A DNA stretch of 64,000 bases from Geoalkalibacter subterraneus (GTDB taxonomy: Bacteria; Desulfobacterota; Desulfuromonadia; Desulfuromonadales; Geoalkalibacteraceae), in NCBI RefSeq assembly GCF_000827125.1, contig NZ_CP010311.1:2480001-2544000 (forward strand), read 5' to 3'. The first letter of the stretch is position 1. Every line of letters starts with the position of its first letter. Below, piece after piece: positions 1 through 64,000 of the stretch. Position numbers and translations under genes: made by a program. The notes under the pieces are model-generated. The model was not told the DNA's origin and did no database searches. It saw nothing but the letters and a program-made list of their open reading frames with translations.

Positions 1-1
1 C

Positions 2-754
2 GGTTTCACGTTGCGCGACCTGGTGTCCTACAATGAAAAACACAATGAGGCCAACGGCGAGGACAATCAGGACGGCAGCGACGACAACCGCTCCTGGAAC
101 TGCGGCGCAGAAGGGCCGACTGACGATCCCGATATTCAACGTATGCGCGCACGCCAGCAACGCAATTTCCTCGCCACCCTGCTGCTGTCGCAGGGGGTGC
201 CGATGCTGCTGGGGGGCGATGAGATCGGCCGCACCCAGCAAGGCAACAACAACGCTTACTGCCAGGACAATGAGATCTCCTGGTACGACTGGGACAAGAT
301 CGACGAAGACCTGCTTCAATTCTGCCGGGATCTGATCTCTTTTCGCGCCCATCACCCGGTATTCCGGCGGCGGCGGTGGTTTCAGGGGCGGGAGATTCAC
401 GGCGCCGAGGTCACCGACATTGCCTGGTTCACCCTCGAGGGCGAGCAGATGGATGAGGAAAACTGGGGCGAAGGCTATGCCAAGACTTTAGGAGTCTATC
501 TCAACGGCAAAGCCATCCCCAACCCGAACCCCAAAGGAGAGCCGGTCACCGATGACAGCTTCTACCTGATCTTCAACGCCCATCACGACTCCCTGGAATT
601 TATTCTGCCCGCACAATCCTGGGGGCGGAACTGGGTCATTGAATTCGACACCTGCGACGGCTGCCATGAAACATCCCAATCGTATGAAGCCGGGAAAACG
701 ATTAAAGTCGACGCACGTTCATTGACGGTGCTGCGCTGCACCGACGAGGACTGA
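2..754 (+). CDS. glgX: Glycogen debranching enzyme GlgX, C-terminal part (5' end outside window)
   Basis: The frame is open from the first bases of the window and reads GFTLRDLVSYNEKHNEANGE, a stretch conserved in GlgX/isoamylase-type GH13 debranching enzymes, followed by GGDEIGRTQQGNNNAYCQD and NEISWYDWD, also diagnostic of the family. The enzyme hydrolyses alpha-1,6 branch points of phosphorylase-trimmed glycogen in the cytoplasm. Only about 250 residues are visible: the end of the catalytic barrel and the C-terminal beta domain. The catalytic aspartate and glutamate lie upstream, outside the window. No terminator hairpin is obvious after the stop; a MITE starts 58 bp downstream. Family identification is firm; the full start cannot be given. 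Confidence 0.93.
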   Translation, partial: GFTLRDLVSYNEKHNEANGEDNQDGSDDNRSWNCGAEGPTDDPDIQRMRARQQRNFLATLLLSQGVPMLLGGDEIGRTQQGNNNAYCQDNEISWYDWDKIDEDLLQFCRDLISFRAHHPVFRRRRWFQGREIHGAEVTDIAWFTLEGEQMDEENWGEGYAKTLGVYLNGKAIPNPNPKGEPVTDDSFYLIFNAHHDSLEFILPAQSWGRNWVIEFDTCDGCHETSQSYEAGKTIKVDARSLTVLRCTDED

Positions 755-812
755 TCGCATGGGTTGGCTGTCTGAACGGTGGGAGGACCTGATATCACGA
801 GGGGCCACTCAA

Positions 813-1182
813 GGGGACGCTGGTAACTTATGTAACTTTTTCCCCATCCGCAATTGCCCACATCTTCCGAATCGCTTTGATGACCGTAACGTACGTGCGG
901 CCGCTCATTCTTCCCAACGCCATCAACGCCGACTCGAGTTCTTTATGCGCGCCTTCGAAAAGTTGCGCTTGGGCGGCATTCGGCCGCCTACTGCTACACG
1001 AGGCAAGAACATCGTGGACAAAACCGAGCCGATTGGTTTTACCAGGAAAGGTCTCGCACCCCTCGATGCCTCGAGCCATGACGTGATGGGATAAGCCCGG
1101 TGCCTGGATTCTCGGTTGCCGTGGCATGATTTCCCTCTAATTGCATCAAAACACGAAAAGTTACAAAAGTTACCTGCGTCCC
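813..1182 (-). mobile_element. RAYT-derived 370-bp MITE, copy 1
   Basis: The ends are imperfect terminal inverted repeats of about 28 bp: the left end reads ggggacgctggtaactta, and the right end (about 1155-1182) is its near complement, with acgcagg for acgctgg. The minus strand carries a 99-codon open frame (828-1127) that begins MPRQPRIQAPGLSHHVMARG, the N-terminus of REP-associated Y1 transposases (RAYT/IS200-like). It then jumps to a C-terminal segment ending GRTYVTVIKAIRKMWAI, so the HUH/tyrosine core is deleted. Copy 2 at 2747-3116 aligns end to end with the same internal junction. I therefore infer a non-autonomous element mobilised in trans rather than an independent pseudogene. No target duplication is seen, as expected for this class. 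Confidence 0.75.
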
Positions 1183-1208
1183 TAACGGTCTGGCCCATTT
1201 TTGCAGCA

Positions 1209-2366
1209 TCACTCGGCGCTGAAATCAAACCGTAGATTCGACCCGGTAGTGATGAGGTTGAGATTCGGGCCGCGCTTGAGGCGCGTGGGGCGGAAGTCCT
1301 TGACTTGGGCGTTGGCCAGGTTGATTTCGCCGTCGAGGGTGACGTTGTGCCAAAGAATATGGTTCCCTTTGAAATTTTCACCTTCAATTTGGTTGATTTC
1401 AGAATCCTGTATGATCATTTCTTCTGCTGAACCGTCCCAGAGAGAAAGGTAATGGATTCGGCTGTTAACAAGTGTGACATGAGGCATATTTGCTTCGCTG
1501 AGGCCGAAAACAAAAAATTCCGAGTCACGGGCAGAAACTTTTGGGATAACCGACCTTGCAAAGGACACTTTCATTCGACTATTGGAGATGCGGACATTGG
1601 CAGCCTGCACCGAGGCCAAGGAAACTCCACGTACCATGTCAACATCTTCAAAAGTAATGCTTTTGGCCGATGCCTGATTGAACCGTACAGGACTTTCACC
1701 TTGCTTGGCCCGGCGGAGGATAATGTCGGAGAAGTGACTGTAACCAAAGTTAACTTCTTCCAGCGTACCCCCTTCAATCACAAGTGATTGCAAGTTGTCT
1801 AGACCCATCATGTTTACGCCAGAAAGAATTGTGTTTTTGAATTTAAAGGGTATCCTGCTGTCGGTAAAAGAGGATCTCCTTGTAAAGTCAGATAATTCAA
1901 TAAATAGTTCATTTCCTTCCAAACCATCAAACTCACTCTCAATCGACTTGCTGTTAATAATTTTTACATTGATGACTATGCTTTGAAGAAAATTAGATTT
2001 TATAAATTCACAATCTTCGAAAACTGTGTCAGTAAACTCAGCTTCCCAAAATTTACAATTTATGAATTTGCAGTTGATAAATTTTGTTTTTCTGAATTTC
2101 GAGTGTTCGGCAGTGATATTTTCAAACGTGACACCTTGAAAAGTTGCACCGTTAAAAATCACCCCTTCGAGATCAAAATCCTGAACTTTTAAATTTTTCA
2201 ATTCAACAGAATTGGTATTTGTATATTCGTTTAGTTTTTTTACATCACTAAAATATTCTTGCCAGTTTTTACGGAAATCATTGTCAAATACGTTCATGGC
2301 TAAGCTGACTCCAGAAATAAAAAATAAAACTAATAACGCTAAAAAAATAACTTTTTTCCAAAACAT
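1209..2366 (-). CDS. Membrane-anchored pentapeptide-repeat protein
   Basis: This 385-residue protein has one N-terminal hydrophobic segment (about residues 5-23, a signal anchor or signal peptide). Degenerate pentapeptide-repeat sequence follows (FDLEGVIFNGATFQGVTF, then KFRKTKFINCKFINCKFWEA), with Phe or Leu recurring every fifth residue, typical of a right-handed quadrilateral beta-helix. Repeat-like spacing continues weakly to the C-terminus. Such proteins are structural or protein-binding; none of the residues indicates catalysis. It starts with ATG after AAAGGA and lies 2 bp after the truncated gene at 2369. The 5' half is conspicuously AT-rich compared with neighbours, suggesting transfer. 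Position at the distal end of the vgrG island makes an accessory or immunity-like role possible but unproven. Confidence 0.75.
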   Translation of the reverse strand: MFWKKVIFLALLVLFFISGVSLAMNVFDNDFRKNWQEYFSDVKKLNEYTNTNSVELKNLKVQDFDLEGVIFNGATFQGVTFENITAEHSKFRKTKFINCKFINCKFWEAEFTDTVFEDCEFIKSNFLQSIVINVKIINSKSIESEFDGLEGNELFIELSDFTRRSSFTDSRIPFKFKNTILSGVNMMGLDNLQSLVIEGGTLEEVNFGYSHFSDIILRRAKQGESPVRFNQASAKSITFEDVDMVRGVSLASVQAANVRISNSRMKVSFARSVIPKVSARDSEFFVFGLSEANMPHVTLVNSRIHYLSLWDGSAEEMIIQDSEINQIEGENFKGNHILWHNVTLDGEINLANAQVKDFRPTRLKRGPNLNLITTGSNLRFDFSAE

Positions 2367-2368
2367 GG

Positions 2369-2746
2369 TTAATTATTCCTTTGGCGAAGCTGGTAACTAT
2401 ATTCTCGAGACCAAAATTTTGCTCGCCACTTATGGTCAGGGATTTCACCATTTTCTTTATGCCGCATAATCCGCCACGTCGAGGGATTCTGCAAGGCACT
2501 TGCTGAATTAGAGATATCTTTCCCGCTGTGATTATAAAAGCCAACCTGGATGTTCCAAGGCGAGTCAAAATCGTAGTCACTGAATCCATTGCGATCCGTT
2601 AAGCACCCACCGTTAAATTTAATCGACAGAAAAATCGTTGGAATCGCGTAATCCTCTTGCATCTGAAGAATTAAACGCCGGCTGAAAGAAATACGGATTT
2701 TCTCTCCTCCGCCCACTGATGATAGACTGGCTTTGAGTGGTTTTAA
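2369..2746 (-). pseudogene. Truncated unknown gene, 5' end cut by MITE copy 2
   Basis: An open frame enters from the MITE boundary at 2746 and ends at 2369, 2 bp before the pentapeptide gene. The longest start inside it is a GTG at 2716, giving 115 residues, but the frame is open upstream to the element, so the original N-terminus is probably lost. The residues show a beta-rich pattern (AIPTIFLSIKFNGG, FDSPWNIQVGFYNHSG) and an acidic-basic tail. I do not recognise the family. AT-rich composition matches the pentapeptide gene, so the two probably arrived together. Confidence 0.5.
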
Positions 2747-3116
2747 GGGGACGCTGGTAACTTATGTAACTTTTCCCCCATACCCAATTGCCCATATCTT
2801 CCGAATCGCGTTGATGACTGCAACGTACGTGCGGCCGCTCATTCTTCCCAACTCCATCAACGCCGCCTCGACTTCTTTATGCGCGCGTTAGAAAAATTGC
2901 GCTCGGCGACACTCCCCCGTCTGCTGCGACCCGCGGCAGGGTCATCGTGGACAAAAACGAACCGATCGGTCTTCCCATGAAAGATCTTGCACATCTCGAT
3001 GCCTCGAGCCATGACGCGATGGGTTAAACCCGGAGCATGGATTCTTGGCTGACGTGGCATGGCTCCCTCCTGATTACATAAAAAACACAAAAAGTTACAA
3101 AAGTTACCAGCGTCCC
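2747..3116 (-). mobile_element. RAYT-derived 370-bp MITE, copy 2
   Basis: The left end ggggacgctggtaactta and the right end (3090-3116) are inverted repeats over 27 bp with one mismatch. The minus strand encodes a Y1-transposase N-terminus (MPRQPRIHAPGLTHRVMARG). The C-terminal segment is present but frame-shifted (RTYVAVINAIRKIWAIG is in another frame). Length and internal deletion junction match copy 1. The element separates the remnant of a second alpha/beta-hydrolase gene (3117-3198) from a truncated unknown gene (2369-2746), so its insertion, or recombination at it, broke the vgrG island. Confidence 0.78.
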
Positions 3117-3198
3117 TTGGTATGGAGATAGTCGCTGCGGTCGAATTCCCCGGTGGCGCGTTTGAGGTTGTCTTCCCAATACCCGGCGACTGGCTGCA
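3117..3198 (-). pseudogene. Remnant of a second DUF900-like hydrolase gene
   Basis: The minus strand between the lipoprotein stop and MITE copy 2 reads WEDNLKRATGEFDRSDYLH, which aligns with residues 157-174 of the intact hydrolase at 4376-5893 (MEDNLNRATGLFNRDDYRKF). The match is also visible at DNA level (gcggttgaggttgtcttcc-like stretches in both). The remnant has no start and is cut exactly where the MITE begins. It shows that a paralogous effector gene once followed the lipoprotein gene. Confidence 0.7.
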
Positions 3199-3206
3199 AC
3201 AGCCTC

Positions 3207-4379
3207 CTACCGATCCGCCTCCCACATCTTGTTGAGTTCCTTCGTTTCGGAATCGTACTTATAAACAATAATGCCGCCTCCATACTGCTGGCCCATGACC
3301 AGAATGCCCGCTTCGGGTGCGGTGTCCATGGCGGCGTTGCGATGGTAGTCGCGCACAGCGGGCAGGGGGTCGCGGCCCAGGTAGAGGTATTTCAGCGGCA
3401 GGGGGCTGTTGATGTGGTAGAGCACGGCGTAGGGAGAATTGGTGAGAAAGCAAAGGTAATGCTCGGCATCAATAAAGCGAATGGTTAGAATCGCCTCATT
3501 GGAGTTGAGGTCGGGGGGCGTTGGTATCAGACCTGTTTTATCGTACCACTTGTCAGGATTGTCACTTGTGTCCTTTGTCCAGATTCCATGGAAAAGACTG
3601 GCTAGGCGATGGACTTCTGCACCGGTGTCGGTGCGCCAGGCAAAACCAAGCCCATTCTCGCAGCCGCCGACCACAAATTTGCCATCAGGGCTCAATGTGG
3701 CTGTGGTTTTGACGGAGTTTCCGGGGAATTTGAAAAGTGGGTGCTCGGACGGCAATTCCCACAGAACCACACCGGCGTAATTACTGAAAATCTGCTCGGG
3801 GTTGACTGGTGGAGTCTCCTGGATTGGCTTCTTGTCGCGCGTATCAAGACCGCTTCCAGCAGACAATAAATATCGCGCATCGGGTGACAAGGTGAGATTG
3901 ATTAGCTTGCCGGTGCCGAGAAAACTCGGCGAATTGCCGTCTTGCTTGATGGGCTGCAAGTCTTCGCCATGTCCAAAAAAGATATTCCAGGTGGCGTCAC
4001 TGGCAACATATCTGCCGAGATCGGCACTTAAGACATGTCCATAAGTGGGAAAATGCTTGAAAGTTTCGACGATTTTTCCGTCGAGGTTTTGGACGTAAAC
4101 CACATCGTCCAAATCCTGCCAGACAATGATCTCGCGCCCTTTGACGAAATAGGCACTGTAGATATTGCTATTGTCCGCCAAAACTTGCTTGGTGCGATTT
4201 TCAATATCCCAGAGTATCAAACGGTTGTCCTGATGTGAACTCACGGCATACCTGCCGTCCGCCGAAACGCTCACGACCATGAGAATTGAAGGAGCCGCCT
4301 GGGTGGCTTGCCCATCTGAGCGGCAGCCCGCCAGAAGCAGGAGCGAAAAAATAGCGATTAAGGCTGCGAAACGCTTCAT
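3207..4379 (-). CDS. WD40-like beta-propeller lipoprotein, candidate T6SS immunity protein
   Basis: The 390-residue product starts with a lipoprotein signal peptide (LLLLAGC, lipidated Cys at about residue 19). The mature part carries WD40/TolB-like blades: VSADGRYAVSSHQDNRLILWD, LSPDARYLLSAGSG, LSPDGKFVVGGCENGLGFAW. It has no catalytic motif. The ATG overlaps the stop of the hydrolase gene by 4 bp and is preceded by GGAG, so the two are translationally coupled. In T6SS vgrG islands a surface or periplasmic lipoprotein encoded directly after a lipase effector is commonly the cognate immunity protein (Tli); that role is inferred here from position and localisation only. A plain structural propeller lipoprotein is the alternative. 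Confidence 0.72.
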   Translation of the reverse strand: MKRFAALIAIFSLLLLAGCRSDGQATQAAPSILMVVSVSADGRYAVSSHQDNRLILWDIENRTKQVLADNSNIYSAYFVKGREIIVWQDLDDVVYVQNLDGKIVETFKHFPTYGHVLSADLGRYVASDATWNIFFGHGEDLQPIKQDGNSPSFLGTGKLINLTLSPDARYLLSAGSGLDTRDKKPIQETPPVNPEQIFSNYAGVVLWELPSEHPLFKFPGNSVKTTATLSPDGKFVVGGCENGLGFAWRTDTGAEVHRLASLFHGIWTKDTSDNPDKWYDKTGLIPTPPDLNSNEAILTIRFIDAEHYLCFLTNSPYAVLYHINSPLPLKYLYLGRDPLPAVRDYHRNAAMDTAPEAGILVMGQQYGGGIIVYKYDSETKELNKMWEADR

Positions 4380-5893
4380 CGGTAGGCTCCAAACCCTGTA
4401 GAATCAAGAAGCAATGCCATAATCCGGTCCTGATAAACCTTCGCAAACAGCAAGTCGCTTGGAATCCTCATCCCCGAATGACTGAACAGCCAGAGGTTTT
4501 GGTTGACCAAGGCGAGCTTGCCCTCGTCTCGCATACGCCGAACAAACAAATCATTCTCAATCTCTGGCCCCTCATACCCCATGGCAGGGCGCGGCTTTTT
4601 GTTCTCGTACTCGGTCCGGGCCAGCGCCCGAAAGGTTTTCATTGAGTCGACGGCCATCTCCCGGGTGATGCGCTGACCATAGAACATAGCGCCGAGGCCC
4701 GGCAACGCGTATTCGTACCGCCTGGGCAGAAGATGGTCGGTGAACAGGCCGTTGCCGTCCCGGGCGATTTCTTCCTGAAGTGCCTGTTCGATCCTTGGTA
4801 GATTGTCCTGGATCCAGTTGCTCGCTTTTTGTACCGGGGCGCGCGTCGGCGAGGAAATCACCTCCGTGCCCGGCGCACCCGCAATGGTCGCAACATTGTA
4901 AATGCCCCCCATTTTTCCGCTCAGAGCTTCCCGCCACTCCCCCGCCGCAAGATCTTCTTGGAAAGATTGATCGTCGGCATGGGGCCCAAGTATATTGTCG
5001 CGGTTGGAATGGAGCACGACGATTTTCTTGGCGGCGCGATGAGCGTGGATGAAGTTCCAGTTGCGCAGGACGCTCGAGTCCTTGCCGGGATCGCTGGAGA
5101 GGGCCGTGTCGGGCACAGCGGGCTGCCACATGAAGGCGTGGGCGATGCACTCCAGGCGCCCGGGCATTTGGCCCAGCAGATTCATGGCGACCAGCAGTAC
5201 GCGGTTGCCCAAGCTGTGGGCGATAATGTTGACGGCGATGCCTGCGCCGACCAGTTGATCAATGAGTCCGGCCAGTACGAAACCGGCATCATTGGCTCTG
5301 CTTTCTGCGGCCATGTAGTCGAGCGCAAACACATCGCCTGACCAGGCCAGATGAATCATCCGGGTGAATTTGCGGTAGTCGTCGCGGTTGAACAGCCCAG
5401 TGGCGCGGTTGAGGTTGTCTTCCATGTGGATGAACCAGTTGTGACCATCACTGCCGTTGAGATTCTCCAGGTCGATGCCGGCATACAGATGAGGATACCG
5501 TTCCTGCCAGCGACGGTATTGGCGCGCCAGGGTGTCGCGGTCGCGATATGTGGTGGCAAACTTGTCGTTATAGGATAGCCGCGGGGCTATGGTCTGGTTT
5601 CGCAAGATGTCGTGGCCCCAGTCAAACAATTGCACATGGTGGGAGAAACGGCCATAGGGGACATTGAATCCATGGATGAAAATGGTGGCGTTGTTGCCGT
5701 TTTTTTGAAAGTAGCGGAGTTCATCCTCCCGTAAGAGATCGCGTGCCGAGGGATCGGCGCCGGGTTGGCGATCTTCGCGCGCATTGACGATGACGGCCGG
5801 TGCAACGTCCCAAGAAGTGCAGCGCGGACGGGGGCTGGCAATGCGTATGATCGCCTCATTGGAGGGGTTTGTCAGTTGGGTACTCATGGGCAT
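4376..5893 (-). CDS. DUF900-like alpha/beta hydrolase, candidate T6SS lipase effector
   Basis: The product (505 residues from the first ATG, 503 from the second at 5887) contains TIFIHGFNVPYG (residues 70-81; oxyanion-hole HG) and IIAHSLGNRVL (nucleophile Ser227), the signature of the DUF900-type alpha/beta-hydrolase family. No signal peptide is present. The first ATG overlaps the vgrG stop as TAATG, so expression is coupled to the spike protein, the usual arrangement for VgrG-delivered phospholipase (Tle) effectors. The substrate, a phospholipid of a rival cell, is inference. A second, destroyed copy is detectable at 3117-3198. Catalytic Asp and His cannot be assigned with certainty by eye. 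Confidence 0.8.
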   Translation of the reverse strand: MPMSTQLTNPSNEAIIRIASPRPRCTSWDVAPAVIVNAREDRQPGADPSARDLLREDELRYFQKNGNNATIFIHGFNVPYGRFSHHVQLFDWGHDILRNQTIAPRLSYNDKFATTYRDRDTLARQYRRWQERYPHLYAGIDLENLNGSDGHNWFIHMEDNLNRATGLFNRDDYRKFTRMIHLAWSGDVFALDYMAAESRANDAGFVLAGLIDQLVGAGIAVNIIAHSLGNRVLLVAMNLLGQMPGRLECIAHAFMWQPAVPDTALSSDPGKDSSVLRNWNFIHAHRAAKKIVVLHSNRDNILGPHADDQSFQEDLAAGEWREALSGKMGGIYNVATIAGAPGTEVISSPTRAPVQKASNWIQDNLPRIEQALQEEIARDGNGLFTDHLLPRRYEYALPGLGAMFYGQRITREMAVDSMKTFRALARTEYENKKPRPAMGYEGPEIENDLFVRRMRDEGKLALVNQNLWLFSHSGMRIPSDLLFAKVYQDRIMALLLDSTGFGAYR

Positions 5894-8547
5894 TACTCCC
5901 CGGCCTCGAAAAACATGGGTTCACCGTCGGCCAGTAATTGCCAGGGACCGACCGGGACTTTCTCGAAAATGACCTCTCCTGCCCGAATCTGGGACACGTG
6001 GCAACGCCCGCCTGCATCGACCAGATGATAGGCACCACCGTCGTGCAGGGGCAAGCCCTCCCAATTTCTGGGCGTGAAAATCAGTGTCGTGGTGAGGTGC
6101 AGTCCAGGGGATCGCGCCGAGCAGGCCGCGCCGACGACCACCTCGAAGACGTAGGTGAGGGGCTGCGGATCAAGGGCGTTGGCGTCGTTGTACAAATCTT
6201 CCTGAACCTGCTCCGCCGAGCGCTGCCAAGACAGACGATAAAGGCCGAAGCCGTCATCGAGGGTGAAGGGGATCCGGTCGACCTGGCGGCTGCTTCCATC
6301 GGCATTGACCTCGAAAATACGCACTTCACCGCCTTCACCGCCGCGAAAATTCTTGACCGTGAACAGCGCTTCAGCTGGCTCACCCAAGGGCACGGATTGG
6401 CTGCCCCAGGCCGGATAGACGATGCAGGCATCCCCCTCGTGCGCCAACACATTGATCGCCTGCGCCTCGAGCGGCTTGGCAACACCCGTCGCCGGCATCG
6501 CTTCCGCCCCGCCGATCTGGTAACTGGTGGGTCCGTTGAGACAGGCGCCGCCCTGGCCGGCAAAGCTCACGCTTTTGCCGTAGATGCGCACGTCGCCTGC
6601 GGCAGTGACGATGAAGCCGCCGCCGTTCTGGGAAAAGGTTATATCACCGCCGCCCTGGCCCTGAATGTCGATCTTCCTGGCCGCTTGAATGTGAACGGCA
6701 CCGTTGAGAACGCTGAAGGTCGCCTCGGGGCCGCGCACGGTGAGATTCTGCCCCCTGGCAACATCGAATCGCAGACACTGGGCGCTTGTCATTTCGGTGT
6801 TCTGGGCGCTCTCCAGGTTCAGGTTTGAGGCGGCCTGATAACGGTGATCGCTGGCGGCCTGATGATGGATTTCGGCGCTGCGGGTTCGGGTGGCATGACG
6901 ATTTTCGACGGTGTGACTGCGATCGCTGCCGCTTTGCTCGGTGAGGCTGTCGCCGCATTGAATTTTCTGCGTCTTTTCGGCCCGTATCTGCATGGCGCCC
7001 TGGTGGCTGGCTAGCGCGATGCGATGACCAAGGGCTGTGGCGTTGAGTTCGAGGATATTATTACCGGCGAAGGTGGAGAGCCCTATGACCTCATGCTCGC
7101 GGCGGTCATCCATGAGCAGCTGGTTGTCAGCGGCTGTGCGCAGGATATTCTGCGCGGGATTGTCCCCTGTCACAGGACTGGGTGTGGCCGGATTGGGCAG
7201 CGCGCCCATCAGGACGGGACGGTCGGGATCGCCGTTGAGACAGCTCAGCAGCACCTCGGCCCCATCGCGCAGCGGCGAGTGCCAGCCGCAAGCCTGCTCC
7301 CCCGGCGGTCCGCCGAGAGGCGCAAGGCGATGCAGAGGGATACTGGCTTCACCAAGTGCTGCCGCGCCCTGGTCGAAATGGGCGCGAACCGGGGTATGTC
7401 CCTGTTCATCGAGGGGAGCATAGGTCCCACTGCCTTCGATGCGCGCGCTGAAGGTAAACGGGATGCGGGGGCGTGTAGGCCACGGGGGCCGGAAAGGGAT
7501 CTCGCGGGGGATCAGATTTGCCTCGCAGTTCAAGGCCAGATCGTCCCCCGCGGCCTGGGCGCCCGCCCGCTGGCTCAGTTGCAGGCTCACCTCTTGAACC
7601 AGATAATCATCACCATACTGTTGCAGGAAAACGCCAGCGTCCAGGCTTATAACCTGTCCGACGCGCAGATCGGCCACGTCGGTTTGCGCCTGCAGTTCAA
7701 AGCTGCAAGCCTTCGCTTGCTGCGCTTCGGTGCGCGCGATCTGCTCGGCTTCGTTGAGATCCTCCACACCGGTGGCGTACCGATAGCGGCGCATGCGCCC
7801 CTGCCCGCCGTTTGAAGCCTGCGCGTACAGGGAACAGGAAGGCTGCAGCCGGCTTTTCTCCTGCACCTCAAACAGATCGGCCACCATCCGCCGGCGCACC
7901 TGCAGCGCACGCACGCCGCAGCTCTCAGGTTCCATCCCCGCCCCAGGCCGATATTGCAGCGCTGCACCGGGCCGCTCGCAGAGATTCCCATTATGGTCGC
8001 TGAAGCACAACAACTCACCGTCGGTGCCCGCCTCGCTCCAATAAAAAATCCCCGCTCGGGCCAGCAGGCGAGAGATAAAATCAAAATCGCTCTCATTGAC
8101 CTGCAGTGTCCAGGGCTGCACTGGATAATGACGGCTCAAGCGCAGGCGCAGGCGGTCATCGACGATTCCGTGTGACGCCAGGACCGCCCTCAGAATCTGC
8201 GGTAAACTCTGATGAAGAAAGATGCGCGTGTCATGCTGCAGACGCAGACGCGCCAGAGAAGATTCCACGGTGAGACTGAAACAGCGGCAGCCATCATGGT
8301 GGGGATCTTTTTCCTCAAGAGAGGTCACCACGCCACAGATGATGCGACAACCACCGTCGCTGCCGACAATCGAAATCCGCGCCGGCAGATCGAGCAGCTG
8401 CGCGCAGGAGATTTCCGGTGCAGTAAGAATATCGAGATGATAACAGAAAGGCTGGGAAAGTCCTTCTCGGCCCGAAAGAGCCAGAGCGGACAGATCGAGG
8501 CCGCCCACCTCGACGGACAGGCGGGCAGAGTTGAAAATCGATGACAT
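5893..8547 (-). CDS. vgrG: T6SS spike protein VgrG with C-terminal extension
   Basis: About 884 residues. The N-terminal half is the gp27-like VgrG fold (PFCYHLDILTAPEI, DFISRLLARAGIFYW). It is followed by the gp5 OB-fold (PVRAHFDQG, LNGDPDRPVLMGALPNP), then a DUF2345-like beta-helix (GGDITFSQNGGGFIVTAAGDVRIYGKSVSFAG, shown in part). The last 190 residues are an extension that may adapt the effector. I chose the ATG at 8547 because CCTGGAGGGGGAGC lies just upstream; a longer frame reaches 8601 without a site. No tssA-M genes are in the window, so this is an orphan vgrG island that depends on a secretion apparatus encoded elsewhere. Confidence 0.92.
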   Translation of the reverse strand: MSSIFNSARLSVEVGGLDLSALALSGREGLSQPFCYHLDILTAPEISCAQLLDLPARISIVGSDGGCRIICGVVTSLEEKDPHHDGCRCFSLTVESSLARLRLQHDTRIFLHQSLPQILRAVLASHGIVDDRLRLRLSRHYPVQPWTLQVNESDFDFISRLLARAGIFYWSEAGTDGELLCFSDHNGNLCERPGAALQYRPGAGMEPESCGVRALQVRRRMVADLFEVQEKSRLQPSCSLYAQASNGGQGRMRRYRYATGVEDLNEAEQIARTEAQQAKACSFELQAQTDVADLRVGQVISLDAGVFLQQYGDDYLVQEVSLQLSQRAGAQAAGDDLALNCEANLIPREIPFRPPWPTRPRIPFTFSARIEGSGTYAPLDEQGHTPVRAHFDQGAAALGEASIPLHRLAPLGGPPGEQACGWHSPLRDGAEVLLSCLNGDPDRPVLMGALPNPATPSPVTGDNPAQNILRTAADNQLLMDDRREHEVIGLSTFAGNNILELNATALGHRIALASHQGAMQIRAEKTQKIQCGDSLTEQSGSDRSHTVENRHATRTRSAEIHHQAASDHRYQAASNLNLESAQNTEMTSAQCLRFDVARGQNLTVRGPEATFSVLNGAVHIQAARKIDIQGQGGGDITFSQNGGGFIVTAAGDVRIYGKSVSFAGQGGACLNGPTSYQIGGAEAMPATGVAKPLEAQAINVLAHEGDACIVYPAWGSQSVPLGEPAEALFTVKNFRGGEGGEVRIFEVNADGSSRQVDRIPFTLDDGFGLYRLSWQRSAEQVQEDLYNDANALDPQPLTYVFEVVVGAACSARSPGLHLTTTLIFTPRNWEGLPLHDGGAYHLVDAGGRCHVSQIRAGEVIFEKVPVGPWQLLADGEPMFFEAGE

Positions 8548-8668
8548 GCTCCCCCTCCAGGGATAAAACCATTTCAGTAAAAATTGCAGCAATAAGCGCA
8601 CAGGGGCTCATTAATACTCGTGCTGCAGAAAAAAATCAAGGATTTTACTAATAGGAGGCGGGATCAAC

Positions 8669-8695
8669 GGGGGCTCCGAAGAATCGGAGCCCCCC
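8669..8695 (-). terminator. Rho-independent-type hairpin after the hcp remnant
   Basis: A perfect 11-bp stem (gggggctccga / tcggagccccc) with a 4-nt loop lies 9 bp beyond the stop of the decayed hcp fragment on the minus strand. It was probably the original hcp terminator and now also separates transcription from the vgrG promoter region. Confidence 0.65.
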
Positions 8696-8703
8696 TGTAT
8701 TAA

Positions 8704-8880
8704 TCAGGCGCTGCCGAAATTGCCGACCAGATGCGGATATTTCTTGAGGCCGGGAAAACCGTGCTGGCCGGCAGCATCTCCACATGGGTGTAGATATTGA
8801 TCCCCTTGCCTTCGGTCTGTTTGAGCAGTTCCTCGAGCAGCTTGAGGTCATGACCGGAAACCAGGATCGCCTTGCCCGCC
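8704..8880 (-). pseudogene. hcp: 3' remnant of hybrid-cluster protein (hydroxylamine reductase) gene
   Basis: The minus strand reads [19 protein letters not shown], then [19 protein letters not shown]. After a small frameshift near 8765 it continues [19 protein letters not shown] to a stop at 8704. These are consecutive, highly conserved Hcp/prismane-protein segments. Homology stops abruptly near 8880, and the N-terminal two-thirds is absent. The fragment keeps its own terminator hairpin. It is a dead relic. Confidence 0.75.
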
Positions 8881-8889
8881 TGCACGGCA

Positions 8890-9107
8890 CCAGCGTCAAC
8901 AACGCCATCCTCATGCTCGATTTCGTCATCAACGCCGGCCGCGGCGCCATCCGCGATGTTCTCGATGCCGAGGCGGCTGTGTTTGAAACCCGCTGCCTGC
9001 TGCATCAGGCGGAACGGGGCATTCTGATTGCACGGCTGGCCGAAGGGCTGGCCCGTGGCAGCCTGAACGCAGAACAACTGCATCGAACCGTTCAGGGGCA
9101 AGACTGA
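8890..9107 (+). pseudogene. 3' remnant resembling an outer-membrane efflux (TolC-like) gene
   Basis: The plus-strand frame ending at 9107 reads [27 protein letters not shown] and ends [23 protein letters not shown]. The spacing of [17 protein letters not shown] resembles the C-terminal helical repeat of TolC-family proteins. There is no plausible start: the frame emerges from antisense hcp debris near 8885. The tail overlaps the 3' end of the thioredoxin-like gene by 16 bp. Family assignment is tentative; truncation is clear. Confidence 0.4.
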
Positions 9108-9475
9108 TGATTTTCCCGGTCGCTGATCTCTTCTCCCGCCAGCAGCTCATTGAGCGACTGGGCGTTATATCCCCTTAAAATGTCCTGATGGGTCAGAATC
9201 ACCGGCACGATCGGCTCCTGGTCCGGAAAATGAATGCGGTGGATGGCCAGCAGTTCCTGGTAGGCCTGGCGGCTCGTCGTGATATTGCGAAGATGCGGCA
9301 CGATCAGGGCATCGGCCAGGATATCGAGGGTATGGGCACAATAGGGGCAACCGTCCCTGATATAAACGACAACCTCCCCTTCCGGCACCTGCGGCACGCT
9401 AATACTGGGATCGGCCGGTGGCAGAGTCGTGCATCCCGCCAGAAGCAGGAAGAGCAGCAGTAGTCCTTTTTTCAT
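9092..9475 (-). CDS. Thioredoxin/glutaredoxin-like lipoprotein (CPYC)
   Basis: The 127-residue protein has a lipoprotein signal ([11 protein letters not shown], Cys about residue 15) and then a short thioredoxin-like fold with [23 protein letters not shown] is the glutaredoxin-type redox pair, at about residues 43-46. It would act as a thiol-disulfide protein tethered to an envelope membrane. The central segment with [22 protein letters not shown] corresponds to the cis-Pro region and the glutaredoxin-like end. Partner proteins are not obvious nearby. Its 3' end overlaps the convergent TolC-like relic. Confidence 0.78.
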
Positions 9476-9556
9476 CCGGCATCCTTTGTAAAGGCTTAAA
9501 GCTTCAACGCAGAGTCGCGGAGAAGCTGAGGCGGAGAGAAAAGCAGAAGTTCCGGT

Positions 9557-11488
9557 TCAGAAGTAACGGTTCAGGGACAGCATGATTTCCGCCTTGGACT
9601 GGTCGAAGGCACGCTCCCAGCCGGCTTTTAGAGTGACTCCGCCTTCACGTGACAAGCGGTAGTTCTGTTCCAACACGGCACGATAGTGTTCATGCTCTTC
9701 GAAACCGTAGAACAGGGCGCCGCCGTGCAGATGTGCTTTCCAGTCGCTGGTCAATTGCAGCAGGCAACCCAGGGTCGGCCCCGCCCCTAGGGACACTTTA
9801 TCTCGGAAACGGTCGCTGAGATTCAGGTCGGCGTCGGCCATCAGATAGAGCAGAGCGTCCGGGCCCAGATTCCAGGCCATCCCGCCACCGGTATTGATCC
9901 CCACGTAAAGAAGATCTTCGCCATCCGTAAAAGGCTTGCGCTCCAATCCGCCGCGCACCTTCCACGAAATGGGAGAGAAGAAAAGGTCGCGCGGCGCCAG
10001 GGAGAAGATATCGACCAGGTGCAGGTTTTCCAGACGCAGGTTGTTGCGCTCTGGAAAATAGCGCGCCTTCAGTGAGATGAAATTGATCTGGGCGCCCTGC
10101 GTGAATCCCTCATCGGGGTCGAGCAGATCATGATAGGCCGCCCGCCAGTTGAATTCGAGAAAGTAGCGGCTGTCGCGCGCACCGGCGCCCAGCGCCCAGC
10201 GCCCGGGGGCATGCCCCAGCTCCGGGGGTACGGGGCGTGGTACTTCAACCATCTCATCCTCGGTTCCCAGAGCGCTGCGTGCGGCCAGAACCGGCAGATA
10301 GCGCTTCTTGTAACGATCTTCTTCAATCTCCTTGCGGGAGAAGCGGTATCGCAGGTACTCCGCCGACAGATCAAGGATCTGACGCTGTTCCTGAAGTGAA
10401 TAATTCTCGGCGAGTTCACGGGGTGACGCCCCCGCGACGGCAATGGCGTGAGATTTGCGGCGGGCAGATTCATCCAGCAGAGACGCTTTGTGTTCGATGC
10501 GCGTTGCCAGCGAGGGGCGGTATTTGACCTCCTCCACCAGCCCGGCTTCTTTGACGGACACAATGGTATCGGAGGGGATCACCCAGAAGGAAAACCGATC
10601 ATAGTACGGCTGCGTCAGGTTCAATTCAGGACGGGCCGCTTCGAGCAGATAGAGCAGCAGGAAGGAGCAGTTTTCATCGAAGAAGAAATAATCGGAGGCG
10701 ATCCCCTGCATCTCCCAGCTGTGCAGGACCAGGCGTCGCACCTCTTCAGGTTCCAGGTTCAGCCGGTATTCCCACACATCGCGATGCTCCAGCGAGCTGT
10801 ACTCGTTGAGCTTTTCGTAGTAGGGCAAAACCGTGAAATAGCCGTCATAGAGTCCGAAAAGCCCTTTGAAGGCGTAGATCAGGCCGTTGGTGTCGGTGGA
10901 AAACGCCGCGTAATTGATGGCGTGGGACAGCAGTTCGCTCTGGTATGAGCTGCCGATGCGCAGCAGGGTGTGGCCGAACATGGACGCCGGGCCGTTGTTA
11001 TGGGCGGCAGGGAAAACCAGCACCGCCGACTGTGGATCGACCTTGGCGAGAGCTTCGTCGCGTTTGACGCAATCGGGGCGCGAGAGAATTTGCGGATCGA
11101 CATCCAGCGACTCCACCAGCCATTCGCTGCGGGCCGGGTAGCGGCAGATGAAGTGCTCATCCCCCTGGTCGGGAGGCGCAAGCATTGCCTCGACGGAAGC
11201 GGCCAGCTCCGCAGCGGGATCGATCTTGCCCCGGGGAGCGAAGAAATAGTCCGGGTCATCGACCAGGCTCTCATATCCGCTGCCCTTGGCGCGATAGTGC
11301 ATCAGAACGTGCCAGAGGCGCTCTTCAGCCAGGGCACGTTCCTGCACCATCCGTTTGAGGGAGGTTGCATCGATCGACGGTCCCGTCCCGGCAGCACTGC
11401 CCGAAGGCAACAGGACAAGCAGGGAGACGGACACGAAAAAAAGGCATGCGGAAAAAGTTACTCCGCATGCCTTTACTTTTTCATACAT
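9557..11488 (-). CDS. DUF4105 (Lnb N-terminal domain-like) periplasmic protein
   Basis: About 643 residues. After a hydrophobic N-terminal segment, the DUF4105 core is seen in AVLVFPAAHNNGPASMFGHTLLRIG, LLSHAINYAAF and FDENCSFLLLYLLEAARPE; these hold the conserved His and Cys of this papain-like family. The C-terminal third is beta-rich and probably a small outer-membrane barrel, ending in SLNRYF. Some members (Lnb of Gram-positive bacteria) transfer acyl chains to lipoproteins; function in Proteobacteria is not established. The start is uncertain: the ATG at 11488 has a weak ribosome site, and a terminator hairpin (11438-11474) lies inside its first 17 codons, so a later GTG near 11433 is an alternative. 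Confidence 0.78.
   Translation of the reverse strand: MYEKVKACGVTFSACLFFVSVSLLVLLPSGSAAGTGPSIDATSLKRMVQERALAEERLWHVLMHYRAKGSGYESLVDDPDYFFAPRGKIDPAAELAASVEAMLAPPDQGDEHFICRYPARSEWLVESLDVDPQILSRPDCVKRDEALAKVDPQSAVLVFPAAHNNGPASMFGHTLLRIGSSYQSELLSHAINYAAFSTDTNGLIYAFKGLFGLYDGYFTVLPYYEKLNEYSSLEHRDVWEYRLNLEPEEVRRLVLHSWEMQGIASDYFFFDENCSFLLLYLLEAARPELNLTQPYYDRFSFWVIPSDTIVSVKEAGLVEEVKYRPSLATRIEHKASLLDESARRKSHAIAVAGASPRELAENYSLQEQRQILDLSAEYLRYRFSRKEIEEDRYKKRYLPVLAARSALGTEDEMVEVPRPVPPELGHAPGRWALGAGARDSRYFLEFNWRAAYHDLLDPDEGFTQGAQINFISLKARYFPERNNLRLENLHLVDIFSLAPRDLFFSPISWKVRGGLERKPFTDGEDLLYVGINTGGGMAWNLGPDALLYLMADADLNLSDRFRDKVSLGAGPTLGCLLQLTSDWKAHLHGGALFYGFEEHEHYRAVLEQNYRLSREGGVTLKAGWERAFDQSKAEIMLSLNRYF
11438..11474 (-). 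terminator. Terminator hairpin for the DUF3015 gene, inside the next gene's start
   Basis: A 13-bp perfect stem (tccgcatgccttt / aaaggcatgcgga) is followed on the minus strand by a run of T residues. It sits 28 bp after the DUF3015 stop and would end its transcript, yet it also lies in the first codons of the DUF4105 frame. Confidence 0.7.
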
Positions 11489-11501
11489 GCTCAAACCGGG
11501 A

Positions 11502-11963
11502 TCAGCGGGTGAGCAGCGCGGTGTTGTCGATCACCTCGGCCATCACCACCTGGTCGGAAGTGAAAACCTGATCGAAATTTTTCTGCAGGGTCTCGGCAAA
11601 GGCCGCACGCTGGTCAACGGGAACTTCCATCAGCTCGGCAAAAGCGTCGAGGGTTTCACCCTGCCCGGCAGCGATGTCGGCCGCCAGAGCGTCCATGTTG
11701 TGCGCGACGAACTGCTTGGTTTCGGCGCTGCCGGTCACCCAGATCGGGTCACCGCAGTTGAGGGTGCCGGTGGTGATGCCGAAAGTCTGGTTGCCGAAGG
11801 TCGCGTTGGTGGTCGCGGCGAAGATCTGCACACCGCCCGGCTCATCCTTGAACAGCACCGAGCCCAGGCCGCAGCCCGCAGTCCCGTAGGGTGCCGCCAG
11901 GGCCAGAGTTGAAACAGACGTCATCAGCACGGCGGCGCAAAGCGCCACTCCCAGTTTTCTCAT
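11502..11963 (-). CDS. DUF3015 family exported protein
   Basis: The 153-residue product begins MRKLGVALCAAVLMTSVSTLALA, a clean signal peptide, and continues APYGTAGCGLGSVLF and FGITTGTLNCGDP, as in DUF3015 proteins. The ATG at 11963 is preceded by GGAGGTTGACT. The two conserved cysteines probably form a disulfide in the periplasm. No catalytic motif is visible and the family has no assigned function. It appears to be a monocistronic unit ending at the hairpin 11438-11474. Confidence 0.85.
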   Translation of the reverse strand: MRKLGVALCAAVLMTSVSTLALAAPYGTAGCGLGSVLFKDEPGGVQIFAATTNATFGNQTFGITTGTLNCGDPIWVTGSAETKQFVAHNMDALAADIAAGQGETLDAFAELMEVPVDQRAAFAETLQKNFDQVFTSDQVVMAEVIDNTALLTR

Positions 11964-12260
11964 AGTCAACCTCCATTTGAATATTAAATCGAGAAACGCC
12001 CCCATGGCCTTTCCCTCGACAGCCGTTATGACGAAAAGCCATGCCAGCCGCCTGCATTCCGATATCATAGTCCGACTTTTTGTACTGCTTTCACCAAATA
12101 TCGCTATCACTTTAACAGCCTACAAACTGCAAGTTATCTTAGAGGATATTTTTCATCTGTCAAGAATCCCGTCAGACACGCCGGGATACGCGTATTCGCA
12201 GCAACCCTCGTGAGAATCGTTCCTGTGGTCCAACTCGAATGGAGCAGCCAACGAACGTCT
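11964..12260. other. Intergenic region upstream of the DUF3015 gene
   Basis: About 300 bp, AT-rich between 12060 and 12160, which probably holds the promoter of the DUF3015 gene on the minus strand. I see no gene, RNA or clear repeat. Confidence 0.5.
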
Positions 12261-13640
12261 TCAATTTCCCACATCAATTTTCTTCTGCTGATTCCAGGGA
12301 ACCAGGATATTCATGCTTTCAACACGCTCAAGCAGCGGGCTGATACTGAGAAAAAAACCATCCCGCTCCATGCCGGGCTCCAAGCCGGTGATGACGGTTT
12401 TGCCCACCAGCCAGCGCCCTTCACGGTTGGTCAGTGTCCTCGTACGCACCCCCCAGAGAGTGTGCAACAGCGCCGCCCGCCCCTCGTGCTCGCCAAGGTA
12501 CAGCATGATGTGACCGGGCAGCCGCACCAGCGTCACAAAGGGAATCCCCTCCTGCAGCAGGCGCTTCTCCCGTTGGCGAGGTGCAAGATCCTCCAATGAC
12601 ATGACCTCGCCGACCTGGGCCTGCTGTGAAGAATTGCGCGGCAGCCACAGGCCGAAGGGAGCAAACAGGTCTTTGACCGTACCCGAGCAATCCCGGTTGC
12701 CATAGAGATCCCCCCATCCGTAGGGCTGGCCTATCATGGCATCGGCCAGGGTGGCGATACGCCGGGGAGTCAACTGCAGCGGGAAAACGTCCCCTGCTTC
12801 AGTTGGAATCGGGGCTTTTCTCAGCAACGCCTGGCGATCTGCGTCGGCAACGGCGATGTATGCCTCATATTCCATGTCCCCTGTCTTGATCAGAGGCAGA
12901 ACAGTCCCTATGCCGGCGCTGAAACGGTAAATGCCTTCGGTGTCGAAAAGGGCAAGATTCTCCCGGGTCAATGCGAGATAGCGCCCGGTTTCAAAAGTAT
13001 CGACAAACTCTTCATCCACCCAGGCAAGGTCGGTCACCGGCATCCATCCATAAAGCAGCGGGGTCTCGACGAACACCCAGGTCCCATCCTCGCTCAGATG
13101 GGTTGCAAGGAGCGGCGTGTTGGCGGCCAGCGCGCCATGCTGCAGGTAATCGAAGGGAAAGCCCTGTCCGGGCGTGCGCGGGTCATTGAACAGGGGGCTG
13201 TCAGTGGGCAGGGCACGCAGATCGCAGCGGCGCACGGTGACGGCGCGACGGCTGAGGCTCGGATAGTCTGAAGCTGCAGCCTGCTCGATCAATTCCTTGA
13301 TCCGCCCCTTCTCCACCGGCCGCAAATTTTCGCCGAAGACCTCATTTTCACAAGCCCATTCCACCGCCCAGAAAGGGTTGCGGGTCTCATCAAAGGGCCC
13401 ATCGGTATGCCAGGGAGCAAAAAAGCGCTCCAGAAATTCAACCGCCCGATGCTGCTGTCTTTCGGCGGGCTTAAGAGGTTGATCTCCGCCAGCCTCGTCA
13501 ACATAGGCGAGCGGGGTTTGCGGCATCCGCTGCAGGTCGGCAATCTCAATCTTTTCCAAGGCAGGAATGCAGCCCGGGGCTAGAAAGAGAAAAGCGGCAA
13601 GAACCGAGACCGCCAGAGATTTCTTCAATTGACTGCGCAT
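12261..13640 (-). CDS. NlpC/P60 lipoprotein peptidoglycan hydrolase with SH3-like domains
   Basis: 459 residues from the ATG at 13640, which follows GGGAGCTT. A lipoprotein signal ends in LAPGC. The N-terminal half matches SH3-type cell-wall-binding modules of the bacterial SH3b1/NLPC_P60 architecture (RRAVTVRRCDLRALPTDSPLFND, TWVFVETPLLYGWM). The catalytic part has YGWGDLYGNRDCSGTVKDLF, with the nucleophile Cys in RDCSG, and GHIMLYLG with the catalytic His. It should cleave stem-peptide bonds in the periplasm (gamma-D-Glu-diamino acid endopeptidase type). Transcription is monocistronic as far as I can see. Confidence 0.88.
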   Translation of the reverse strand: MRSQLKKSLAVSVLAAFLFLAPGCIPALEKIEIADLQRMPQTPLAYVDEAGGDQPLKPAERQQHRAVEFLERFFAPWHTDGPFDETRNPFWAVEWACENEVFGENLRPVEKGRIKELIEQAAASDYPSLSRRAVTVRRCDLRALPTDSPLFNDPRTPGQGFPFDYLQHGALAANTPLLATHLSEDGTWVFVETPLLYGWMPVTDLAWVDEEFVDTFETGRYLALTRENLALFDTEGIYRFSAGIGTVLPLIKTGDMEYEAYIAVADADRQALLRKAPIPTEAGDVFPLQLTPRRIATLADAMIGQPYGWGDLYGNRDCSGTVKDLFAPFGLWLPRNSSQQAQVGEVMSLEDLAPRQREKRLLQEGIPFVTLVRLPGHIMLYLGEHEGRAALLHTLWGVRTRTLTNREGRWLVGKTVITGLEPGMERDGFFLSISPLLERVESMNILVPWNQQKKIDVGN

Positions 13641-13798
13641 AAGCTCCCACATCCTCCGCCGCCCATCATACCAATCCGGCGTGCATTTAAAAACCTCTGA
13701 TCACCTGTTTGACTTGTGCAGAACCTGGTGGTACTTTTCGAAAGAAAGTTTAGCGATATTTAATTTTTTTCCAACTACCAGTCGCCAGGAGGCTGGCC

Positions 13799-14077
13799 AT
13801 GATCGACCTGCTGATCCGCAATGCCGCACTGCCCGACGGGCAAAGCGGAATCGATGTTGCAATCCATGGAGAACGCATCAAGGAGATCGGCTCCGCCATA
13901 GATGCCAAGGCCCGCCGCACCATCGATGCCATCCGCCTGCGACCACAGCGGCTCTACGTCATCCGGCGCGGCCGCCTGGTTGCCGAAACGGCCCCGGCCG
14001 TTCCCCAACTGCATCTCGACAACGGCACTGAGAAGCTTGATCTCTCCAGCACGGTGTACGAAAACAGCCCGGTATAA
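13799..14077 (+). pseudogene. codA: Internally deleted cytosine deaminase-like gene
   Basis: A 92-residue frame with a good ribosome site (CCAGGAGGCTGGCC before ATG) starts MIDLLIRNAALPDGQSGIDVAI, the N-terminus of CodA-type amidohydrolases. At about residue 45 it jumps to LRPQRLYVIRRGRLVAETAP, the C-terminal strand of the same family. The whole metal-binding barrel (HxH, His, His, Asp) is missing, roughly 300 residues by family length. The fusion is in frame but cannot be catalytic. It is adjacent to, but unrelated to, the hexosaminidase gene downstream. Confidence 0.75.
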
Positions 14078-14098
14078 TTTTCTACAAAAGGATTCCGC

Positions 14099-15286
14099 AT
14101 GCCCCGGATGAATTGTATCAGAAACAACAATCCGCCCCGCTGGCTGATTCTGATCCTGCTGTGCCAGGTCTTTTGGCTCGGCAGCCTCAACCCGGCATCC
14201 GGGGCTTCCATTACTGGAAAGAAAGTTTCTCTGGAAGCCCGCATCGGCCAGATGCTGATGGTGGGGTTTCGAGGCATGACGGTCGGGCCGGATCATTTTA
14301 TCATGCGCGACATCCGCCGACACAACCTGGGCGGGGTGATCCTTTTCGATTATGATGTCGTTGAGAAACAGGCGGTGCGAAATATCGAATCACCACGCCA
14401 GGTCAAGGCGCTGATTTCCTCTTTGCAATCTGCGTCGAAGACTCCTTTGCTGATCGCCGTCGACCAGGAGGGGGGTCGCGTCGCTCGACTGAAAGAACGC
14501 TACGGCTCCCCGCCGACTCTCTCTCACCGGGAATTGGGTCAGAAAGATGATCTCTCTGAGACGGCACACCACAGCCGCCAGCTGGCCGAAACCCTCTCAG
14601 GTCTGGGCATCGGACTGAACATGGCACCGGTAGTTGACCTCTGCGCCAATCCGGACAACCCGGTCATTGCCAAACTCGACCGCTGCTTTTCATCCGATTC
14701 GCAGAAGGTCACGCAGCATGCGGCGGAATTCATCAAGGCGCACCACCGATCGGGCGTACTCACCACCCTCAAACATTTCCCAGGGCATGGCAGCTCTCGC
14801 GCCGATTCGCACCTGGGATTTACCGATGTGACAGATACCTGGACCGCAGATGAACTCGAACCTTACGCCCGGATTATTGCAGAGGGGCAGGCCGATGCCG
14901 TGATGACAGCCCATGTCTTCAATGCCCGCCTGGACGAGGACTATCCCGCCACCCTCTCCCAACGCACCATTGAAGGGATCCTCCGAAAAGATTTGGGGTT
15001 TGACGGGGTGGTCATATCCGACGACATGCAGATGGGGGCAATCGCCGATCATTACGGCCTTCAGGCTGCGATCCACAAAGCGATCGAGGCAGGCGTCGAC
15101 ATCCTTGTTTTCGGCAACAACCTGGAATATGACGAACAGATTGTTGCCAAAGCCACGGCGATTGTTCGCGACCTGGTGCACAGCGGCAAACTCGACGAGG
15201 CGCGTATCGACAAATCCTACCGCCGCATCATGCGCCTCAAAGAGCGGCTCACATCCTCAATTGAAGAAAATCTCCCGCAGGAGTAA
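14099..15286 (+). CDS. nagZ: Beta-N-acetylhexosaminidase, glycoside hydrolase family 3
   Basis: The 395-residue protein has an N-terminal hydrophobic export segment (WLILILLCQVFWLG) ending near ASGA, unlike the cytoplasmic E. coli NagZ. The GH3 barrel shows VDQEGGRVARLKER, APVVDLCANPDNPVI, TLKHFPGHGSSRADSHLG (the catalytic His of the NagZ loop) and VISDDMQMGAI, in which the Asp is the nucleophile. It should release N-acetylglucosamine from muropeptides or chitobiose-like sugars, here in the periplasm. A ribosome site AAAAGGATT precedes the ATG. It may have been cotranscribed with the broken codA frame 21 bp upstream. Confidence 0.9.
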   Translation: MPRMNCIRNNNPPRWLILILLCQVFWLGSLNPASGASITGKKVSLEARIGQMLMVGFRGMTVGPDHFIMRDIRRHNLGGVILFDYDVVEKQAVRNIESPRQVKALISSLQSASKTPLLIAVDQEGGRVARLKERYGSPPTLSHRELGQKDDLSETAHHSRQLAETLSGLGIGLNMAPVVDLCANPDNPVIAKLDRCFSSDSQKVTQHAAEFIKAHHRSGVLTTLKHFPGHGSSRADSHLGFTDVTDTWTADELEPYARIIAEGQADAVMTAHVFNARLDEDYPATLSQRTIEGILRKDLGFDGVVISDDMQMGAIADHYGLQAAIHKAIEAGVDILVFGNNLEYDEQIVAKATAIVRDLVHSGKLDEARIDKSYRRIMRLKERLTSSIEENLPQE

Positions 15287-15330
15287 ACTCCGGTCGTTGA
15301 ACAAACCAGAAACCGCCCCGGGGAAAAGCA

Positions 15331-16632
15331 ATGAAAAATCACGAATCAAATTCAAGCAGTCCGTCGTTGCCGTGCTCCTCTCGTCAAACCTCCCGCGCCG
15401 ATTTGTGGAAAGCCATCGGCCCGGGGATTCTCGTCGCCTGCGCGGCGGTGGGCGGCTCGCACCTGGTGTGGTCGACCCGGGCGGGCGCCGAGTTCGGCTG
15501 GAGTCTTATCGGGCTGATCCTGCTAGCGAATCTTCTGAAATTCCCCTTTTTCCTCTACGGCCAGCGCTACGCCGCCGCCACCGGCGAGAGCCTGCTGGCC
15601 GGCTACCAGCGCCAGGGGGTTATCTACCTTTACATCTTTCTGCTGGTCAACATCCTCACCGGCATCATCAATATCGCCGGCGTCGCCATGCTCAGCGGGG
15701 CGCTGTTTGCCGGCTACGGGATCGGAGGGATCGGCATTGCCGGCCTGACGGTGATCATCCTGCTGGTGTGCATGGCGCTGATTCTCCTGGGACACTACCG
15801 CCTGCTCGACTCGGTCGCGAAAGTCGTGGTCATCCTGCTGGCCCTGACGACCTTTGTCGCCGTCGCGCTGGCATTTTTCCAAGGATCGCCCGCGCCTGCG
15901 GACTTTGTTCCGCCGAGCCCCTGGACCTGGGGGTCGTTCGCGTTTCTGATTATCCTGCTGGGCTGGATGCCCGCCCCCGTCGATCTTTCGACCTGGTCGT
16001 CCCTCTGGATGTTCAGCCGCGAGCGCCAAACCGGACATTTCGCCACCAGCCGCGAAACCTCCATCGACTTCTATCTCGGCTACATCATGGCTGTGGTCCT
16101 GGCGGTCATGTTCCTCGCCCTCGGCAAGCTGGTCATGTTCGGGACGGGCGAGTCGTTTTCCGACAGCGGTATCGTCTTCTCCCAGCAGTTGGTCAGCCTC
16201 TATTCAGGGCATATCGGCGAATGGTCAAAACCTCTGATCCTCACCGCCGCTTTCGTCACCATGTTCAGCACCACCATGACCTGCGTCGACGGTTATCCCC
16301 GCTCGCTTGCGGCCTGCTGCGCCCTAATCGGCGGCTTCTCCGTGCAGAAATTTCAACTGATCCACCGCATCTGGATTGCGGTTTCCGTGGCCGGGGCCTG
16401 CGCCCTGGTGCTGTTTTACGTCAAGAACCTGATTCAGCTGCTCGCCTTCGCCGCCGTCATTTCATTTATCACCTCGCCCATCCTCGCCTATATCAATTAC
16501 AAGGTCATGAACGGCGCAAACGTGCCCGAAGAGGAGCGTCCAGGGGCCATTCTCAAAATCCTGAGTTGGGCAGGGATAATCTTTTTCGTCCTGATGACGG
16601 CGGGGTTTGTTTACGTGAAAGTGTTTTATTGA
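15331..16632 (+). CDS. NRAMP-family transporter lacking the canonical metal-site motif
   Basis: 433 residues and about 11 hydrophobic segments. GPGILVACAAVGGSHLVWSTRAG aligns with the first NRAMP helix but has VGGSH where DPGN binds metal. The sixth helix reads GWMPAPVDLSTW where MPHN is usual; the Met is kept. It thus belongs with divergent NRAMP-related carriers, some of which move Mg2+ or other substrates; which ion is carried here cannot be told. It starts after GGGGAAAAGCA, 44 bp beyond nagZ on the same strand, so it may share that transcript. Confidence 0.82.
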   Translation: MKNHESNSSSPSLPCSSRQTSRADLWKAIGPGILVACAAVGGSHLVWSTRAGAEFGWSLIGLILLANLLKFPFFLYGQRYAAATGESLLAGYQRQGVIYLYIFLLVNILTGIINIAGVAMLSGALFAGYGIGGIGIAGLTVIILLVCMALILLGHYRLLDSVAKVVVILLALTTFVAVALAFFQGSPAPADFVPPSPWTWGSFAFLIILLGWMPAPVDLSTWSSLWMFSRERQTGHFATSRETSIDFYLGYIMAVVLAVMFLALGKLVMFGTGESFSDSGIVFSQQLVSLYSGHIGEWSKPLILTAAFVTMFSTTMTCVDGYPRSLAACCALIGGFSVQKFQLIHRIWIAVSVAGACALVLFYVKNLIQLLAFAAVISFITSPILAYINYKVMNGANVPEEERPGAILKILSWAGIIFFVLMTAGFVYVKVFY

Positions 16633-16668
16633 GGGGACGCGAAGCGCGGGACGCAAAATTCAAAGCCC

Positions 16669-16693
16669 GGGGACGTTGTTTACTTGTTGACTT
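16669..16693. repeat. Solo end of another GGGGAC-type transposase repeat
   Basis: The 25-bp stretch starting ggggacgttgtttacttg resembles an end of a RAYT/Y1-type repeat family that is different in sequence from the two MITEs but shares the GGGGAC start. It has no partner nearby, so I read it as a solo remnant between convergent genes. Confidence 0.4.
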
Positions 16694-16705
16694 GCGCACC
16701 AGTGG

Positions 16706-18457
16706 CTATTTTTTCCCGCCGATCTTGTCCAGCACATTGATCTTCAGGATGGTCTGATTATAAGCCAGCAGCAGGTCGCTTTTCTTGAGAATACCGACGA
16801 GATTACCGTTGCGCGCAACCACCGGCAGGGTCGAGATCTGCTTGCCCTCGAAGATCTCAAAGGCCGTCTCGAAGTGATCGTCCGGGCGCACGATAATCAC
16901 CCGTTTGGTCATGATTTCCGAGGCAACGACAAGATTGCTGAGATCGCCAAGCTGGGCCAGGAAGCTTCGCAGATCGCTCATGGAGAGCATCCCCACCAGG
17001 CGCCCCTCAGAGTCAACCACCGGGAAATGGGGGTAGTGGCTCTTTTCGGATTTTTCGAGGATCTCCCCCAGCACCATATCCTGACGAACCGTCTCGAAAT
17101 CGGTCGCCATGTAATCGCCGACCTTCATGGTGCGCAGCAGATTGACATCGCGCCCGCGCACCATGCGCACCCCCTTGCGAAGCAGCTTGGTTTCGTAGAT
17201 GGAATAACCGTAGATTTTCTGCACCGTCACCAGGCTGATGATGCAGCAGGTCATCAGCGGCAGGATGATTTCAAAATTATAGGTCAGTTCAAAAATAGTG
17301 AAAATTGCGGTGATCGGCGCCAGAGTGGTTCCGGCCACCACCGCGCCCATGCCGATCAGGCTGTAGGCTGCGGCAGTGCCCATCTCCCCCGGAAATATTC
17401 GACCGGCCGAGGCGCCGAATACGCCGCCGAGCAGCGAACCGAGCACCAGGGACGGGGCAAAGATGCCGCCCGAGAAACCCGCCCCCACTGAACCCGCCGT
17501 GGCGACAAGTTTGAGCAGTAGCACCACCGCCATGAGAGCGATTCCCATCTTCGCGGTCAGGGCCTGATTGATGGTCTCATAACCGACGCCAAGGATATGG
17601 GGCCACCCAAGGGCCATAAGACCCAGCATCAGCCCTGCGATAGCCGGCCTGAACTGAAACGGCACGCCGACGCGGGTGAAGAGATCCTCGGCAGCAGACA
17701 CAGAGCGGATGAAAAGGACCGACAACAGCCCGGCGAGCAGCCCGAGAAGGCCATAAAGGGGAAGTTCTGCATAGCTGACAAGTTCGTAGGATGGAATCTG
17801 AAAGGTCGGAAAACTGCCGAGAAACTTATGGGAAACCACCGTCGCCGTAACGGCTGAAATGGCGATATGACTCAGATAGCGGACCTGGAAATCAACCAGG
17901 ATGATTTCGGCGGCAAACAGCATCCCCGCCATCGGCGCGTTGAAGGTAGCGGCGATCCCGGCAGCCGCGCCGCAGGCGAGAAAAACCCGCTTCCACTCCA
18001 CCGGCAGTTTGATCCACTGCGCAAGCGAGGAGCCCACAGAAGAGCCGATATGCACCACCGGCCCTTCCCGGCCGACAGAGGCGCCGCATCCGATGGACAA
18101 AGCCGTGAAAAGGGTTTTGAACAGCGCGGTTGTATGACGGATTGCACCGCCCCTGGTCACAACAGCTTCAATGACTTCAGGCACCCCGGCACCACGTGAC
18201 TCAGGCGAAAAGCGGCAGATTAACGGACCGATCAACAGACCGCCGAAAACCGGCACCGCAACCACCAGATACCAGGGATACTGCTGGTTGACTTCCAGCA
18301 TGGCCTGCGGGTCAGGCCAGAACAGCCCCGTGGTCAGAAGCAGCAGATAACGGAAGCCAATGGCAAGAATCCCGGTCACCAGCCCGATCACAATAGCAAT
18401 GAGTAACAGCAGGATCAGGTTGTCACGGCTTGGGCTGTATTTCCACATGAATTTCAC
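16706..18457 (-). CDS. ClC-type chloride channel/antiporter with CBS domain pair
   Basis: 583 residues. The membrane domain carries the selectivity-filter motifs GCGASVGREGPVVHIG (gating Glu in GREGP) and SVGAGFSGGIFAPSLVLG, plus RGAGVPEV near the N-terminus (position of the GSGIP loop). The C-terminal 130 residues form two CBS modules (MATDFETVRQDMVLGEIL and MTKRVIIVRPDDHFETAFEI) that usually bind adenine nucleotides. It is an inner-membrane Cl- channel or Cl-/H+ antiporter; by sight I cannot tell which, since the proton glutamate is not certain. The start is a GTG with GGAGAG upstream, or ATG three codons later. It converges with the NRAMP gene. Confidence 0.93.
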   Translation of the reverse strand: MKFMWKYSPSRDNLILLLLIAIVIGLVTGILAIGFRYLLLLTTGLFWPDPQAMLEVNQQYPWYLVVAVPVFGGLLIGPLICRFSPESRGAGVPEVIEAVVTRGGAIRHTTALFKTLFTALSIGCGASVGREGPVVHIGSSVGSSLAQWIKLPVEWKRVFLACGAAAGIAATFNAPMAGMLFAAEIILVDFQVRYLSHIAISAVTATVVSHKFLGSFPTFQIPSYELVSYAELPLYGLLGLLAGLLSVLFIRSVSAAEDLFTRVGVPFQFRPAIAGLMLGLMALGWPHILGVGYETINQALTAKMGIALMAVVLLLKLVATAGSVGAGFSGGIFAPSLVLGSLLGGVFGASAGRIFPGEMGTAAAYSLIGMGAVVAGTTLAPITAIFTIFELTYNFEIILPLMTCCIISLVTVQKIYGYSIYETKLLRKGVRMVRGRDVNLLRTMKVGDYMATDFETVRQDMVLGEILEKSEKSHYPHFPVVDSEGRLVGMLSMSDLRSFLAQLGDLSNLVVASEIMTKRVIIVRPDDHFETAFEIFEGKQISTLPVVARNGNLVGILKKSDLLLAYNQTILKINVLDKIGGKK

Positions 18458-18600
18458 GGATGCGGGCTCTCCGGTGGCTCAGGCGTGATAGGAGAAGCCT
18501 AGCATGGCCAACCGGCTTTGTCATTTGAAGCCAGTTTTTCAATTCGGCGGGCGGTGCGGGAAAGATTGTCCCACACACCGTTTAAAGGTATGCTGCCGAC

Positions 18601-19467
18601 ATGAATGAGATGATTGTCACTGATGAAGAAGCGGGCATGCTTGCCGAACGCTTTCTGCAGGCAAGAATACCTGCAGCCCCTCTTTCTTATCTGCGGAAGC
18701 TGCTCAAGTCCGGTAAAATCCGCGATCCGCAAGGGCCTCTTTCCATGACCAAACCTCTGGCCTCAGGAGATCGGATTTTTTTACCGGACAGCGCCCGCCT
18801 GCGCGAACTGCGCAACGCCTCTGAACAACGATCTCCGTCTATTATTTATGAAACGCCCAATATTCTGATCGTGGACAAGCCCGCAGGATTGGCAACCCAT
18901 GCCGGTGAAGGTCACGACGAGGACAACCTGACCGACCGGATATGGCAATGCATGAAAGACCAGGGCGAGCGCTTCAGGGTGGCGCCCATTCAGCGACTCG
19001 ACCTGGAAACCTCCGGTCTCACAATGTTTGGGAAAGGGAAAAAATCCTGCTCGGTGCTGGGTCAGATGATGATGACGCAACCTGTCACCAAAACCTACCT
19101 GGCCCTGGTTTCAGGGAAGATGGATGAAAGCGGCATTCTGGTTTCGGAGATTCCCGCCAAGGGAAAACTCAAAAAAGCCGAAACCGCGTATCAATGCCTG
19201 GCCGCCAATTCCAGGGCATCTTTCCTGCGCATCGTGCTCCGCACCGGCCGTCAGCACCAGATACGACGCCAATTCAAGGATATCGGACACCCGCTGTTCG
19301 GTGACAAGCGTTATCAGGGGCCGAAGGCAGACGGCCTGAACCGGCTGTTTCTGCATTGCGGTCAACTTGAATTCACCGACCCCTTCAGCCATGAGCCGGT
19401 TTCAATCCGGTCGGAACTGCCCGCCGAACTGAACAGAGCGCTGAAGAAGTTCGGCCTCACAATATAA
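18601..19467 (+). CDS. RluA-family RNA pseudouridine synthase
   Basis: 288 residues. The core has ILIVDKPAGLATHAGEG, APIQRLDLETSGLTMFGK (the catalytic Asp in RLDxxTSG, with Gln where His is usual), TKTYLALVSG and LRTGRQHQIRRQFKDIGHPLFGD, all RluA hallmarks. An S4-like RNA-binding segment (APLSYLRKLLKSGKIRDPQG) fills the N-terminus. It isomerises uridine to pseudouridine in rRNA or tRNA; the target within the RluA/C/D group cannot be decided. A dual GGGGACAGG repeat with a hairpin begins immediately after the stop. Confidence 0.9.
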   Translation: MNEMIVTDEEAGMLAERFLQARIPAAPLSYLRKLLKSGKIRDPQGPLSMTKPLASGDRIFLPDSARLRELRNASEQRSPSIIYETPNILIVDKPAGLATHAGEGHDEDNLTDRIWQCMKDQGERFRVAPIQRLDLETSGLTMFGKGKKSCSVLGQMMMTQPVTKTYLALVSGKMDESGILVSEIPAKGKLKKAETAYQCLAANSRASFLRIVLRTGRQHQIRRQFKDIGHPLFGDKRYQGPKADGLNRLFLHCGQLEFTDPFSHEPVSIRSELPAELNRALKKFGLTI

Positions 19468-19493
19468 AGACCTCAAAAAGGGGACAGGACCTC

Positions 19494-19545
19494 AAAAAGG
19501 GGACAGGCTACTTTTCCTATTAAAAAGTAGCCTGTCCCCTTTTTT
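19494..19545. repeat. REP-like GGGGACAGGCTAC palindrome, also a likely terminator
   Basis: A perfect 22-bp stem (aaaaaggggacaggctac... and its complement) with a 6-nt loop ends in a T run. Just upstream, cctcaaaaaggggacagg occurs twice in direct repeat (about 19470-19505). The form is typical of REP/RAYT-associated repeats; it could also terminate the pseudouridine synthase transcript. Confidence 0.7.
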
Positions 19546-19643
19546 CTATCCTAATCAGGTAAAAAAATGGCCCAAGAGGGGACCATTGAAAACAAAGAAG
19601 TTATCGCGGGCTTTATAGCTCCAACCGCCGGAGCCGCGGGGCA

Positions 19644-19985
19644 TCAGTGGTTTTGGATTATATAATTTGGCTCGTCCTGCCCATCAATCCAGGCAGTCAA
19701 AAGATAGCAGATGCCGTCCTCATCGACATAGTACCGAACATGGATACGTCTATAGGCGAGATCTACTATTGCCAGATGAAATTCATGCTGGTTTCCTCCC
19801 AGCATTTTCCGCTTAACCGGCCATGCGCGAGGATGCTTCTCAATGACATCAAGAATTGTCGTCATTGCAGACGGCAACGCCAGGTAGGCAACCGGGCTTT
19901 TCTCCCGAAGGTGGGTCCTCAGTTCGGAGAAGGCGGCAATGAAGGTCGGGGTCTGGCGGATGTTTTTGTATTTGCTGGCCATCAC
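19644..19985 (-). CDS. Putative RelE/ParE-like toxin of a toxin-antitoxin pair
   Basis: The 113-residue basic protein ends in FHLAIVDLAYRRIHVRYYVDEDGICYLLTAW, a strand pattern similar to the core of RelE/ParE-fold toxins, in which a beta-sheet carries basic residues. The N-terminal helical part contains LREKSPVAYLAL. Its start overlaps the stop of the upstream 99-residue gene by 4 bp, the antitoxin-first order common in type II modules. I do not recognise the exact family, so toxin identity rests on size, fold impression and arrangement. Confidence 0.55.
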   Translation of the reverse strand: MMASKYKNIRQTPTFIAAFSELRTHLREKSPVAYLALPSAMTTILDVIEKHPRAWPVKRKMLGGNQHEFHLAIVDLAYRRIHVRYYVDEDGICYLLTAWIDGQDEPNYIIQNH

Positions 19986-20281
19986 CGCTTCTTCTTGGCC
20001 GGGAGATGACCGCTTCTGACCATTTTTTCTCCTATCTTTTTATCTTCCTCAATCATTTCGAGCAGATCATCGATCGGCGCAGAAAGCCCCGCCTTCATCT
20101 CCCGCATCGCCTGCATAGTCATGAGATCAGCTTTTTGTTCAAGGATATCCCCGTCGATGAGACGTTGCGCACCGACCTTGAAAAAGCCTTGCGGTGTCAT
20201 GCCGTGAACGCGGCAGTATTCGTTGACATTGTTCATCTCCGTCTCATCGAGGGTGATGTTGATCTGGTTGCGCTTTGACAT
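19982..20281 (-). CDS. Putative antitoxin, small helical DNA-binding-type protein
   Basis: 99 residues from the ATG at 20281, chosen because GGGGAGCC precedes it. MSKRNQINITLDETEMNNVNEYC suggests a ribbon-helix-helix N-terminus (a short basic beta-strand followed by helix), suitable for operator binding. The C-terminal half is acidic and helical (PIDDLLEMIEEDKKIGEKM), as in toxin-binding tails. It overlaps the toxin start by 4 bp. Autoregulation of the pair is likely but no operator is obvious. Confidence 0.58.
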   Translation of the reverse strand: MSKRNQINITLDETEMNNVNEYCRVHGMTPQGFFKVGAQRLIDGDILEQKADLMTMQAMREMKAGLSAPIDDLLEMIEEDKKIGEKMVRSGHLPAKKKR

Positions 20282-20469
20282 GGCTCCCCTTTCGCTAGGT
20301 TTGATAGTAATTCTATCAATGCCGTTTTTGTTGCGCAAGTATTATTGATGTGATCGGCAGCTTCTGACATCGGACAATTACAACTGATCAACGGGCAAAT
20401 GCTTTTCCTCCAGTCAAATGCCAGGGAGCCATTAGCGAACGTCGCCCAATGTTTTTCGTTCAGGAAAAG

Positions 20470-21552
20470 TCAGTGGCCACAAACGGTCAGATTCCAGGCT
20501 TTCTGCAGCGTCGCAAGGGTCCGGCTCTGCATGCCGATGGCCCTTTCTTTCTTTTTTTCCCATTGAGAAATTCTGCTGGCAGTTATTTTCAGTCGTAACG
20601 CAAACTGGGCCTGAGACTCGCCGAGGGACGACCTCCAGTCGAAGATGGCATTGCCGGTGAGTGGATCGGGGAAGGGAACCTTCGGTAACGGTTCGTTATC
20701 CATTCCCTTTTGAATTGCCTTTTTTACTGGATTTTTTGTCGGGCTAGCCGATGGTTCTGATCGGCCGGTAGTTGATCTGGACGTTTTACCCGGTCGTGAC
20801 TTCCTGGACGGAGTGGGAGGACATTCGACATCCAGGTTATCGGCTTCGGCCAGGTCGATGCCGAAAACATCGGCAATGCCGGTCGCGGCAATGCGCCGTC
20901 GCGAGCTGCCTTTTCGGGTCGTATCGGCCAAAGCGGCGGAAACATCGACCAGCTCCTCATGGTTGACCCCGCGGAGCACAAAAAGCATTTCCGGGGCATG
21001 ATCAAGCCTGGCCCCCACTCCGTAAAGCACCGCGGCAACATGCTTGCACATGCCGGCCCAGTCCGGGCAATCACAGTCGAATTGCATCTCGCCGGGCAAG
21101 GGGAAAAGACCCTCCTTTCGGTCCGACACGACTTCCATGACCCCTTGATCGAGTTTTCCTCGCAACAGATCGATTAAAGATGCGATTTTACCCGAACAGG
21201 CGCGCCTGACGGCGGCCCATTTATTATTATTCAACGGTGTAATGGTAATCTGGACGTTGTACAATTCGGAACCACTGACGATAGCATCGATCCGGCCATT
21301 CGCGATGTCGAGATGACAGACTGATCCGTTTCTGACGTAACTCCGGCCCCGAGGCAGGCGGTTGTCATAATCGCCGAATGACTCCATGTGTTCACACCAC
21401 CCTTTACCCCAGAAAGAAGCGGCAATCTTGCGGCCGCTCAGTTCCACCGGTTGAACAGCAAGTCCCTTCTTTTTCATCTTTTCAAGATGCTTCCTGGCCT
21501 TGGCCCGACGCTCCGCCACTGTGACGTAGGGAGCCCACCCGTAATAGCTCAT
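20470..21552 (-). CDS. SWIM zinc-finger protein with C-terminal XRE-type HTH
   Basis: 360 residues. The N-terminal half includes AASFWGKGWCEHMESFGDYDNRLPRGRSYVRNG (quoted in part), typical of proteins paired with SNF2 helicases. A SWIM zinc motif CDCPDWAGMCKH follows at about residues 160-171 (CxCx(6)CxH). A Ser/Pro/Lys-rich linker leads to a helix-turn-helix at the end: WRSSLGESQAQFALRLKITASRISQWE. SWIM modules bind DNA or protein. The gene follows the SNF2 gene by 20 bp on the same strand and probably works with it. The fused HTH is unusual for this partner and suggests sequence-directed DNA binding or self-regulation. Confidence 0.8.
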   Translation of the reverse strand: MSYYGWAPYVTVAERRAKARKHLEKMKKKGLAVQPVELSGRKIAASFWGKGWCEHMESFGDYDNRLPRGRSYVRNGSVCHLDIANGRIDAIVSGSELYNVQITITPLNNNKWAAVRRACSGKIASLIDLLRGKLDQGVMEVVSDRKEGLFPLPGEMQFDCDCPDWAGMCKHVAAVLYGVGARLDHAPEMLFVLRGVNHEELVDVSAALADTTRKGSSRRRIAATGIADVFGIDLAEADNLDVECPPTPSRKSRPGKTSRSTTGRSEPSASPTKNPVKKAIQKGMDNEPLPKVPFPDPLTGNAIFDWRSSLGESQAQFALRLKITASRISQWEKKKERAIGMQSRTLATLQKAWNLTVCGH

Positions 21553-21572
21553 ATCTTAGATATCTCCCGCGA

Positions 21573-24254
21573 TCATATCGTCGTCTTTTCAATATCGAGG
21601 GTCACTAAACGCAGCAAGGCTTCATCGTTCATCTCGGTCAGAAGCGTTTCCGCGCCTTCCAGCAGTTCGGTCGCCAGGTTGGCCTTGGTTGCGATCAATG
21701 CATCGATCTTTTCTTCCACCGTTCCCTTGCAGACGAATTTATGCACCACCACATTCTTTTTTTGACCGATCCGAAACGCTCGGTCGGTCGCTTGATTCTC
21801 CACCGCCGGATTCCACCAGCGGTCAAAATGAATGACATGACTGGCGGCCGTCAGGTTGAGACCTGTTCCGCCGGCCTTGAGGGATAGTACAAAAAAAGGT
21901 GGTCCCTCGTCACGTTGGAACTGATCGACCAATTTTTTCCGCTCCGCCACCGGGGTCCCGCCATGCAGAACCAGGCCTGAACGACCGTACACCTGGGCTA
22001 GAAACGTCGCCAGCGGCGTGGTCATCTCCCGGAACTGGGTAAAGATCAAGACCTTTTCCTGCCGCGTCGCGATCTCTTCGACAAGTTCCCGCAGCCTTGC
22101 GAATTTGCCACTGCGCTCTTCGGCAAAGTCACCGTCACCGAGAACCTGATCGGGATGATTGCAGATCTGCTTGAAACGCATCAGCGATGAAAGAATCAGG
22201 CCTCGACGCTTCATCCCCTCCTGCTGCTCTTTAAGCGCAGCGGCCAGATCCTTCACCGCCTGACCGTAAAGCCGAGCCTGGAACTTGCTGAGACCGCACC
22301 ATGCCGCCACCTCGACCTTGTCGGGAAGATCACTGATCACTTTCTTATCGGTCTTGAGACGCCGCAGGATATAGGGTTGCACCAGTGCGCGCAAAGGCGC
22401 ATAAGACGGGGGATCATGCTGTTCCAGGCAGGCGATGAACTGCTTGAACCGGGTCGCCGATCCCAGCAGGCCGGGACAGATAAAATCGAACAGCGACCAG
22501 AGATCGGAAAGCCGATTTTCCACGGGGGTTCCGGTCAAGGCGATCCGGGACTTGCCCGAAAGAGTCTTAACTGCTTTGGTCTGCTGCGTGCCGGAATTTT
22601 TGATCGCCTGTGCCTCATCCAGAACAATCAGGTTCCACCTCGGTTTCTGGAGCCAATCCTGACGTTGCAGCATACCGTAAGTCGTCAGCACCGCATCGAC
22701 ACAAGCCAGGGCCGGTTCGGGATCGGCGGCGATTTGTTCCAGGTCCCGGCGCTCCATTTCCGACGGATGCAGACAAACAGTCTTAAGGGATGGGGCAAAA
22801 CGCTCCAACTCGCTCTTCCAGTTGGAAAGGAGCGAGGCCGGCAGAACCAGCAGGCTGGGAGCTTGCTTTTTCCCGTGACCCTTCTGAGCCAGCAACAGGG
22901 AAATGACCTGAATGGTCTTGCCCAGGCCCATGTCATCGGCCAGGCAGGCGCCGAGTCCCAGTTCCGAGAGAAACCAAAGCCAGTTCAAACCGGTCTGTTG
23001 ATAGGGTCTCAGCTTCGTCTGCAAGCCGGGAAGATCTCGAACCGCTTCCAGTCGGGCGGGATCCCTCAGCCCGGCCAGCAATTCGCGCAACCGGTCACCG
23101 GCCTCCACGTAAGCCCAACCCGTTTCTTCCAGCATGGCGTCCTGGCCGGAAAGATTCCGCTGAACTCCCGCCAGCAAGCGCATCCCTTCGATAAACGAAA
23201 GTCCGTCATCTCCGACCTCGGCTTTTACCTTTTGCCATTGTTCGAGAGCTTCCCGGAGCTTTTCGCCATCCACCTCGACCCACTGGCCGCGCACCATGGC
23301 CAACCCTTCCCCGGAGGCGGTCAGAGTGGCGACTTCCTCCGGCGTCAGCGGGGCGCCGTCCAGGGTCAGCTGTACCTGAAAATCAAGCAGAGCCTGAGCC
23401 GAGAGAGTATTTTCGACTTTTGAGCCGACGGTGATCTGGGCCTTGGGGCGGGGGCGCTTCTTCCACCAATCAGGCAGCCGCACAACCAGTCCGCTCTCTT
23501 CAAGAGCCTGAACTTCTTTTAAAAAAGGATAAGCCTCCTCGGGCGTCCACGCCAGCGGATGGTAAATATCATTGCTTTCCAGCAGATCCTTCACCCAGGG
23601 GCAACGATTACCTGCTTCGTAGACCGGTTCCATCAGGCACAACAGCGCCTCTCTGTTATTGGCTCCGGCGTGCTCGCGCAAAGCCTGGCTCAGGGGAAGG
23701 TGCTGGGCGCGGGCGTTTTTACCGAGACGGGGAATATAGGTCGCCATGAAGGCAAACGGAAATTCAGAGTCGTGCTGATTTTCAGCCAGATGGAAACAGA
23801 CCCGGCCGACCTGCCGCCAAAGAGGCGCATGGCGGTGCAGAAACCCGGCCAAACCATCGGGATCGCGGGCAATCGATGCCAGCGTCCAAGTGTCGAGGTT
23901 GCGCCAGATCACTGCAAGAACCTCGGGGTTACAGTATTCCGCACCTGGCATAGGGGGAATACTCAAATGGAGGGCGGCCAGAGTTGCAGCGTCAAGATTT
24001 GGTGACGGCTCAAGCCGTTTGGCAGTTGACTGGTTTTGACAGAGTTGCTGCAGATATCTGGCGCCGAAATCGCGCCAGTACAGCCAGGCAACAGGCCAGT
24101 CCGGCGCAGCTTTCCCCCCTGCCAGCGCTATGATCCCAGCCGGCGCAGAGTCAGCGAAGGCACGGACAATACTGGCATAACGATACTTCGATGTATCGGA
24201 ATCGGAGGTTTCGACCATCACCAGATGGCCGGAGGGATTAAGAGTCAGTTCCAC
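21573..24254 (-). CDS. SNF2-family ATP-dependent helicase/translocase
   Basis: 893 residues. The SNF2 core shows LADDMGLGKTIQVISLL (Walker A, about residue 440), LIVLDEAQAIKN (DEAQ box), ALTGTPVENRLSDLWSLFDF, PYILRRLKTDKKVISDLPDK and, in the second RecA lobe, LSLKAGGTGLNLTAASHVIHFDRWWNPAVENQATDRAFRIGQ (quoted in pieces). The N-terminal 400 residues are the bacterial SNF2-associated region. It would track along double-stranded DNA using ATP. Bacterial SNF2/SWIM pairs occur in accessory regions and in some defence loci; function here is unknown. It is first in a two-gene operon with the SWIM protein. Confidence 0.9.
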   Translation of the reverse strand: MELTLNPSGHLVMVETSDSDTSKYRYASIVRAFADSAPAGIIALAGGKAAPDWPVAWLYWRDFGARYLQQLCQNQSTAKRLEPSPNLDAATLAALHLSIPPMPGAEYCNPEVLAVIWRNLDTWTLASIARDPDGLAGFLHRHAPLWRQVGRVCFHLAENQHDSEFPFAFMATYIPRLGKNARAQHLPLSQALREHAGANNREALLCLMEPVYEAGNRCPWVKDLLESNDIYHPLAWTPEEAYPFLKEVQALEESGLVVRLPDWWKKRPRPKAQITVGSKVENTLSAQALLDFQVQLTLDGAPLTPEEVATLTASGEGLAMVRGQWVEVDGEKLREALEQWQKVKAEVGDDGLSFIEGMRLLAGVQRNLSGQDAMLEETGWAYVEAGDRLRELLAGLRDPARLEAVRDLPGLQTKLRPYQQTGLNWLWFLSELGLGACLADDMGLGKTIQVISLLLAQKGHGKKQAPSLLVLPASLLSNWKSELERFAPSLKTVCLHPSEMERRDLEQIAADPEPALACVDAVLTTYGMLQRQDWLQKPRWNLIVLDEAQAIKNSGTQQTKAVKTLSGKSRIALTGTPVENRLSDLWSLFDFICPGLLGSATRFKQFIACLEQHDPPSYAPLRALVQPYILRRLKTDKKVISDLPDKVEVAAWCGLSKFQARLYGQAVKDLAAALKEQQEGMKRRGLILSSLMRFKQICNHPDQVLGDGDFAEERSGKFARLRELVEEIATRQEKVLIFTQFREMTTPLATFLAQVYGRSGLVLHGGTPVAERKKLVDQFQRDEGPPFFVLSLKAGGTGLNLTAASHVIHFDRWWNPAVENQATDRAFRIGQKKNVVVHKFVCKGTVEEKIDALIATKANLATELLEGAETLLTEMNDEALLRLVTLDIEKTTI

Positions 24255-24640
24255 AACTGTAGCAACTTCCTTCAGATTCTATTGAATGGGATAGATGTAT
24301 AAAATACACTCCATTTCGGAGTCATTCAAACGCAAAAAAGAACTGAGAAGCTGAGAGCATCATTCAGCCATTCATAAACTCGCTGTTAATTGCTATTCAG
24401 GACAGCCTTCTATGCCCACGTTGCGGATTGTTCGGGGTGGAAGGCCAAGAGGTCAATCATGACCCGTTGTAGCGCGGCGTCGTGCCCGATCCGGGGCACC
24501 AGGAAAGCCGTTCAGCATCGCTCCGGTGATCTTCTTGCCTTCCCAGCCGCTCCAACCGAATTGCGCAACCAGTGGCAGCACAGTTTCTTACACAGTTGGT
24601 ACGAGATTCTCCGAACCAGCCAGAATCACTCGCTAAGGGT
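24255..24640. other. Intergenic stretch between the SNF2 gene and the IS200-type transposase
   Basis: The first 150 bp are AT-rich and probably hold the minus-strand SNF2 promoter. Between 24400 and 24560 the minus strand reads like decayed coding sequence (for example DAALQRVMIDLLAFHPEQ after a frame change), but I cannot assign it. The right end of the IS200-type element should fall near 24600-24640. Confidence 0.4.
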
Positions 24641-25072
24641 TTAAGTTAAGTCGAGTTCTCCTTGCCGGTCCAACTCTTCTTGATTCCTGACGTACGCTCG
24701 AATCGTCTCTTCATCCATTCCGACCGTACTGACACAATACCCACGTGACCAAAAATGCTTCCCGGTGAAGCCCTTCTTCACCCCTTGCAACTGCCGATGG
24801 ATATGGATGGCTGACTTACCTTTCAGATATCCAACGAACATCGCAATGCTGTACTTCGGTGGAACACTCAGCACCAGGTGAACATGGTCGGGCATCGCGT
24901 GCCCTTCGATAAGCTCAACTTCCTTCTGGCGACACAACTGCCGGATGATCTTCCCAATCTCCCTGCGAATCCGCCCAAATAGGGCCTTCTTCCGATACTT
25001 CGGTACGATCACTACATGGTATTTGCACTCCCATTTTACATGGGCTAAAACTTTGCCACTCTCGCATGGCAT
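24641..25072 (-). CDS. tnpA: IS200/IS605-family TnpA (Y1 HUH transposase)
   Basis: 143 residues, full length for the family. CKYHVVIVPKYRKKALFG is the usual N-terminal strand. The HUH motif is HVHL in MPDHVHLVLSVPP. GKHFWSRGYCVSTVG and the following helix (EETIRAYVRNQEE) carry the nucleophilic Tyr. It moves single-stranded element DNA by a Y1 mechanism. GGAGG stands directly before the first ATG. No tnpB follows, so this is an IS200-type single-gene element. It looks intact. Confidence 0.92.
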   Translation of the reverse strand: MPCESGKVLAHVKWECKYHVVIVPKYRKKALFGRIRREIGKIIRQLCRQKEVELIEGHAMPDHVHLVLSVPPKYSIAMFVGYLKGKSAIHIHRQLQGVKKGFTGKHFWSRGYCVSTVGMDEETIRAYVRNQEELDRQGELDLT

Positions 25073-25157
25073 TTCCTCCTGCGGGATTTCCCTTAGGGGC
25101 TTTCCTCGGGAGGAAATGTCTTATAAATCGCTGGAACGGCAAAGCCTTTTCTAGTCA

Positions 25158-25174
25158 CACCGGCAGAGCCGGTG
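25158..25174. repeat. Subterminal hairpin at the left end of the IS200-type element
   Basis: caccggc-aga-gccggtg is a perfect 7-bp stem with a 3-nt loop, 86 bp upstream of the tnpA start. IS200/IS605 transposases recognise such imperfect hairpins at the element ends. The exact cleavage site is not determinable by sight; it probably lies within 20 bp to the right. Confidence 0.5.
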
Positions 25175-25322
25175 GTTTACTGAAAGTCTCAATTAAAACC
25201 TACTAAATTCCGGCGACTTCGTCAAGGCCGAGACGTTTTATCCCTCGACGAGTGGACGACCTTTCACCTTAAACCATTGATAGCGCGGCATATGAAATGC
25301 GCACTTGAAGCACAAAAGACGA

Positions 25323-25352
25323 AAGGGATTAGCGAAAAATCGCTAATCCCTT
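25323..25352 (-). terminator. Terminator of the tRNA-Arg gene
   Basis: A perfect 13-bp stem (aagggattagcga / tcgctaatccctt) with an aaaa loop lies 9 bp beyond the encoded CCA of the tRNA on the minus strand. Confidence 0.75.
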
Positions 25353-25361
25353 GAATTTTCT

Positions 25362-25438
25362 TGGTGCGCAATGCAGGATTCGAACCTGCGACCTTCGGCT
25401 CCGGAGGCCGACGCTCTATCCATCTGAGCTAATTGCGC
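25362..25438 (-). tRNA. tRNA-Arg (anticodon CCG)
   Basis: The minus strand folds as a full cloverleaf of 77 nt. The acceptor stem is GCGCAAT/ATTGCGC with an A discriminator and encoded CCA. The anticodon stem TCGGC/GCCGA holds the loop CTCCGGA, so the anticodon is CCG. The T arm has GGTTCGAATCC. It reads the arginine codon CGG. A terminator follows. The neighbouring block (19.5-25.2 kb) is accessory, but no attachment-site duplication of the tRNA 3' end was found. Confidence 0.96.
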
Positions 25439-25509
25439 ATGGACTGCTTTGTATATCTTATCCATGATTCAAATGCAACATGAAAAAAGGCAATCGGTAC
25501 AGCTAAAAC

Positions 25510-25539
25510 TTGTGTTCCCCGTCAGAATCCTGGTAAAGT
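25510..25539 (+). promoter_or_regulatory. Candidate sigma-70 promoter of the MBL-fold gene
   Basis: TTGTGT, an 18-bp spacer and TAAAGT end 37 bp upstream of the ATG at 25577. It is a moderate match by sight only. Confidence 0.35.
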
Positions 25540-25576
25540 AAAAATCGGCTAATTTTAAAGATCGGGTTTTGACATT

Positions 25577-26440
25577 ATGCGTATATTCTTAGCTCTTCTC
25601 GTGGTCTTACTGGTGGCGGTTCCAGCTTCTTTCGCAGCCCCTTCGAGCTATCGACTTGAAAAGCTCGATGAGGGCATTTATGCAGCCTTGGTGGTGCCCG
25701 GGGGGCAGGCGTCATCCAACGCGTTGGTCGTGGAGTGCGAGGAAGATGTGGTGGTGGCGGGCGCGCATTTTACCGGCGGTGCAATCCGTGACCTGACAGC
25801 CCAGGTGGCTCAGGCCACCATGAAGCCGGTGCGCAGCTTTGTATTGACCCACCACCATGGCGGTTATGCCTATATCGATCTTGATTTTCCGCCGGGCAAA
25901 GATGTGCTCATGTCCTGGCAGACCTGGAAGGATTTGGAGCAGGAAGTTCGAGAGATCGAATTCCCAGTGATGTTTTTCAACGAGGGGCTGACCATGAAAC
26001 GCGGCGGCCGCACTCTTATCCTGACCAATATGGAAGCCGGCCACAGTCGCGGGGATACGGTCGTCTATCTCCCGGAAGAGAGCATCCTGTTCACCAGCGA
26101 TCTCTTCTACAACGGCTCGACCGGCTATCTTGGTGACGGCCACATGCAGGAATGGATTCTGGCTCTGGAATTTCTTGAGCGCCTTAAGGTTGAAAAAATC
26201 ATACCCGGCTACGGCAACGTTGGATCCACCGAGGACCTGGTCGCGTACAAAAAATTTCTCAAAGCGTTTTTAACAGAGGTCCTGCAGATGATTGAGGAGG
26301 GTAAGTCCCTGGAGCAGATCAAGAAAGAATTCAGCCTCCCTCGCTATGAAACGCTTCCGGGGTTTCAGCAGTTTTTATCCGCCAACATTGAAAGAGCGTA
26401 CCAAGATCTGCATTCTCATCTAAGAGAGGGGGAATATTAA
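25577..26440 (+). CDS. Exported metallo-beta-lactamase-fold protein with altered metal ligands
   Basis: 287 residues with a signal peptide ([20 protein letters not shown]). The MBL fold is evident: GVGQ-like opening [60 protein letters not shown], and [12 protein letters not shown]. Compared with HxHxDH, the motif reads HHHGGY, losing Asp and the last His; the final His of the PGHG position is Tyr (PGYGN). One His (HSRGD) and the bridging Asp (FTSD) remain. It may bind one metal or none, so hydrolase activity is doubtful. Its 3' end overlaps the convergent SatD-like gene by 21 bp. Confidence 0.85.
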
Positions 26441-27115
26441 CCCTTTTTTGCCCCCCTTCCCTGCGTCCACATCTTCTTCAACGGCGGGAAAATGATCGAC
26501 AAACCAGAGCAACTGCTCCCCGGCCAACTCATAGGTTTTAGCCCGCGCTGCCGCCAGCCGCTGATGCAGAGCCGACTGAGTAATGCCGACCTTTTCAGCG
26601 GCCAGCGCCTCGGTTCCATGCTTGCGGTAGGCAAGATAAGCCTCAAGCTGCTTGCGTGTCCAGGTCTCGAAAATAGTCTGCAGCAGCATGGAGATGGTAT
26701 TGGCACCTGTATCTAGAGGAACAATTCCAGTGGCGAGAAAAACTCCACCCCGGTGACGCCTGGCGCGCTCGATTCCCTGACGCGCTCGTATCACCGCCGG
26801 CCCGCCGATCGTATTACGGTCATCAATGTAGCCATCGGACACTTCACCCGCCCCGATGCCGGTGGCGATTCTAATGGGGAACAGGCGCTGCCGCAGAAAA
26901 AAATCGACCTGAAAAGCAGCCGAAAGAGTGCGAACCAAGCCACGCCATTCATTTCCGGCATGTAGTTCCAGCGGCAGATCTGCCTGCTCACCAAAGCGTT
27001 TGTTGGCTTCGGCCAGCGCATCTTGCAGGCGCGCGGTGAGATCCTCCTGGTGCTTTTTGCCTGCGATCGGGACAAGATCGCCATTGATACAAACTGAACG
27101 GGGAGCGTACTTCAT
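26420..27115 (-). CDS. SatD-family protein with C-terminal HTH
   Basis: 231 residues. [14 protein letters not shown] at the N-terminus, [34 protein letters not shown] in the middle (quoted in part) and a sigma-like helix-turn-helix near the end ([23 protein letters not shown]) match SatD-like proteins. The family is poorly characterised; the HTH suggests a nucleic-acid-binding role. It starts with ATG close to an AT-rich promoter region at 27116-27317 shared with the divergent ferritin-like gene. The 3' end overlaps the MBL-fold gene. Confidence 0.68.
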
Positions 27116-27317
27116 GAATCCCTCGTGAAATTAAGATAATAAAAGGACATAGCCCGACATTGGGCACGATTTAAGGTTTAACCGATAATTACGGCCTGTC
27201 AACTGAACAGGACCAGAAGCCTTTGCGCGCAAGCCTTTTTCCAGAGAATCCGAGAAATTTTCCAAAGTTCTGCTATCCTTATCGGAAAAGTTATTTCACG
27301 TAGAAAAGGAGAGAAGA

Positions 27318-27815
27318 ATGGCGGAAAAAATCAATTTGCAAGAAGCGGTCAAACGCTCGGTCCAGACTGAAAAAAATGCGATGGATTTTTATGCTCTGGG
27401 CGCCAAGAACATGAAAAATGTTGAAGCGAAGAAGACATTCGAACTTTTGGCGCGAGAAGAACGCGATCACGCCAAGCAGTTTTTCGATGTCTATGAAGGC
27501 TCCGATCTGCCGGATTTTGAAACATTTATCAATTCCGATCCGGTCAAGGAAGGGGAATGGCTCACCGACATGGAGAAAGCCCTGATCTCGGATTTCAACG
27601 AGCGCAAGGCCATGGAGCTGGCGATGCAGAAAGAGCAGAATCTGGAAAAGAGTCTGCGTGAGATGGCAGCTAAAATTGAAGATCCTCAGGTCAAAGCGGT
27701 TTATGAGGCCAATGCCAAATCGACACATCAGCATTATCAACTGATCGAGTCGGAATATGCCCGCCTCATGGGGATGGTTCACGAAACCGACATCGACACC
27801 TACGTCCGCGAATAA
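27318..27815 (+). CDS. Ferritin-like (rubrerythrin-type) diiron protein
   Basis: 165 residues, all helical. VQTEKNAMDFYALGAKN supplies the first Glu ligand, LAREERDHAKQFFDVYEG the ExxH pair, and the second half has LEKSLREMAAKIEDPQVKAVYEANAKSTHQHYQLIE with the matching Glu/His pattern. There is no C-terminal rubredoxin domain, so it is a short rubrerythrin/ferritin-like protein, probably acting on peroxide or iron in the cytoplasm of this anaerobe. Strong ribosome site AAAAGGAGAGAAG; a terminator follows at once, so it is monocistronic. Confidence 0.85.
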   Translation: MAEKINLQEAVKRSVQTEKNAMDFYALGAKNMKNVEAKKTFELLAREERDHAKQFFDVYEGSDLPDFETFINSDPVKEGEWLTDMEKALISDFNERKAMELAMQKEQNLEKSLREMAAKIEDPQVKAVYEANAKSTHQHYQLIESEYARLMGMVHETDIDTYVRE

Positions 27816-27837
27816 CCTGGGACATTGCTGCAACAAC

Positions 27838-27883
27838 AAAAAAAAGCCGGTACCTCGATTCCAACGGGGCGCCGGCTTTTTTT
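27838..27883 (+). terminator. Terminator after the ferritin-like gene
   Basis: An aaaaaaaagccgg ... ccggcttttttt stem with a T run begins 23 bp after the stop. It can also serve the convergent DUF1573 gene. Confidence 0.75.
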
Positions 27884-27901
27884 ATTGTTTACTGCTGCAG
27901 A

Positions 27902-28591
27902 TCAGGGAGAAACCGTACCAAAGATCGGCAAACGGATTTCCGTGATCGATGGGTGGCTGGTGGGGATTATGACATATCCGCTCAACCGCCCCTGTTCCTG
28001 GTCCGGAACGACCGAAAGATTCAAAATCACACTCGATTTCGGCTCAATAACATCGCTTTGCAACTCTGCTTCGACTGCGGGATTGCTCACTGTCACGTCG
28101 CCAAGTTCAATGGCCTCACTGCCATTGTTGGCGAGGCGCACTTCCGTTTGCCTCTGCTCCCCAGACTTCATTACGCCAAAATCGACACGGGGAGGTTCAG
28201 CGGCAATAACCCTGTTGACCTTTCCGCGCAACGACAACTGCACCACATCATGCAGCGGATCATTCGTATAGAGGTAGATGGTCTTTACGACCTGTCCGTT
28301 GAACCTGCGGCTGTCAAAAACCGCCTCAACCTCACCGACATCTCCCGGCGCCAGAACCTCAGCCGACAAGCGCGGCACCGTGCATCCGCAGGACGAGCGA
28401 ACCCGTTCAATATTGAGGGGGGCATCGCCGGTATTGGAAAAACGAAAGACATGCGTGACCTTTTGCCCCTCCTCAATGGAGCCGAAATTATACTCCGACA
28501 AGTCCACCTCGATTCGGGGCTGAGCGGTAAAAGCAGTTGAAGCGGTGGTGAAAATAAGTAAAAAAGTCAACAAAAGTGATCGCTGCAACAT
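27902..28591 (-). CDS. DUF1573 periplasmic protein (two Ig-like ASPM/SPD2/Hydin-type domains)
   Basis: 229 residues from the ATG at 28591, preceded by GAAAGGAAAGC. A signal peptide ends TAFTA. VDLSEYNFGSIEEGQKVTHVFRFSNTGDAPL and SSCGCTV define DUF1573 (conserved Cys pair CGC). A second Ig-like domain starts at PPRVDFGVMKSGEQRQTEVRLANNG. These proteins are beta-sandwich modules of the envelope with no known reaction. The longer frame to 28642 lacks a ribosome site. Confidence 0.85.
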   Translation of the reverse strand: MLQRSLLLTFLLIFTTASTAFTAQPRIEVDLSEYNFGSIEEGQKVTHVFRFSNTGDAPLNIERVRSSCGCTVPRLSAEVLAPGDVGEVEAVFDSRRFNGQVVKTIYLYTNDPLHDVVQLSLRGKVNRVIAAEPPRVDFGVMKSGEQRQTEVRLANNGSEAIELGDVTVSNPAVEAELQSDVIEPKSSVILNLSVVPDQEQGRLSGYVIIPTSHPSITEIRLPIFGTVSP

Positions 28592-28696
28592 GGGTGCTTT
28601 CCTTTCGTGAGTGGATATTCTATCAACGAGCCATATTACCATATTTCATACCCCGCGCCATCCTTTCTCAAAAGTCTCTTCCAGCGAAGGTATTGA

Positions 28697-28726
28697 TTGA
28701 CACGACAGGGCGATTCTTGCTATACA
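28697..28726 (+). promoter_or_regulatory. Sigma-70 promoter of hpt
   Basis: A perfect TTGACA box, an 18-bp spacer and TATACA lie about 30 bp upstream of the hpt start. It is the strongest promoter match noticed in the window. Confidence 0.65.
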
Positions 28727-28756
28727 AAACTTTATTAAATCTAATTTTCCGGATCA

Positions 28757-29287
28757 ATGTCTATGAGCGACGCACGCCTTGAACTACTCTATTCCCGAGA
28801 CCGCATAGCACAGGAAGTCAATCGACTCGCACAACAGATCGGCCGCGATTACAGTGAACGCCAAGTGCTGCTGGTTGTGGTGCTGAAAGGGTCCCTGATT
28901 TTCGGTGCGGATCTGCTGCGGGCACTTCCCATAAAAGCATCGGTGGATTTTGTTCGCCTGGCCAGCTACGGCTCCGAAACCCATAGTTCCGGGATTGTTG
29001 AATTTCGCTACCATCTCGAAACTCCCATCCGTGACCGGGATGTCATTATTGTTGAGGACATCGTCGACAGCGGCTATACTCTGACATCACTCTATAACAA
29101 GTTACTCAACCAGAATCCGCACACGTTGCGAATCTGTACCCTGATCGACAAACGAGCCCGGCGTGAAGTCGAGATCGAAGCCGATTACGTTGGCATCACC
29201 ATGGAGGACGGTTTTATTGTCGGTTACGGAATGGACCACGACGAAAGATACCGTCAATTACCGGATATTTACCTGGTGAAATCCTGA
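28757..29287 (+). CDS. hpt: Hypoxanthine phosphoribosyltransferase
   Basis: 176 residues. VLLVVVLKGSLIFGADLLRAL and the PRPP-binding loop DVIIVEDIVDSGYTLTSL are diagnostic. Downstream, LIDKRARREVEIEADYVGITMEDGFIVGYGMDHDERYRQLPDIYLV (quoted in segments) matches bacterial Hpt. It makes IMP/GMP from hypoxanthine/guanine and PRPP in the cytoplasm for purine salvage. Two in-frame ATG codons (28757 and 28763) are possible starts. It is transcribed from the promoter at 28697 and may run into the zinc-ribbon gene 27 bp downstream. Confidence 0.95.
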   Translation: MSMSDARLELLYSRDRIAQEVNRLAQQIGRDYSERQVLLVVVLKGSLIFGADLLRALPIKASVDFVRLASYGSETHSSGIVEFRYHLETPIRDRDVIIVEDIVDSGYTLTSLYNKLLNQNPHTLRICTLIDKRARREVEIEADYVGITMEDGFIVGYGMDHDERYRQLPDIYLVKS

Positions 29288-29314
29288 TCCCGAGAACAAG
29301 GGAGAAGCACCTCG

Positions 29315-30685
29315 ATGATCATTCAATGTGAAAAGTGCGGCACCCGTTTCCGCCTGCCGGACGAGAAAATGCGTCCGGAGGGGATCAAAGCGCGATGTGC
29401 ACGTTGCAAGCAGATTTTTTTTGCTACTCCTCCCCCTTCCCAGGAGCCCGATGATTTCGGGTCTTTTCCTCAGGCCGGGGCCGACGGTGTTACACCGGGC
29501 CAATCCGAGATCAGCGATTCTGAAAGGGAGATGATACAGGAAGGCCTCGCCAGTGACTCCGAGACCTCGAGGAAAATGTGGGACGAACCTCTGGGACTGG
29601 AGAAAACAGAGTCAGAGATCGAGCAGAAAACGGACAAGCTATCCACCACGCCTATGGATGAAGAAGGGGCGGCATTTGAACAATCTCTCGACAGGGAAGA
29701 ATCCTGGGATCTGCCGGTAGAAAAGACGCCCGAGGATCAGTCGCCGCAACAAGCCCAAAAAGAAGAGAGCGAGAGTTCTTTCGAGGATGGCAGCTTTGGT
29801 GAATTCAGTTTTGGTCTCTCTCCTGAACAGGAAGAAGAGGAATTCGGCGAACTTGAGCAGCCGGAAAAGAACCTGGAAGACGAAGCCTTCACGTTTGATC
29901 CGGTCGATGAGAAGCCTGAGGAAAAGGAGCTTGAGGAACCGGAGCAGGAACTTCTGAAAGAAGAGGCAGCTGCGGCCGACGAGCCCATGTTCAGCTTCGA
30001 GGAGGCCCAGACTACCACGAAAAGCGACGGCCTGCTTGATGAAGTTGCCCCGACCAAGGACAGTCCAAAGCCGGAGACGGCAGTGGAAGCAGAAAAAGAA
30101 CACTTTGAGGCGGCAGCACCGCAACGCAAGAGTCCGGTGGCCTCATTGATGATCTTTTTCCTGATCGTCCTGATTATTCTGACCGCTGTAACCGGTTACC
30201 TTTTCTGGAAACAGGGGCCCCAGGCCTTTGAACGTATGCTTCTGGAGTTGACCGGCAGCAAATCCCAACCGGTTGTCTCGGTCGGTCGCATAGAACTCAA
30301 CGACTACACCGCCTCTTTTATGCAGAATGAACAGGCGGGGGAATTGTTCGTCATCCACGGTCGCGCCCGCAATCTTTATGAAGAGCCGCGCTCGACGATT
30401 CAGATCAAAGGGGTCATTTTCAATGAGGCGGGAAAACCGGTCATGCAGCAAACGGTCTTCGGCGGCAATGCCCTGAGCGAAGAGCAGTTGACCACCCTGC
30501 CGTACAGCAAAATCGAAGAAGCCATGACCAACCAGTTCGGCGACCACCTCTCCAATCTCAATGTAGCGCCGAGCGACTCAATCCCCTTCACCATCGTATT
30601 CCGCAATCTGCCTGAAGGCGTAGCTGAATTCACCGTCGAAGTAGTCGATTCCAGGCCGGCCACACCAACAGACACGCAAAAGTAG
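29315..30685 (+). CDS. Zinc-ribbon/DUF3426 membrane protein
   Basis: 456 residues. The N-terminus is an MJ0042-type zinc ribbon (CEKCGTRFRLPDEKM, CARCKQIFF; two CxxC pairs). Residues about 55-270 are very acidic low-complexity sequence rich in Glu, Asp, Ser and Pro. A single membrane helix (MIFFLIVLIILTAVTGYLFW) precedes a C-terminal DUF3426 beta domain (FVIHGRARNLYEEPRSTIQIKG, shown in part). The topology suggests a cytoplasmic zinc ribbon and a periplasmic C-domain. Function of the family is unknown. It ends at a clear terminator. Confidence 0.87.
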   Translation: MIIQCEKCGTRFRLPDEKMRPEGIKARCARCKQIFFATPPPSQEPDDFGSFPQAGADGVTPGQSEISDSEREMIQEGLASDSETSRKMWDEPLGLEKTESEIEQKTDKLSTTPMDEEGAAFEQSLDREESWDLPVEKTPEDQSPQQAQKEESESSFEDGSFGEFSFGLSPEQEEEEFGELEQPEKNLEDEAFTFDPVDEKPEEKELEEPEQELLKEEAAAADEPMFSFEEAQTTTKSDGLLDEVAPTKDSPKPETAVEAEKEHFEAAAPQRKSPVASLMIFFLIVLIILTAVTGYLFWKQGPQAFERMLLELTGSKSQPVVSVGRIELNDYTASFMQNEQAGELFVIHGRARNLYEEPRSTIQIKGVIFNEAGKPVMQQTVFGGNALSEEQLTTLPYSKIEEAMTNQFGDHLSNLNVAPSDSIPFTIVFRNLPEGVAEFTVEVVDSRPATPTDTQK

Positions 30686-30708
30686 ATCCTGCTCTGAGTC
30701 GTATACAG

Positions 30709-30745
30709 AAAAAGCCGCAGACCTCCAAAAAGGGTGCGGCTTTTT
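30709..30745 (+). terminator. Terminator after the DUF3426 gene
   Basis: aaaaagccgc and gcggcttttt pair across a 17-nt loop, 23 bp after the stop codon. Confidence 0.7.
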
Positions 30746-30790
30746 ATTTTCTTTACAATATCTTTACCCGGTCAGGCGACGCAGCAGAAA

Positions 30791-31018
30791 TCACTCTTTC
30801 TTGTCGCCGGCGGCATCATCACTCTTTTTTTTATCCCCGCCATTCTCTTCACCTTCTTTTGGCGTGATATCAATCTCATCGTCATGCTCGACTGACTTTT
30901 TAAAATTGCGTATCCCCTTGCCCAGGGCATTTCCGATATCCGGCAGTTTGCCGGCTCCGAAAATGACCATAACCAGCACCAGGATAATAATAAGCTCTGT
31001 TGTACCCAATCCAAACAT
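30791..31018 (-). CDS. tatA: Sec-independent translocase subunit TatA
   Basis: 75 residues from the ATG at 31018, preceded by GGAGG with good spacing. [21 protein letters not shown] is the membrane helix, followed by the hinge and amphipathic helix [22 protein letters not shown] and a charged acidic/basic tail. TatA/E proteins form the pore that exports folded twin-arginine proteins; the DUF362 protein at 48419-49339 in this window is a candidate substrate. No tatB or tatC is adjacent. Confidence 0.93.
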
Positions 31019-31108
31019 ATTACAGGCCTCCACTCTCACCCGGGAAGTATCTCAGCTTAAACCTCAGCGACACTGAACGCTTCAAAACAACGGGAACGCT
31101 CCAAAAAC

Positions 31109-31134
31109 AAAGGGGCGGCCAAGGCCGCCCCTTT
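31109..31134 (-). terminator. Terminator after the ferredoxin gene
   Basis: A perfect 12-bp stem aaaggggcggcc/ggccgccccttt with a 2-nt loop follows the ferredoxin stop on the minus strand. Confidence 0.65.
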
Positions 31135-31154
31135 CCAACTGTGCGAAAACCCAA

Positions 31155-31325
31155 TCAGGCAGGGTGAATCGCGTCTACCGGGCAGCTGTCAACACATGCG
31201 CCGCAATCGGTGCAGGTATCGGCGTCGATAACGCGCTTGTCGCCCTGCTCGCTGATGGCCTCGACCGGGCAGGTCGGGTCGCAAGCACCACAATTAATGC
31301 ATTCGTCGTTGATTGTGTGAGCCAT
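31155..31325 (-). CDS. Small 2[4Fe-4S] ferredoxin
   Basis: A 56-residue gene. The product starts [20 protein letters not shown] and continues through [14 protein letters not shown] to DAIHPA. Two CxxCxxCx(3)CP motifs bind two cubane clusters, as in clostridial-type ferredoxins. The ATG is preceded by GAGGAGGAGATACC. It is a soluble low-potential electron carrier in the cytoplasm, probably for pyruvate or 2-oxoacid oxidoreductases and similar enzymes. It forms its own transcription unit. Confidence 0.95.
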
Positions 31326-31600
31326 GGTATCTCCTCCTCAGATGATTTTCGATGGAGTTTACAATAAACGCAGGATGGATGTCCACCCCAAACACCTTTT
31401 TCCCGGGCACCAGGAAAATTCTTGCAATAAGGCACCCCATATTATATCTTTTATAACGTTTTTTCGCTTTTAATCCTTTAGGATCAATGCGCCTGCCCTT
31501 CAACGAGCCAGCGGCAATGGGGAAGCGACAAAGAAAATGTAAACGTCGTTTTGCCGGGCTCGCAGGCGGTGGGCATTCAGACGAGGAGGATCACTTATTT

Positions 31601-32866
31601 ATGGATATTCTGGCTCTCAATTGCGGCAGCTCGTCTGTCAAGTACCAGCTTTTCGACTGGAAACGCGGGGAGGTCATTGCCAAGGGGATGGTAGAGCGTG
31701 TCACGGTTGGAGATTCTTTCATCGTCCACGAAGTCCCGGGTCGCGAAACCTATCGTGAAGAATACGAATGTCCCTCGCATGAAACGGCCATTCACCTGAT
31801 TATCAAAATTCTGGCCGACGCCGAACATGGTGTGGTTAAAGAGATCGACGAAATTTCCGCCGTTGGGCATCGCGTGGTGCATGGCGGCGAAAAATTCACC
31901 CGCTCGGTCATGATCGACGACGAAGTTCTGGCCGGCATCAGAGAAGTCCAGCACCTGGCACCGTTGCACAATCCGCCGAATATTGCCGGCATTGAGGCTG
32001 CACGCTCTGTTCTGCCCGACGTTCCCCATGTGGCAATTTTCGACACCGCATTTCACCAGACCATGCCGGAGCATGCCTATACCTACCCGCTGCCTCATGA
32101 GTGGTACACCAAATACGGGGTACGCCGCTACGGCTTCCACGGCACCAGCCATCTTTATGTCTCAAAGCGCGCGGCGGTGCTGCTGGGCAAAGATCCCAAG
32201 GACTGCAATATCATCACCATGCATATCGGCAACGGCGTCAGCCACTCCGCCATTAAAGGCGGCATCTCGGTTGACACATCCATGGGGCTGACGCCGCTGG
32301 AAGGTGCCATGATGGGAACCCGCTGTGGCGATATCGATCCCGCTATCCCCATGTTCATTCAGCAGCAGGAGAATCTCGGGCCGAAAGAGATTGACTCCAT
32401 TCTGAATAAAAAATCAGGGGTTCTCGGAGTCACGGGCCAGTACACTGACCGGCGCGATGTGCTTGAGGGGATCGAGAAAGGCGACGAGCGTTGCCGCCTT
32501 GCCCTTGAGATCGAAGCCTACCGTTTGAAGAAATACATCGGCGCCTACGCCGCCGCAATCGGTGGAATTGATGCCGTTGTATTTACCGCCGGTGTCGGCG
32601 AGATGGCCTGGCAGATCCGCGAAAAAGCCCTTGAGGGCCTGGAGTTCATGGGGATCATTCTCGACCGGGAGAAGAACCGCAACACCCAGACCCGCAAGAC
32701 GGAAAACGTTATCACCACTCCTGATTCAAAGGTCAAGGTGTTTGTCATCCCCACCGACGAGGAACTTGTCTTCACCGAGGATGTGGTGGCAATTCTGGAA
32801 GGCACCTATACCGATCACATGAGGTTCGACTACAGCTTCTGCCACAAGGAGTTTCAGCGCAAATAA
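31601..32866 (+). CDS. ackA: Acetate kinase
   Basis: 421 residues from the ATG at 31601, which follows GAGGAGGATCAC and matches the usual MxILxLNCGSSSxK start (MDILALNCGSSSVKYQLFDW). VGHRVVHGGEKFT, FDTAFHQTMP, RRYGFHGTSHLYVS and HIGNGVSHSAIKGG with MGLTPLEGAMMGTRCGDIDP are the ASKHA acetate-kinase motifs. It interconverts acetyl phosphate plus ADP with acetate plus ATP in the cytoplasm. The matching pta lies just downstream but on the opposite strand, convergent. Confidence 0.97.
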   Translation: MDILALNCGSSSVKYQLFDWKRGEVIAKGMVERVTVGDSFIVHEVPGRETYREEYECPSHETAIHLIIKILADAEHGVVKEIDEISAVGHRVVHGGEKFTRSVMIDDEVLAGIREVQHLAPLHNPPNIAGIEAARSVLPDVPHVAIFDTAFHQTMPEHAYTYPLPHEWYTKYGVRRYGFHGTSHLYVSKRAAVLLGKDPKDCNIITMHIGNGVSHSAIKGGISVDTSMGLTPLEGAMMGTRCGDIDPAIPMFIQQQENLGPKEIDSILNKKSGVLGVTGQYTDRRDVLEGIEKGDERCRLALEIEAYRLKKYIGAYAAAIGGIDAVVFTAGVGEMAWQIREKALEGLEFMGIILDREKNRNTQTRKTENVITTPDSKVKVFVIPTDEELVFTEDVVAILEGTYTDHMRFDYSFCHKEFQRK

Positions 32867-32889
32867 GCGCGCTTCAGCACAATGATCAT

Positions 32890-32933
32890 AAACAGCAAAG
32901 GCCGGAGGATATCCCCTCCGGCCTTTGCTGTTT
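32890..32933. terminator. Bidirectional terminator between ackA and pta
   Basis: A 19-bp perfect stem (aaacagcaaaggccggagg and its complement) with a 6-nt loop and flanking A/T runs separates the convergent genes. Confidence 0.85.
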
Positions 32934-32962
32934 TACCCATGCAGTCGCTTCAAAAGGCGTTG

Positions 32963-33964
32963 TTATCCCTGAGCCTGCACCGCGGTAATGGCGGCCACGG
33001 AAACGATATCATCGACGGAACAGCCCCGCGAGAGGTCATTGACCGGCTTGGCCAGCCCCTGAATGATGGGCCCGACGGCTTCGGCGCCGGCTAAACGCTC
33101 CACCAGCTTATAGCCGATATTGCCGGCATCGAGGTCGGGGAAGATCAGGGTATTGGCTTTACCGGCGACAGGTGAACCGGGCGCTTTTTTCTCACCGACC
33201 TTGGGCAGCAGTGCAGCATCGGCCTGCAATTCGCCATCGATCTGAAGTGACGGATCAGCCGCTTTGGCAATTTCCAGAGCCTTGAGCACTTTATCCACAT
33301 CGTCGTGCTGAGCGCTGCCCTTGGTTGAGAACGAAAGCATGCCCACCCGTGCATCGACACCGAGGAAGCTCTTGCAACTGCTGGCGGTCGCAAGGGCGAT
33401 CTCCGCCAATGACTGGGCATCGGGATTGGGATTGACTGCACAGTCGGCGAACAGGATGGTGCCGTTTTCGCCGAACTCAGGGGTTTTGGTGACCATCAGG
33501 AACACCGAGGAGACTGTTTTCATCCCCGGGGCAGTGCCGATCACCTGGAAGGCGGCACGCAGAACATCACCGGTCGTGTTGTAGGCTCCGGCGACAGCTC
33601 CCCCGGCGTCACCCTTGCGCACCATCATCGCGCCGAAATAGAGGTTGTCGTCGCCGGTCAGCAGCTTACGGGCCTCTTCATCGGTTAACCCTTTTTTCTT
33701 GCGCAATTCGACCAGTTCCGCCACATAACCATCAAGCTTGTCCGAGGTCTTGGGGTTTTCCAGGGTGACGCCATCGAGAGTGCAACCCAGTTCAGAGGCT
33801 TTACTCTGCAGTGCATCCGGGTCGCCTAGCAGCACGACCCTGGCCAGTCCGTCCTTGACAATGCGGCCAGCAGCCTGCACCATGCGATCGTCATACCCTT
33901 CGGGCAGGACCACCGTCTGCAGACTCTGTCGCGCTTTTTCCTTGATCTGATCCACCAGGTGCAT
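32963..33964 (-). CDS. pta: Phosphate acetyltransferase (short form)
   Basis: 333 residues from the ATG at 33964, preceded by [67 protein letters not shown] and [21 protein letters not shown] (quoted in part) are Pta catalytic-domain motifs. It lacks the N-terminal regulatory DRTGG domain of the long enterobacterial enzyme. It exchanges acetyl-CoA and acetyl phosphate. Together with ackA it allows acetate activation for oxidation or acetate formation. Confidence 0.97.
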
Positions 33965-34163
33965 AGAATCTCCTCCTCCAAAACAAAGTTTTAAATCGGT
34001 GCATGAAGTTATACCCGATGCCTCGGAGGCGGTCAACCCCATGCCGCCCTTCGCCAGACTAATCCATACCGGTGAAATTTTCTACCCCGGACTGGTGATG
34101 ATCTGCCGGATTCGGGTATAATCGAATGCTGCTTGTTATTTTATCAACCACGAACCGGTTTTC

Positions 34164-35117
34164 ATGAATTTTCGCAGTCGAAAAATATCTTTTCTCTGGT
34201 GGTCCATTCCCCTGTCAATCGCGCTGCATCTGCTGCTTCTGCTGCTGATACCGGAGAAAACTCTGCTACCGACTCCAGACCGGGACGAACCGGTCATGGT
34301 CGAAGTGCGCCCCCCTCTGGAAGAAACCCGCCCCCGCGAACTCGACATCCCGCCGCAGCCGGAGCCGCCCGAGCCGCGGGAAGAGCCGGCAAAGCGGCTG
34401 GGACCCCAGGACATGGAGGTTGAAGAGGAAACCGCTCCAAAGGGTGAGGATACGGACGATATGGCGCCGACAGCCCCTCCGGCTCCTTCCCCACCCCGAC
34501 CGGCTCCAAAACCTGAGCCCCAGAAACCTGAGCAAAAACCGGAGAAGAAAGAAACCGCAGAAGCGGCTGCGCCGGTTGAGCGTCCTGCTGAGAAGCACGA
34601 AGCGGAGTTGGCACCGCCGGCCGTCGATGAACCCGCGTCCGAAAAAGCGGCTACAGCAGCCCCCGACCAGCCGATGCCGAAACTGGACGACCTGCTCGAC
34701 CTGCCGCAGAGCACCGCCAGTCGTATTACGGGAGAAGAGCGCCGCAAGAGACGGCCTGACGTTGCAGAGGGCGATGCCATCTGGCTGGACACCGAGAAGG
34801 ATCTGCTCATCTCCTTCTTCCAGCGTTTCAAAGCCAACATTTACGGGGTTTGGAATTATCCCGTCAAGGCGGCGGAGCGTGGCGAACAGGGCACCAGCCT
34901 GCTGCGCATCACGGTGCGTCGAGACGGCAGCGTGGAAAGCGTCAAGCTGGTGGAGTCGTCCGGCTCGAACACCCTTGATCGCGAAGCGATTCGCGCCGTC
35001 TGGACGGGAGCCTCCTATGGCCCCCTGCCCCGCGCTTACGAGGAAGAAACGCTGACCATCTTCGCTTTTTTTCAGTACACCCTGGGCGGCCGCCCCTTTG
35101 TGCATGGCGGCAGATAG
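34164..35117 (+). CDS. TonB/TolA-like energy transducer
   Basis: 317 residues. A short cytoplasmic N-terminus, one membrane helix (WWSIPLSIALHLLLLLLIP, with the conserved His), a long Pro/Glu/Lys-rich periplasm-spanning region (residues about 40-170), and a C-terminal TonB fold (NIYGVWNYPVKAAERG, GTSLLRITVRRDGSVESVKLVESSGSNTLD, FAFFQYTLGG). It would transmit the ExbBD proton-motive signal to outer-membrane receptors. exbB/exbD are not in the window. It converges with gcvPB. Confidence 0.88.
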   Translation: MNFRSRKISFLWWSIPLSIALHLLLLLLIPEKTLLPTPDRDEPVMVEVRPPLEETRPRELDIPPQPEPPEPREEPAKRLGPQDMEVEEETAPKGEDTDDMAPTAPPAPSPPRPAPKPEPQKPEQKPEKKETAEAAAPVERPAEKHEAELAPPAVDEPASEKAATAAPDQPMPKLDDLLDLPQSTASRITGEERRKRRPDVAEGDAIWLDTEKDLLISFFQRFKANIYGVWNYPVKAAERGEQGTSLLRITVRRDGSVESVKLVESSGSNTLDREAIRAVWTGASYGPLPRAYEEETLTIFAFFQYTLGGRPFVHGGR

Positions 35118-35138
35118 AGTGTAGAGCCTCTCCAGCGG

Positions 35139-36596
35139 CTAGGGTTGCCACCGCAAACGGGGGCGGCGAGCGGCTCTCGTTTCATCGAGACGGCCAAGGC
35201 GCGTCAGACGCGGCGCGTCTTTGAGCAACCCCGGATCTTCGCTTGCCTCACGCGCGATCGCTTCCATCGCCTCGCAAAACTCATCAAGGGTTTCCTGACT
35301 TTCACTCTCCGTCGGCTCGATCATGATGGCGCCGCTGACCACCAGCGGAAAATAGATGGTCGGCGGATGGAAGCCGTAGTCGATGAGGCGCTTGGCCAGA
35401 TCAAGGGTTTTGCACCCGCCGCCGAGGTTCCTGTCGGAAAAGACGACCTCATGCAGACTGCGGGCCACATAAGGCAGATGGTAGCTGCTCTCCAGCCGGG
35501 CACGCACATAGTTGGCGTTGAGCACCGCCATCTCGGCCGTGCGACGCAGCCCTTCCGCGCCCATGGCACGAATGTAGGTCCAGGCCCGCACCAGCACGCC
35601 GAAATGGCCGTAAAATCCCTTCATCCGCCCGATGGAGTGCGGGCGATCCCAATCGAGAAAATACCCCTCCGCGGTGCGGTCTACCACCGGCACGGGCAGA
35701 AAAGGTTCGAGTTCGGCACTGACCCCGACAGGGCCCGCCCCGGGGCCGCCACCGCCATGAGGCGTTGAAAAGGTCTTATGCAGGTTGAAGTGCATCACAT
35801 CGATGCCCATGTCGCCGGGCCGGGCGATTCCCAGCAGGGCATTGAGGTTGGCGCCGTCACAGTAAACCAGTCCGCCGCGTTCATGCACCACACGGCAGAC
35901 ATCGGCGATGTAGGTTTCAAACAACCCCAGCGTATTGGGGTTGGTAATCATCAGCGCCGCCACCCCGTCATCCATCAGGCCTTCGATGGTTTCCACCGTT
36001 ACCACACCGTTTTCGGAAGGCACCGGCACCACCTCATAACCACACAGAGCGGCCGTTGCCGGGTTGGTGCCGTGGGCGGTGTCGGGGATCAGCACCTTGT
36101 TCCGCTGAGCGCCCCGCGCCTGCTGCCAGGCGCGGACCATGAGCATGCCGGCCAGTTCGCCATGCGCCCCGGCTCCGGGTTGCAGAGTGATGCCGTCAAA
36201 CCCCGAAATCTCCTTAAGATCCTCCTGCAGTTCATACATCAGCGCCAGCGCGCCCTGTGCCAGTTTCTGCGGGGTATGGGGATGCAGATCCGCAAAACCG
36301 GGCAGGCGGCAGGCAACCTCATTGACTTTGGGATTGTACTTCATGGTGCAGCTGCCCAGCGGATAAAATCCCGAATCCACCCCGTAGTTCCAGGAGGAAA
36401 GGCGGGTGAAGTGGCGCGCCACATCAATCTCCGACAACTCCGGGAAGCCGGGGATGTCATCGCGCACCAAGGCTTCTGGCGGTTCGGCCGATGGAACGTC
36501 GAGGGGTGGCAGGTCATAGCCGCAGCGCCCGGGGCGCGAATGTTCAAACAGCAGCTTCTCGTTCAGCGACAGTCCTCTGGTCCCAACCCGGTTCAT
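35139..36596 (-). CDS. gcvPB: Glycine decarboxylase subunit 2 (P-protein, beta)
   Basis: 485 residues. GGVYPLGSCTMKYNPK-type motif (FYPLGSCTMKYNPKVNE), LQPGAGAHGELAGMLMVRAW, DTAHGTNPATAALCGYEVVPV and HFNLHKTFSTPHGGGGPGAGP, with the PLP-binding Lys in LHKTF, are seen. It decarboxylates glycine with PLP and passes the aminomethyl group to lipoyl GcvH, as a heterodimer with GcvPA. The ATG overlaps the gcvPA stop by 4 bp. It is the last gene of the folD-gcv operon. Confidence 0.97.
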   Translation of the reverse strand: MNRVGTRGLSLNEKLLFEHSRPGRCGYDLPPLDVPSAEPPEALVRDDIPGFPELSEIDVARHFTRLSSWNYGVDSGFYPLGSCTMKYNPKVNEVACRLPGFADLHPHTPQKLAQGALALMYELQEDLKEISGFDGITLQPGAGAHGELAGMLMVRAWQQARGAQRNKVLIPDTAHGTNPATAALCGYEVVPVPSENGVVTVETIEGLMDDGVAALMITNPNTLGLFETYIADVCRVVHERGGLVYCDGANLNALLGIARPGDMGIDVMHFNLHKTFSTPHGGGGPGAGPVGVSAELEPFLPVPVVDRTAEGYFLDWDRPHSIGRMKGFYGHFGVLVRAWTYIRAMGAEGLRRTAEMAVLNANYVRARLESSYHLPYVARSLHEVVFSDRNLGGGCKTLDLAKRLIDYGFHPPTIYFPLVVSGAIMIEPTESESQETLDEFCEAMEAIAREASEDPGLLKDAPRLTRLGRLDETRAARRPRLRWQP

Positions 36597-37942
36597 GCCT
36601 CACCTCCAGACAGAGCCTCTACAAAGGCATCGATATCCTCGCGACAGTTGCGTTCGGTGACGCACACCAGAAAACGGTTCGACATATCGGGGAACCACGG
36701 CGACAGGGCAACGCCACCCAGGATGTCACGCTCCTGCAGTTTCTGGAGAATCCCCTCGGCGGCCCTGGGCCCTTCGACAACAAACTCATTGAACACCGGA
36801 GCGTTGAAAGGGAGCGAGTAGCCGTCAACGGCGGCAATTCTCTCCCGTGCGTAGCAGGCCTTGGAATAATTGTGCCGGGCCAGCTCGGGCAGCCCCTGGC
36901 GCCCCAGCAGGGCAAGGTAGATGGTCGCAGCCAGGGCGCACAACCCCTGGTTGGAGCAGATGTTGGATGTGGCTTTTTCCCGGCGGATGTGCTGCTCCCG
37001 AGTCGCCAGGGTCAGCACGAATCCACGCCGCCCTTCCGTGTCGACGGTTTCGCCGACCAGACGCCCGGGCAGATTGCGCACATCGGACTCGCGCGCTGCG
37101 AAAAACCCCAGATAGGGACCGCCATAGGAAAGGGGCAATCCGAAACTCTGCCCTTCACCCACGACGATATCGGCGCCCAATTCACCCGGAGATTTGAACA
37201 GCCCCAGGGACAAGGGTTCCTGTACCGCGACGACGAGGCGGGCATCATGTTCGTGCGCCAAGCGGGAAACGGTCGCGAGATCCTCCATCACTCCGAAAAA
37301 ATTGGGGTAGCCGACAACCACCGCCGCACACTCTTCGTCCAGCAATCGCGACAGCGCATCCGGGTCAAAAGCGCCATCTTCACCGAAGGGCAGATCGACC
37401 CACTCCATGTCGAGATAACGTCCGTAGGTACGGATCGTTTCCAGGTAGTCAGGGTGCAGGGCACGGGACAGAATCACCTTGCGCCTTCGCGTAACGCGGC
37501 ACGCCATCAGCACCGCTTCCGCACAGCTCGAGGCACCGTCATACATGGAGGCGTTGGCAACCCCCATGCCGGTCAACTGGCAGATCAGGGTCTGGAATTC
37601 GAAAATCGCCTGCAGAGTTCCCTGGCTGATTTCGGGCTGGTAGGGAGTATAGGCGGTATAAAACTCGCTGCGGCTCAACAGGTGATCCACCACCGCAGGG
37701 ATGAAATGGTCATAGGCGCCGGCGCCAAGAAAGGCCCGGTAGGTGCCGCCCGCACCATTGCAGCGCGCTATTCTGGCAAGTTCGGCGAGCAGATCGGATT
37801 CCGCCCTGGCTGCCGGAAGATTGAGGGGAGCATCATGGCGCAGTGACGATGGAACCTCTTCAAAAAGGCTCTCCAGCGTATCAACGCCGATGGCATCGAG
37901 CATCCGCAGAACATCTTCTTCGTTATGGGGGATATAGCGCAT
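36593..37942 (-). CDS. gcvPA: Glycine decarboxylase subunit 1 (P-protein, alpha)
   Basis: 449 residues from the ATG at 37942 (MRYIPHNEEDVLRMLDAIG, the standard start, after GGGAGGA). FLGAGAYDHFIPAVVDHL, FYTAYTPYQPEISQGTLQAIFEFQT and MYDGASSCAEAVLMA, shown in pieces, identify the N-terminal half of a split P-protein, the form typical of Archaea, Firmicutes and anaerobic deltaproteobacteria. It lacks the PLP lysine, which lies in GcvPB. It is translated with gcvPB through the ATGA overlap. Confidence 0.97.
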   Translation of the reverse strand: MRYIPHNEEDVLRMLDAIGVDTLESLFEEVPSSLRHDAPLNLPAARAESDLLAELARIARCNGAGGTYRAFLGAGAYDHFIPAVVDHLLSRSEFYTAYTPYQPEISQGTLQAIFEFQTLICQLTGMGVANASMYDGASSCAEAVLMACRVTRRRKVILSRALHPDYLETIRTYGRYLDMEWVDLPFGEDGAFDPDALSRLLDEECAAVVVGYPNFFGVMEDLATVSRLAHEHDARLVVAVQEPLSLGLFKSPGELGADIVVGEGQSFGLPLSYGGPYLGFFAARESDVRNLPGRLVGETVDTEGRRGFVLTLATREQHIRREKATSNICSNQGLCALAATIYLALLGRQGLPELARHNYSKACYARERIAAVDGYSLPFNAPVFNEFVVEGPRAAEGILQKLQERDILGGVALSPWFPDMSNRFLVCVTERNCREDIDAFVEALSGGEA

Positions 37943-38017
37943 GAACAAATCCTCCCTGGAGTTGAAAAGCACCTACAGGAGCCGTCGCACAGATGTGAAC
38001 CTTTTATGCTGAAAACG

Positions 38018-38401
38018 CTATTCTTCCTCGATCAGCTCACGGTAGGCGGCGGCGTCCAACAGCTCATCAAGCTCCTCGGGCTCGCTGTAGCGGATCTTGA
38101 CCATCCAGCCGTCTTCGTAGGGAGAGGTATTGAGGACTTCCGGTTCGTCGGGCAACTCCTCGTTGACTTCCACCACCTCCCCTGTCACCGGGGAATATAT
38201 ATCGGACACGGCTTTAACGGATTCCACCACCCCGAAAGCCTTGCCCGCCTCAACCCGCGCGCCGACCTCCGGAAGTTCGACAAAAACGATATCGCCCAGA
38301 GAGTCCTGGGCAAAGTCCGTGATGCCAACGGAAACGACGTCATCCTCAACCAGCACCCATTCATGTTCCTCGGTGTACTTGAGTTCCTCGGGAAAATCCA
38401 T
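38018..38401 (-). CDS. gcvH: Glycine cleavage H protein
   Basis: 127 residues. [24 protein letters not shown] and [25 protein letters not shown] are diagnostic; the Lys in ESVKA carries the lipoyl arm that shuttles the aminomethyl group between P, T and L proteins. A ribosome site CAGGAGGCAGGG precedes the ATG. Lipoate-attachment and dihydrolipoyl dehydrogenase genes are not in this cluster. It stands 45 bp after gcvT. Confidence 0.97.
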
Positions 38402-38446
38402 GTCCCTGCCTCCTGAAAATTAATTTTTCGCAACAACCGTCCCCGG

Positions 38447-39541
38447 TCAGGAACGGAAAAACGGGGGTTTGACAACTTGCGCCGCAACACGGCGCCCACG
38501 GATTTCAATATAAACGTCCGTACCGGGCAGCAGCGGAGCATGCTCAATAAGGGCCAGGGCGATCCCCTCGCGCAGAGAGGGAGAAAGCGTGCCGCTGGTC
38601 ACGTGACCGATGCGCCGATCACGGTGAAAAACCGCATAACCGGCACGAGGGACTCCGGCCTCGGTCATCTGCAGGCCAATCAATCTCCGGGGCGGTCCCT
38701 GGTTCTTGATACGAGCCAGAGCGGCGCGGCCGATAAAATCACCCTTGTCCAATTTGACGATCCACCCCAGCCGTGCTTCGAGAGGGCTGATGTCCGGACT
38801 CAGCTCATGGCCGTAGAGAGCAAATCCCGCCTCAAGACGCAGCGTATCGCGCGCTCCGAGACCGGCCGGCAGTAGTCCATCGGGTTTCCCCGCCTCCAGG
38901 AGTGCCTGCCAGACCGGCTCGACCTGATCAGGGGCCAGATAAAGCTCGAAGCCGTCCTCCCCCGTATAGCCGGTGCGCGAGATGATCATCGGCACGTCAG
39001 CCACCAGGCCCTCGTGAAAATGGTAGTAGGCGATTTTATCCAGTTGAGTCTGGGTAAGGCGGGATAATATGCCCTCCGCGGCAGGTCCCTGCAGGGCGAG
39101 CTGCGCAAATTCGTCGCTGCGGTTATGGCAGAAAACCTGAACGTAGCCGCTGTCTGTGCGGGCCTGCTCGATCCAGGCAAAGTCTTTGTCAATGTTGGCG
39201 GCGTTGACGCACAGCAGGAAATGGTCGTGGTCGAAACGGTAGAGGGTAAGATCGTCCACGGTACCGCCGTGGGGATAGCACATGGCGGTATACTGCACCT
39301 GGCCGTTTTGCAGCAGACTCACATCGTTGACGGTCAGATCCTGCAGAAAGTCCAGGGCGTCGGCACCTTTGACTTCAATTTCGCCCATGTGGGAGACATC
39401 GAACAGACCGGCAGCATTGCGAACGGCCAGATGCTCGTCGATTACTCCGGAATAGCGCACGGGCATCAGCCATCCGCCGAATTCGACCATGCGCGCGCCA
39501 AGCGATTGATGGATTTCATGGAGAGGAGAATGTTTCAACAT
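38447..39541 (-). CDS. gcvT: Aminomethyltransferase (glycine cleavage T protein)
   Basis: 364 residues from the ATG at 39541 (after GGGAGGTGCC). FGGWLMPVRYSGVIDEHLAVRN, LFDVSHMGEIEVKG, ISRTGYTGEDGFELYL and LEAGFALYGHELSPDISPLEARLGW, quoted in part, are GcvT motifs including the catalytic Asp region. It transfers the methylene group from H protein to THF and releases ammonia. It starts 41 bp after metF, so methylene-THF made here can be reduced by MetF or oxidised by FolD, products of the same operon. Confidence 0.97.
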   Translation of the reverse strand: MLKHSPLHEIHQSLGARMVEFGGWLMPVRYSGVIDEHLAVRNAAGLFDVSHMGEIEVKGADALDFLQDLTVNDVSLLQNGQVQYTAMCYPHGGTVDDLTLYRFDHDHFLLCVNAANIDKDFAWIEQARTDSGYVQVFCHNRSDEFAQLALQGPAAEGILSRLTQTQLDKIAYYHFHEGLVADVPMIISRTGYTGEDGFELYLAPDQVEPVWQALLEAGKPDGLLPAGLGARDTLRLEAGFALYGHELSPDISPLEARLGWIVKLDKGDFIGRAALARIKNQGPPRRLIGLQMTEAGVPRAGYAVFHRDRRIGHVTSGTLSPSLREGIALALIEHAPLLPGTDVYIEIRGRRVAAQVVKPPFFRS

Positions 39542-39582
39542 GGCACCTCCCTGCCTGTCAAAAATACTGCGTTCAAACAAGC

Positions 39583-40440
39583 CTAACAAAGAATCTCTGA
39601 AATCCTATCCTCGCACCCCAGTGTCATCAGATGCACACCCTGACAATGCCGGCGGGCCAGCCTCACCGTTTCACGGGCAATGCGCACCCCTTCTTCCAGC
39701 GGATCGGCCGCGCCATCCAGGCGGTCGATCAAATGCTCCGGCACCCGCACCCCGGGCACATGCTCGTGGACAAAGCGGGCCATGCGGGCATTTTTCAACA
39801 ACAGAACCCCGAGCAGTACCGGAACGCGCAGAGGGGCGGCCTGCTCCATAAAGCGTGTCAGGGGGGCCTCGCAGAAAACGGCCTGGGTCTGAAAGAACCG
39901 CGCCCCGGCCTCGACTTTCTTACGGAACTTCTGGAACATCAGCTCGAAGGGCTCAGCCTGCGGGCTGACAGCCGCGCCACCGAAAAAAGCCGGTGAGCCG
40001 GCCAGGGGCCTGCCGGCCAGGTCCTGCCCGGCGGTCAGTCTGTCCGCGGCCTGGAGCAGCTGCACCGAGTCCAGATCGAACACCCCGCGCGCATGGGGAT
40101 GATCGCCGAAGCGGGGATGATCCCCGGAGAGCAGCAGCAGATTTTTGATGCCGAAGGCGGCCGCTCCAAGCAGGTCGGATTGCAGTGCCATGCGGTTGCG
40201 ATCGCGGCAGGTCATCTGCAGGACGGGTTCAACGCCGCCCTGGTGAAGCAGCGCCGCCACCACCAGAGGCGCCATGCGCATATTGGCCCCTTGATTATCC
40301 GTCACATTGACGGCAACCACTTCAGGAGGAAAACAGGCCGCGGTTGCAAGCACACCGTCGAGATCCACCCCTTTGGGCGGAGCGACTTCAGCCGTGACCA
40401 CGAACTCCCCGGCGATGAGTTTTTCGGCAAGTTTGGACAT
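39583..40440 (-). CDS. metF: Methylenetetrahydrofolate reductase
   Basis: 285 residues. FVVTAEVAPPKGVDLDGVLA (entry of the barrel with the catalytic Glu), VNVTDNQGANMRMAPLVVAALL, LQMTCRDRNRMALQSDLLGA and LLLLSGDHPRFGDHP (FAD site) define MTHFR of the short anaerobic type. It interconverts methylene-THF and methyl-THF. It lies 2 bp after metV, consistent with a MetFV complex in which MetV is the zinc/iron-sulfur partner. Confidence 0.95.
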   Translation of the reverse strand: MSKLAEKLIAGEFVVTAEVAPPKGVDLDGVLATAACFPPEVVAVNVTDNQGANMRMAPLVVAALLHQGGVEPVLQMTCRDRNRMALQSDLLGAAAFGIKNLLLLSGDHPRFGDHPHARGVFDLDSVQLLQAADRLTAGQDLAGRPLAGSPAFFGGAAVSPQAEPFELMFQKFRKKVEAGARFFQTQAVFCEAPLTRFMEQAAPLRVPVLLGVLLLKNARMARFVHEHVPGVRVPEHLIDRLDGAADPLEEGVRIARETVRLARRHCQGVHLMTLGCEDRISEILC

Positions 40441-40442
40441 GA

Positions 40443-41087
40443 CTATCGAATCTTGTGTCTTCCGGGCTGATGGCGGTGGCCCCAGTCCTTGGCAGGGACC
40501 ACCCGTGCAAAGACACCTTTGCGCCCCTGTCGCGAGAGTCGCTCATAAATCAGCATCCAGGCACAATCAAGGTCGCGGTCTGACTCACATTTGCCTTCTT
40601 CCATACCGCCGCAGGGGCCATTGAGAAGTCCCTTGGCGCAATTGGTGACGGGGCAGATGCCGGCGGTTTCATTGAGAATGCAATCACCACACAGGGAGCA
40701 CTTCTCTTCGTACTGGCCGAGGCGGCGAACATTGCCGAGAAACAAAGAATCCAGGGCGCCGATGACCCGCTTTTCGGTGTGACTCGAAATTGACTGGATC
40801 CCCGCGCCGCAGGTCATGACCATCAAGGCATCGGCCTCTCCAACGGCGCTCCTGTTATGTCGCAGATCACGACCGGCCCGCATGATATGGCAGGCCTCGT
40901 CGATCACGACACTGCCGGTGACCTCCCTACCGGTGGAAACCAGCCATTCCTGCATCTGGGAAACCTCTTCCTCGCCGCCGGATTTGCACACGGTAGCGCA
41001 GGCGCCACACCCCACCAGAAACACCTTATGCTTGCCTTCCAGGTGACGCAGCAGATCCTCTTTGTCTTTTTGCCTGCTGATGATCAT
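40443..41087 (-). CDS. metV: MetV-type partner of methylene-THF reductase
   Basis: 214 residues from the ATG at 41087 (GAGGAATAATGTC upstream). FLVGCGACATVCKSGGEEEV, VMTCGAGIQSI, YEEKCSLCGDCILNETAGICPVTNCAKGLLNGPCGG (quoted in part) and GKCESDRDLDCAW are the conserved cysteine clusters of the MTHFR C-terminal/MetV family. In acetogens MetV binds iron-sulfur and zinc and is required for MetF activity. Its place directly before metF supports the same role. Confidence 0.9.
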   Translation of the reverse strand: MIISRQKDKEDLLRHLEGKHKVFLVGCGACATVCKSGGEEEVSQMQEWLVSTGREVTGSVVIDEACHIMRAGRDLRHNRSAVGEADALMVMTCGAGIQSISSHTEKRVIGALDSLFLGNVRRLGQYEEKCSLCGDCILNETAGICPVTNCAKGLLNGPCGGMEEGKCESDRDLDCAWMLIYERLSRQGRKGVFARVVPAKDWGHRHQPGRHKIR

Positions 41088-41167
41088 GACATTATTCCTC
41101 ACAGGGCCGGCAAAGAAAAAAGCGCCCGCCGATCCCAAAGGAATCGTGGACGCTCTATTTTTCCCAG

Positions 41168-42034
41168 CTACTTGCCGCAGCCACATCCGGAGGCGCGCCG
41201 TTTGGCGCTTTCCAGGGTATTCTGCAGCAGCATGGCAATGGTCATGGGTCCCACCCCGCCGGGCACCGGCGTAATGGCGGCGGCCTTTTCAGAGGCCGCG
41301 GCGAACTCCACATCACCCACCAGTTTTTTCTCGCCCACGCGGTTGATGCCGACATCGATCACCGTGGCGCCGGGCTTGATCCATTCTCCCTTGATCATCT
41401 CAGGGCGGCCCACCGCTGCAATCACTACATCCGCCGCTCTGACCCGCTGGGCCAGGTCGCGGGTGCGGGAATGGCAGATGGTCACGGTCGCGTGCTGGGC
41501 CAGGCACATCAGGGCTACTGGTTTGCCCACGATATTGGAGCGGCCGACCACGACAACATCCGCGCCGGTCAGGTTGACGCCGGCGTGCTCGAGCATCTTC
41601 ATCACGCCATAGGGCGTGCAGGGTTTAAACAGGGGATTTCCGGTCGCGAGACGCCCCACATTGTAGGGATGAAACCCGTCAACGTCCTTTTTCGGGGAAA
41701 TCGCCTCCAGCACCTTGCTCTCATCGATATGACCGGGAAGAGGCAACTGCACCAGGATGCCGTCGATGCGCTCATCGGCATTGAGTTGGGCCACAAGTTC
41801 CAGCAGCTGCTCTTCACTGGTTTCCGCCGGCAGCTTGTGTTCATCGGAAAAAATTCCCGCTTCGGCACAGGCCTTTTCCTTCATGGTGACATAAACCCGG
41901 CTGGCCGGATCATCCCCCACCAGCACCACCGCCAGGCCGGGAGTCACATCACATTTTTTCAGCTCTGCCGTTTCGTCCTTGATCCGGGCCCGGATTCCCT
42001 TCGCAATCGCCTTACCGTCAATAATTTGAGCCAC
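41168..42034 (-). CDS. folD: Methylene-THF dehydrogenase / methenyl-THF cyclohydrolase
   Basis: About 288 residues. [14 protein letters not shown] (catalytic Tyr and Lys), [51 protein letters not shown] and [19 protein letters not shown] (the longer ones quoted in full family order but broken here) identify FolD. I prefer the GTG at 42034: it gives [11 protein letters not shown], the usual FolD start, 10 nt after GGAGG; the ATG at 42043 abuts GGAGG without spacing. The tail GCGCGK adds two extra Cys. First gene of the one-carbon operon. Confidence 0.95.
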
Positions 42035-42086
42035 GCCTGTCATACCTCCTGAAATCGGATTGGAATCTATCGAATAAGGATACCAA

Positions 42087-42115
42087 ACTATACGCAACGG
42101 CAGCGGGAAAGTAAA
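42087..42115 (-). promoter_or_regulatory. Candidate sigma-70 promoter of the folD-gcv operon
   Basis: On the minus strand TTTACT, a 17-bp spacer and TATAGT lie about 50 bp upstream of folD and just after the fmdB terminator, so it can drive the whole seven-gene unit. No glycine riboswitch fold is seen. Confidence 0.5.
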
Positions 42116-42146
42116 GACGGCCGTACGGTCCGCAAAAGGTCGAAAA

Positions 42147-42182
42147 CGCAAAAGACCCCGGAGCCGGCCGGGGTCTTTTGCG
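42147..42182 (-). terminator. Terminator after the FmdB-like gene
   Basis: A perfect 15-bp stem cgcaaaagaccccgg / ccggggtcttttgcg with a 6-nt loop, 24 bp beyond the stop. Confidence 0.8.
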
Positions 42183-42205
42183 TTGCATCGTTGATCGAAA
42201 TGGAT

Positions 42206-42472
42206 TTACTCGTTTGCAGCCTTCGGGCAGGACGCGCAACCGCCGCTGTCGCCGCTCGCTGCCGCGCAGGCAGCCGGAGCTTTTTCCTGCGCCGAGCCAT
42301 AGCCCTGCTGGTACCAGCCGCCCCCCTTGAGAGTGAAGGCAGTCTGCGAGATCAGTTTGGTCACCGGACCGTCGCCACAGAGTTTGCAGTCGCTCAGGGG
42401 AGCATCGGAAAATTTCTGCCGGGCTTCGAAAACCTGGCCACAGGCATCGCACTGATATTCGTACATCGGCAT
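42206..42472 (-). CDS. FmdB-family zinc-ribbon protein
   Basis: 88 residues. MPMYEYQCDACGQVFEARQK and CKLCGDGPVTKLISQTAF give the two-CxxC zinc ribbon of the FmdB family, ending with an Ala/Gly/Cys-rich tail (GGCASCP) that adds another CxxC. FmdB was linked to regulation of amide metabolism; the family function is not established. An upstream AT-rich gap (42473-42564) separates it from the DUF167 gene. Confidence 0.88.
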   Translation of the reverse strand: MPMYEYQCDACGQVFEARQKFSDAPLSDCKLCGDGPVTKLISQTAFTLKGGGWYQQGYGSAQEKAPAACAAASGDSGGCASCPKAANE

Positions 42473-42564
42473 ATTTAAACACCTCCATTAGGTCAGAAAT
42501 CGCGCTTAATTTAATCCCGGGGATCCGCTATGTCAAGGCACAGTGGGAAAAAAGTGACCGACTC

Positions 42565-42852
42565 CTATTTCAGCCGTTCAAACGCAGCGGCCGCGTCAAC
42601 GCCGCGAATCAAAAGTCGCTTATGTCTGGACTTGTCGCCGGAAACCAACGCCACATCCGATTTAGGCACCCCGAAAAGCTTGGCAAGAAACTCGCGGCAG
42701 CGCCGATTGGCCGCCCCTTCCACCGGCGGTGCGGTCAGCCGCACGCGAAGGGCATCGCCATGCATGCCGACCACCTCGTCGCGGCTGGCGCGCGGCTGCA
42801 CATAGACAGCCACAATGACACCTTCCTGAGTTTCAGTCAGTGCCGAATTCAT
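42565..42852 (-). CDS. UPF0235/DUF167 protein (YggU-like)
   Basis: 95 residues from the ATG at 42852. VAVYVQPRASRDEVVGMHGDALRVRLTAPPVEGAANRRCREFLAKLFGVPKSDVALVSGDKSRHKRLLIRG, cited by its pieces VQPRASRDEVVG, RLTAPPVEGAANRR and LVSGDKSRHK, is the family signature. Function unknown. The start overlaps the DivIVA-like gene end by 20 bp, and the order yggT-divIVA-DUF167 is common next to cell-division and envelope genes. Confidence 0.88.
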   Translation of the reverse strand: MNSALTETQEGVIVAVYVQPRASRDEVVGMHGDALRVRLTAPPVEGAANRRCREFLAKLFGVPKSDVALVSGDKSRHKRLLIRGVDAAAAFERLK

Positions 42853-43414
42853 CACTTTCTTCGTCTTCTTTCTTCGGGTTGCTTCGGGTATGCTCCTCCC
42901 CCTCGACCAATTCTTCCAGAGAGGATGCCGACTGCAATGCATCTTGTGCAGCCTCGCTGCGACTCAACGGCAGGAGGTCAAGATCGAGCAGCCGCAGATG
43001 GCTTTCAACCAGGGCGCGTACGCCGGATTCAAAAGAGACCTTCTGGCGCTTAAGTTCCTGGACCTCGTTGATCAGCCCGATGCGCCGGTTTTCTGCCTCC
43101 CGCACAATCTGCTCCGCCCTTATCTGGGCGTCCGCGATAATCACTTCGACTTCCTTGCGCGCGTTGTCGCGCAGTTCGTCGGTGACTTTCTGCGCCGTAA
43201 TCAAGGTCTGTTTGAGAGTCGATTCGCGCTCGCGCATCTGCGCCAGCTCTTCCTGGGCACGTGCCAACTCCTCGCGCGTCTGTTGCTGTTGCAGGTGGAG
43301 TCGTTCAAGGTCGTCGGCCACCAGTTCAAGAAAACGGTCGACGGCAGCCTTGTCATACCCCAGAAGCTGAGATTTGAATTGATGCTGCTGGATGTCTATG
43401 GGCGTAATGGCCAT
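42833..43414 (-). CDS. DivIVA-domain coiled-coil protein
   Basis: 193 residues. MAITPIDIQQHQFKSQLLGY with KAAVDRFLELVADDLERL is the DivIVA N-terminal membrane-curvature-binding module. A long coiled coil follows (residues about 35-150, rich in Glu, Gln and Arg), then an acidic tail (KEDEESDEFGTD). It likely marks negatively curved membrane or septum. It sits 10 bp after yggT and overlaps the DUF167 gene, so the three form one operon. Confidence 0.88.
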   Translation of the reverse strand: MAITPIDIQQHQFKSQLLGYDKAAVDRFLELVADDLERLHLQQQQTREELARAQEELAQMRERESTLKQTLITAQKVTDELRDNARKEVEVIIADAQIRAEQIVREAENRRIGLINEVQELKRQKVSFESGVRALVESHLRLLDLDLLPLSRSEAAQDALQSASSLEELVEGEEHTRSNPKKEDEESDEFGTD

Positions 43415-43424
43415 GAAAGCTCCG

Positions 43425-43721
43425 CTAAAAGCCTCGCGTCATGCCGATGGCTAAAGAATTCAGCAGGGCGGAAACCAGATAGAGGCCGAAAATCAGAACA
43501 ATGGGAGAAAGGTCAAAACCTCCCATCTGCACCGGGAGTACGCGGCGGATCCGATCAAGCAAAGGATCTGTCGCATTGCGCAGAAAACGCACAATCGGGT
43601 TGTAGGGATCGGGATTGACCCATGAGATCAGGGCGCTGGCAATCACAATGTAAATATAGAGGGTGATTCCCAGGTTGATGATTCTTATGACCGCGGCGAA
43701 CAGGCTCCCCAGAATATCCAT
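43425..43721 (-). CDS. yggT: YggT-family membrane protein
   Basis: 98 residues with two hydrophobic segments: INLGITLYIYIVIASALISW and PIVLIFGLYLVSALLNSLAI. WVNPDPYNPIVRFLRNATDPLLDRIRRVLP, represented by NPDPYNPIVRFL and TDPLLDRIR, is the conserved loop of the family. An inner-membrane protein of uncertain function, often near division genes. It heads the yggT-divIVA-DUF167 unit; its promoter lies in 43722-43900, divergent from the DAHP synthase. Confidence 0.9.
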   Translation of the reverse strand: MDILGSLFAAVIRIINLGITLYIYIVIASALISWVNPDPYNPIVRFLRNATDPLLDRIRRVLPVQMGGFDLSPIVLIFGLYLVSALLNSLAIGMTRGF

Positions 43722-43911
43722 GTTTTTAAAGTCCTTTCATACCAACACGCCGAAACGTGAAATCAGTTTGCAAGACAACGAAACTCTTTTTAATTTGAAA
43801 GCCTTTTATACCGAAATCCTTAAATTCATGTCAAACGATTTACCCATTTCAACCAAAACTTTGCTACAGTCGAAAACCTGCTCCACACCAGCACTTAGCA
43901 GCATCACAGGT

Positions 43912-43941
43912 TTGACAACAGGCTATGGAGTCACGTAAATT
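43912..43941 (+). promoter_or_regulatory. Candidate sigma-70 promoter of the DAHP synthase gene
   Basis: TTGACA, an 18-bp spacer and TAAATT; start of the gene is 74 bp further on. Good match by sight. Confidence 0.5.
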
Positions 43942-44014
43942 ATCGTGCATTGCAATCAACCATTCCCACGCCTTGGGATATTAACTGTCAACATATCCGG
44001 ATCGGACCGCGCCT

Positions 44015-45082
44015 ATGATTCGCACCAACAATCTCAAAGTCAAAACATTTACTCCCATCGTTTCTCCTTCGGACCTCAAGCAGGTGTTTCCATTGTCGGA
44101 GAAAGCCGCCCAGTTCGTGGCCGCCTCCCGCCAGCAGGTGCTTGACATCATTCACCAGCGCGACCGCCGCCTGATGGTTGTGGTGGGGCCCTGCTCCATT
44201 CACGACCCACGCGCCGCCATCGAGTATGCGGAGCGACTGGCCGGCCTGCACCGGGAACTATCCGATGATCTGCTGCTGGTCATGCGGGTTTATTTCGAGA
44301 AGCCGCGCACCACCATCGGCTGGAAAGGGCTGATCAATGACCCGGACCTCAACGGCACGCACCAGATATCCAAAGGCCTCGGCGTCGCCCGGCGGCTGCT
44401 GAGCTCCATCACCGACCTCGAACTGCCGGTGGCCGGCGAGATGCTCGACCCCATCACCCCCCATTACCTGGCCGATCTGGTGAGCTGGGGAGCGATCGGG
44501 GCGCGCACCACCGAATCCCAGACCCATCGTGAAATGTCGAGCGGACTTTCCTTCCCCATCGGGTTCAAAAACGGAACCGACGGCAACCTGCAGATCGCCC
44601 TCGATGCCATGGCGGCGGCGCGTCATTCCCACAGCTTTCTCGGCATCAACAACGAGGGGCGCAGTTCCATCGTGCATACCATCGGCAATCCCGACACCCA
44701 TATTGTATTGCGCGGCGGCAATGACAAACCCAATTATTCGGCACAGGACATTGCCCGGGTGGAAGAACTGCTGACCCGCAACGATCTGAATCAGGCGATC
44801 ATGGTCGACTGCAGCCACGCCAATTCCCGCAAGAATCATGACCTGCAGGAGCAGGTCATGCTCGACGTGATCGACCAGATCAAGAACGGCAACCGTTCAA
44901 TCTGCGCCCTGATGATCGAGAGCAACATTCACGCCGGCAACCAGCCCATGAAACAGACCCTCAGCGAATTGCAGTACGGCGTCTCCATCACCGATAAATG
45001 CGTGGACTGGGAAACGACCGAACGCATGCTGCGGCACGCGGCGCAGCAACTGCGCGAACATGGCGGCCGACGCATCAGCTGA
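44015..45082 (+). CDS. 3-deoxy-7-phosphoheptulonate synthase (DAHP synthase, AroF/G/H class)
   Basis: 355 residues, the normal length of the E. coli-type (class I alpha) enzyme. VVVGPCSIHDPRAAIEYAERL, MRVYFEKPRTTIGWKGLINDPDL, GARTTESQTHREMSSGLSFPIGFKNGTDG, each quoted in part, and VDCSHANSRKNH are the catalytic and metal-ligand motifs. It joins PEP and erythrose 4-phosphate to start the shikimate pathway. Which aromatic amino acid inhibits it cannot be read by eye, so I do not give an aroF/G/H symbol. Confidence 0.95.
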   Translation: MIRTNNLKVKTFTPIVSPSDLKQVFPLSEKAAQFVAASRQQVLDIIHQRDRRLMVVVGPCSIHDPRAAIEYAERLAGLHRELSDDLLLVMRVYFEKPRTTIGWKGLINDPDLNGTHQISKGLGVARRLLSSITDLELPVAGEMLDPITPHYLADLVSWGAIGARTTESQTHREMSSGLSFPIGFKNGTDGNLQIALDAMAAARHSHSFLGINNEGRSSIVHTIGNPDTHIVLRGGNDKPNYSAQDIARVEELLTRNDLNQAIMVDCSHANSRKNHDLQEQVMLDVIDQIKNGNRSICALMIESNIHAGNQPMKQTLSELQYGVSITDKCVDWETTERMLRHAAQQLREHGGRRIS

Positions 45083-45120
45083 TTGGTAACCATTCTCGCC
45101 AATTTCAGAAGTTCAAATTA

Positions 45121-45164
45121 AAAAAGACCCCCGCTCTGCGTGCTTTTCGCATCGGGGTTCTTTT
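45121..45164 (+). terminator. Terminator after DAHP synthase; rest of 45083-45425 without gene
   Basis: aaaaagacccccg and cggggttctttt pair with one mismatch and a 19-nt loop, 38 bp beyond the stop. The remaining gap to 45425 is AT-rich; a promoter for the GGDEF gene is noted at 45357, nothing else is evident. Confidence 0.6.
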
Positions 45165-45356
45165 CCAACCCCCTCCTCACCAGGCCCAATACCGGCGGCA
45201 ACACTCCTGCTTTAAACAACAACTCACCTTCCGCCTCGATTCTACAGCCCTTCCACTTGTCAAGCATTCTTAACCTCGACCAATATTGGGCTTGAAAATT
45301 GCAGAACTGTTTCGTACAACCCAGCACAAAAAGAAGTCAAAAGAAGACGATTTCTC

Positions 45357-45386
45357 TTTACAATGCCCTCTGAGCAGGACTATCAT
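45357..45386 (+). promoter_or_regulatory. Candidate promoter of the GGDEF regulator
   Basis: TTTACA, an 18-bp spacer and TATCAT, 39 bp upstream of the ATG. Moderate match. Confidence 0.4.
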
Positions 45387-45425
45387 TTAAAGAAACTAAT
45401 CAACAGAAGATGAAGATCACACGCG

Positions 45426-46349
45426 ATGGATAATGCCATTCTCATTGTCGACGACTCCAAGGTCGGACGGCAGCATATTCTCGAAATCCTCCAGCAGAAC
45501 TCCCTGTTCAATCGCTATTTTGAGGCTGGTGACGGCCTGGAGGGTTTTAAAAAGGTTGTTGCGCAACCGGTGGATGTTGTGCTGTGCGATGTGGATATGC
45601 CCGGCATCGACGGCTTCAAATTCCTCGCTATGGTGAAAACCCGCGAGGAGCTGCGGGACATCCCGGTGATCATGCTTACCGGCAAAGAAAACCGGGAAGA
45701 TAAAATCCGCGGTCTTGAGCTGGGGGCCAGCGATTATGTCACCAAACCTTTTGACCCAGGCGAACTGGTCGCCCGCGTCAAAGTGCAGCTCAAGGTCAAA
45801 TCCCTGCAGGACAGCCTCAAGGAAAGCAATCAACTGCTGCTTGAACTTTCCAACACCGACCCTCTGACGCGGCTGGCCAACCGTCGCCACCTTATGGAGA
45901 CTCTGGCCCGGGAATTCAAGCGCAGCAGCCGCGGCGAGGCACCTTTTTCACTGATCATGGTCGATATCGACCACTTCAAGAAATTCAACGACACCTTCGG
46001 CCATCAGGCCGGAGATGAAGTCCTGACTGAAATGGCCAACCTGCTGCGCAAGCATCTGCGTGAATACGACCTGGCCGCGCGCTACGGCGGCGAGGAATTC
46101 GCCCTGGTCCTGCCGGATTCGAACCTGGAGATGGCCGTGCAGGTGGCGGAGCGACTGCGTACAGCCACCGGCGAACTGAGTTTCGGCGGCAATATGGTGA
46201 ACGAGAAAATCAGCGTCAGCCTGGGCGTAGCCTGTTATCCTTGCGAAAATATTCATTCTGTGGACGATCTGATCCGCATCGCCGATGACGCGCTCTATCT
46301 GGCCAAAAAAGAGGGCCGCGACTGCGTCCGCACCATGCACGATCTTTGA
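45426..46349 (+). CDS. Response regulator with GGDEF diguanylate cyclase output
   Basis: 307 residues. The receiver domain starts AILIVDDSKVGRQHIL (acidic pair DD), has the phosphoacceptor in VVLCDVDMPGIDG (Asp near residue 55) and the switch Lys in DYVTKPFDPGELVARV. A short coiled linker leads to a GGDEF domain: TDPLTRLANRRHLMETL, VDIDHFKKFNDTFGHQAGDEVL and the active-site RYGGEEFALVLP. It should make cyclic di-GMP when phosphorylated; no RxxD inhibitory site is obvious just before GGEEF. The cognate kinase is not adjacent. Confidence 0.95.
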   Translation: MDNAILIVDDSKVGRQHILEILQQNSLFNRYFEAGDGLEGFKKVVAQPVDVVLCDVDMPGIDGFKFLAMVKTREELRDIPVIMLTGKENREDKIRGLELGASDYVTKPFDPGELVARVKVQLKVKSLQDSLKESNQLLLELSNTDPLTRLANRRHLMETLAREFKRSSRGEAPFSLIMVDIDHFKKFNDTFGHQAGDEVLTEMANLLRKHLREYDLAARYGGEEFALVLPDSNLEMAVQVAERLRTATGELSFGGNMVNEKISVSLGVACYPCENIHSVDDLIRIADDALYLAKKEGRDCVRTMHDL

Positions 46350-46365
46350 CCACAGCTGAAAAATC

Positions 46366-46411
46366 AAAAAAGCCCCGTGCTGCATGGCGATGTGCTGCAC
46401 GGGGCTTTTTT
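46366..46411. terminator. Bidirectional terminator between the GGDEF gene and the coiled-coil gene
   Basis: A perfect 15-bp stem aaaaaagccccgtgc / gcacggggctttttt with a 16-nt loop serves both convergent genes. Confidence 0.85.
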
Positions 46412-46425
46412 CGTGGTGAACTGCG

Positions 46426-46722
46426 CTACTTGAACTTCTTTTTGGCCGCTTCCCAGGCACCTTTCAGATCCTCCATCGCATGATCAATCCCTTCGCTGAT
46501 GGAGTGCCAGGCATCACCGCTTGATTTTTTAAGCTCATCAAGGCGGCCGCGCAGATCCTCGCGGCGTTTTTTCAAAGATTGAATCTGTTCATCAAGCTTG
46601 ATGCGCAGATCGGCATCGGCCTGCTTGGCTTTGGCTTTGAGCTGGTCGATGCGTGCCCCCCATTCATCAAGCTGGGCTTCTATTTTGCGCCGATAAATCT
46701 CTTTTTTTTCCTGGGTATCCAT
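46426..46722 (-). CDS. Small coiled-coil protein of unknown function
   Basis: 98 residues from the ATG at 46722, preceded by GGGAGGAAAAAG. Nearly the whole protein is a charged heptad-type coiled coil (IEAQLDEWGARIDQLKAKAK, then LDEQIQSLKKRREDLRGRLDEL), ending in an amphipathic helix with SISEGIDHAMEDLKGAW. It has no signal peptide or membrane segment. Similar small proteins are common in Desulfuromonadia without known role; a chaperone-like or membrane-associating function is only a guess. Confidence 0.75.
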   Translation of the reverse strand: MDTQEKKEIYRRKIEAQLDEWGARIDQLKAKAKQADADLRIKLDEQIQSLKKRREDLRGRLDELKKSSGDAWHSISEGIDHAMEDLKGAWEAAKKKFK

Positions 46723-46879
46723 CTTTTTCCTCCCAACAAAATCTCCAACAGTTTCGCTTCCTGACAACAATCCAGACGACTTGCACCGTGATGAGTAACA
46801 TGTGCGTCGCCTCTTCTTCGACATGTGGATCTTTTATGAGGACTTTACCTTAAGGAGGGAGAATTGCAAGCGGACAGGG

Positions 46880-48415
46880 TCAACTCCAGGGATCCCTTTC
46901 GCGGCGCGTTTCCCCTTCATTGGTGACACGGATCGCCGAGGCCCCTTCGACCGGGCAGCGGGTCTCGCAGATGCCGCAGCCGATGCAACGCTCGGCGACC
47001 ACCCGGGGAATTTTCAATGTGCGCACACCTTCAGCGGTATGCACCTTTTCCTCTTCAAAAACAATCGCCTTCTGGGGGGTGGGGCAATGCTCTTCGCACA
47101 CCAGGCATTCTTCTCGGCGTGCGAACGGCAGGCAGCGATCCTGGTCGAAGACGGCAATGCCCAGCACGAATTTTCTTTTCTCCTCGAGCGGCAGCAACTT
47201 CAACGCACCGGTCGGACAGACCTGACCGCACAGGGTGCAGTTGTATTCGCAATACCCGATGCGTGGGACCAGGCGCGGCGTCCATAACCCGACAGCCCCC
47301 GCTTCAAGCAGGGCCGGATGCAACGCGCCGCCGATGCAGACCTTCATGCACTCTCCGCAACGGATGCAGCGCCGCAGAAATTCATCTTCCGCCAGCGCCC
47401 CGGGAGGGCGCAGCAGATAAGAGCGGCGGTCAGCCTGGGCAGGGGCAGCACGCGCCACCGATGCCACCAGAACACCGGTGGCGACTGCCGCCATCAGGTC
47501 GCGGCGCGGCAGGTTGACACCGGCCGAAGGCTGAGGAGCCCCCCAGTGGAAACGGACCTTTTCCTGCGGGCAGAATCCGCTGCAATCGAGGCAGACCAGA
47601 CACTCATCCGGATGGCGGCGTCCGTCGTTATCCACCCCGCTGCGGCAATTCTGCAGACAGGAAGCGCACCCGGCGCAAGCGCTGGAAGGTTCTCGCTGCA
47701 ACAGCGCATAACGGGAGCAAAGCCCCAGCAGCGCCCCCAGGGGGCAGAGATTTTTGCACCAAAAGCGTCGCTCGATCTTCTCCAGGGCGATCAGAAGGAT
47801 AAAAACCGCCAGGGTCAACAGTCCCAGGGTGAAAACAGGCGGATGAAAAGCCAGAACGTGCTGGCGGAAAAAGTCATAGGAGCCGTTGACCAGGGATGAA
47901 ATCAGCGGCACATCATGCTGGTAGAAGAAATCGAACACCGCATTCATCATCAGATCGAACGCGGGATAGAGACTCAGGGTCAGGGTACGCAAAAAGATGC
48001 TGAGGGGATCGAACAGTCCGAACAACTGAAGACCGAAAAGGCCTGCGGCTGTAAGCGCAATCAGAAGCAGATATTTCAGACGGCGCCAGGACGGCTTGAC
48101 ATTTCTGCCGCGTCCGCGCCCGACCAGACGCCCCATGCCATCGAGGGTGGTCCCCAGCGGGCAGATCCAGCCGCAGAAAAAGCGTCCGAGAATGAAAGTC
48201 AGCGCAACAACTACCAGCGCCGGCCACAGCAGCCCCAGGCTGAACGCCCCCGGTGCCAAGGCATCGGCCAGTGCGGCCAGCGGATCGATGCGAAAAAGGA
48301 GGCTGACGGGGTATTGAAGAGAGTCCTGCCCGCGATACTCCGTGAGCAGAAAGAGAACGAAAAATCCGAGCAGGCAGAAGACCTGGACAAAAATCCGCAG
48401 AGATGAAAGGCGCAC
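46880..48415 (-). CDS. Membrane polyferredoxin (NapH/NapG-like fusion)
   Basis: 511 residues. Four to five membrane helices in the first 220 residues enclose two CxxxCP motifs (FCGWICPLG, CKNLCPLG). After CAGCASCLQNC and CLVCLDCSGFCP, a membrane-proximal export-like segment (LMAAVATGVLVASVARAAPAQA) precedes a NapG-like series: CIRCGECMKVC, CTLCGQVCPTGA, CLVCEEHCP and CIGCGICETRCPVEGA. Several [4Fe-4S] clusters should pass electrons between the quinone pool and a periplasmic partner. It follows the DUF362 gene by 3 bp and closes the operon. The fusion of NapH- and NapG-like parts is noteworthy. Confidence 0.88.
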   Translation of the reverse strand: MRLSSLRIFVQVFCLLGFFVLFLLTEYRGQDSLQYPVSLLFRIDPLAALADALAPGAFSLGLLWPALVVVALTFILGRFFCGWICPLGTTLDGMGRLVGRGRGRNVKPSWRRLKYLLLIALTAAGLFGLQLFGLFDPLSIFLRTLTLSLYPAFDLMMNAVFDFFYQHDVPLISSLVNGSYDFFRQHVLAFHPPVFTLGLLTLAVFILLIALEKIERRFWCKNLCPLGALLGLCSRYALLQREPSSACAGCASCLQNCRSGVDNDGRRHPDECLVCLDCSGFCPQEKVRFHWGAPQPSAGVNLPRRDLMAAVATGVLVASVARAAPAQADRRSYLLRPPGALAEDEFLRRCIRCGECMKVCIGGALHPALLEAGAVGLWTPRLVPRIGYCEYNCTLCGQVCPTGALKLLPLEEKRKFVLGIAVFDQDRCLPFARREECLVCEEHCPTPQKAIVFEEEKVHTAEGVRTLKIPRVVAERCIGCGICETRCPVEGASAIRVTNEGETRRERDPWS

Positions 48416-48418
48416 GGA

Positions 48419-49339
48419 TCAGACCTGTTCGACACGGGCGGGGTCCATCACGCCGAGTCCGCGCCGTGCCGCCACGGTAATCATGGGCAGGTCATGAGGC
48501 TCCAGGTCGAACAGGCGGGTAGCCTCACTGTCGGCGGCAACGATATCGGGGGAAGCGATCAGGGTGCGGGCCTCCCGCACATCCTCCAACCTTCCCCCCT
48601 GCGGGCCGTTGGCCACCAGAATGCGTGTGGCATCGATGACCGTCAGGTCCGAGTGGACCACGGTATTGATGTCCGCAAGGGCTTCCGGCAGACTGCGATG
48701 CAGCACCCCGCGATTGCCGCCGATGACGCCCATGGTATTTTTCAATCCGAGAGTGAGGGTGGAGAGGCCATGGTGTTTCGCCACGGGAACATTGATATAG
48801 CGATCGGCATCCAGCGCAGGCTGATAAAAGGGCCAGCGCTGCAGTTCCACGCCGGAGCGGATGGCAATTTCGCGATAGGCGCGGCGATCCATGTGAGAGA
48901 TGCGCACGCGGTCCGACTTCAAACCCCTGACCATCTCCTCGATGCCGCTGCTGACATAACAGCGACGCGGGTCGTTGCAGCTGCGGTCAAACAGATCAAC
49001 CGATTTGGCGCCGGCCTCAAGGCAATGCTCGATCAATGCCCGGACCACCAGCGGATGAGTATTGGCGGCGGTCTCCGGCGTCCGGTCCCAGCCGATGTTG
49101 GGCTTGATCACCACCGTTTCGCCGGGCCGCACAAAAGACTCCATCCCGCCGAGGGCGGAAAGCGTCTGCGAAACAAGCTCCTCGATATCGGAGGATTGAC
49201 GACGCGCCAACCGCACCTTCCCCTGTACAGGCGAGGCGAGCGCCGAGATGTCAAGCAGGGGGAGAGCGCCGAAGGCCGCACCGGCGAAGGCACAGCGCAG
49301 CGTATTGCGGATAAAGGCACGGCGATCGATGGAAGTCAT
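48419..49339 (-). CDS. Tat-exported DUF362 protein
   Basis: 306 residues. The N-terminus MTSIDRRAFIRNTLRCAFAG has a twin-arginine pattern (RRAFI) with a following hydrophobic stretch. The body shows ETVVIKPNIGWDRTPETAANTHP and VAKHHGLSTLTLGLKNTMGVIGG, DUF362 signatures. DUF362 domains occur next to ferredoxin domains; the biochemical role is unknown. Folded export by Tat suggests a cofactor is inserted before export. It is 35 bp downstream of the one-lobe OpuAC-like gene and 3 bp from the polyferredoxin, so it is likely that protein's periplasmic partner. Confidence 0.87.
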   Translation of the reverse strand: MTSIDRRAFIRNTLRCAFAGAAFGALPLLDISALASPVQGKVRLARRQSSDIEELVSQTLSALGGMESFVRPGETVVIKPNIGWDRTPETAANTHPLVVRALIEHCLEAGAKSVDLFDRSCNDPRRCYVSSGIEEMVRGLKSDRVRISHMDRRAYREIAIRSGVELQRWPFYQPALDADRYINVPVAKHHGLSTLTLGLKNTMGVIGGNRGVLHRSLPEALADINTVVHSDLTVIDATRILVANGPQGGRLEDVREARTLIASPDIVAADSEATRLFDLEPHDLPMITVAARRGLGVMDPARVEQV

Positions 49340-49373
49340 AGAATCCTTTCGCTGGGAAAATTAAACGACCCGG

Positions 49374-49979
49374 TCAGATCAGACGGTTGTCGCGCAGAAA
49401 ATCACGCGCCACATCCCGCATGGCACGTTCCTGGACCTGCCCATCCAGGGCACTTAGATTTTCGTTGTCGATCACACCGCCGAGCTTGTTGATCAAACGC
49501 GCCAGGGCAGGAAACTTTTTCAGCGTATCCTTGCGAACCACCGGTGCGACCTGATCGGCCACCTCAGCCGAAACTGAAGACGGATGTTCAAAACCGAAGG
49601 GCTGCAGCCAGATCAGGTTCAACTCTTTGTTGTAGCGCTCCTTGATCTGGTCGAACAAAGCCTGAGCGTCTTCCGCCGGGGCTTCCTGCAGCACGCGCAC
49701 CCAGCCTTCTCCGGTATAGCCGATGGTGATGTCGACCTCGGCACGCATCTGCGCCTGATGAGTCTCGTCGGCCCCCTCGAAACGCTCGATCTTGACGGTC
49801 GTCCCCGTGCGCTCGGAAATCAGAAGGGAAACAATCTCGGCCAGCAGCTGCTGCTGCGCACTCGGCGTGGTTCCGATCACAAGGGTTTTTCCCACGCAGG
49901 CGGTGGCTTGTCCGGCACCGGACGCCACAACGGAAACGGTTGCGAAAACGATCAGAAGCCAGGTTGCAATCCGGTTCAT
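49374..49979 (-). CDS. One-lobe OpuAC-like periplasmic binding protein
   Basis: 201 residues from the ATG at 49979 (GGGAGG upstream). A signal peptide ends near GQATA. KTLVIGTTPSAQQQLLAEIVSLL and DITIGYTGEGWVRVLQEAP match lobe 1 of glycine-betaine/choline-type binding proteins; NLIWLQPFGFEHPSS should then lead into lobe 2, but the sequence goes straight to APVVRKDTLKKFPALARLINKLGG and DVARDFLRDN, the closing part of lobe 1. About 90-120 residues of lobe 2 are absent in frame. It may bind ligand differently or act as a structural subunit. No ABC transporter is adjacent. Confidence 0.75.
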   Translation of the reverse strand: MNRIATWLLIVFATVSVVASGAGQATACVGKTLVIGTTPSAQQQLLAEIVSLLISERTGTTVKIERFEGADETHQAQMRAEVDITIGYTGEGWVRVLQEAPAEDAQALFDQIKERYNKELNLIWLQPFGFEHPSSVSAEVADQVAPVVRKDTLKKFPALARLINKLGGVIDNENLSALDGQVQERAMRDVARDFLRDNRLI

Positions 49980-50057
49980 CGAAAAAACCTCCCGGTAAGG
50001 ATTGATCATCTCCTGAATTCGCACAAAACCGAATCGGGAGAAACGGAATTCAGAAAT

Positions 50058-51440
50058 TCACCAGCGCGGCCCCGCATCGTTTACGGGCGCCATTCGCCAG
50101 GGATCGTACAGAACACGATCGACGGGACCACCCGCACCGACCATGCCTTCGCCATAGTCTACTGCGGCATAGTCGTCGCGGTCAAAAAAGATCGTCGGCT
50201 GCTCCGAAGACTCTGGTGAGCGGAGCGCTTTCGTGGCAGCCCCCCACCAGTTGTCGCGTGCGTCAACGTAATCCTGGCCCGCCAGCGGCCCATTCTGCTG
50301 CGGTGCCATTTGGCGCTCAGGGGCGCGTTCAGGGGCTCTTTCACCTCCAACCATGGCCCCCTGCGGCAGTGCTCCTGCGGCACTCTGCAGGGGGCCGAGC
50401 TTGATGGCGAGCGGATTGCCCAGGAAGTTATTGTCACGCACCAGCGGATAGGAACCAAGGTCACAGAAAAGCGCCACATCGTTGTCACGGAAGATATTGT
50501 AATTCACCAGGGGCGATGCGCGGCGCGTCAGGCGCAGGGCAGAATCATTTTTTTCAAACAGGTTGTATTGAAAAACTCCACCGGCAAACTGGTCGCCCGT
50601 TATTGCGGTGCGATTGTGCACAAACCGGTTGTCGGACAGCTGCGGCCGCGAAAAGGTGGTGCTGACCAGGGCCTCATCATTGTCTTCAAAATGATTGCCC
50701 GACAGGGCCGGCCCCTCGCCGCTGCGTTGGCAGACAACGGCCTGACCATTGCCGACAAAGCGATTTTCCCTGAGTACCCCCGGAAACTTGCGCATCCCCA
50801 GCACGCCCTGTCTATTTTCACTGAACCGGCAACTCTCAATGTGGACGACACTATGATTGGCGGCCTTCAGAGCCGCATCCCCGTGTCCCGAAAAGACCGT
50901 ATCACGAATAACCGCCCGAGACTTGAGTTCAAGGTCGATCCCCACCCCGTTGTTCAAAAAACGGTTTTCGAGAACATTTAATTTCGACTCACGCACGGCC
51001 TTGAGCGCCAGGGTACAACTTCGAAACACCGCCTGATTCACCAGCGCCTCGGCTCCCCGAAGCAAGAGCGCGGTTTCGGCAGAAGAAAAATGCGCATGGT
51101 GGATTTCGGCAGGGGGCGCCCCCTGTTCCACCGTAATCCCCTGCCACCCGGCAACCGTTTCAAAACGTACCGGGTTGTCCGCGGTGCCCTGTATACGCAG
51201 CCTGCCTTCGATCTTCCAGGCCGCATCCGGCTTCTCGATGCGGACCACCGTTCCCGGCTGGAGAGACAACTCCGCCGTGGGCGGCACCCGCAAAGCGCTT
51301 TCCATCACAACCTCGCCGGACCAGTGAACCGCCCCTTCCAGCCGCTGTTCGGTCGCGGAAAAAGCAGGTTGCGCATGGAACACCCCCATAACCAGGGCTG
51401 TCAGCAAATGAAGGCGGATGAATCCTTGGGGCAGCGCCAT
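50058..51440 (-). CDS. NosD-like right-handed beta-helix periplasmic protein
   Basis: 460 residues with a signal peptide (LLTALVMGVFHAQPAFS). It has a run of parallel beta-helix coils with the pattern NxFxxNxxAI (ENRFLNNGVGIDL, ENRFVGNGQAVVC, DNRFVHNRTAITG, YNLFEKNDSALRL, YNIFRDNDVALFC, DNNFLGNPLAIKL). A linker with ERAPERAPERQ precedes DARDNWWGAAT and YDPW, the usual end cap. NosD-type proteins deliver copper to nitrous oxide reductase, but there is no nosZ or nosFY here. The ATG overlaps the propeller stop (TGATG), so the two are coupled. Confidence 0.85.
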   Translation of the reverse strand: MALPQGFIRLHLLTALVMGVFHAQPAFSATEQRLEGAVHWSGEVVMESALRVPPTAELSLQPGTVVRIEKPDAAWKIEGRLRIQGTADNPVRFETVAGWQGITVEQGAPPAEIHHAHFSSAETALLLRGAEALVNQAVFRSCTLALKAVRESKLNVLENRFLNNGVGIDLELKSRAVIRDTVFSGHGDAALKAANHSVVHIESCRFSENRQGVLGMRKFPGVLRENRFVGNGQAVVCQRSGEGPALSGNHFEDNDEALVSTTFSRPQLSDNRFVHNRTAITGDQFAGGVFQYNLFEKNDSALRLTRRASPLVNYNIFRDNDVALFCDLGSYPLVRDNNFLGNPLAIKLGPLQSAAGALPQGAMVGGERAPERAPERQMAPQQNGPLAGQDYVDARDNWWGAATKALRSPESSEQPTIFFDRDDYAAVDYGEGMVGAGGPVDRVLYDPWRMAPVNDAGPRW

Positions 51441-53335
51441 CAGAAAACCTCGCTTGAAACTCCAATTGCGACGGAGGGGGATATCCGGAAAAGATGCACG
51501 ACGCCATCCCGTACACCCACCGCCAGGAATTCCCCCCGGACGAGGGGCCCGCCCTGAATGGCAGCGGGCAGATCCTGTTTGACAAGAAGGCCCCCGCTGT
51601 CGGCGTTGAACACCTGCAGCGTTCCCTCGTTATCCCCCACATAAACCCGTCCGCCATGAACCACCGGGGTGGCGTAACCAGCGCCGGACAGGTGAGCCCG
51701 CCATAGAACCGAGCCGTTACGCACGTCGATTTTCCATAGACTCCCGCCTGCGGTGGCCACGAACATTGAGTCACCGGTTAGCACCGGTGCGGCGTAAAAG
51801 CAGACTTCACCCAGTTCTTTCCGCCAGAGAACCGCGCCGTCATGAGCCAGGGCGGTCAAAACGCCGTCACGAGTCAGAAAAACCGGACCGCCGTCGCTTA
51901 TAGCGGCAGGAGTCAGGACCGCGGCTCCCAGTCCGGAGCGATAAAGGATTTCTCCCGCAGGACCGATCTTGAATACCTCGCCGTGGACATTTCCAATCCA
52001 CAACGCTTCTGCGTCCAGAGAAGGCGCCGCCCTCAACGCGGCCCCCAGGTCGAGAGACCAGCGGGGGTCGCCGTTGCCCAGTGATAATGCGTAAAGCGTG
52101 CCATTCCACGTGGGCACCAGCAGCAGGTCGCCGCGCGTCACCAACGCGCCCTGCCGATGATCGTCGGCTGCGGATGGGGGATAGGACCACTGCCACAGAA
52201 TCTCTCCGTTGTCACGGTCAAGGGCGTAAACGCGCCGCCCCCAGGTCTGCACGAACAGTCGATCGTCCTGCGCCGCAGGGGCTGCGTCGATGACATCCCC
52301 CAGCGGCCGTGTCCATAGAACACTCCCGTTCAGGTCAAGCGCCCGCAGGGTACCGTCCCAAGAGCCGGCATACAGAGTGTCGTCATCGTCCGCAGAGAGC
52401 GCATCCACGAAGCCTCCCGTTTCCCGCTGCCACAGGGAAGTCAGCGACAGGTCGTCGCGTGGGCCGCTGCCCTCTATCCACTGACCTGCCGGAGCGATGC
52501 CGACCGTGCCGATTTGCGGATCCTCTCCCCGGTCGTGAATGCGGGAGGCGGCTTCTGCCGCCTCAGCTCCCTGCCACCAGTTATGGGAAAGCGTCAGATG
52601 GCCGGTGAAAAAATCTCCCAAACGCAGATGCAGATCATTGTCGTAAAAATTGTTGTCCTGAATCAGGGAGTCCTGATCCTTTTCAAAAAGAAAGATCCCC
52701 ACCCGGTTATAGCGCAGGATATTTTTTCGGATCTCAACCCGCGAGTCACGGAAATTGATCCCTTTGCCGATATTGTGCTCGATCAGATTGTTGCGCAGGG
52801 TAAAACGCGACCTTCCGAGGCGGGTTCCATCAATATTTTCAGCCAGAACGCAGTCCTCGACCACCCCCTTGGTGAAATGGGCATGGAGGCCGTGCGCGGA
52901 ATGGCGAATCTCGCAATAGCGCAGTTCGATGCGCGGCGAAAAATCAACATGGATTTCGAGCCAGTCGCCCGGGCGGGGTGCGGCTTCAGCACTGTGAAAG
53001 CGGATGGGCGCCGCAGGCGTTCCCACGGCCACAAGTTCGCCATCGATCATCAGTCTGGCGTCGCCAAGGCCATCCTGATCTGCGTCCCGACGCACGAAGG
53101 CAATATCGGTTCCCGGGGCGATGGTCAAGGTCTTTCCCTTGCTCAAATGCACCGTGCCGTCGATGACAATCGAGTCGTTCCAGAAGGTGTCCTCGGTCAG
53201 ATGGACGTCCCCCGACAAGCGCACCGGCTCGCGGGAAGCCGTTTCAGGCCGACTCGACAAGTCCGGAGAGACCGGCTGCGGCAGGCATCCGGCAGAAACA
53301 ACAAGCAGTACGATCAGCACAAACGTCCTTACCAC
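51440..53335 (-). CDS. Lipoprotein fusing a beta-helix and a PQQ-type beta-propeller
   Basis: 631 residues. A lipoprotein signal (LLVVSAGC) is followed by a beta-helix half (NLIEHNIGKGINFRDS, NILRYNRVGIFLF, DNNFYDNDLHLRLGDF, ending LSHNWWQG). The second half is a BamB/PQQ-like propeller with blades such as RVYALDRDNGEILWQWSY, TLYALSLGNGDPRWSLDLG, SLWKIDVRNGSVLWRAHLS and TLQVFNADSGG. No PQQ-dehydrogenase catalytic residues are evident, so binding or assembly is likelier than catalysis. The GTG start overlaps the next upstream gene by 7 bp. Confidence 0.85.
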   Translation of the reverse strand: MVRTFVLIVLLVVSAGCLPQPVSPDLSSRPETASREPVRLSGDVHLTEDTFWNDSIVIDGTVHLSKGKTLTIAPGTDIAFVRRDADQDGLGDARLMIDGELVAVGTPAAPIRFHSAEAAPRPGDWLEIHVDFSPRIELRYCEIRHSAHGLHAHFTKGVVEDCVLAENIDGTRLGRSRFTLRNNLIEHNIGKGINFRDSRVEIRKNILRYNRVGIFLFEKDQDSLIQDNNFYDNDLHLRLGDFFTGHLTLSHNWWQGAEAAEAASRIHDRGEDPQIGTVGIAPAGQWIEGSGPRDDLSLTSLWQRETGGFVDALSADDDDTLYAGSWDGTLRALDLNGSVLWTRPLGDVIDAAPAAQDDRLFVQTWGRRVYALDRDNGEILWQWSYPPSAADDHRQGALVTRGDLLLVPTWNGTLYALSLGNGDPRWSLDLGAALRAAPSLDAEALWIGNVHGEVFKIGPAGEILYRSGLGAAVLTPAAISDGGPVFLTRDGVLTALAHDGAVLWRKELGEVCFYAAPVLTGDSMFVATAGGSLWKIDVRNGSVLWRAHLSGAGYATPVVHGGRVYVGDNEGTLQVFNADSGGLLVKQDLPAAIQGGPLVRGEFLAVGVRDGVVHLFRISPSVAIGVSSEVF

Positions 53336-54381
53336 AATGCCTCCACCTTGATGTCGATCCCCTGCAGATGATCGCCCGTTTCGACCTTGAGCGCCTCACC
53401 ATCCGCTCCCACGTAATCACCCATCAGTTCACCTGAAACGGGCTCGCCGCCGATGTTGCTGCGCGCACGCAGATAATAGCGTCCAGGCTCGGGGAACGAG
53501 AGCACATAGGCGCCATCGGCATCGGTGGGCTGGGATACGAACAATGGACGATCGAGCATGCGCGGGTTGTCATAGAGAAGCACCCGCAACCCCGCAACAG
53601 GCCGCCCTTGCTGGTCGACAACCCGACCGGAGAGGCTGATGTCGCCGAAGAGATGATCTGCCTGCTCGACCACCTTGTCCGGCACTTCCTGCAGAGAAAT
53701 GGCCGCTCTTTGAACCTGACCGGTTTCGACCCGCAGGGGGTTGTCATTCCAATAGCCGATAAAATCCCCGGCACGCAGCGGCCCCACCATGGAGCCGTCC
53801 CGGCGCAGTCGCGCCACCAGGTAATAGGTTCCGACCGGCAGATGAGCCTCGAACATTCCTTCGTCATCCGTTGGCCCAAGCACGGCAAACCCCATCCCCT
53901 TGAACCCGCGGGAGGGGTCGAGGTAGACATGAATCATCGTCCCCGCCACGGGCTTGCCGCGATGGACGACACGGCCAAGAATCCCCTGTGAAATCTCCGG
54001 CAGCAGGTCAAACCCGCCGGACGAAATCCCTTTCACACCAAAGGTAACTCCGGCGAGACCTGCAGAGGACACGCGCACCGGGTTGCGCCCATAGTAACCG
54101 AAACGCCCCTCCCCACGCGCCAGCAGATAATAATCTCCGCCCTGCGGCAGGGTGAGTGTGAAGTGTCCCTGTTCATCCGTGGGTGCGCTGCGATGGGGGG
54201 CTTCGCCGGCCAGGGCCAGAGAGCCCGCGGGCCAGGCCTCGACGTGCATCCCGGAAACCGGCAGCCGCTTATCATCGGCCACCTTGCCCGAGAGTTCCAC
54301 AGAGGAAGCCGCGCCGGATTGCGGTACGCAAAACGAAAAAGCGAAACAGATCAGGGCGAGAAAAACGGGAATTGAAGGCAT
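53329..54381 (-). CDS. Exported protein with tandem carboxypeptidase-regulatory-like domains
   Basis: 350 residues with a signal peptide (VFLALICFAFSFCVPQSGA). Three beta-sandwich repeats are visible: SGKVADDKRLPVSGMHVEAW ... TDEQGHFTLTLPQGGDYYLLARG; GRVVHRGKPVAGTMIHVYLD ... TDDEGMFEAHLPVGTYYLVARL; and GRVVDQQGRPVAGLRVLLYD ... TDADGAYVLSFPEPGRYYLRAR. Each has the GxV...PVxG / DxxGxY...PxGxYYL pattern of CarboxypepD_reg/CnaB-like modules. Such modules bind proteins or carbohydrate. It lies between the permease and the propeller lipoprotein and probably forms an envelope complex with them. Confidence 0.83.
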   Translation of the reverse strand: MPSIPVFLALICFAFSFCVPQSGAASSVELSGKVADDKRLPVSGMHVEAWPAGSLALAGEAPHRSAPTDEQGHFTLTLPQGGDYYLLARGEGRFGYYGRNPVRVSSAGLAGVTFGVKGISSGGFDLLPEISQGILGRVVHRGKPVAGTMIHVYLDPSRGFKGMGFAVLGPTDDEGMFEAHLPVGTYYLVARLRRDGSMVGPLRAGDFIGYWNDNPLRVETGQVQRAAISLQEVPDKVVEQADHLFGDISLSGRVVDQQGRPVAGLRVLLYDNPRMLDRPLFVSQPTDADGAYVLSFPEPGRYYLRARSNIGGEPVSGELMGDYVGADGEALKVETGDHLQGIDIKVEALW

Positions 54382-54476
54382 CAGGCAAATACTCCCGGGA
54401 TGTGGCAGAAAATCGTCAACTCGACCGTTGCGGGCGACAGACCCCGGTCAGGCAACCAACAAGGTCGAACCAGCGA

Positions 54477-55433
54477 TCAGAGGGTCAGCTGATAAATCCA
54501 GCCCACTCCGATTGACGCGCACAGGCCGACCGCCAGAAAGACTCCAACCACGCGGCGATGAAACATCCCCCACAGGGCAATGATCGCAGGCAGGCTGGTG
54601 ACCGGGCCGGCAAGCAGCAGAGTCAGCGCCGCCCCCGGATCGATGCCGCGCTCGATGAGTCCGGCCAGGATCGGGATGAGGGGGATCTGATTGCTTGGCA
54701 GCGGCAGGCCGATCAGGGATGCGGCCACCAGGGACTGAATGCCGGGCTGTCCCACCAGTACGGTGATCCAGGAGATCGGCACAAAGGTCACCAGCAGCGC
54801 CTCCAGCACTATCGCCAGCAGCAGAAACTTCCCGGTGAACAAGGCCGCATCGACGGTGCGGTCAAAAATAAACCGGGCCCGGTTCGCACGAGGCTCAACC
54901 GTCATGGTTTTAAGCTTGATCCCATGGGCCTTTCCCACTTCATGGGCGCTGGCCAGCGTGCCATCCTCCCGGTAGACGGGCTTGAGCCGCACCAGGTCGC
55001 TGTTGAGCCAGCCGCGACTCTCCAGCATCAGCGTAACGGCTCCGGCACACAGGCCGAGCACGCCGGAACCGATGATTTTCCAGGTCGCCAGATCGCTGCC
55101 CAGCCCGCGCCAGGTCAGCAGCAGCGCATCGGGCCCCATGGTCGGAGAGGTTGCCAGCAAGGCCATCAGCGGCGGCAGCGGTGTCCCCATCAGCGCCAGA
55201 GAAATCACCACGGGCAGAATGCCGCAGGCGCACAGCGGAGAGACCATGCCGACCGCAATGGCGATCAGGATCCCCCAGAATCCGCTGCGGTTGACCGCAT
55301 GGCGGATTTTGAGATCGAGTTTGTACCCCTTGATGATGCCGACCAGCAGGCAGGCCAGCAGAAAAAACCACCACATGCGGCGGATTTCTTCGTCGATTAC
55401 CGACAGAAATTGGGTCAGGGCTGAATCAGGCAC
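54477..55433 (-). CDS. ArsP/DUF318-type permease
   Basis: 318 residues, about eight hydrophobic segments. GMVSPLCACGILPVVISLALMG and LLATSPTMGPDALLLTW are the characteristic permease motifs; the CAC cysteines are thought to bind the substrate in As- or metal-exporting relatives. A central hydrophilic loop (VRLKPVYREDGTLASAHEVGKAHGIK) separates two halves, and LPLPSNQIPLIPILAG is in the second. The substrate (arsenical, metal or metalloid) cannot be decided. It is 38 bp downstream of the AAA gene on the same strand. Confidence 0.83.
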   Translation of the reverse strand: MPDSALTQFLSVIDEEIRRMWWFFLLACLLVGIIKGYKLDLKIRHAVNRSGFWGILIAIAVGMVSPLCACGILPVVISLALMGTPLPPLMALLATSPTMGPDALLLTWRGLGSDLATWKIIGSGVLGLCAGAVTLMLESRGWLNSDLVRLKPVYREDGTLASAHEVGKAHGIKLKTMTVEPRANRARFIFDRTVDAALFTGKFLLLAIVLEALLVTFVPISWITVLVGQPGIQSLVAASLIGLPLPSNQIPLIPILAGLIERGIDPGAALTLLLAGPVTSLPAIIALWGMFHRRVVGVFLAVGLCASIGVGWIYQLTL

Positions 55434-55471
55434 GGTCGATCTCGCATCCGGGGGCAGAGGTCGGGGTAAGG

Positions 55472-56353
55472 TCAGAATTCATAGTGATGGGGACAGTCCA
55501 TCGTGCGGATTCGGTGATACTTCTCCGTCATGTCGGGGGTCAGAAAAGGGCGGATCTCTTCCAGGGCTTTCGTGAAATGAGCCATGGTCACAATGCGGGC
55601 GTCTTCCTTGATGGCATTGACTGTCGCACGCTTGCACAGGCTTTCGATATCCCATCCGACATAGCCTTCAGCCGCCTCGGCCAGGGCGCGCCGGTCGACG
55701 TCATCCGCCAGATTGGGCATGCGCTTCAGATAGATTTCAAGCATCCCCTCGCGATCATCCGCAGTCGGCGGAGGGACAAACACCTTGCGGTTAAAGCGCT
55801 TTTTCTCCTTGATCAGCGCCTGATCCACCGTATCGATGCGATAGCAGGACCCCATCAGCGCAACATTGGCCACACTGTTAATGCGGTCGACCTGTTCGAT
55901 AAAGAGCCGCGACAGGTCCTTGTCGGCAAAGGTCGGCGGAATCGCCCGAAAGTTTCCCGGCCCCCACTCGTAATCACAGCCCGCACGGGGGGCAAGCCAC
56001 TCGCAATCCGAGACAAACAGCACGCAGGGCGCTTCGTGCACGGCGCAGTCAAAAGCCTCCACCAGCTCTCCGCCCTTACCCAGCATCTCCTGCCCGGAGA
56101 TATAGACGAAGGACACTCCCGCCTCGCGCGCGCAAGCCTCGGCCAGCATGGTAATGCCGGTCCCCAGAGGGCCCCACATCATCACTCCGGCGGGCAGACC
56201 GAGATTGTGCAGAGAGATCAATCCCGGCTTCATCAGCGGCAGGCAGACCATTTCGCGCAGAGTCTGCTTGACTTCCGAATATCCGCCGATATCGTCCCAC
56301 TCCAGAAGGGGATCACGAACTTCATAAAAGATATTGCTCAGTTTGCGATGCAT
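55472..56353 (-). CDS. AAA-family protein with degenerate Walker motifs (pseudo-ATPase)
   Basis: About 293 residues. The architecture is that of a Cdc48/FtsH-type AAA module: WDDIGGYSEVKQTLREMVCLPL, a P-loop, VDRINSVANVALMGSCYRIDTVDQALIKEKKRFNRKVFVPPP (quoted in pieces) and the sensor-2 helical domain (YVGWDIESLCKRATVNAIKEDARIV). But the P-loop reads GPLGTGIT, with Ile where the Lys is needed, and Walker B reads LFVSDCEW instead of DE. ATP hydrolysis is therefore unlikely. I chose the ATG at 56353; a TTG five codons earlier is possible. It starts the permease operon, with the 56510 gene 157 bp upstream. Confidence 0.82.
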   Translation of the reverse strand: MHRKLSNIFYEVRDPLLEWDDIGGYSEVKQTLREMVCLPLMKPGLISLHNLGLPAGVMMWGPLGTGITMLAEACAREAGVSFVYISGQEMLGKGGELVEAFDCAVHEAPCVLFVSDCEWLAPRAGCDYEWGPGNFRAIPPTFADKDLSRLFIEQVDRINSVANVALMGSCYRIDTVDQALIKEKKRFNRKVFVPPPTADDREGMLEIYLKRMPNLADDVDRRALAEAAEGYVGWDIESLCKRATVNAIKEDARIVTMAHFTKALEEIRPFLTPDMTEKYHRIRTMDCPHHYEF

Positions 56354-56509
56354 GGCGTTTGCAACCAATCCTTTCGCTTGAGATGGCTTGGATAAAAACA
56401 GTAAAAGGGAATCGACGCCTTCAAGACGCCTTCAACGAAGGCGCCGACCATAGATACGCTGCGTGGAGACCGTCGGCAACAACAGTCACAGTCAGCAACT
56501 TACATGCCA

Positions 56510-56830
56510 TCAAAGGTCATTCAATAACCGATAAATCTGCTGCTCAAGCTCCCAGACTTCAGCCGCCCGGTCAGGTTCTCCTCCTTCGTCAAGCAGCAGC
56601 CGCGCACGATCAAGCACGAAATGGCTTTTAAGCAGTATGGGGGTGAGCTTCTCCTCCAGGCGGATGCGGGGAATCTCTCCCACGGCCTCGTCAAAAGGCG
56701 CCAACTCGCCGAGAGCTTTTTCGAACAACTGCGGCACGCGCTCTGTTTCCGCGGAGCCTTCGCCCTGAAAGCCCTGCGAAAAGGCCAGAATATCCTGATA
56801 CAATTTGCGATATCGCTCGGAAATCGTCAT
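56510..56830 (-). CDS. Small helical protein of unknown function
   Basis: 106 residues. RYRKLYQDILAFSQGFQGEG, KALGELAPFDEAVGEIPRI and WELEQQIYRLLNDL suggest an all-helical soluble protein without cysteines, signal or membrane segment. I do not recognise it. It precedes the AAA gene by 157 bp on the same strand; an inverted GACGCCTTC/GAAGGCG hairpin (about 56414-56444) lies between, so it may be cotranscribed or partly terminated there. Confidence 0.62.
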   Translation of the reverse strand: MTISERYRKLYQDILAFSQGFQGEGSAETERVPQLFEKALGELAPFDEAVGEIPRIRLEEKLTPILLKSHFVLDRARLLLDEGGEPDRAAEVWELEQQIYRLLNDL

Positions 56831-56992
56831 CGTCTTTATCCTTCCGTGCCTCTGAGTTCGACAATTAAGTGTTCAAGACAAAACAAACGGATTTGGCGTA
56901 ATTTTTCATGATAGAGAACAACCCCCTCAGGTGACAATGAAAAACGCGATTGAAGTAATCTCTGACAACCATGTGTCATCGTCAAAAAATAT

Positions 56993-58048
56993 CCTGATTA
57001 GCACTGATCTTCCGCTAAGCGAAGCCAGCGCTCGGACCGTTTGCCTGTGTTGACTGCCGCGAAGGTCATACGCGTGAGCAAAGTTGCAAGATTGAAGCGG
57101 CGGTTGAATCGGTACTGATACTCACCGAGATAACGGTGAGCATATTTCTCGAAGTCGAACGCATGGTACGTCCCGTTAATCGCATTCTTGAGGTTGCCCA
57201 AAATGGTATTGACCCAGGAAAAGCACTCCATATCCGTGCTCTTTCGGCCTGGCCCGACAATTTCACGTTGTTGAGTGCAGCCAGACTCGGTAATCGACCT
57301 GAAGCACCAAAGGCCGTCAGAGACCACGGTCGTTGCCGGAACCAGTGAGCGATCAGCCCAGGTTTTGATCTCAGCACGGCTGAACGCTTTGACCCTGGAG
57401 AAAACAACATACAAGGGATGATGCTTCTCGTTTGTCTGACCAGCGGCAATAAAGGGGACTTTGTTCTCGGACCCACGGTCGGCCTTGCCGCCCGAATTTT
57501 CGCCTCCAAGGTAGGCGTCATCCATTTCGACACGGCCGCAGAGCCGGATGGTGCTTTCGCCCTCATACATGACCTGCATGAGCTTGTGCTTCATGCGCCA
57601 GGAGGCCGGATAACTCAGGCCAACAAGGCGCCGCAGTTCCAGGATCGAGACGTTGTTTTTGGTCTGGCTGAGAAAATACATCGCTTGGAACCATTTGGTC
57701 AGTGGCAACTTTGTCGAATGAAAAATCGTGGCTGCGGTCAGTGTTGTCTGAGTTCGACAAACGCGACACTGGAAGACTTTCACGCGACCACGCCGAGACG
57801 AAGAATGCTGCTGCTCTTGGCACTTCGGGCACTGAAAGCCTCGGGGCCAACGAGCTTCTTCAACAATCGCCTCACACTGGGGCTCAGTGCCATAATCGGC
57901 AAGGAACTGGTTCAGACTCATCCCGGCTTGAAACTGGATTCGATTCATTTTCACGGCATGCCTCCTTGAGGGAAATGCCATGAATTTAATGCCCCGCCGT
58001 GTCACAATATGTCAATCTGTGGCCGGCAGAAGATTCGTGCTAATCAGG
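56993..58048 (-). mobile_element. IS1595-family insertion sequence (about 1.06 kb)
   Basis: The left end cctgattagcactgatcttc and the complement of the right end, cctgattagcacgaatcttc, form terminal inverted repeats of about 20 bp with two mismatches. They enclose one transposase gene on the minus strand whose stop lies inside the left repeat. No 8-bp target duplication is visible; the flanks are both AT runs (aaaaatat on the left, tttatttt on the right). It separates the unassigned operon from the phosphonate operon. Confidence 0.82.
56998..57948 (-). CDS. IS1595-family (ISXO2-like) transposase
   Basis: 316 residues from the ATG at 57948. A zinc ribbon (CPKCQEQQHSSSRRGRVKVFQCRVCRTQTT, two CxxC) is followed by the DDE-type core: VEMDDAYLGGENSGGKADRG (the first Asp), VVSDGLWCF (the second) and FSWVNTILGNLKNAINGTYH, where Asn/Lys substitute for the usual Glu in this family. 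The C-terminus has YLGEYQYRFNRRFNLATLL. No frameshift is seen, so it may still be active. Confidence 0.92.
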   Translation of the reverse strand: MNRIQFQAGMSLNQFLADYGTEPQCEAIVEEARWPRGFQCPKCQEQQHSSSRRGRVKVFQCRVCRTQTTLTAATIFHSTKLPLTKWFQAMYFLSQTKNNVSILELRRLVGLSYPASWRMKHKLMQVMYEGESTIRLCGRVEMDDAYLGGENSGGKADRGSENKVPFIAAGQTNEKHHPLYVVFSRVKAFSRAEIKTWADRSLVPATTVVSDGLWCFRSITESGCTQQREIVGPGRKSTDMECFSWVNTILGNLKNAINGTYHAFDFEKYAHRYLGEYQYRFNRRFNLATLLTRMTFAAVNTGKRSERWLRLAEDQC

Positions 58049-58192
58049 TTTATTTTTAAGCGCCATTTCAAAAATTTTCCTCTTACCAAGTTGCCGGAAA
58101 AATATTTTCTCGCCTCATGCAAATCTCATATTTATAAAATTTGAATCTAACATCCCGTCTCTATCTTTGGCCTCAGCAAAGGAGATGTCTAG
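58049..58192. other. Upstream region of the phosphonate operon
   Basis: About 140 bp, AT-rich, between the IS element and phnF, expected to hold the phn promoter. A Pho box was not recognised. The IS element stands only 145 bp from phnF and may have removed older upstream control sequence. Confidence 0.45.
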
Positions 58193-58194
58193 AT
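58186..58194 (+). promoter_or_regulatory. Candidate PhnF half-operator over the phnF start
   Basis: TGTCTAGAT at the phnF start codon is identical to the first nine bases of the palindrome before phnG (61722-61739). A GntR/UTRA repressor binding here would autoregulate phnF. Only a half-site is clear; the rest (GTCTG) is a direct repeat. Inference. Confidence 0.4.
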
Positions 58195-58924
58195 GTCTGT
58201 ATATCAAATTGAAAAAGGCGCGGGCTGCCAGCCTGCCTATCGCCAGATCAGCGAAAAGCTGACGAAAGAGGTTCAAAGCCTATATCAGCCGGGCGATCTG
58301 TTGCCGCCCGAAAATGCACTGGCGTCGCTGTTTGGGGTCAACCGGCACACACTCCGCAAAGCGGTCGATGAACTGGTAATCGACGGGCTGGTACAGCGTC
58401 AACATGGCAAGGGGATCTATGTCCTCGATACTGCGATTAAGTATTCCATCGGCTCACGAACCAGGTTCACCGAAGCGCTTGAGGCTCAAGGATATTCTAC
58501 CGAAAGCCAGGTGCTGGATAAAAAGGTCATCTCCGCCAGGGGGAAAGTCGCGAAACGGCTTGGAATTGCCGAAGGAGAGCAGGTGATCTATATCGAAAGC
58601 CTGCGTAAGGTTGAAGGCAGGCCATTCTGCCTGATCTCTCACTATCTGCCGCTTGCCATCTGCCCTGAGCTGATCGAGAACTACGACAGCGGTTCGTTAC
58701 ATAAATTTCTGGAAAAATCCTGCGCCATAAACCTCACCCGTCAGGAAAGTCTGGTGAGCACGACTCTGCCTGATGCTGACGAAGGGAAGAAGCTGCAGAT
58801 GCCTCTGCGGATACCGATCCTGAAAGTCAAAAGTATCAACATCGATACCAAGACCCAAATACCTGTCGAATATGCGGTGACGCGGTTTCGTGGTGATTCC
58901 GCAGAACTGAGCTTTAAACCGTAA
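58193..58924 (+). CDS. phnF: Phosphonate operon regulator PhnF (GntR family, UTRA domain)
   Basis: 243 residues. The winged helix shows QISEKLTKEVQSLYQPGDLLPPENALASLFGVNRHTLRKAVDELVIDGLVQRQHGKGIYV (key parts: LPPENALASLFGVNRHTLRKA), followed by a UTRA effector-binding domain (RTRFTEALEAQGYSTESQVLDK and FCLISHYLPLAICP). It likely represses the phn genes and responds to phosphate state or a phosphonate intermediate. GGAG lies 8 bp before the ATG. It heads the operon; phnD follows after 23 bp. Confidence 0.92.
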   Translation: MSVYQIEKGAGCQPAYRQISEKLTKEVQSLYQPGDLLPPENALASLFGVNRHTLRKAVDELVIDGLVQRQHGKGIYVLDTAIKYSIGSRTRFTEALEAQGYSTESQVLDKKVISARGKVAKRLGIAEGEQVIYIESLRKVEGRPFCLISHYLPLAICPELIENYDSGSLHKFLEKSCAINLTRQESLVSTTLPDADEGKKLQMPLRIPILKVKSINIDTKTQIPVEYAVTRFRGDSAELSFKP

Positions 58925-58947
58925 AAAATCGAATTGGAGAAAAGAAG

Positions 58948-59868
58948 ATGAAAGCGAGAGCCCTTATCGGCCTTGTCCTGTTGATTTCCTGCCTCGCTGG
59001 AGGGGTATTTGCCGCTAACCTTCCAGATGGGTCTAAACAACGGCCCTTGCGCGTACTCATGGTGCCTGCTGATACCGGCACAAATGACATTACCCAGGAC
59101 TATGCACCGGTTTTTAACGGTATCACTAAAAATTACGGAATCCACTTTGACCTCAAGGCGGGCAACAGCTATGCGGCTGTCGTCGAAGGGATGTGTAACG
59201 ATCAGGTCGATATCGCCTGGTTTGGCGCATCGACCTATGGGCTAGCCAACGAAAAATGCGGTGTTGAACTGCTGGCCGTTGATGTCACCCAGGGGGATTC
59301 GTCCTACTATTCAGGGGTCTTTACCCGCAAGGGGAATGACATCAAGTCGCTTGCCGATCTGAAGGGAAAAAGCATGGCCTTTGGCAGTCCCAATTCAACC
59401 TCATCCTTTAACTTCCCGGTTGCAATGTTGCTCGCCGGGGGAGTTGATCCAACAACTGATCTGAGCAAAATCATCATTGCCGGCTCCCACTCTGCTTCAA
59501 TCGCTGCTCTTGCCGAAGGCAAAGTTGACGCTGCTGCAGCCTCTTACAATTCCTTCGAAAAAGCCGTCAAAAATGGCGCCATCGATCCGGGGAAATTTGC
59601 TCCTCTCGCCAAGTCACAACCGATTCCCAACCCGCCTCTGGCCATGAATAAGGGGCTGGACAGCGAACTGAAGAAGAAGCTGCGTAAAGCCTTCAGTGAG
59701 ATTCACACCAAGATTGATCCCTCAAAAATTCGTGGTTACGGAGGGAAAAAAGTCGACCGCTACGATGCTGACTTTGACGAGCAGAAAATTATCGCCGCTC
59801 TTTCCAAGCTGAGTGCCGTGACCAAGCAGGTCAAGGAAAGCATGCTTGACAAGGCAGGAACGCGTTAA
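58948..59868 (+). CDS. phnD: Phosphonate ABC transporter substrate-binding protein
   Basis: 306 residues with a signal peptide (MKARALIGLVLLISCLAGGVFA). LRVLMVPADTGTNDITQDYAPVF, VDIAWFGASTYGLANEKCGVELLAV, YYSGVFTRKGNDIKSLADLKGKSMAFGSPNSTS (quoted in part) and IAALAEGKVDAAAASYNSF match PhnD. It captures phosphonates in the periplasm for PhnCE. Ribosome site TTGGAGAAAAGA. A hairpin follows in the gap before phnC, a usual feature where the binding protein is made in excess. Confidence 0.95.
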   Translation: MKARALIGLVLLISCLAGGVFAANLPDGSKQRPLRVLMVPADTGTNDITQDYAPVFNGITKNYGIHFDLKAGNSYAAVVEGMCNDQVDIAWFGASTYGLANEKCGVELLAVDVTQGDSSYYSGVFTRKGNDIKSLADLKGKSMAFGSPNSTSSFNFPVAMLLAGGVDPTTDLSKIIIAGSHSASIAALAEGKVDAAAASYNSFEKAVKNGAIDPGKFAPLAKSQPIPNPPLAMNKGLDSELKKKLRKAFSEIHTKIDPSKIRGYGGKKVDRYDADFDEQKIIAALSKLSAVTKQVKESMLDKAGTR

Positions 59869-59886
59869 AGGCAAATATAAAGGGGT

Positions 59887-59910
59887 GGTGGAGAGACATT
59901 TCTCTCCATC
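59887..59910 (+). repeat. Intercistronic hairpin between phnD and phnC
   Basis: ggtggagaga-catt-tctctccatc forms a 10-bp stem (one G-T) with a 4-nt loop, 19 bp after the phnD stop. It has no T run, so it is more likely to stabilise the phnD message than to terminate. Confidence 0.6.
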
Positions 59911-59932
59911 GCCGCGACAAAAGGAGTTTGAA

Positions 59933-60700
59933 ATGTTACGTTTTGAATCTGTAAACCGCACTTACGCCGATGGAACCCGAGCGATTAAAGACGTCTCGCT
60001 GCACATTAAAAAAGGCGAGTTTTGCGTATTGCTGGGGCCTTCCGGCGCGGGAAAATCAACGTTGATGAATATGGTTAACGGAATGGTCGAGCCATCAAGC
60101 GGCCATGTTCATATCGGCGATTTGGAACTCAACAGGAAAAACCGGGTCAAGATTCAGCGCCGAATCGGCATGATTCACCAGCAACTGCACCTGGTTCCTC
60201 GGCTGTCCGTTTTACACAATGTCCTCGCGGGCCTGCTTCCGGACGTCAATTTCTGGCGCAGCCTGGTCAAGTCCTTTCCATTTAAAGACCAGCGGCGCGC
60301 GTTTCAACTGATGCAGGAAGTTGGTCTCGAAGAAAAGCATCTCAAGCGCAGAGCATCGGATCTTTCAGGAGGGCAACAACAACGGGTGGCGATTGCGCGT
60401 GCCTTTATTTCAAACCCGGAAGTTGTGCTCGCAGACGAACCTGTTGCCAGCCTCGATCCCGCCATGAGTCGCAGTGTGCTGAAAAGCTTGAAATCGGCAG
60501 CGCAAAGCCATGGCGCGACGGTGATATGCACCCTCCATCAGCTTGACTATGCCCTTGAGTTTGCCGACCGTATCGTCGCCTTGCGAGAAGGAGAAGTTTT
60601 TTTTGACGGTCACCCGAGTGACCTCGATCTGGCGACTCAGGATCAACTCTACGACATGACTCGCCCTGCACCGCCAAGACAGGAGAAGGTTGCAGCGTGA
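59933..60700 (+). CDS. phnC: Phosphonate ABC transporter ATP-binding protein
   Basis: 255 residues from the ATG at 59933, which follows AAAAGGAGTTTGA. Walker A is GPSGAGKST, the Q-loop region is RIGMIHQQLHLVPRLSVLHNVL, the signature LSGGQQQRVAIARAF and Walker B VVLADEPVASLD. It powers phosphonate import with PhnE and PhnD. Its stop overlaps phnE by 4 bp. The upstream frame extends to 59846 but overlaps phnD and has no ribosome site. Confidence 0.96.
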   Translation: MLRFESVNRTYADGTRAIKDVSLHIKKGEFCVLLGPSGAGKSTLMNMVNGMVEPSSGHVHIGDLELNRKNRVKIQRRIGMIHQQLHLVPRLSVLHNVLAGLLPDVNFWRSLVKSFPFKDQRRAFQLMQEVGLEEKHLKRRASDLSGGQQQRVAIARAFISNPEVVLADEPVASLDPAMSRSVLKSLKSAAQSHGATVICTLHQLDYALEFADRIVALREGEVFFDGHPSDLDLATQDQLYDMTRPAPPRQEKVAA

Positions 60701-61698
60701 ACTCGTCATCCGACCAGAGCAGGCCTTGGCAGCAGTGGGATTTTCACCGCGCAATAACCCCTAAAAATATCTTCATTGCGCTTGTCTTGTTTGTTCTTCT
60801 TTCGATTTCAGCTCACAACACCGAGATCGACATCGCTGTCGTCAAAACCTCAAAAGCGATTCTTTCGGCCATCGGAATTGGTGAATCTCAAGTTCTTGAT
60901 GGGGCCGTCCGTTTCGCCGGCAAGGCGTTTCCACTGCAGATTGCCCAGCGCACGGAAGTTTCGCGGGTGGAAGATTTCGACCCTGAGAATTTGCCGCTTT
61001 TTGCCTACGTCGAGTTCGCAGAAAACCGCGAATACGATGTCATGACCAACACCTGGTCATCTGAAACAGTCGAGTTTCTGGTCGAGCCGGTCGGATATCT
61101 CACCAAGGTCCTAAAGAAAATGTGGGAGACCGTTGAGATGGGGTTCTGGGGCACCATGATTTCCATCATGATCTCCTTGCCTCTAGGGATTGCCGCCAGC
61201 CGGAATTACGCACCCTTCAAGTGGGTCTATTCGCTCACGCGGGGAATATTGAGCTTTCACCGGTCTATGCCGGAACTGATCCTCGCCCTGTTTCTGGTAC
61301 TTATGTTTGGTTTTGGACCTATTGCGGGTGTTCTGGCGCTGGCGATTCACACCAGTGGAGTTTTGGGGAAATTTTTCGCTGACGAAATCGAAAATGCTCC
61401 TCCTGGTCCCCAGTTGGCTCTTGGCTCTTCAGGGGCCGGGCGCTTGAAGGTCCTTTACTACGCGGTCGTGCCGCATGTCCTGCCGGCCTGGATTGCATAC
61501 GTTCAGTACATTTTTGAACGCAATATCCGTACGGCGACCGTTCTCGGCATCGTCGGTGCCGGTGGCATCGGTATGGAGTTGAAAGGCCGCTGGGACCTGT
61601 TCGACTACGGCCATGTCGCAACGATTCTACTGATTATTTTTATAACCGTTGTTCTGCTGGAAGCGGTCTCGCAACGTATCCGCAAAAAGACGATATAG
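60697..61698 (+). CDS. phnE: Phosphonate ABC transporter permease
   Basis: 333 residues, longer than a typical PhnE of about 270. Helix 1 (NIFIALVLFVLLSIS) is followed by a non-membrane insert of about 90 residues (roughly 40-130, including VEDFDPENLPLFAYVEFAEN) before the conserved core: TMISIMISLPLGIAASRNYAP, RGILSFHRSMPELILALFLV and the EAA loop ADEIENAPPGPQLALGSSGAGRLKVLYYAVVP (shown in part). The insert is probably periplasmic. The start overlaps phnC (ATGA). Translationally coupled. Confidence 0.94.
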   Translation: MNSSSDQSRPWQQWDFHRAITPKNIFIALVLFVLLSISAHNTEIDIAVVKTSKAILSAIGIGESQVLDGAVRFAGKAFPLQIAQRTEVSRVEDFDPENLPLFAYVEFAENREYDVMTNTWSSETVEFLVEPVGYLTKVLKKMWETVEMGFWGTMISIMISLPLGIAASRNYAPFKWVYSLTRGILSFHRSMPELILALFLVLMFGFGPIAGVLALAIHTSGVLGKFFADEIENAPPGPQLALGSSGAGRLKVLYYAVVPHVLPAWIAYVQYIFERNIRTATVLGIVGAGGIGMELKGRWDLFDYGHVATILLIIFITVVLLEAVSQRIRKKTI

Positions 61699-61721
61699 GT
61701 CAAAAAAATTTCTACTGATGA

Positions 61722-61739
61722 TGTCTAGATATCCAGACA
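61722..61739 (+). promoter_or_regulatory. Candidate PhnF operator before phnG
   Basis: TGTCTAGATATCCAGACA is an 18-bp palindrome with one mismatch, 12 bp upstream of phnG and in the only sizable gap (53 bp) inside the operon. It shares TGTCTAGAT with the phnF start. This suggests a second regulated start for the C-P lyase genes. Not verified. Confidence 0.5.
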
Positions 61740-61751
61740 ACAAGAGGTCCT

Positions 61752-62210
61752 ATGATTGAACGCAGTCAATGGTGCAGTGTCTTGCAGGCGTTGCCCGAAG
61801 AACAGATCCTGTCCCTGACAAAAAAGATGATGAGCTCCTGGCGGGTGTGGCCGAAGGTGATTCCCCAGGCCGGCCTGGGAATGCTGAAACTGAACGACAG
61901 TGCCCTTTGCGAACCCTTCTACCTGGGGGAATTCCCCCTTGCGACGGCATGGATCGAAGTGGAAACCGCAGAGGGAACCCTTGCCGAAGGCGCTGCCCAG
62001 ATCATGAGCGATCGCACCGAGCTTGTCGAAGCGCTGGCCTTGTGCGACGCCGTTCTTGCCGCGCGTCTTCCGGGCTGGGAGCAGGTTGCGCAACTGCTGG
62101 CCGAAGGCGCAGCGATCCGCGCACGGATGGCGGCGGAAAGGAAGCAGATTCTCTGCCGTACCCAGGTCGATTTCTCGCTGCTGGATGAAGCGGGGTGCGA
62201 AGATGCTTGA
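61752..62210 (+). CDS. phnG: C-P lyase core subunit PhnG
   Basis: 152 residues. RSQWCSVLQALPEEQILSLTKKM, GMLKLNDSALCEPFYLGEFPLATAWIEVE and the helical GAAQIMSDRTELVEALALCDAVLA, with the longer two quoted in part, match PhnG. With PhnH, I and J it forms the C-P lyase core complex, aiding PhnI in the transfer of ribose triphosphate to phosphonates. Its stop overlaps phnH by 8 bp. The start ATG follows AGAGG. Confidence 0.93.
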   Translation: MIERSQWCSVLQALPEEQILSLTKKMMSSWRVWPKVIPQAGLGMLKLNDSALCEPFYLGEFPLATAWIEVETAEGTLAEGAAQIMSDRTELVEALALCDAVLAARLPGWEQVAQLLAEGAAIRARMAAERKQILCRTQVDFSLLDEAGCEDA

Positions 62211-62757
62211 GTTGAGTTTGATCTGGAAACCGGAGATACAGCAACAGCTCTTCAGGGCTCTGCTCAACGCCATGGCTCGCCCCGGGTCGCTGGAGGAGAG
62301 CGTCTGCACTCCGGAGGGTGGTGCCTCTGGTTTGCCGGTGCTGGCGATGCTGGTGGACGGTGAAGTTTCTCTTGCTGACCCCCATCAGTTGTTACAAAAA
62401 CGCGACTGGTCGCTCTTGCAAGCCTCAGAAAAATCTGCCGATACGGCCGATTATGTTCTCTGCAATGGAAAAAGAACTGCGGAGTTTACACCTAAGCTCG
62501 GCACACTGACCAGTCCGGAGCAGTCGGCCACTCTGGTGATTGCGGTCAGCGACTTAAATTCTGGAACGACCCGTCTGAAACTTATGGGGCCAGGCATTGC
62601 CGAGACGACATATCTGCATATTGATGGGCTCGATACGTCCTGGATTCAAGCACGGCAAGACTGGGTGTGCGAGTTTCCCCTCGGCGTCGACCTGATCCTG
62701 GTCTCTGAGACACAGCTGGCGGCCATCCCCAGAACGACGAAAGTAGAGGTGCTCTGA
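62203..62757 (+). CDS. phnH: C-P lyase core subunit PhnH
   Basis: 184 residues from the ATG at 62203 (inside the phnG end). FRALLNAMARPGSLEESVCTPEGGASGLPVLAMLVDGEVSL, represented by LLNAMARPGSL and LPVLAMLVDGE, with LMGPGIAETTYLHIDGLD and FPLGVDLILVSE, is PhnH. It is a structural member of the GHIJ complex. The stop shares its A with the phnI ATG (TGATG), so coupling is tight. Confidence 0.93.
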   Translation: MLELSLIWKPEIQQQLFRALLNAMARPGSLEESVCTPEGGASGLPVLAMLVDGEVSLADPHQLLQKRDWSLLQASEKSADTADYVLCNGKRTAEFTPKLGTLTSPEQSATLVIAVSDLNSGTTRLKLMGPGIAETTYLHIDGLDTSWIQARQDWVCEFPLGVDLILVSETQLAAIPRTTKVEVL

Positions 62758-63869
62758 TGGGATACGTAGCAATCAAGGGTGGTGGCCGGGCCATTGCCGG
62801 CACCAAGGATGTTTTTGACCATCTGCGCACCCGGCAGGGAGAAGCAGGAACTCCTCTCAATACCGACACTATCGAGCAGCAGCTGCGGCTGCTGCATAGT
62901 CGTGTCCTCTCGGAAGGGGGCGTTTATGCGCCGCAGCTGGCTTCGCTGGCGCTGAAACAGGCCCAGGGGGATACGCTGGAAGCGGCATTCATTTTACGCG
63001 CTTACCGTTCAACCCAACCCCGGCTCACCGAAACGCCACTGCTCGACACCACAAAGATGCGTCTGACCCGGCGCATTTCGGCGGCTTTCAAGGATATTCC
63101 CGGCGGGCAGATGCTGGGCGCGACAACCGACTATCACCTGCGAATGCTGCGCATGGAGCTGCTCAAGGAGTCGCCGGAAGAGTTCCGCCGGATCAGTCGG
63201 GACTGGTTTTCATCGGCCGCAGAGTCTGATCTGCCCGACAGCTTTCCCAAGGTCCTTGACGGGTTGCGGAGGCAGGGCCTGCTCCCCCAGCCAGACGTTG
63301 CTGCGGCTGAACGTGAGCCTTTTGATATCACCCGCGAACCGCTGATCTTCCCGGTCCCGCGCTCGGCTGCACTGGCGACAATGGCGCGGGCCGAACAGGG
63401 ATCTTTACTGGCCATCGCCTATTCGAACATGCGCGGCTACGGAGATGTTCATCCGACGGTCGCCGAGCTGCGGGTCGGCTATCTGCCGGTTCTTCTGCCG
63501 CATCCGATCACCGGGGAACTGACCGAAGTGGGCGAAGTTGAAATGACCGAGTGTGAGGTCATCGCCATGTACGAAGACAACGCCGATCAGAGCAAGGCGG
63601 TTTTCACGCTTGGTTATGGTGCCTGCTACGGCCACAACGAAGTCAAGGCGATCAGCATGGCGATTCTCGATCGCGCCCTGCAAGCAGGGGTGAAGTCTGG
63701 CCCGCGCAACCCGTCGGAAGATCCGGAGTTTGTTCTGCTGCATGTCGACGGCATCGACTCCATGGGCTTTTGCACCCACTACAAGATGCCCCACTACGTG
63801 ACTTTCCAGTCTGACATGGATCGCTTGCGCACCACCCAGAAAAAACAGACCGACAAGGAGCAGGGTTGA
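62757..63869 (+). CDS. phnI: C-P lyase subunit PhnI (nucleoside phosphonate transferase)
   Basis: 370 residues. GYVAIKGGGRAIAGTKDVFDHLR at the start, TDYHLRMLRMELLKESPEEFRRIS, PRSAALATMARAEQGSLLAIAYSNMRGYGDVHPTVAELRVGYLPV (in part) and the metal/active site region CYGHNEVKAISMAILDRAL identify PhnI. It displaces adenine from ATP to give phosphonoribosyl triphosphate, aided by G, H and L. Its TGA overlaps the phnJ start as TGATG. Confidence 0.96.
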   Translation: MGYVAIKGGGRAIAGTKDVFDHLRTRQGEAGTPLNTDTIEQQLRLLHSRVLSEGGVYAPQLASLALKQAQGDTLEAAFILRAYRSTQPRLTETPLLDTTKMRLTRRISAAFKDIPGGQMLGATTDYHLRMLRMELLKESPEEFRRISRDWFSSAAESDLPDSFPKVLDGLRRQGLLPQPDVAAAEREPFDITREPLIFPVPRSAALATMARAEQGSLLAIAYSNMRGYGDVHPTVAELRVGYLPVLLPHPITGELTEVGEVEMTECEVIAMYEDNADQSKAVFTLGYGACYGHNEVKAISMAILDRALQAGVKSGPRNPSEDPEFVLLHVDGIDSMGFCTHYKMPHYVTFQSDMDRLRTTQKKQTDKEQG

Positions 63870-64000
63870 TGAGCAGTGCACAAAATTTTGGCTATCTGGA
63901 CGAATATGCCAAGAAGGAAGTTCGGCGCAGCGCCTTGAAAGCGGTGGCGATCCCCGGCTACCAGGTTCCTTATTCCAGTCGGGAAATGCCGATGGGCAGA
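63869..64000 (+). CDS. phnJ: C-P lyase radical SAM subunit PhnJ, 5' end only
   Basis: Only the first 44 codons are inside the window: MSSAQNFGYLDEYAKKEVRR, then VAIPGYQVPYSSREMPMGR, which is the conserved N-terminus of PhnJ. The cysteines that bind the [4Fe-4S] cluster lie beyond the window. PhnJ cleaves the C-P bond by radical chemistry. Confidence 0.93.
   Translation, partial: MSSAQNFGYLDEYAKKEVRRSALKAVAIPGYQVPYSSREMPMGR

Follow-up and report, generated by a model that had tools for sequence, protein, structure and literature searches.

Closest described systems

The GeoRSP families of NCBIfam (TIGR04302, TIGR04303 and TIGR04304) are named for PqqD, radical SAM (rSAM) and SPASM proteins only, and no function for GeoRSP was found in the literature searched. 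GeoRSP occurs in the same genome as the operon described here, has neighbours in common with it, and in one genome (G027) forms a single locus with its genes; however, the names do not extend to the pseudo-AAA protein, FmdE, the ArsP-type permease, half-OpuAC or the third operon discussed below, and some GeoRSP genomes lack the pseudo-AAA protein. The Sec-assisted organometallic (SAO) system, as a review describes it, resembles the locus in its SaoE-related ArsP-type permease, its substrate-binding proteins and its selenium theme; to our knowledge it includes no radical SAM protein. Unlike SAO, the permease considered here falls far under the SaoE cut-off, and half-OpuAC has no match to SaoB or SaoX. 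The Nos accessory system (NosR, NosD) likewise combines beta-helix proteins with a membrane polyferredoxin; it differs in that the present operon is without nosZ, nosF and nosY, does not reach the NosD cut-off and has other core partners. No described system with the same gene set was found in the literature searched.

The operon

The window is a stretch of 64,000 nucleotides from the genome of Geoalkalibacter subterraneus Red1. The features of the operon, with those of its promoter, are:

56494..56509 (-), sigma-54-type -24/-12 promoter TGGCATGTAAGTTGCT
55472..56353 (-), pseudo-AAA protein with a CDC48-like fold and C-terminus DCPHHYEF (Pfam/NCBIfam, alignment, structure model)
54477..55433 (-), ArsP_1-family permease with an invariant CxCG (PF03773)
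53329..54381 (-), CPD protein with carboxypeptidase-regulatory-like repeats (PF13620, two stretches), probably secreted (signal peptide by eye)
51440..53335 (-), putative lipoprotein with an N-terminal beta-helix and a C-terminal BamB/PQQ-like propeller (PF05048, PF13360; under the TIGR03300 cut-off), with C17 in 90% and H151 and H153 in 98-100% of sequences (42 aligned of 74 collected)
50058..51440 (-), NosD-like right-handed beta-helix protein (PF13229, PF05048)
49374..49979 (-), half-OpuAC, a single lobe of a ProX/OpuAC-type binding protein (alignment of 31 sequences, structure model)
48419..49339 (-), DUF362 protein (PF04015, 161 bits) with an RR-containing, Tat-like N-terminus (by eye), R6 and R7 being invariant (7 aligned of 9 collected)
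46880..48415 (-), fused NapH-like membrane / NapG-like polyferredoxin protein (Fer4 domains), a probable quinol-to-periplasm electron conduit

The sequence-only reading had joined nine ORFs in one operon. All nine map to the positions it noted, each on the minus strand, and its junctions hold: the CPD and propeller genes overlap by 7 bp (53329-53335), the propeller and NosD-like genes share 1 bp at 51440 (the TGATG junction), and the DUF362 and polyferredoxin genes are 3 bp apart (48416-48418). The predicted operon, however, comprises eight genes rather than nine, starting at the pseudo-AAA gene and ending with the polyferredoxin gene. Pfam searches supported eight of the nine ORF labels; the 106-aa ORF at 56510-56830 had no Pfam match and probably lies outside the operon, because the -24/-12 site separates it from the AAA gene and because in several relatives the two are separated by other genes. 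Two starts are also revised: the pseudo-AAA protein starts at ATG 56353, an MH start conserved in the alignment, and by alignment with its homologues half-OpuAC probably begins with Met16 (49979) of its ORF as listed, in place of the TTG/GTG given in the list.

Pseudo-AAA and half-OpuAC

The pseudo-AAA protein contains AAA (PF00004) and AAA_lid_3 (PF17862) domains and shares its fold with the CDC48/p97 AAA ATPases; its structure model (pLDDT 92.6) aligns with p97 at Z 28.6 and rmsd 2.8 over 272 residues. The canonical Walker A motif is GPPGTGKT and canonical Walker B is Asp-Glu; in the alignment the window protein has GPLGTGIT and Ser-Asp at these places. Among distinct sequences spanning the motifs, the Walker A lysine is missing in 67/67 and Ser-Asp replaces Asp-Glu in 68/68, so the label "pseudo-AAA" given from sequence was correct. 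A DCPHHYxF tail ends all 64 complete sequences. The protein differs from the CDC48/p97 ATPases in being a single domain, in the family-wide replacement of its Walker residues and in this added tail.

Half-OpuAC is matched by PF04069 at 72 bits, with the match split into N- and C-terminal parts of the profile. In the best 36 matches of the structure comparison the model (pLDDT 89.9) scores Z 23.6-25.8 over 162-172 residues, the binding proteins matched being about 265-294 residues long; lobe 1 is present and the second lobe of the ligand cleft is missing. The lobe 1 fold is held in common with ProX, OpuAC and EgtU, and identity to the ergothioneine-binding EgtU of H. pylori is at most 36%; unlike these proteins, half-OpuAC has no lobe 2, carries an invariant N-terminal Cys-Val-Gly (31/31 aligned sequences) and belongs to an operon without an ABC transporter. 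The CVG probably stands at the mature N-terminus, and a paralogue carries C[FY]G in 12/12 sequences.

Conserved order and linkage to GeoRSP

The order AAA-[FmdE]-ArsP-CPD-propeller-half-OpuAC-DUF362-polyferredoxin recurs in Geothermobacter and in distant deltaproteobacterial MAGs, in operons without nos genes. Four loci (L024, L056, L058 and L059) have AAA-FmdE-ArsP-CPD-propeller-OpuAC-DUF362-Fdx; at least six genes are therefore kept in order in other anaerobes, the observation that the sequence-only reading had proposed to look for, and its view of a coherent, conserved, unassigned envelope/redox gene set in an operon without nos genes is borne out. The FmdE gene, absent from the window, is present in most relatives' operons. 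The gene order is far beyond chance, since among GTDB loci with enough sequence ArsP lies within 2.5 kb downstream of AAA in 34/44 (two of the other 10 have it further on) and 35/38 have a beta-helix/propeller gene no more than 6 kb downstream. Locus content varies, as VCBS, spermidine-synthase-like and CPD copies come and go; one locus (L105) holds a NicO-type Ni/Co exporter and several have ResB-like genes.

Co-occurrence was assessed in 297 genomes, 17 of them with the pseudo-AAA protein. Half-OpuAC, counted by matches spanning both parts of the query, was found in 17/17 pseudo-AAA genomes and 6/280 others, and the GeoRSP rSAM protein, with a threshold of 379 bits (the next score down being 193), in 15/17 against 6/280, or 10/17 against 5/280 at the curated cut-off; Fisher p values, uncorrected for relatedness, are 5e-23 for half-OpuAC and 1e-18 for GeoRSP. 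The pseudo-AAA genomes lacking GeoRSP at 379 bits are G200 (81% complete) and G247 (96%). SelD does not discriminate, being over its cut-off in 22/23 system genomes and 17/17 others. In G027 a single strand carries, within 24 kb, Fdx, CPD, AAA, half-OpuAC, ResB, beta-helix, DUF362, CPD, PhnD, YedE, ArsP, PqqD, rSAM and SPASM.

The GeoRSP locus of G. subterraneus lies outside the window, with an rSAM/SPASM protein (G000:C1:1410857-1411831) of 448 bits against the TIGR04303 cut-off of 400. Its PqqD-family protein reaches 99.4 bits against a cut-off of 100 (TIGR04302), and its SPASM partner, adjoining the rSAM gene, falls under the TIGR04304 cut-off (99.3 against 300); each is nonetheless best matched by that family. 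The locus includes a putative selenium transporter of the YedE type (390 bits, cut-off 200). Half-OpuAC, beta-helix, CPD, PhnD, TPR and YedE are neighbours in GeoRSP loci, and the TPR protein ends in GGC[EDG]-COOH in all 22 loci where its gene was found; L100 and L121 gave no TPR match despite PhnD in both. The TPR tail need not be an rSAM substrate, because G249 (L106) has PhnD, TPR, YedE and half-OpuAC without a GeoRSP rSAM of at least 379 bits.

Promoters and the third operon

The promoter TGGCATGTAAGTTGCT sits 156 nt upstream of the ATG of the AAA gene, immediately behind the stop codon of the 106-aa ORF, and is the sole window match to TGGYAYGN4TTGCT (0.06 expected), a pattern chosen after viewing this site and that of L112. 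A comparable site, counted at 10 or more of 12 matching positions, precedes the AAA gene in 36/51 related loci; in the remaining 15, except L050, the AAA protein is at most 70% identical to that of the window. The pattern occurs six times in the 3.7 Mb genome and precedes the AAA, GeoRSP and third operons. In the stretches examined, same-class genomes without the pseudo-AAA protein (L101, L103-L105) have at best 8 of 12, L118 has 7 and L119 has 9; 21 GeoRSP-type loci gave four matches at 11 or more, only two at the expected place. A sigma-54 response regulator adjoins GeoRSP.

The third operon, found via the promoter pattern, encodes heme-b-like, HEAT and NapH-like proteins; among its domains is EB_dh, which is of the heme-b type. 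In L118, L119, L120 and L124 homologues of this operon precede the GeoRSP run, and the AAA locus L022 has them too. The linkage of the pseudo-AAA and half-OpuAC proteins to GeoRSP is strong, and on the sequence evidence it very probably goes with co-regulation.

Proposed system

Rather than a stand-alone unit of nine genes, the operon is considered to be one arm of a larger system that also takes in GeoRSP, YedE, PhnD and the third operon. That this is a three-operon, sigma-54-controlled envelope system around GeoRSP is our main reading, at a probability of roughly 0.4; that its function is a thiol/chalcogen relay with maturation is more doubtful. We infer a relay with quinol-driven maturation of an envelope product. 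The PhnD-like protein, YedE and the membrane-anchored TPR protein with its GG-Cys-Glu C-terminus would bring sulfur or selenium species inward, and an aminotransferase-V (cysteine-desulfurase-like) enzyme with the rSAM/PqqD/SPASM proteins would draw on them in modifying a peptide or cofactor. On the way out, the pseudo-AAA protein, with its CPHH tail and with FmdE where present, may serve the ArsP permease as an adaptor that does not hydrolyse ATP; the permease, which has the CxCG, could then export either the product or a soft-metal/thiol ligand, and the single lobe of half-OpuAC, with its N-terminal Cys, would receive the exported species. The beta-helix, propeller and CPD proteins may be the envelope scaffold or clients; quinol would donate the electrons, with NapGH-like, DUF362 and heme-b-like proteins as carriers. 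The sequence analysis brought no substrate, product or precursor peptide to light. The widest form of the proposal is a novel type of machine for envelope maturation, in which the product of an rSAM/PqqD cassette fed by a selenium- or sulfur-specific importer would pass by way of the AAA adaptor, with its metal-binding C-terminal tail, and ArsP to the terminal cysteines of half-OpuAC and TPR, and across the periplasm to beta-helix/propeller proteins and cell-surface electron transfer; it is speculative and less likely again.

Alternative readings

Metal(loid) handling is one possible reading, in the form of a detoxifying efflux of soft metal(loid)s or organometals in which FmdE and the AAA tail bind, ArsP expels and the envelope proteins sequester; we regard it as rather unlikely. 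The permease belongs to the ArsP_1 family (PF03773, 138.4 bits over residues 7-315, gathering score 32.3), with C68, C70, M20, M99 and M177 invariant (37 aligned of 62 collected sequences), and its closest named permeases in NCBIfam are SaoE and SO_0444; soft ligands are conserved in ArsP, FmdE (HGHxC and a second Cys in the relatives' alignment), the AAA tail and half-OpuAC, and L105 has its NicO-type exporter. However, the permease reaches neither the SaoE model (98 bits against 325) nor the SO_0444 Cu/Zn efflux model (NF033936; 89.7 against 300), 10/44 loci lack ArsP within 2.5 kb of AAA, and efflux needs neither the rSAM cassette nor a putative selenium importer. The MerB-like SaoL had no match in the G. 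subterraneus genome, in a search where the control genomes gave none either.

Less probable is a NosRD-like assembly, in which the beta-helix proteins chaperone metal or sulfide and the NapGH-like protein supplies the reducing power to build a metal-sulfur centre in a candidate periplasmic enzyme. The NosRD resemblance noted earlier stands at the domain level: NosD and Beta_helix domains occur in two proteins, and the polyferredoxin, whose cysteine motifs are invariant (8 aligned of 12 collected), resembles NapH and NapG, under both cut-offs, and has a short match to NosR. It fails at the NosD model (TIGR04247; 39.6 bits against 300), no NosFY-like ABC ATPase/permease pair is found among the operon's ORFs, and the partner found most constantly with AAA, half-OpuAC, is not an enzyme. 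The nos_propeller domain (PF18764, searched as a check for nosZ) had no match in the genome and none in the controls.

It is improbable that GeoRSP modifies a tetrapyrrole, not a peptide, in a system that makes, exports and inserts an unusual heme. For the G. subterraneus rSAM protein the next-best model is that of heme b synthase AhbD (207 bits), the NirJ family also scores well, and the ResB-like genes and EB_dh domain would fit; yet the mycofactocin maturase model, of a peptide-modifying family, is equal at 206 bits, no other heme-pathway genes were seen in the operons read, and a PqqD-family protein, typical of peptide maturation, adjoins the rSAM protein. That unrelated envelope genes simply cluster here without sharing a function, a reading for which the varying gene content speaks, is very improbable given the order kept across distant genomes, the 17/17 co-occurrence and the rare promoter in common.

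Significance

With about 25 genes under promoters of one type, the three-operon system around GeoRSP would make that cassette and the unassigned envelope genes testable as a single unit in a bacterium that reduces metals. Entry points are the family-wide dead AAA protein and the one-lobed binding protein; G. subterraneus Red1 is a cultured, fully sequenced host, and its cultured relative Geothermobacter hydrogeniphilus (L024) has the same operon.

Gene Content and Borders of the Operon

The ORF map contains nine minus-strand ORFs at 46880-56830 of the window, with the junctions described in the sequence-only reading. That reading had placed all nine in one operon; the genes from AAA to polyferredoxin stand, but AAA is the first gene of the operon, and a promoter site separates it from the 106-aa ORF. 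The part of PMC4357744 describing the Red1 genome gives a chromosome of 3,475,523 bases and a megaplasmid of 242,122 bases. Features at the operon and its borders are as follows (window positions):

46426-46824, minus strand, 132-aa stress-response protein of the sll1863 family (NF052504, 103 bits), directly downstream of the polyferredoxin gene
49979, minus strand, probable start of the gene for half-OpuAC, a single-lobe OpuAC/ProX-type protein
56509-56494, minus strand, −24/−12 (sigma-54-type) site TGGCATGTAAGTTGCT, immediately downstream of the 106-aa ORF's stop codon
56510-56830, minus strand, 106-aa protein
56998-58005, minus strand, 335-aa ORF resembling an IS1595-type transposase (by eye), between the operon and the PhnD-like gene set
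58193-61698, plus strand, GntR-like regulator and, after it, PhnD-, PhnC- and PhnE-like ABC genes (by eye)

Pfam and NCBIfam searches of the window ORFs assign AAA and AAA_lid_3 domains to the AAA gene product, and ArsP_1, CarboxypepD_reg repeats (the carboxypeptidase-regulatory-like protein, CPD), OpuAC and DUF362 domains to further ORFs. One ORF joins an N-terminal NosD-type beta-helix to a BamB/PQQ propeller (the propeller protein) and another a NosD-type beta-helix; the last encodes a fused NapH-like/NapG-like polyferredoxin (Fdx).

The 106-aa protein has no Pfam or NCBIfam match and is found near AAA or thiamine genes in 28 of 72 loci, a count that takes in duplicates and short loci. Its gene adjoins thiamine-synthesis genes (named by eye) in many Desulfuromonadales loci and is separated from the AAA gene by other genes in some (e.g., L022, L028, L032 and L035); it is probably a neighbour of the operon, not a member. 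Thiamine genes also occupy, in many relatives, the side of the operon where the window has the 335-aa ORF. No sll1863-family gene was seen after the polyferredoxin gene in loci L024, L090 and L091. The PhnD of the 58193-61698 set falls into the same sequence cluster as PhnD from pseudo-AAA and GeoRSP loci. An anti-phage function was rejected, as PADLOC reports nothing beyond generic AAA matches to IetA, none above 39 bits.

The TGGCATGTAAGTTGCT site lies 156 nt upstream of the conserved AAA start codon (ATG) and is the sole window match to TGGYAYGN4TTGCT, a pattern chosen after this site and that of the GeoRSP locus L112 had been seen; 0.06 matches are expected, and at least one occurred in 6 of 100 shuffles. 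With 20 matches in the window, a looser pattern (TGGC-N7-TGC) is not informative. The 400 nt before the AAA gene were searched in 51 of the 55 loci from GTDB genomes, four having been dropped because the contig start is too near the gene. Of the 51, 36 carry a −24/−12 site that agrees with the consensus at 10 or more of 12 positions, and 23 one that agrees at 11 or more; the rates are 1.4% and 0.2% in shuffled controls and 6/86 and 0/86 in control stretches upstream of ArsP and propeller genes. In 14 of the 15 loci lacking the site, identity of the AAA protein to that of the window does not exceed 70%; four Nitrospirae loci, with AAA proteins 61-63% identical to it, carry a 10/12 site.

Pseudo-AAA and Half-OpuAC Proteins

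The AAA-like protein heading the operon (pseudo-AAA) lacks the Walker A lysine. An alignment of 27 of 72 sequences displays GPLGxG[IMV]T at Walker A, SD in place of the Walker B acids, and a C-terminal DCPHHYxF that is invariant except at x; mean column identity is 70%. A wider count covers 69 distinct sequences of 83, five of which are cut before the tail and two before Walker A: the lysine is missing from 67/67 covering sequences (66 with GPLGxG[IMV]T, one with GPLGVSIT), SD is found in 68/68, and DCPHHYxF ends all 64 complete sequences. The predicted model (pLDDT 92.6) is a CDC48/p97-type AAA domain (Z 28.6, 2.8 Å, 272 residues). Three longer AAA relatives are encoded elsewhere in the genome, in open frames of 605-706 aa with 30-34% identity. 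The tail residues are Cys292, His294 and His295 in the numbering of the 298-aa ORF. Being dead yet strongly conserved and bearing this Cys-His-His tail, the protein may act as an adaptor, either structural or metal-binding.

Half-OpuAC was aligned from 31 of 33 sequences, the other two being duplicates. CVG is invariant in all 31 near the probable mature N-terminus (signal peptide by eye); ERTG and the C-terminal F209, L210 and I216 are also shared. Among the top 36 structural matches, the model (pLDDT 89.9) aligns with ProX, OpuAC and EgtU at Z 23.6-25.8 and 1.3-2.2 Å rmsd over 162-172 residues, full binding proteins having about 265-294, and the OpuAC profile match covers N-terminal and C-terminal parts; one lobe is thus kept and the second missing. 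The highest identity in the structure search is 36%, to EgtU of H. pylori.

Conserved soft ligands are also found in ArsP (CxCG) and in an FmdE-like protein (FmdE) of related loci (HGHxC and a second Cys); residue counts used length-filtered distinct sequences (ArsP 37/62, FmdE 33/47, propeller 42/74, DUF362 7/9, Fdx 8/12). According to PMC11770544, DUF362 and the lactate-racemase domain DUF2088 belong to one Pfam clan, so DUF362 may have a catalytic role.

Conservation of Gene Order

Of the 297 genomes sampled from the phylum, 17 encode pseudo-AAA (E ≤ 1e-40). The 55 loci from the GTDB contig scan are mostly from Desulfuromonadales and Deltaproteobacteria, with a minority from Deferrisomatales, Nitrospirae, Rokubacteriota and one Actinomycetota MAG. 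The locus maps rest on conservation, tblastn and HMMs; some gene labels are best BLAST labels and partly wrong (ResB-like ORFs labelled "PQQ"). The genome-contig and sampled-genome loci share species (L024 and L091 look near-identical; L056, L058 and L059 match contigs of G200, G223 and G285 in length); the two sets are unpooled in co-occurrence, promoter and adjacency counts and mixed in residue counts and the half-OpuAC alignment.

Among GTDB loci with enough sequence downstream of AAA, an FmdE-like gene lies within 1.5 kb in 34/48, ArsP within 2.5 kb in 34/44, a beta-helix/propeller gene within 6 kb in 35/38, half-OpuAC within 8 kb in 12/36, and DUF362 within 10 kb in 5/35. The sequence-only reading had proposed looking for a conserved order of at least six genes, and the order AAA-FmdE-ArsP-CPD-propeller-OpuAC-DUF362-Fdx is found in L024, L056, L058 and L059. 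FmdE is absent from the window by the HMM that detects it in other loci, and a genome search with a single family member as query gave no match at E 0.001, a search run without a positive control, which makes the HMM result the stronger of the two; L031 and L033 likewise lack it. Many Desulfuromonadales loci carry FG-GAP (VCBS) and spermidine-synthase-like membrane proteins instead. A cysteine-synthase-like gene (by eye), which is another sulfur link, lies downstream of the AAA/half-OpuAC cluster in L055, L058, L059, L092 and L096-L099. A ResB-like gene directly follows half-OpuAC in L061, L064, L068, L069, L071 and contig G027:C11; in L069 it is fused to a beta-helix.

Association with GeoRSP and a Third Operon

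GeoRSP is a cassette of PqqD (TIGR04302), radical SAM (rSAM, TIGR04303) and SPASM (TIGR04304) proteins. All 297 genomes match TIGR04303 at E 0.001; those counted are the 21 with at least 379 bits (next score 193), of which 15 exceed the curated cut-off. The rSAM protein is thereby found in 15 of 17 pseudo-AAA genomes versus 6 of 280 others (Fisher p ~1e-18, uncorrected for relatedness), and at the curated cut-off in 10/17 versus 5/280. Half-OpuAC has matches in 33 of 297 genomes; ten span only the N-terminal part of the query with weak scores, look like ordinary binding proteins and were dropped, which leaves 23 genomes, every one of the 17 with pseudo-AAA among them. Four genomes of the same class without pseudo-AAA, taken for Geobacter relatives (G025, G063, G153 and G287), have a half-OpuAC locus with beta-helix, CPD, ResB-like, PhnD-like, TPR, YedE (TIGR04112) and GeoRSP genes. 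In locus L105 all scores are over cut-off (TIGR04303 615, TIGR04302 165, TIGR04304 339, YedE 410 bits). The two gene sets form a single one-strand locus in G027; L069 and L071 have AAA, half-OpuAC, ResB, DUF362, CPD, PhnD, YedE and ArsP in one direction, the sequence stopping inside ArsP. The FmdE of L101 reads like the classical zinc-ribbon form and was unused as a link to GeoRSP.

Elsewhere in the G. subterraneus genome (contig C1 of G000) are:

C1:1401001-1421000, GeoRSP locus L112, with a sigma-54 response regulator (L112:2706-4094), half-OpuAC paralogue (ACYG), two beta-helix proteins, PhnD and TPR
Within L112, promoter-type site TGGTACGTTGCTTGCT, upstream of where the half-OpuAC paralogue probably starts
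C1, near 627601, third operon: EB_dh-domain lipoprotein, CPD, HEAT protein, NapH-like protein, 445-aa protein, 836-aa fused MFS/spermidine-synthase-like protein

In L112, YedE scores 390 bits, rSAM 448 (cut-off 400), PqqD 99.4 (cut-off 100) and SPASM 99.3 (cut-off 300); an aminotransferase-V enzyme resembling cysteine desulfurases is also encoded. Pfam gives no match for the half-OpuAC paralogue itself. GAFTGA-motif regulators are present in L112, L114, L115, L119, L120 and L124; at the corresponding place, sites following the regulator match 10/12 positions in L114 and 11/12 in L115, with weaker ones (9 or 10) in L119, L120 and L124, and L118 has no such site there (best 7/12). A second YedE-like stretch (C1:40711-41175; TIGR04112, 58.7 bits) contains one in-frame TGA and is possibly a selenoprotein or a broken gene.

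Across the 3.72 Mb of the genome, TGGYAYGN4TTGCT has six matches and the reversed control pattern two. Besides the window and L112 sites, a third match (C1:627601) is followed after 89 nt by the earliest possible start of the third operon. In L118, L119, L120 and L124, homologues of the first four genes of this operon immediately precede the run of half-OpuAC paralogue, PhnD, YedE and GeoRSP; those of the last two are in the pseudo-AAA locus L022 (40% and 58% identity), in which the propeller gene is followed by two ORFs of matching size. One independent promoter-based prediction is thus borne out by synteny. Of the remaining three matches (names by eye), one precedes a pilM-like operon, one is close to a carB-like gene and one falls within a repeat array; a repeat array at C1:1362001-1372000, with frames FNPRPRTGGD and SIHAPARGAT, is probably CRISPR-type.

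Proposed Function and Novelty

The half-OpuAC paralogue has an N-terminal C[FY]G in 12/12 sequences, and the TPR protein beside PhnD ends in GGC[EDG]-COOH in all 22 distinct loci where it was found, generic TPR matches and two duplicate stretches having been dropped; L100 and L121 have PhnD and no TPR match. Terminal or paired soft ligands are the recurring feature: CPHH in AAA, CxCG in ArsP, HGHxC plus Cys in FmdE, C[VFY]G in half-OpuAC and GGC[EDG] in TPR. Together with YedE, the desulfurase-like enzyme and the rSAM/PqqD cassette, they lead us to favour a thiol/chalcogen relay coupled to a maturation pathway for an envelope product. Quinol electrons would arrive via NapGH-like and heme-b-like proteins. 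The NCBIfam name of YedE is putative selenium transporter; SelD, tried as a selenium marker, is over cut-off in 22/23 system genomes and also in 17/17 others, so it neither supports selenium nor argues against it.

Metal(loid) efflux is an unlikely alternative to the favoured relay, and a NosRD-like assembly somewhat less likely still; nos_propeller has no match in the genome, and no control genome matched either. A role in handling an unusual heme is improbable. The Sec-assisted organometallic system (SAO) is set apart on the basis of a review (PMC13188914) and NCBIfam scores: SaoB or SaoX similarity is absent among the 18 NCBIfam families listed at E ≤ 10 for the 31 half-OpuAC members, HMMER filters dropping most weak matches, and SaoL has no match in the genome, nor in any control genome; the empty genome searches for SaoL, nos_propeller and FmdE are thus no proof of absence.

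In the full text of open-licence PMC papers, GeoRSP appears in one unrelated paper only, and it is so far three NCBIfam names; none of these papers was found to describe the combined gene set, in agreement with the sequence-only reading, which knew of no characterised system with it. The 445-aa protein of the third operon has no Pfam or NCBIfam match, and only it and the 106-aa protein lack a domain or family match. As a described entity the system is considered new, even though almost all of its proteins individually belong to known families or contain known domains.
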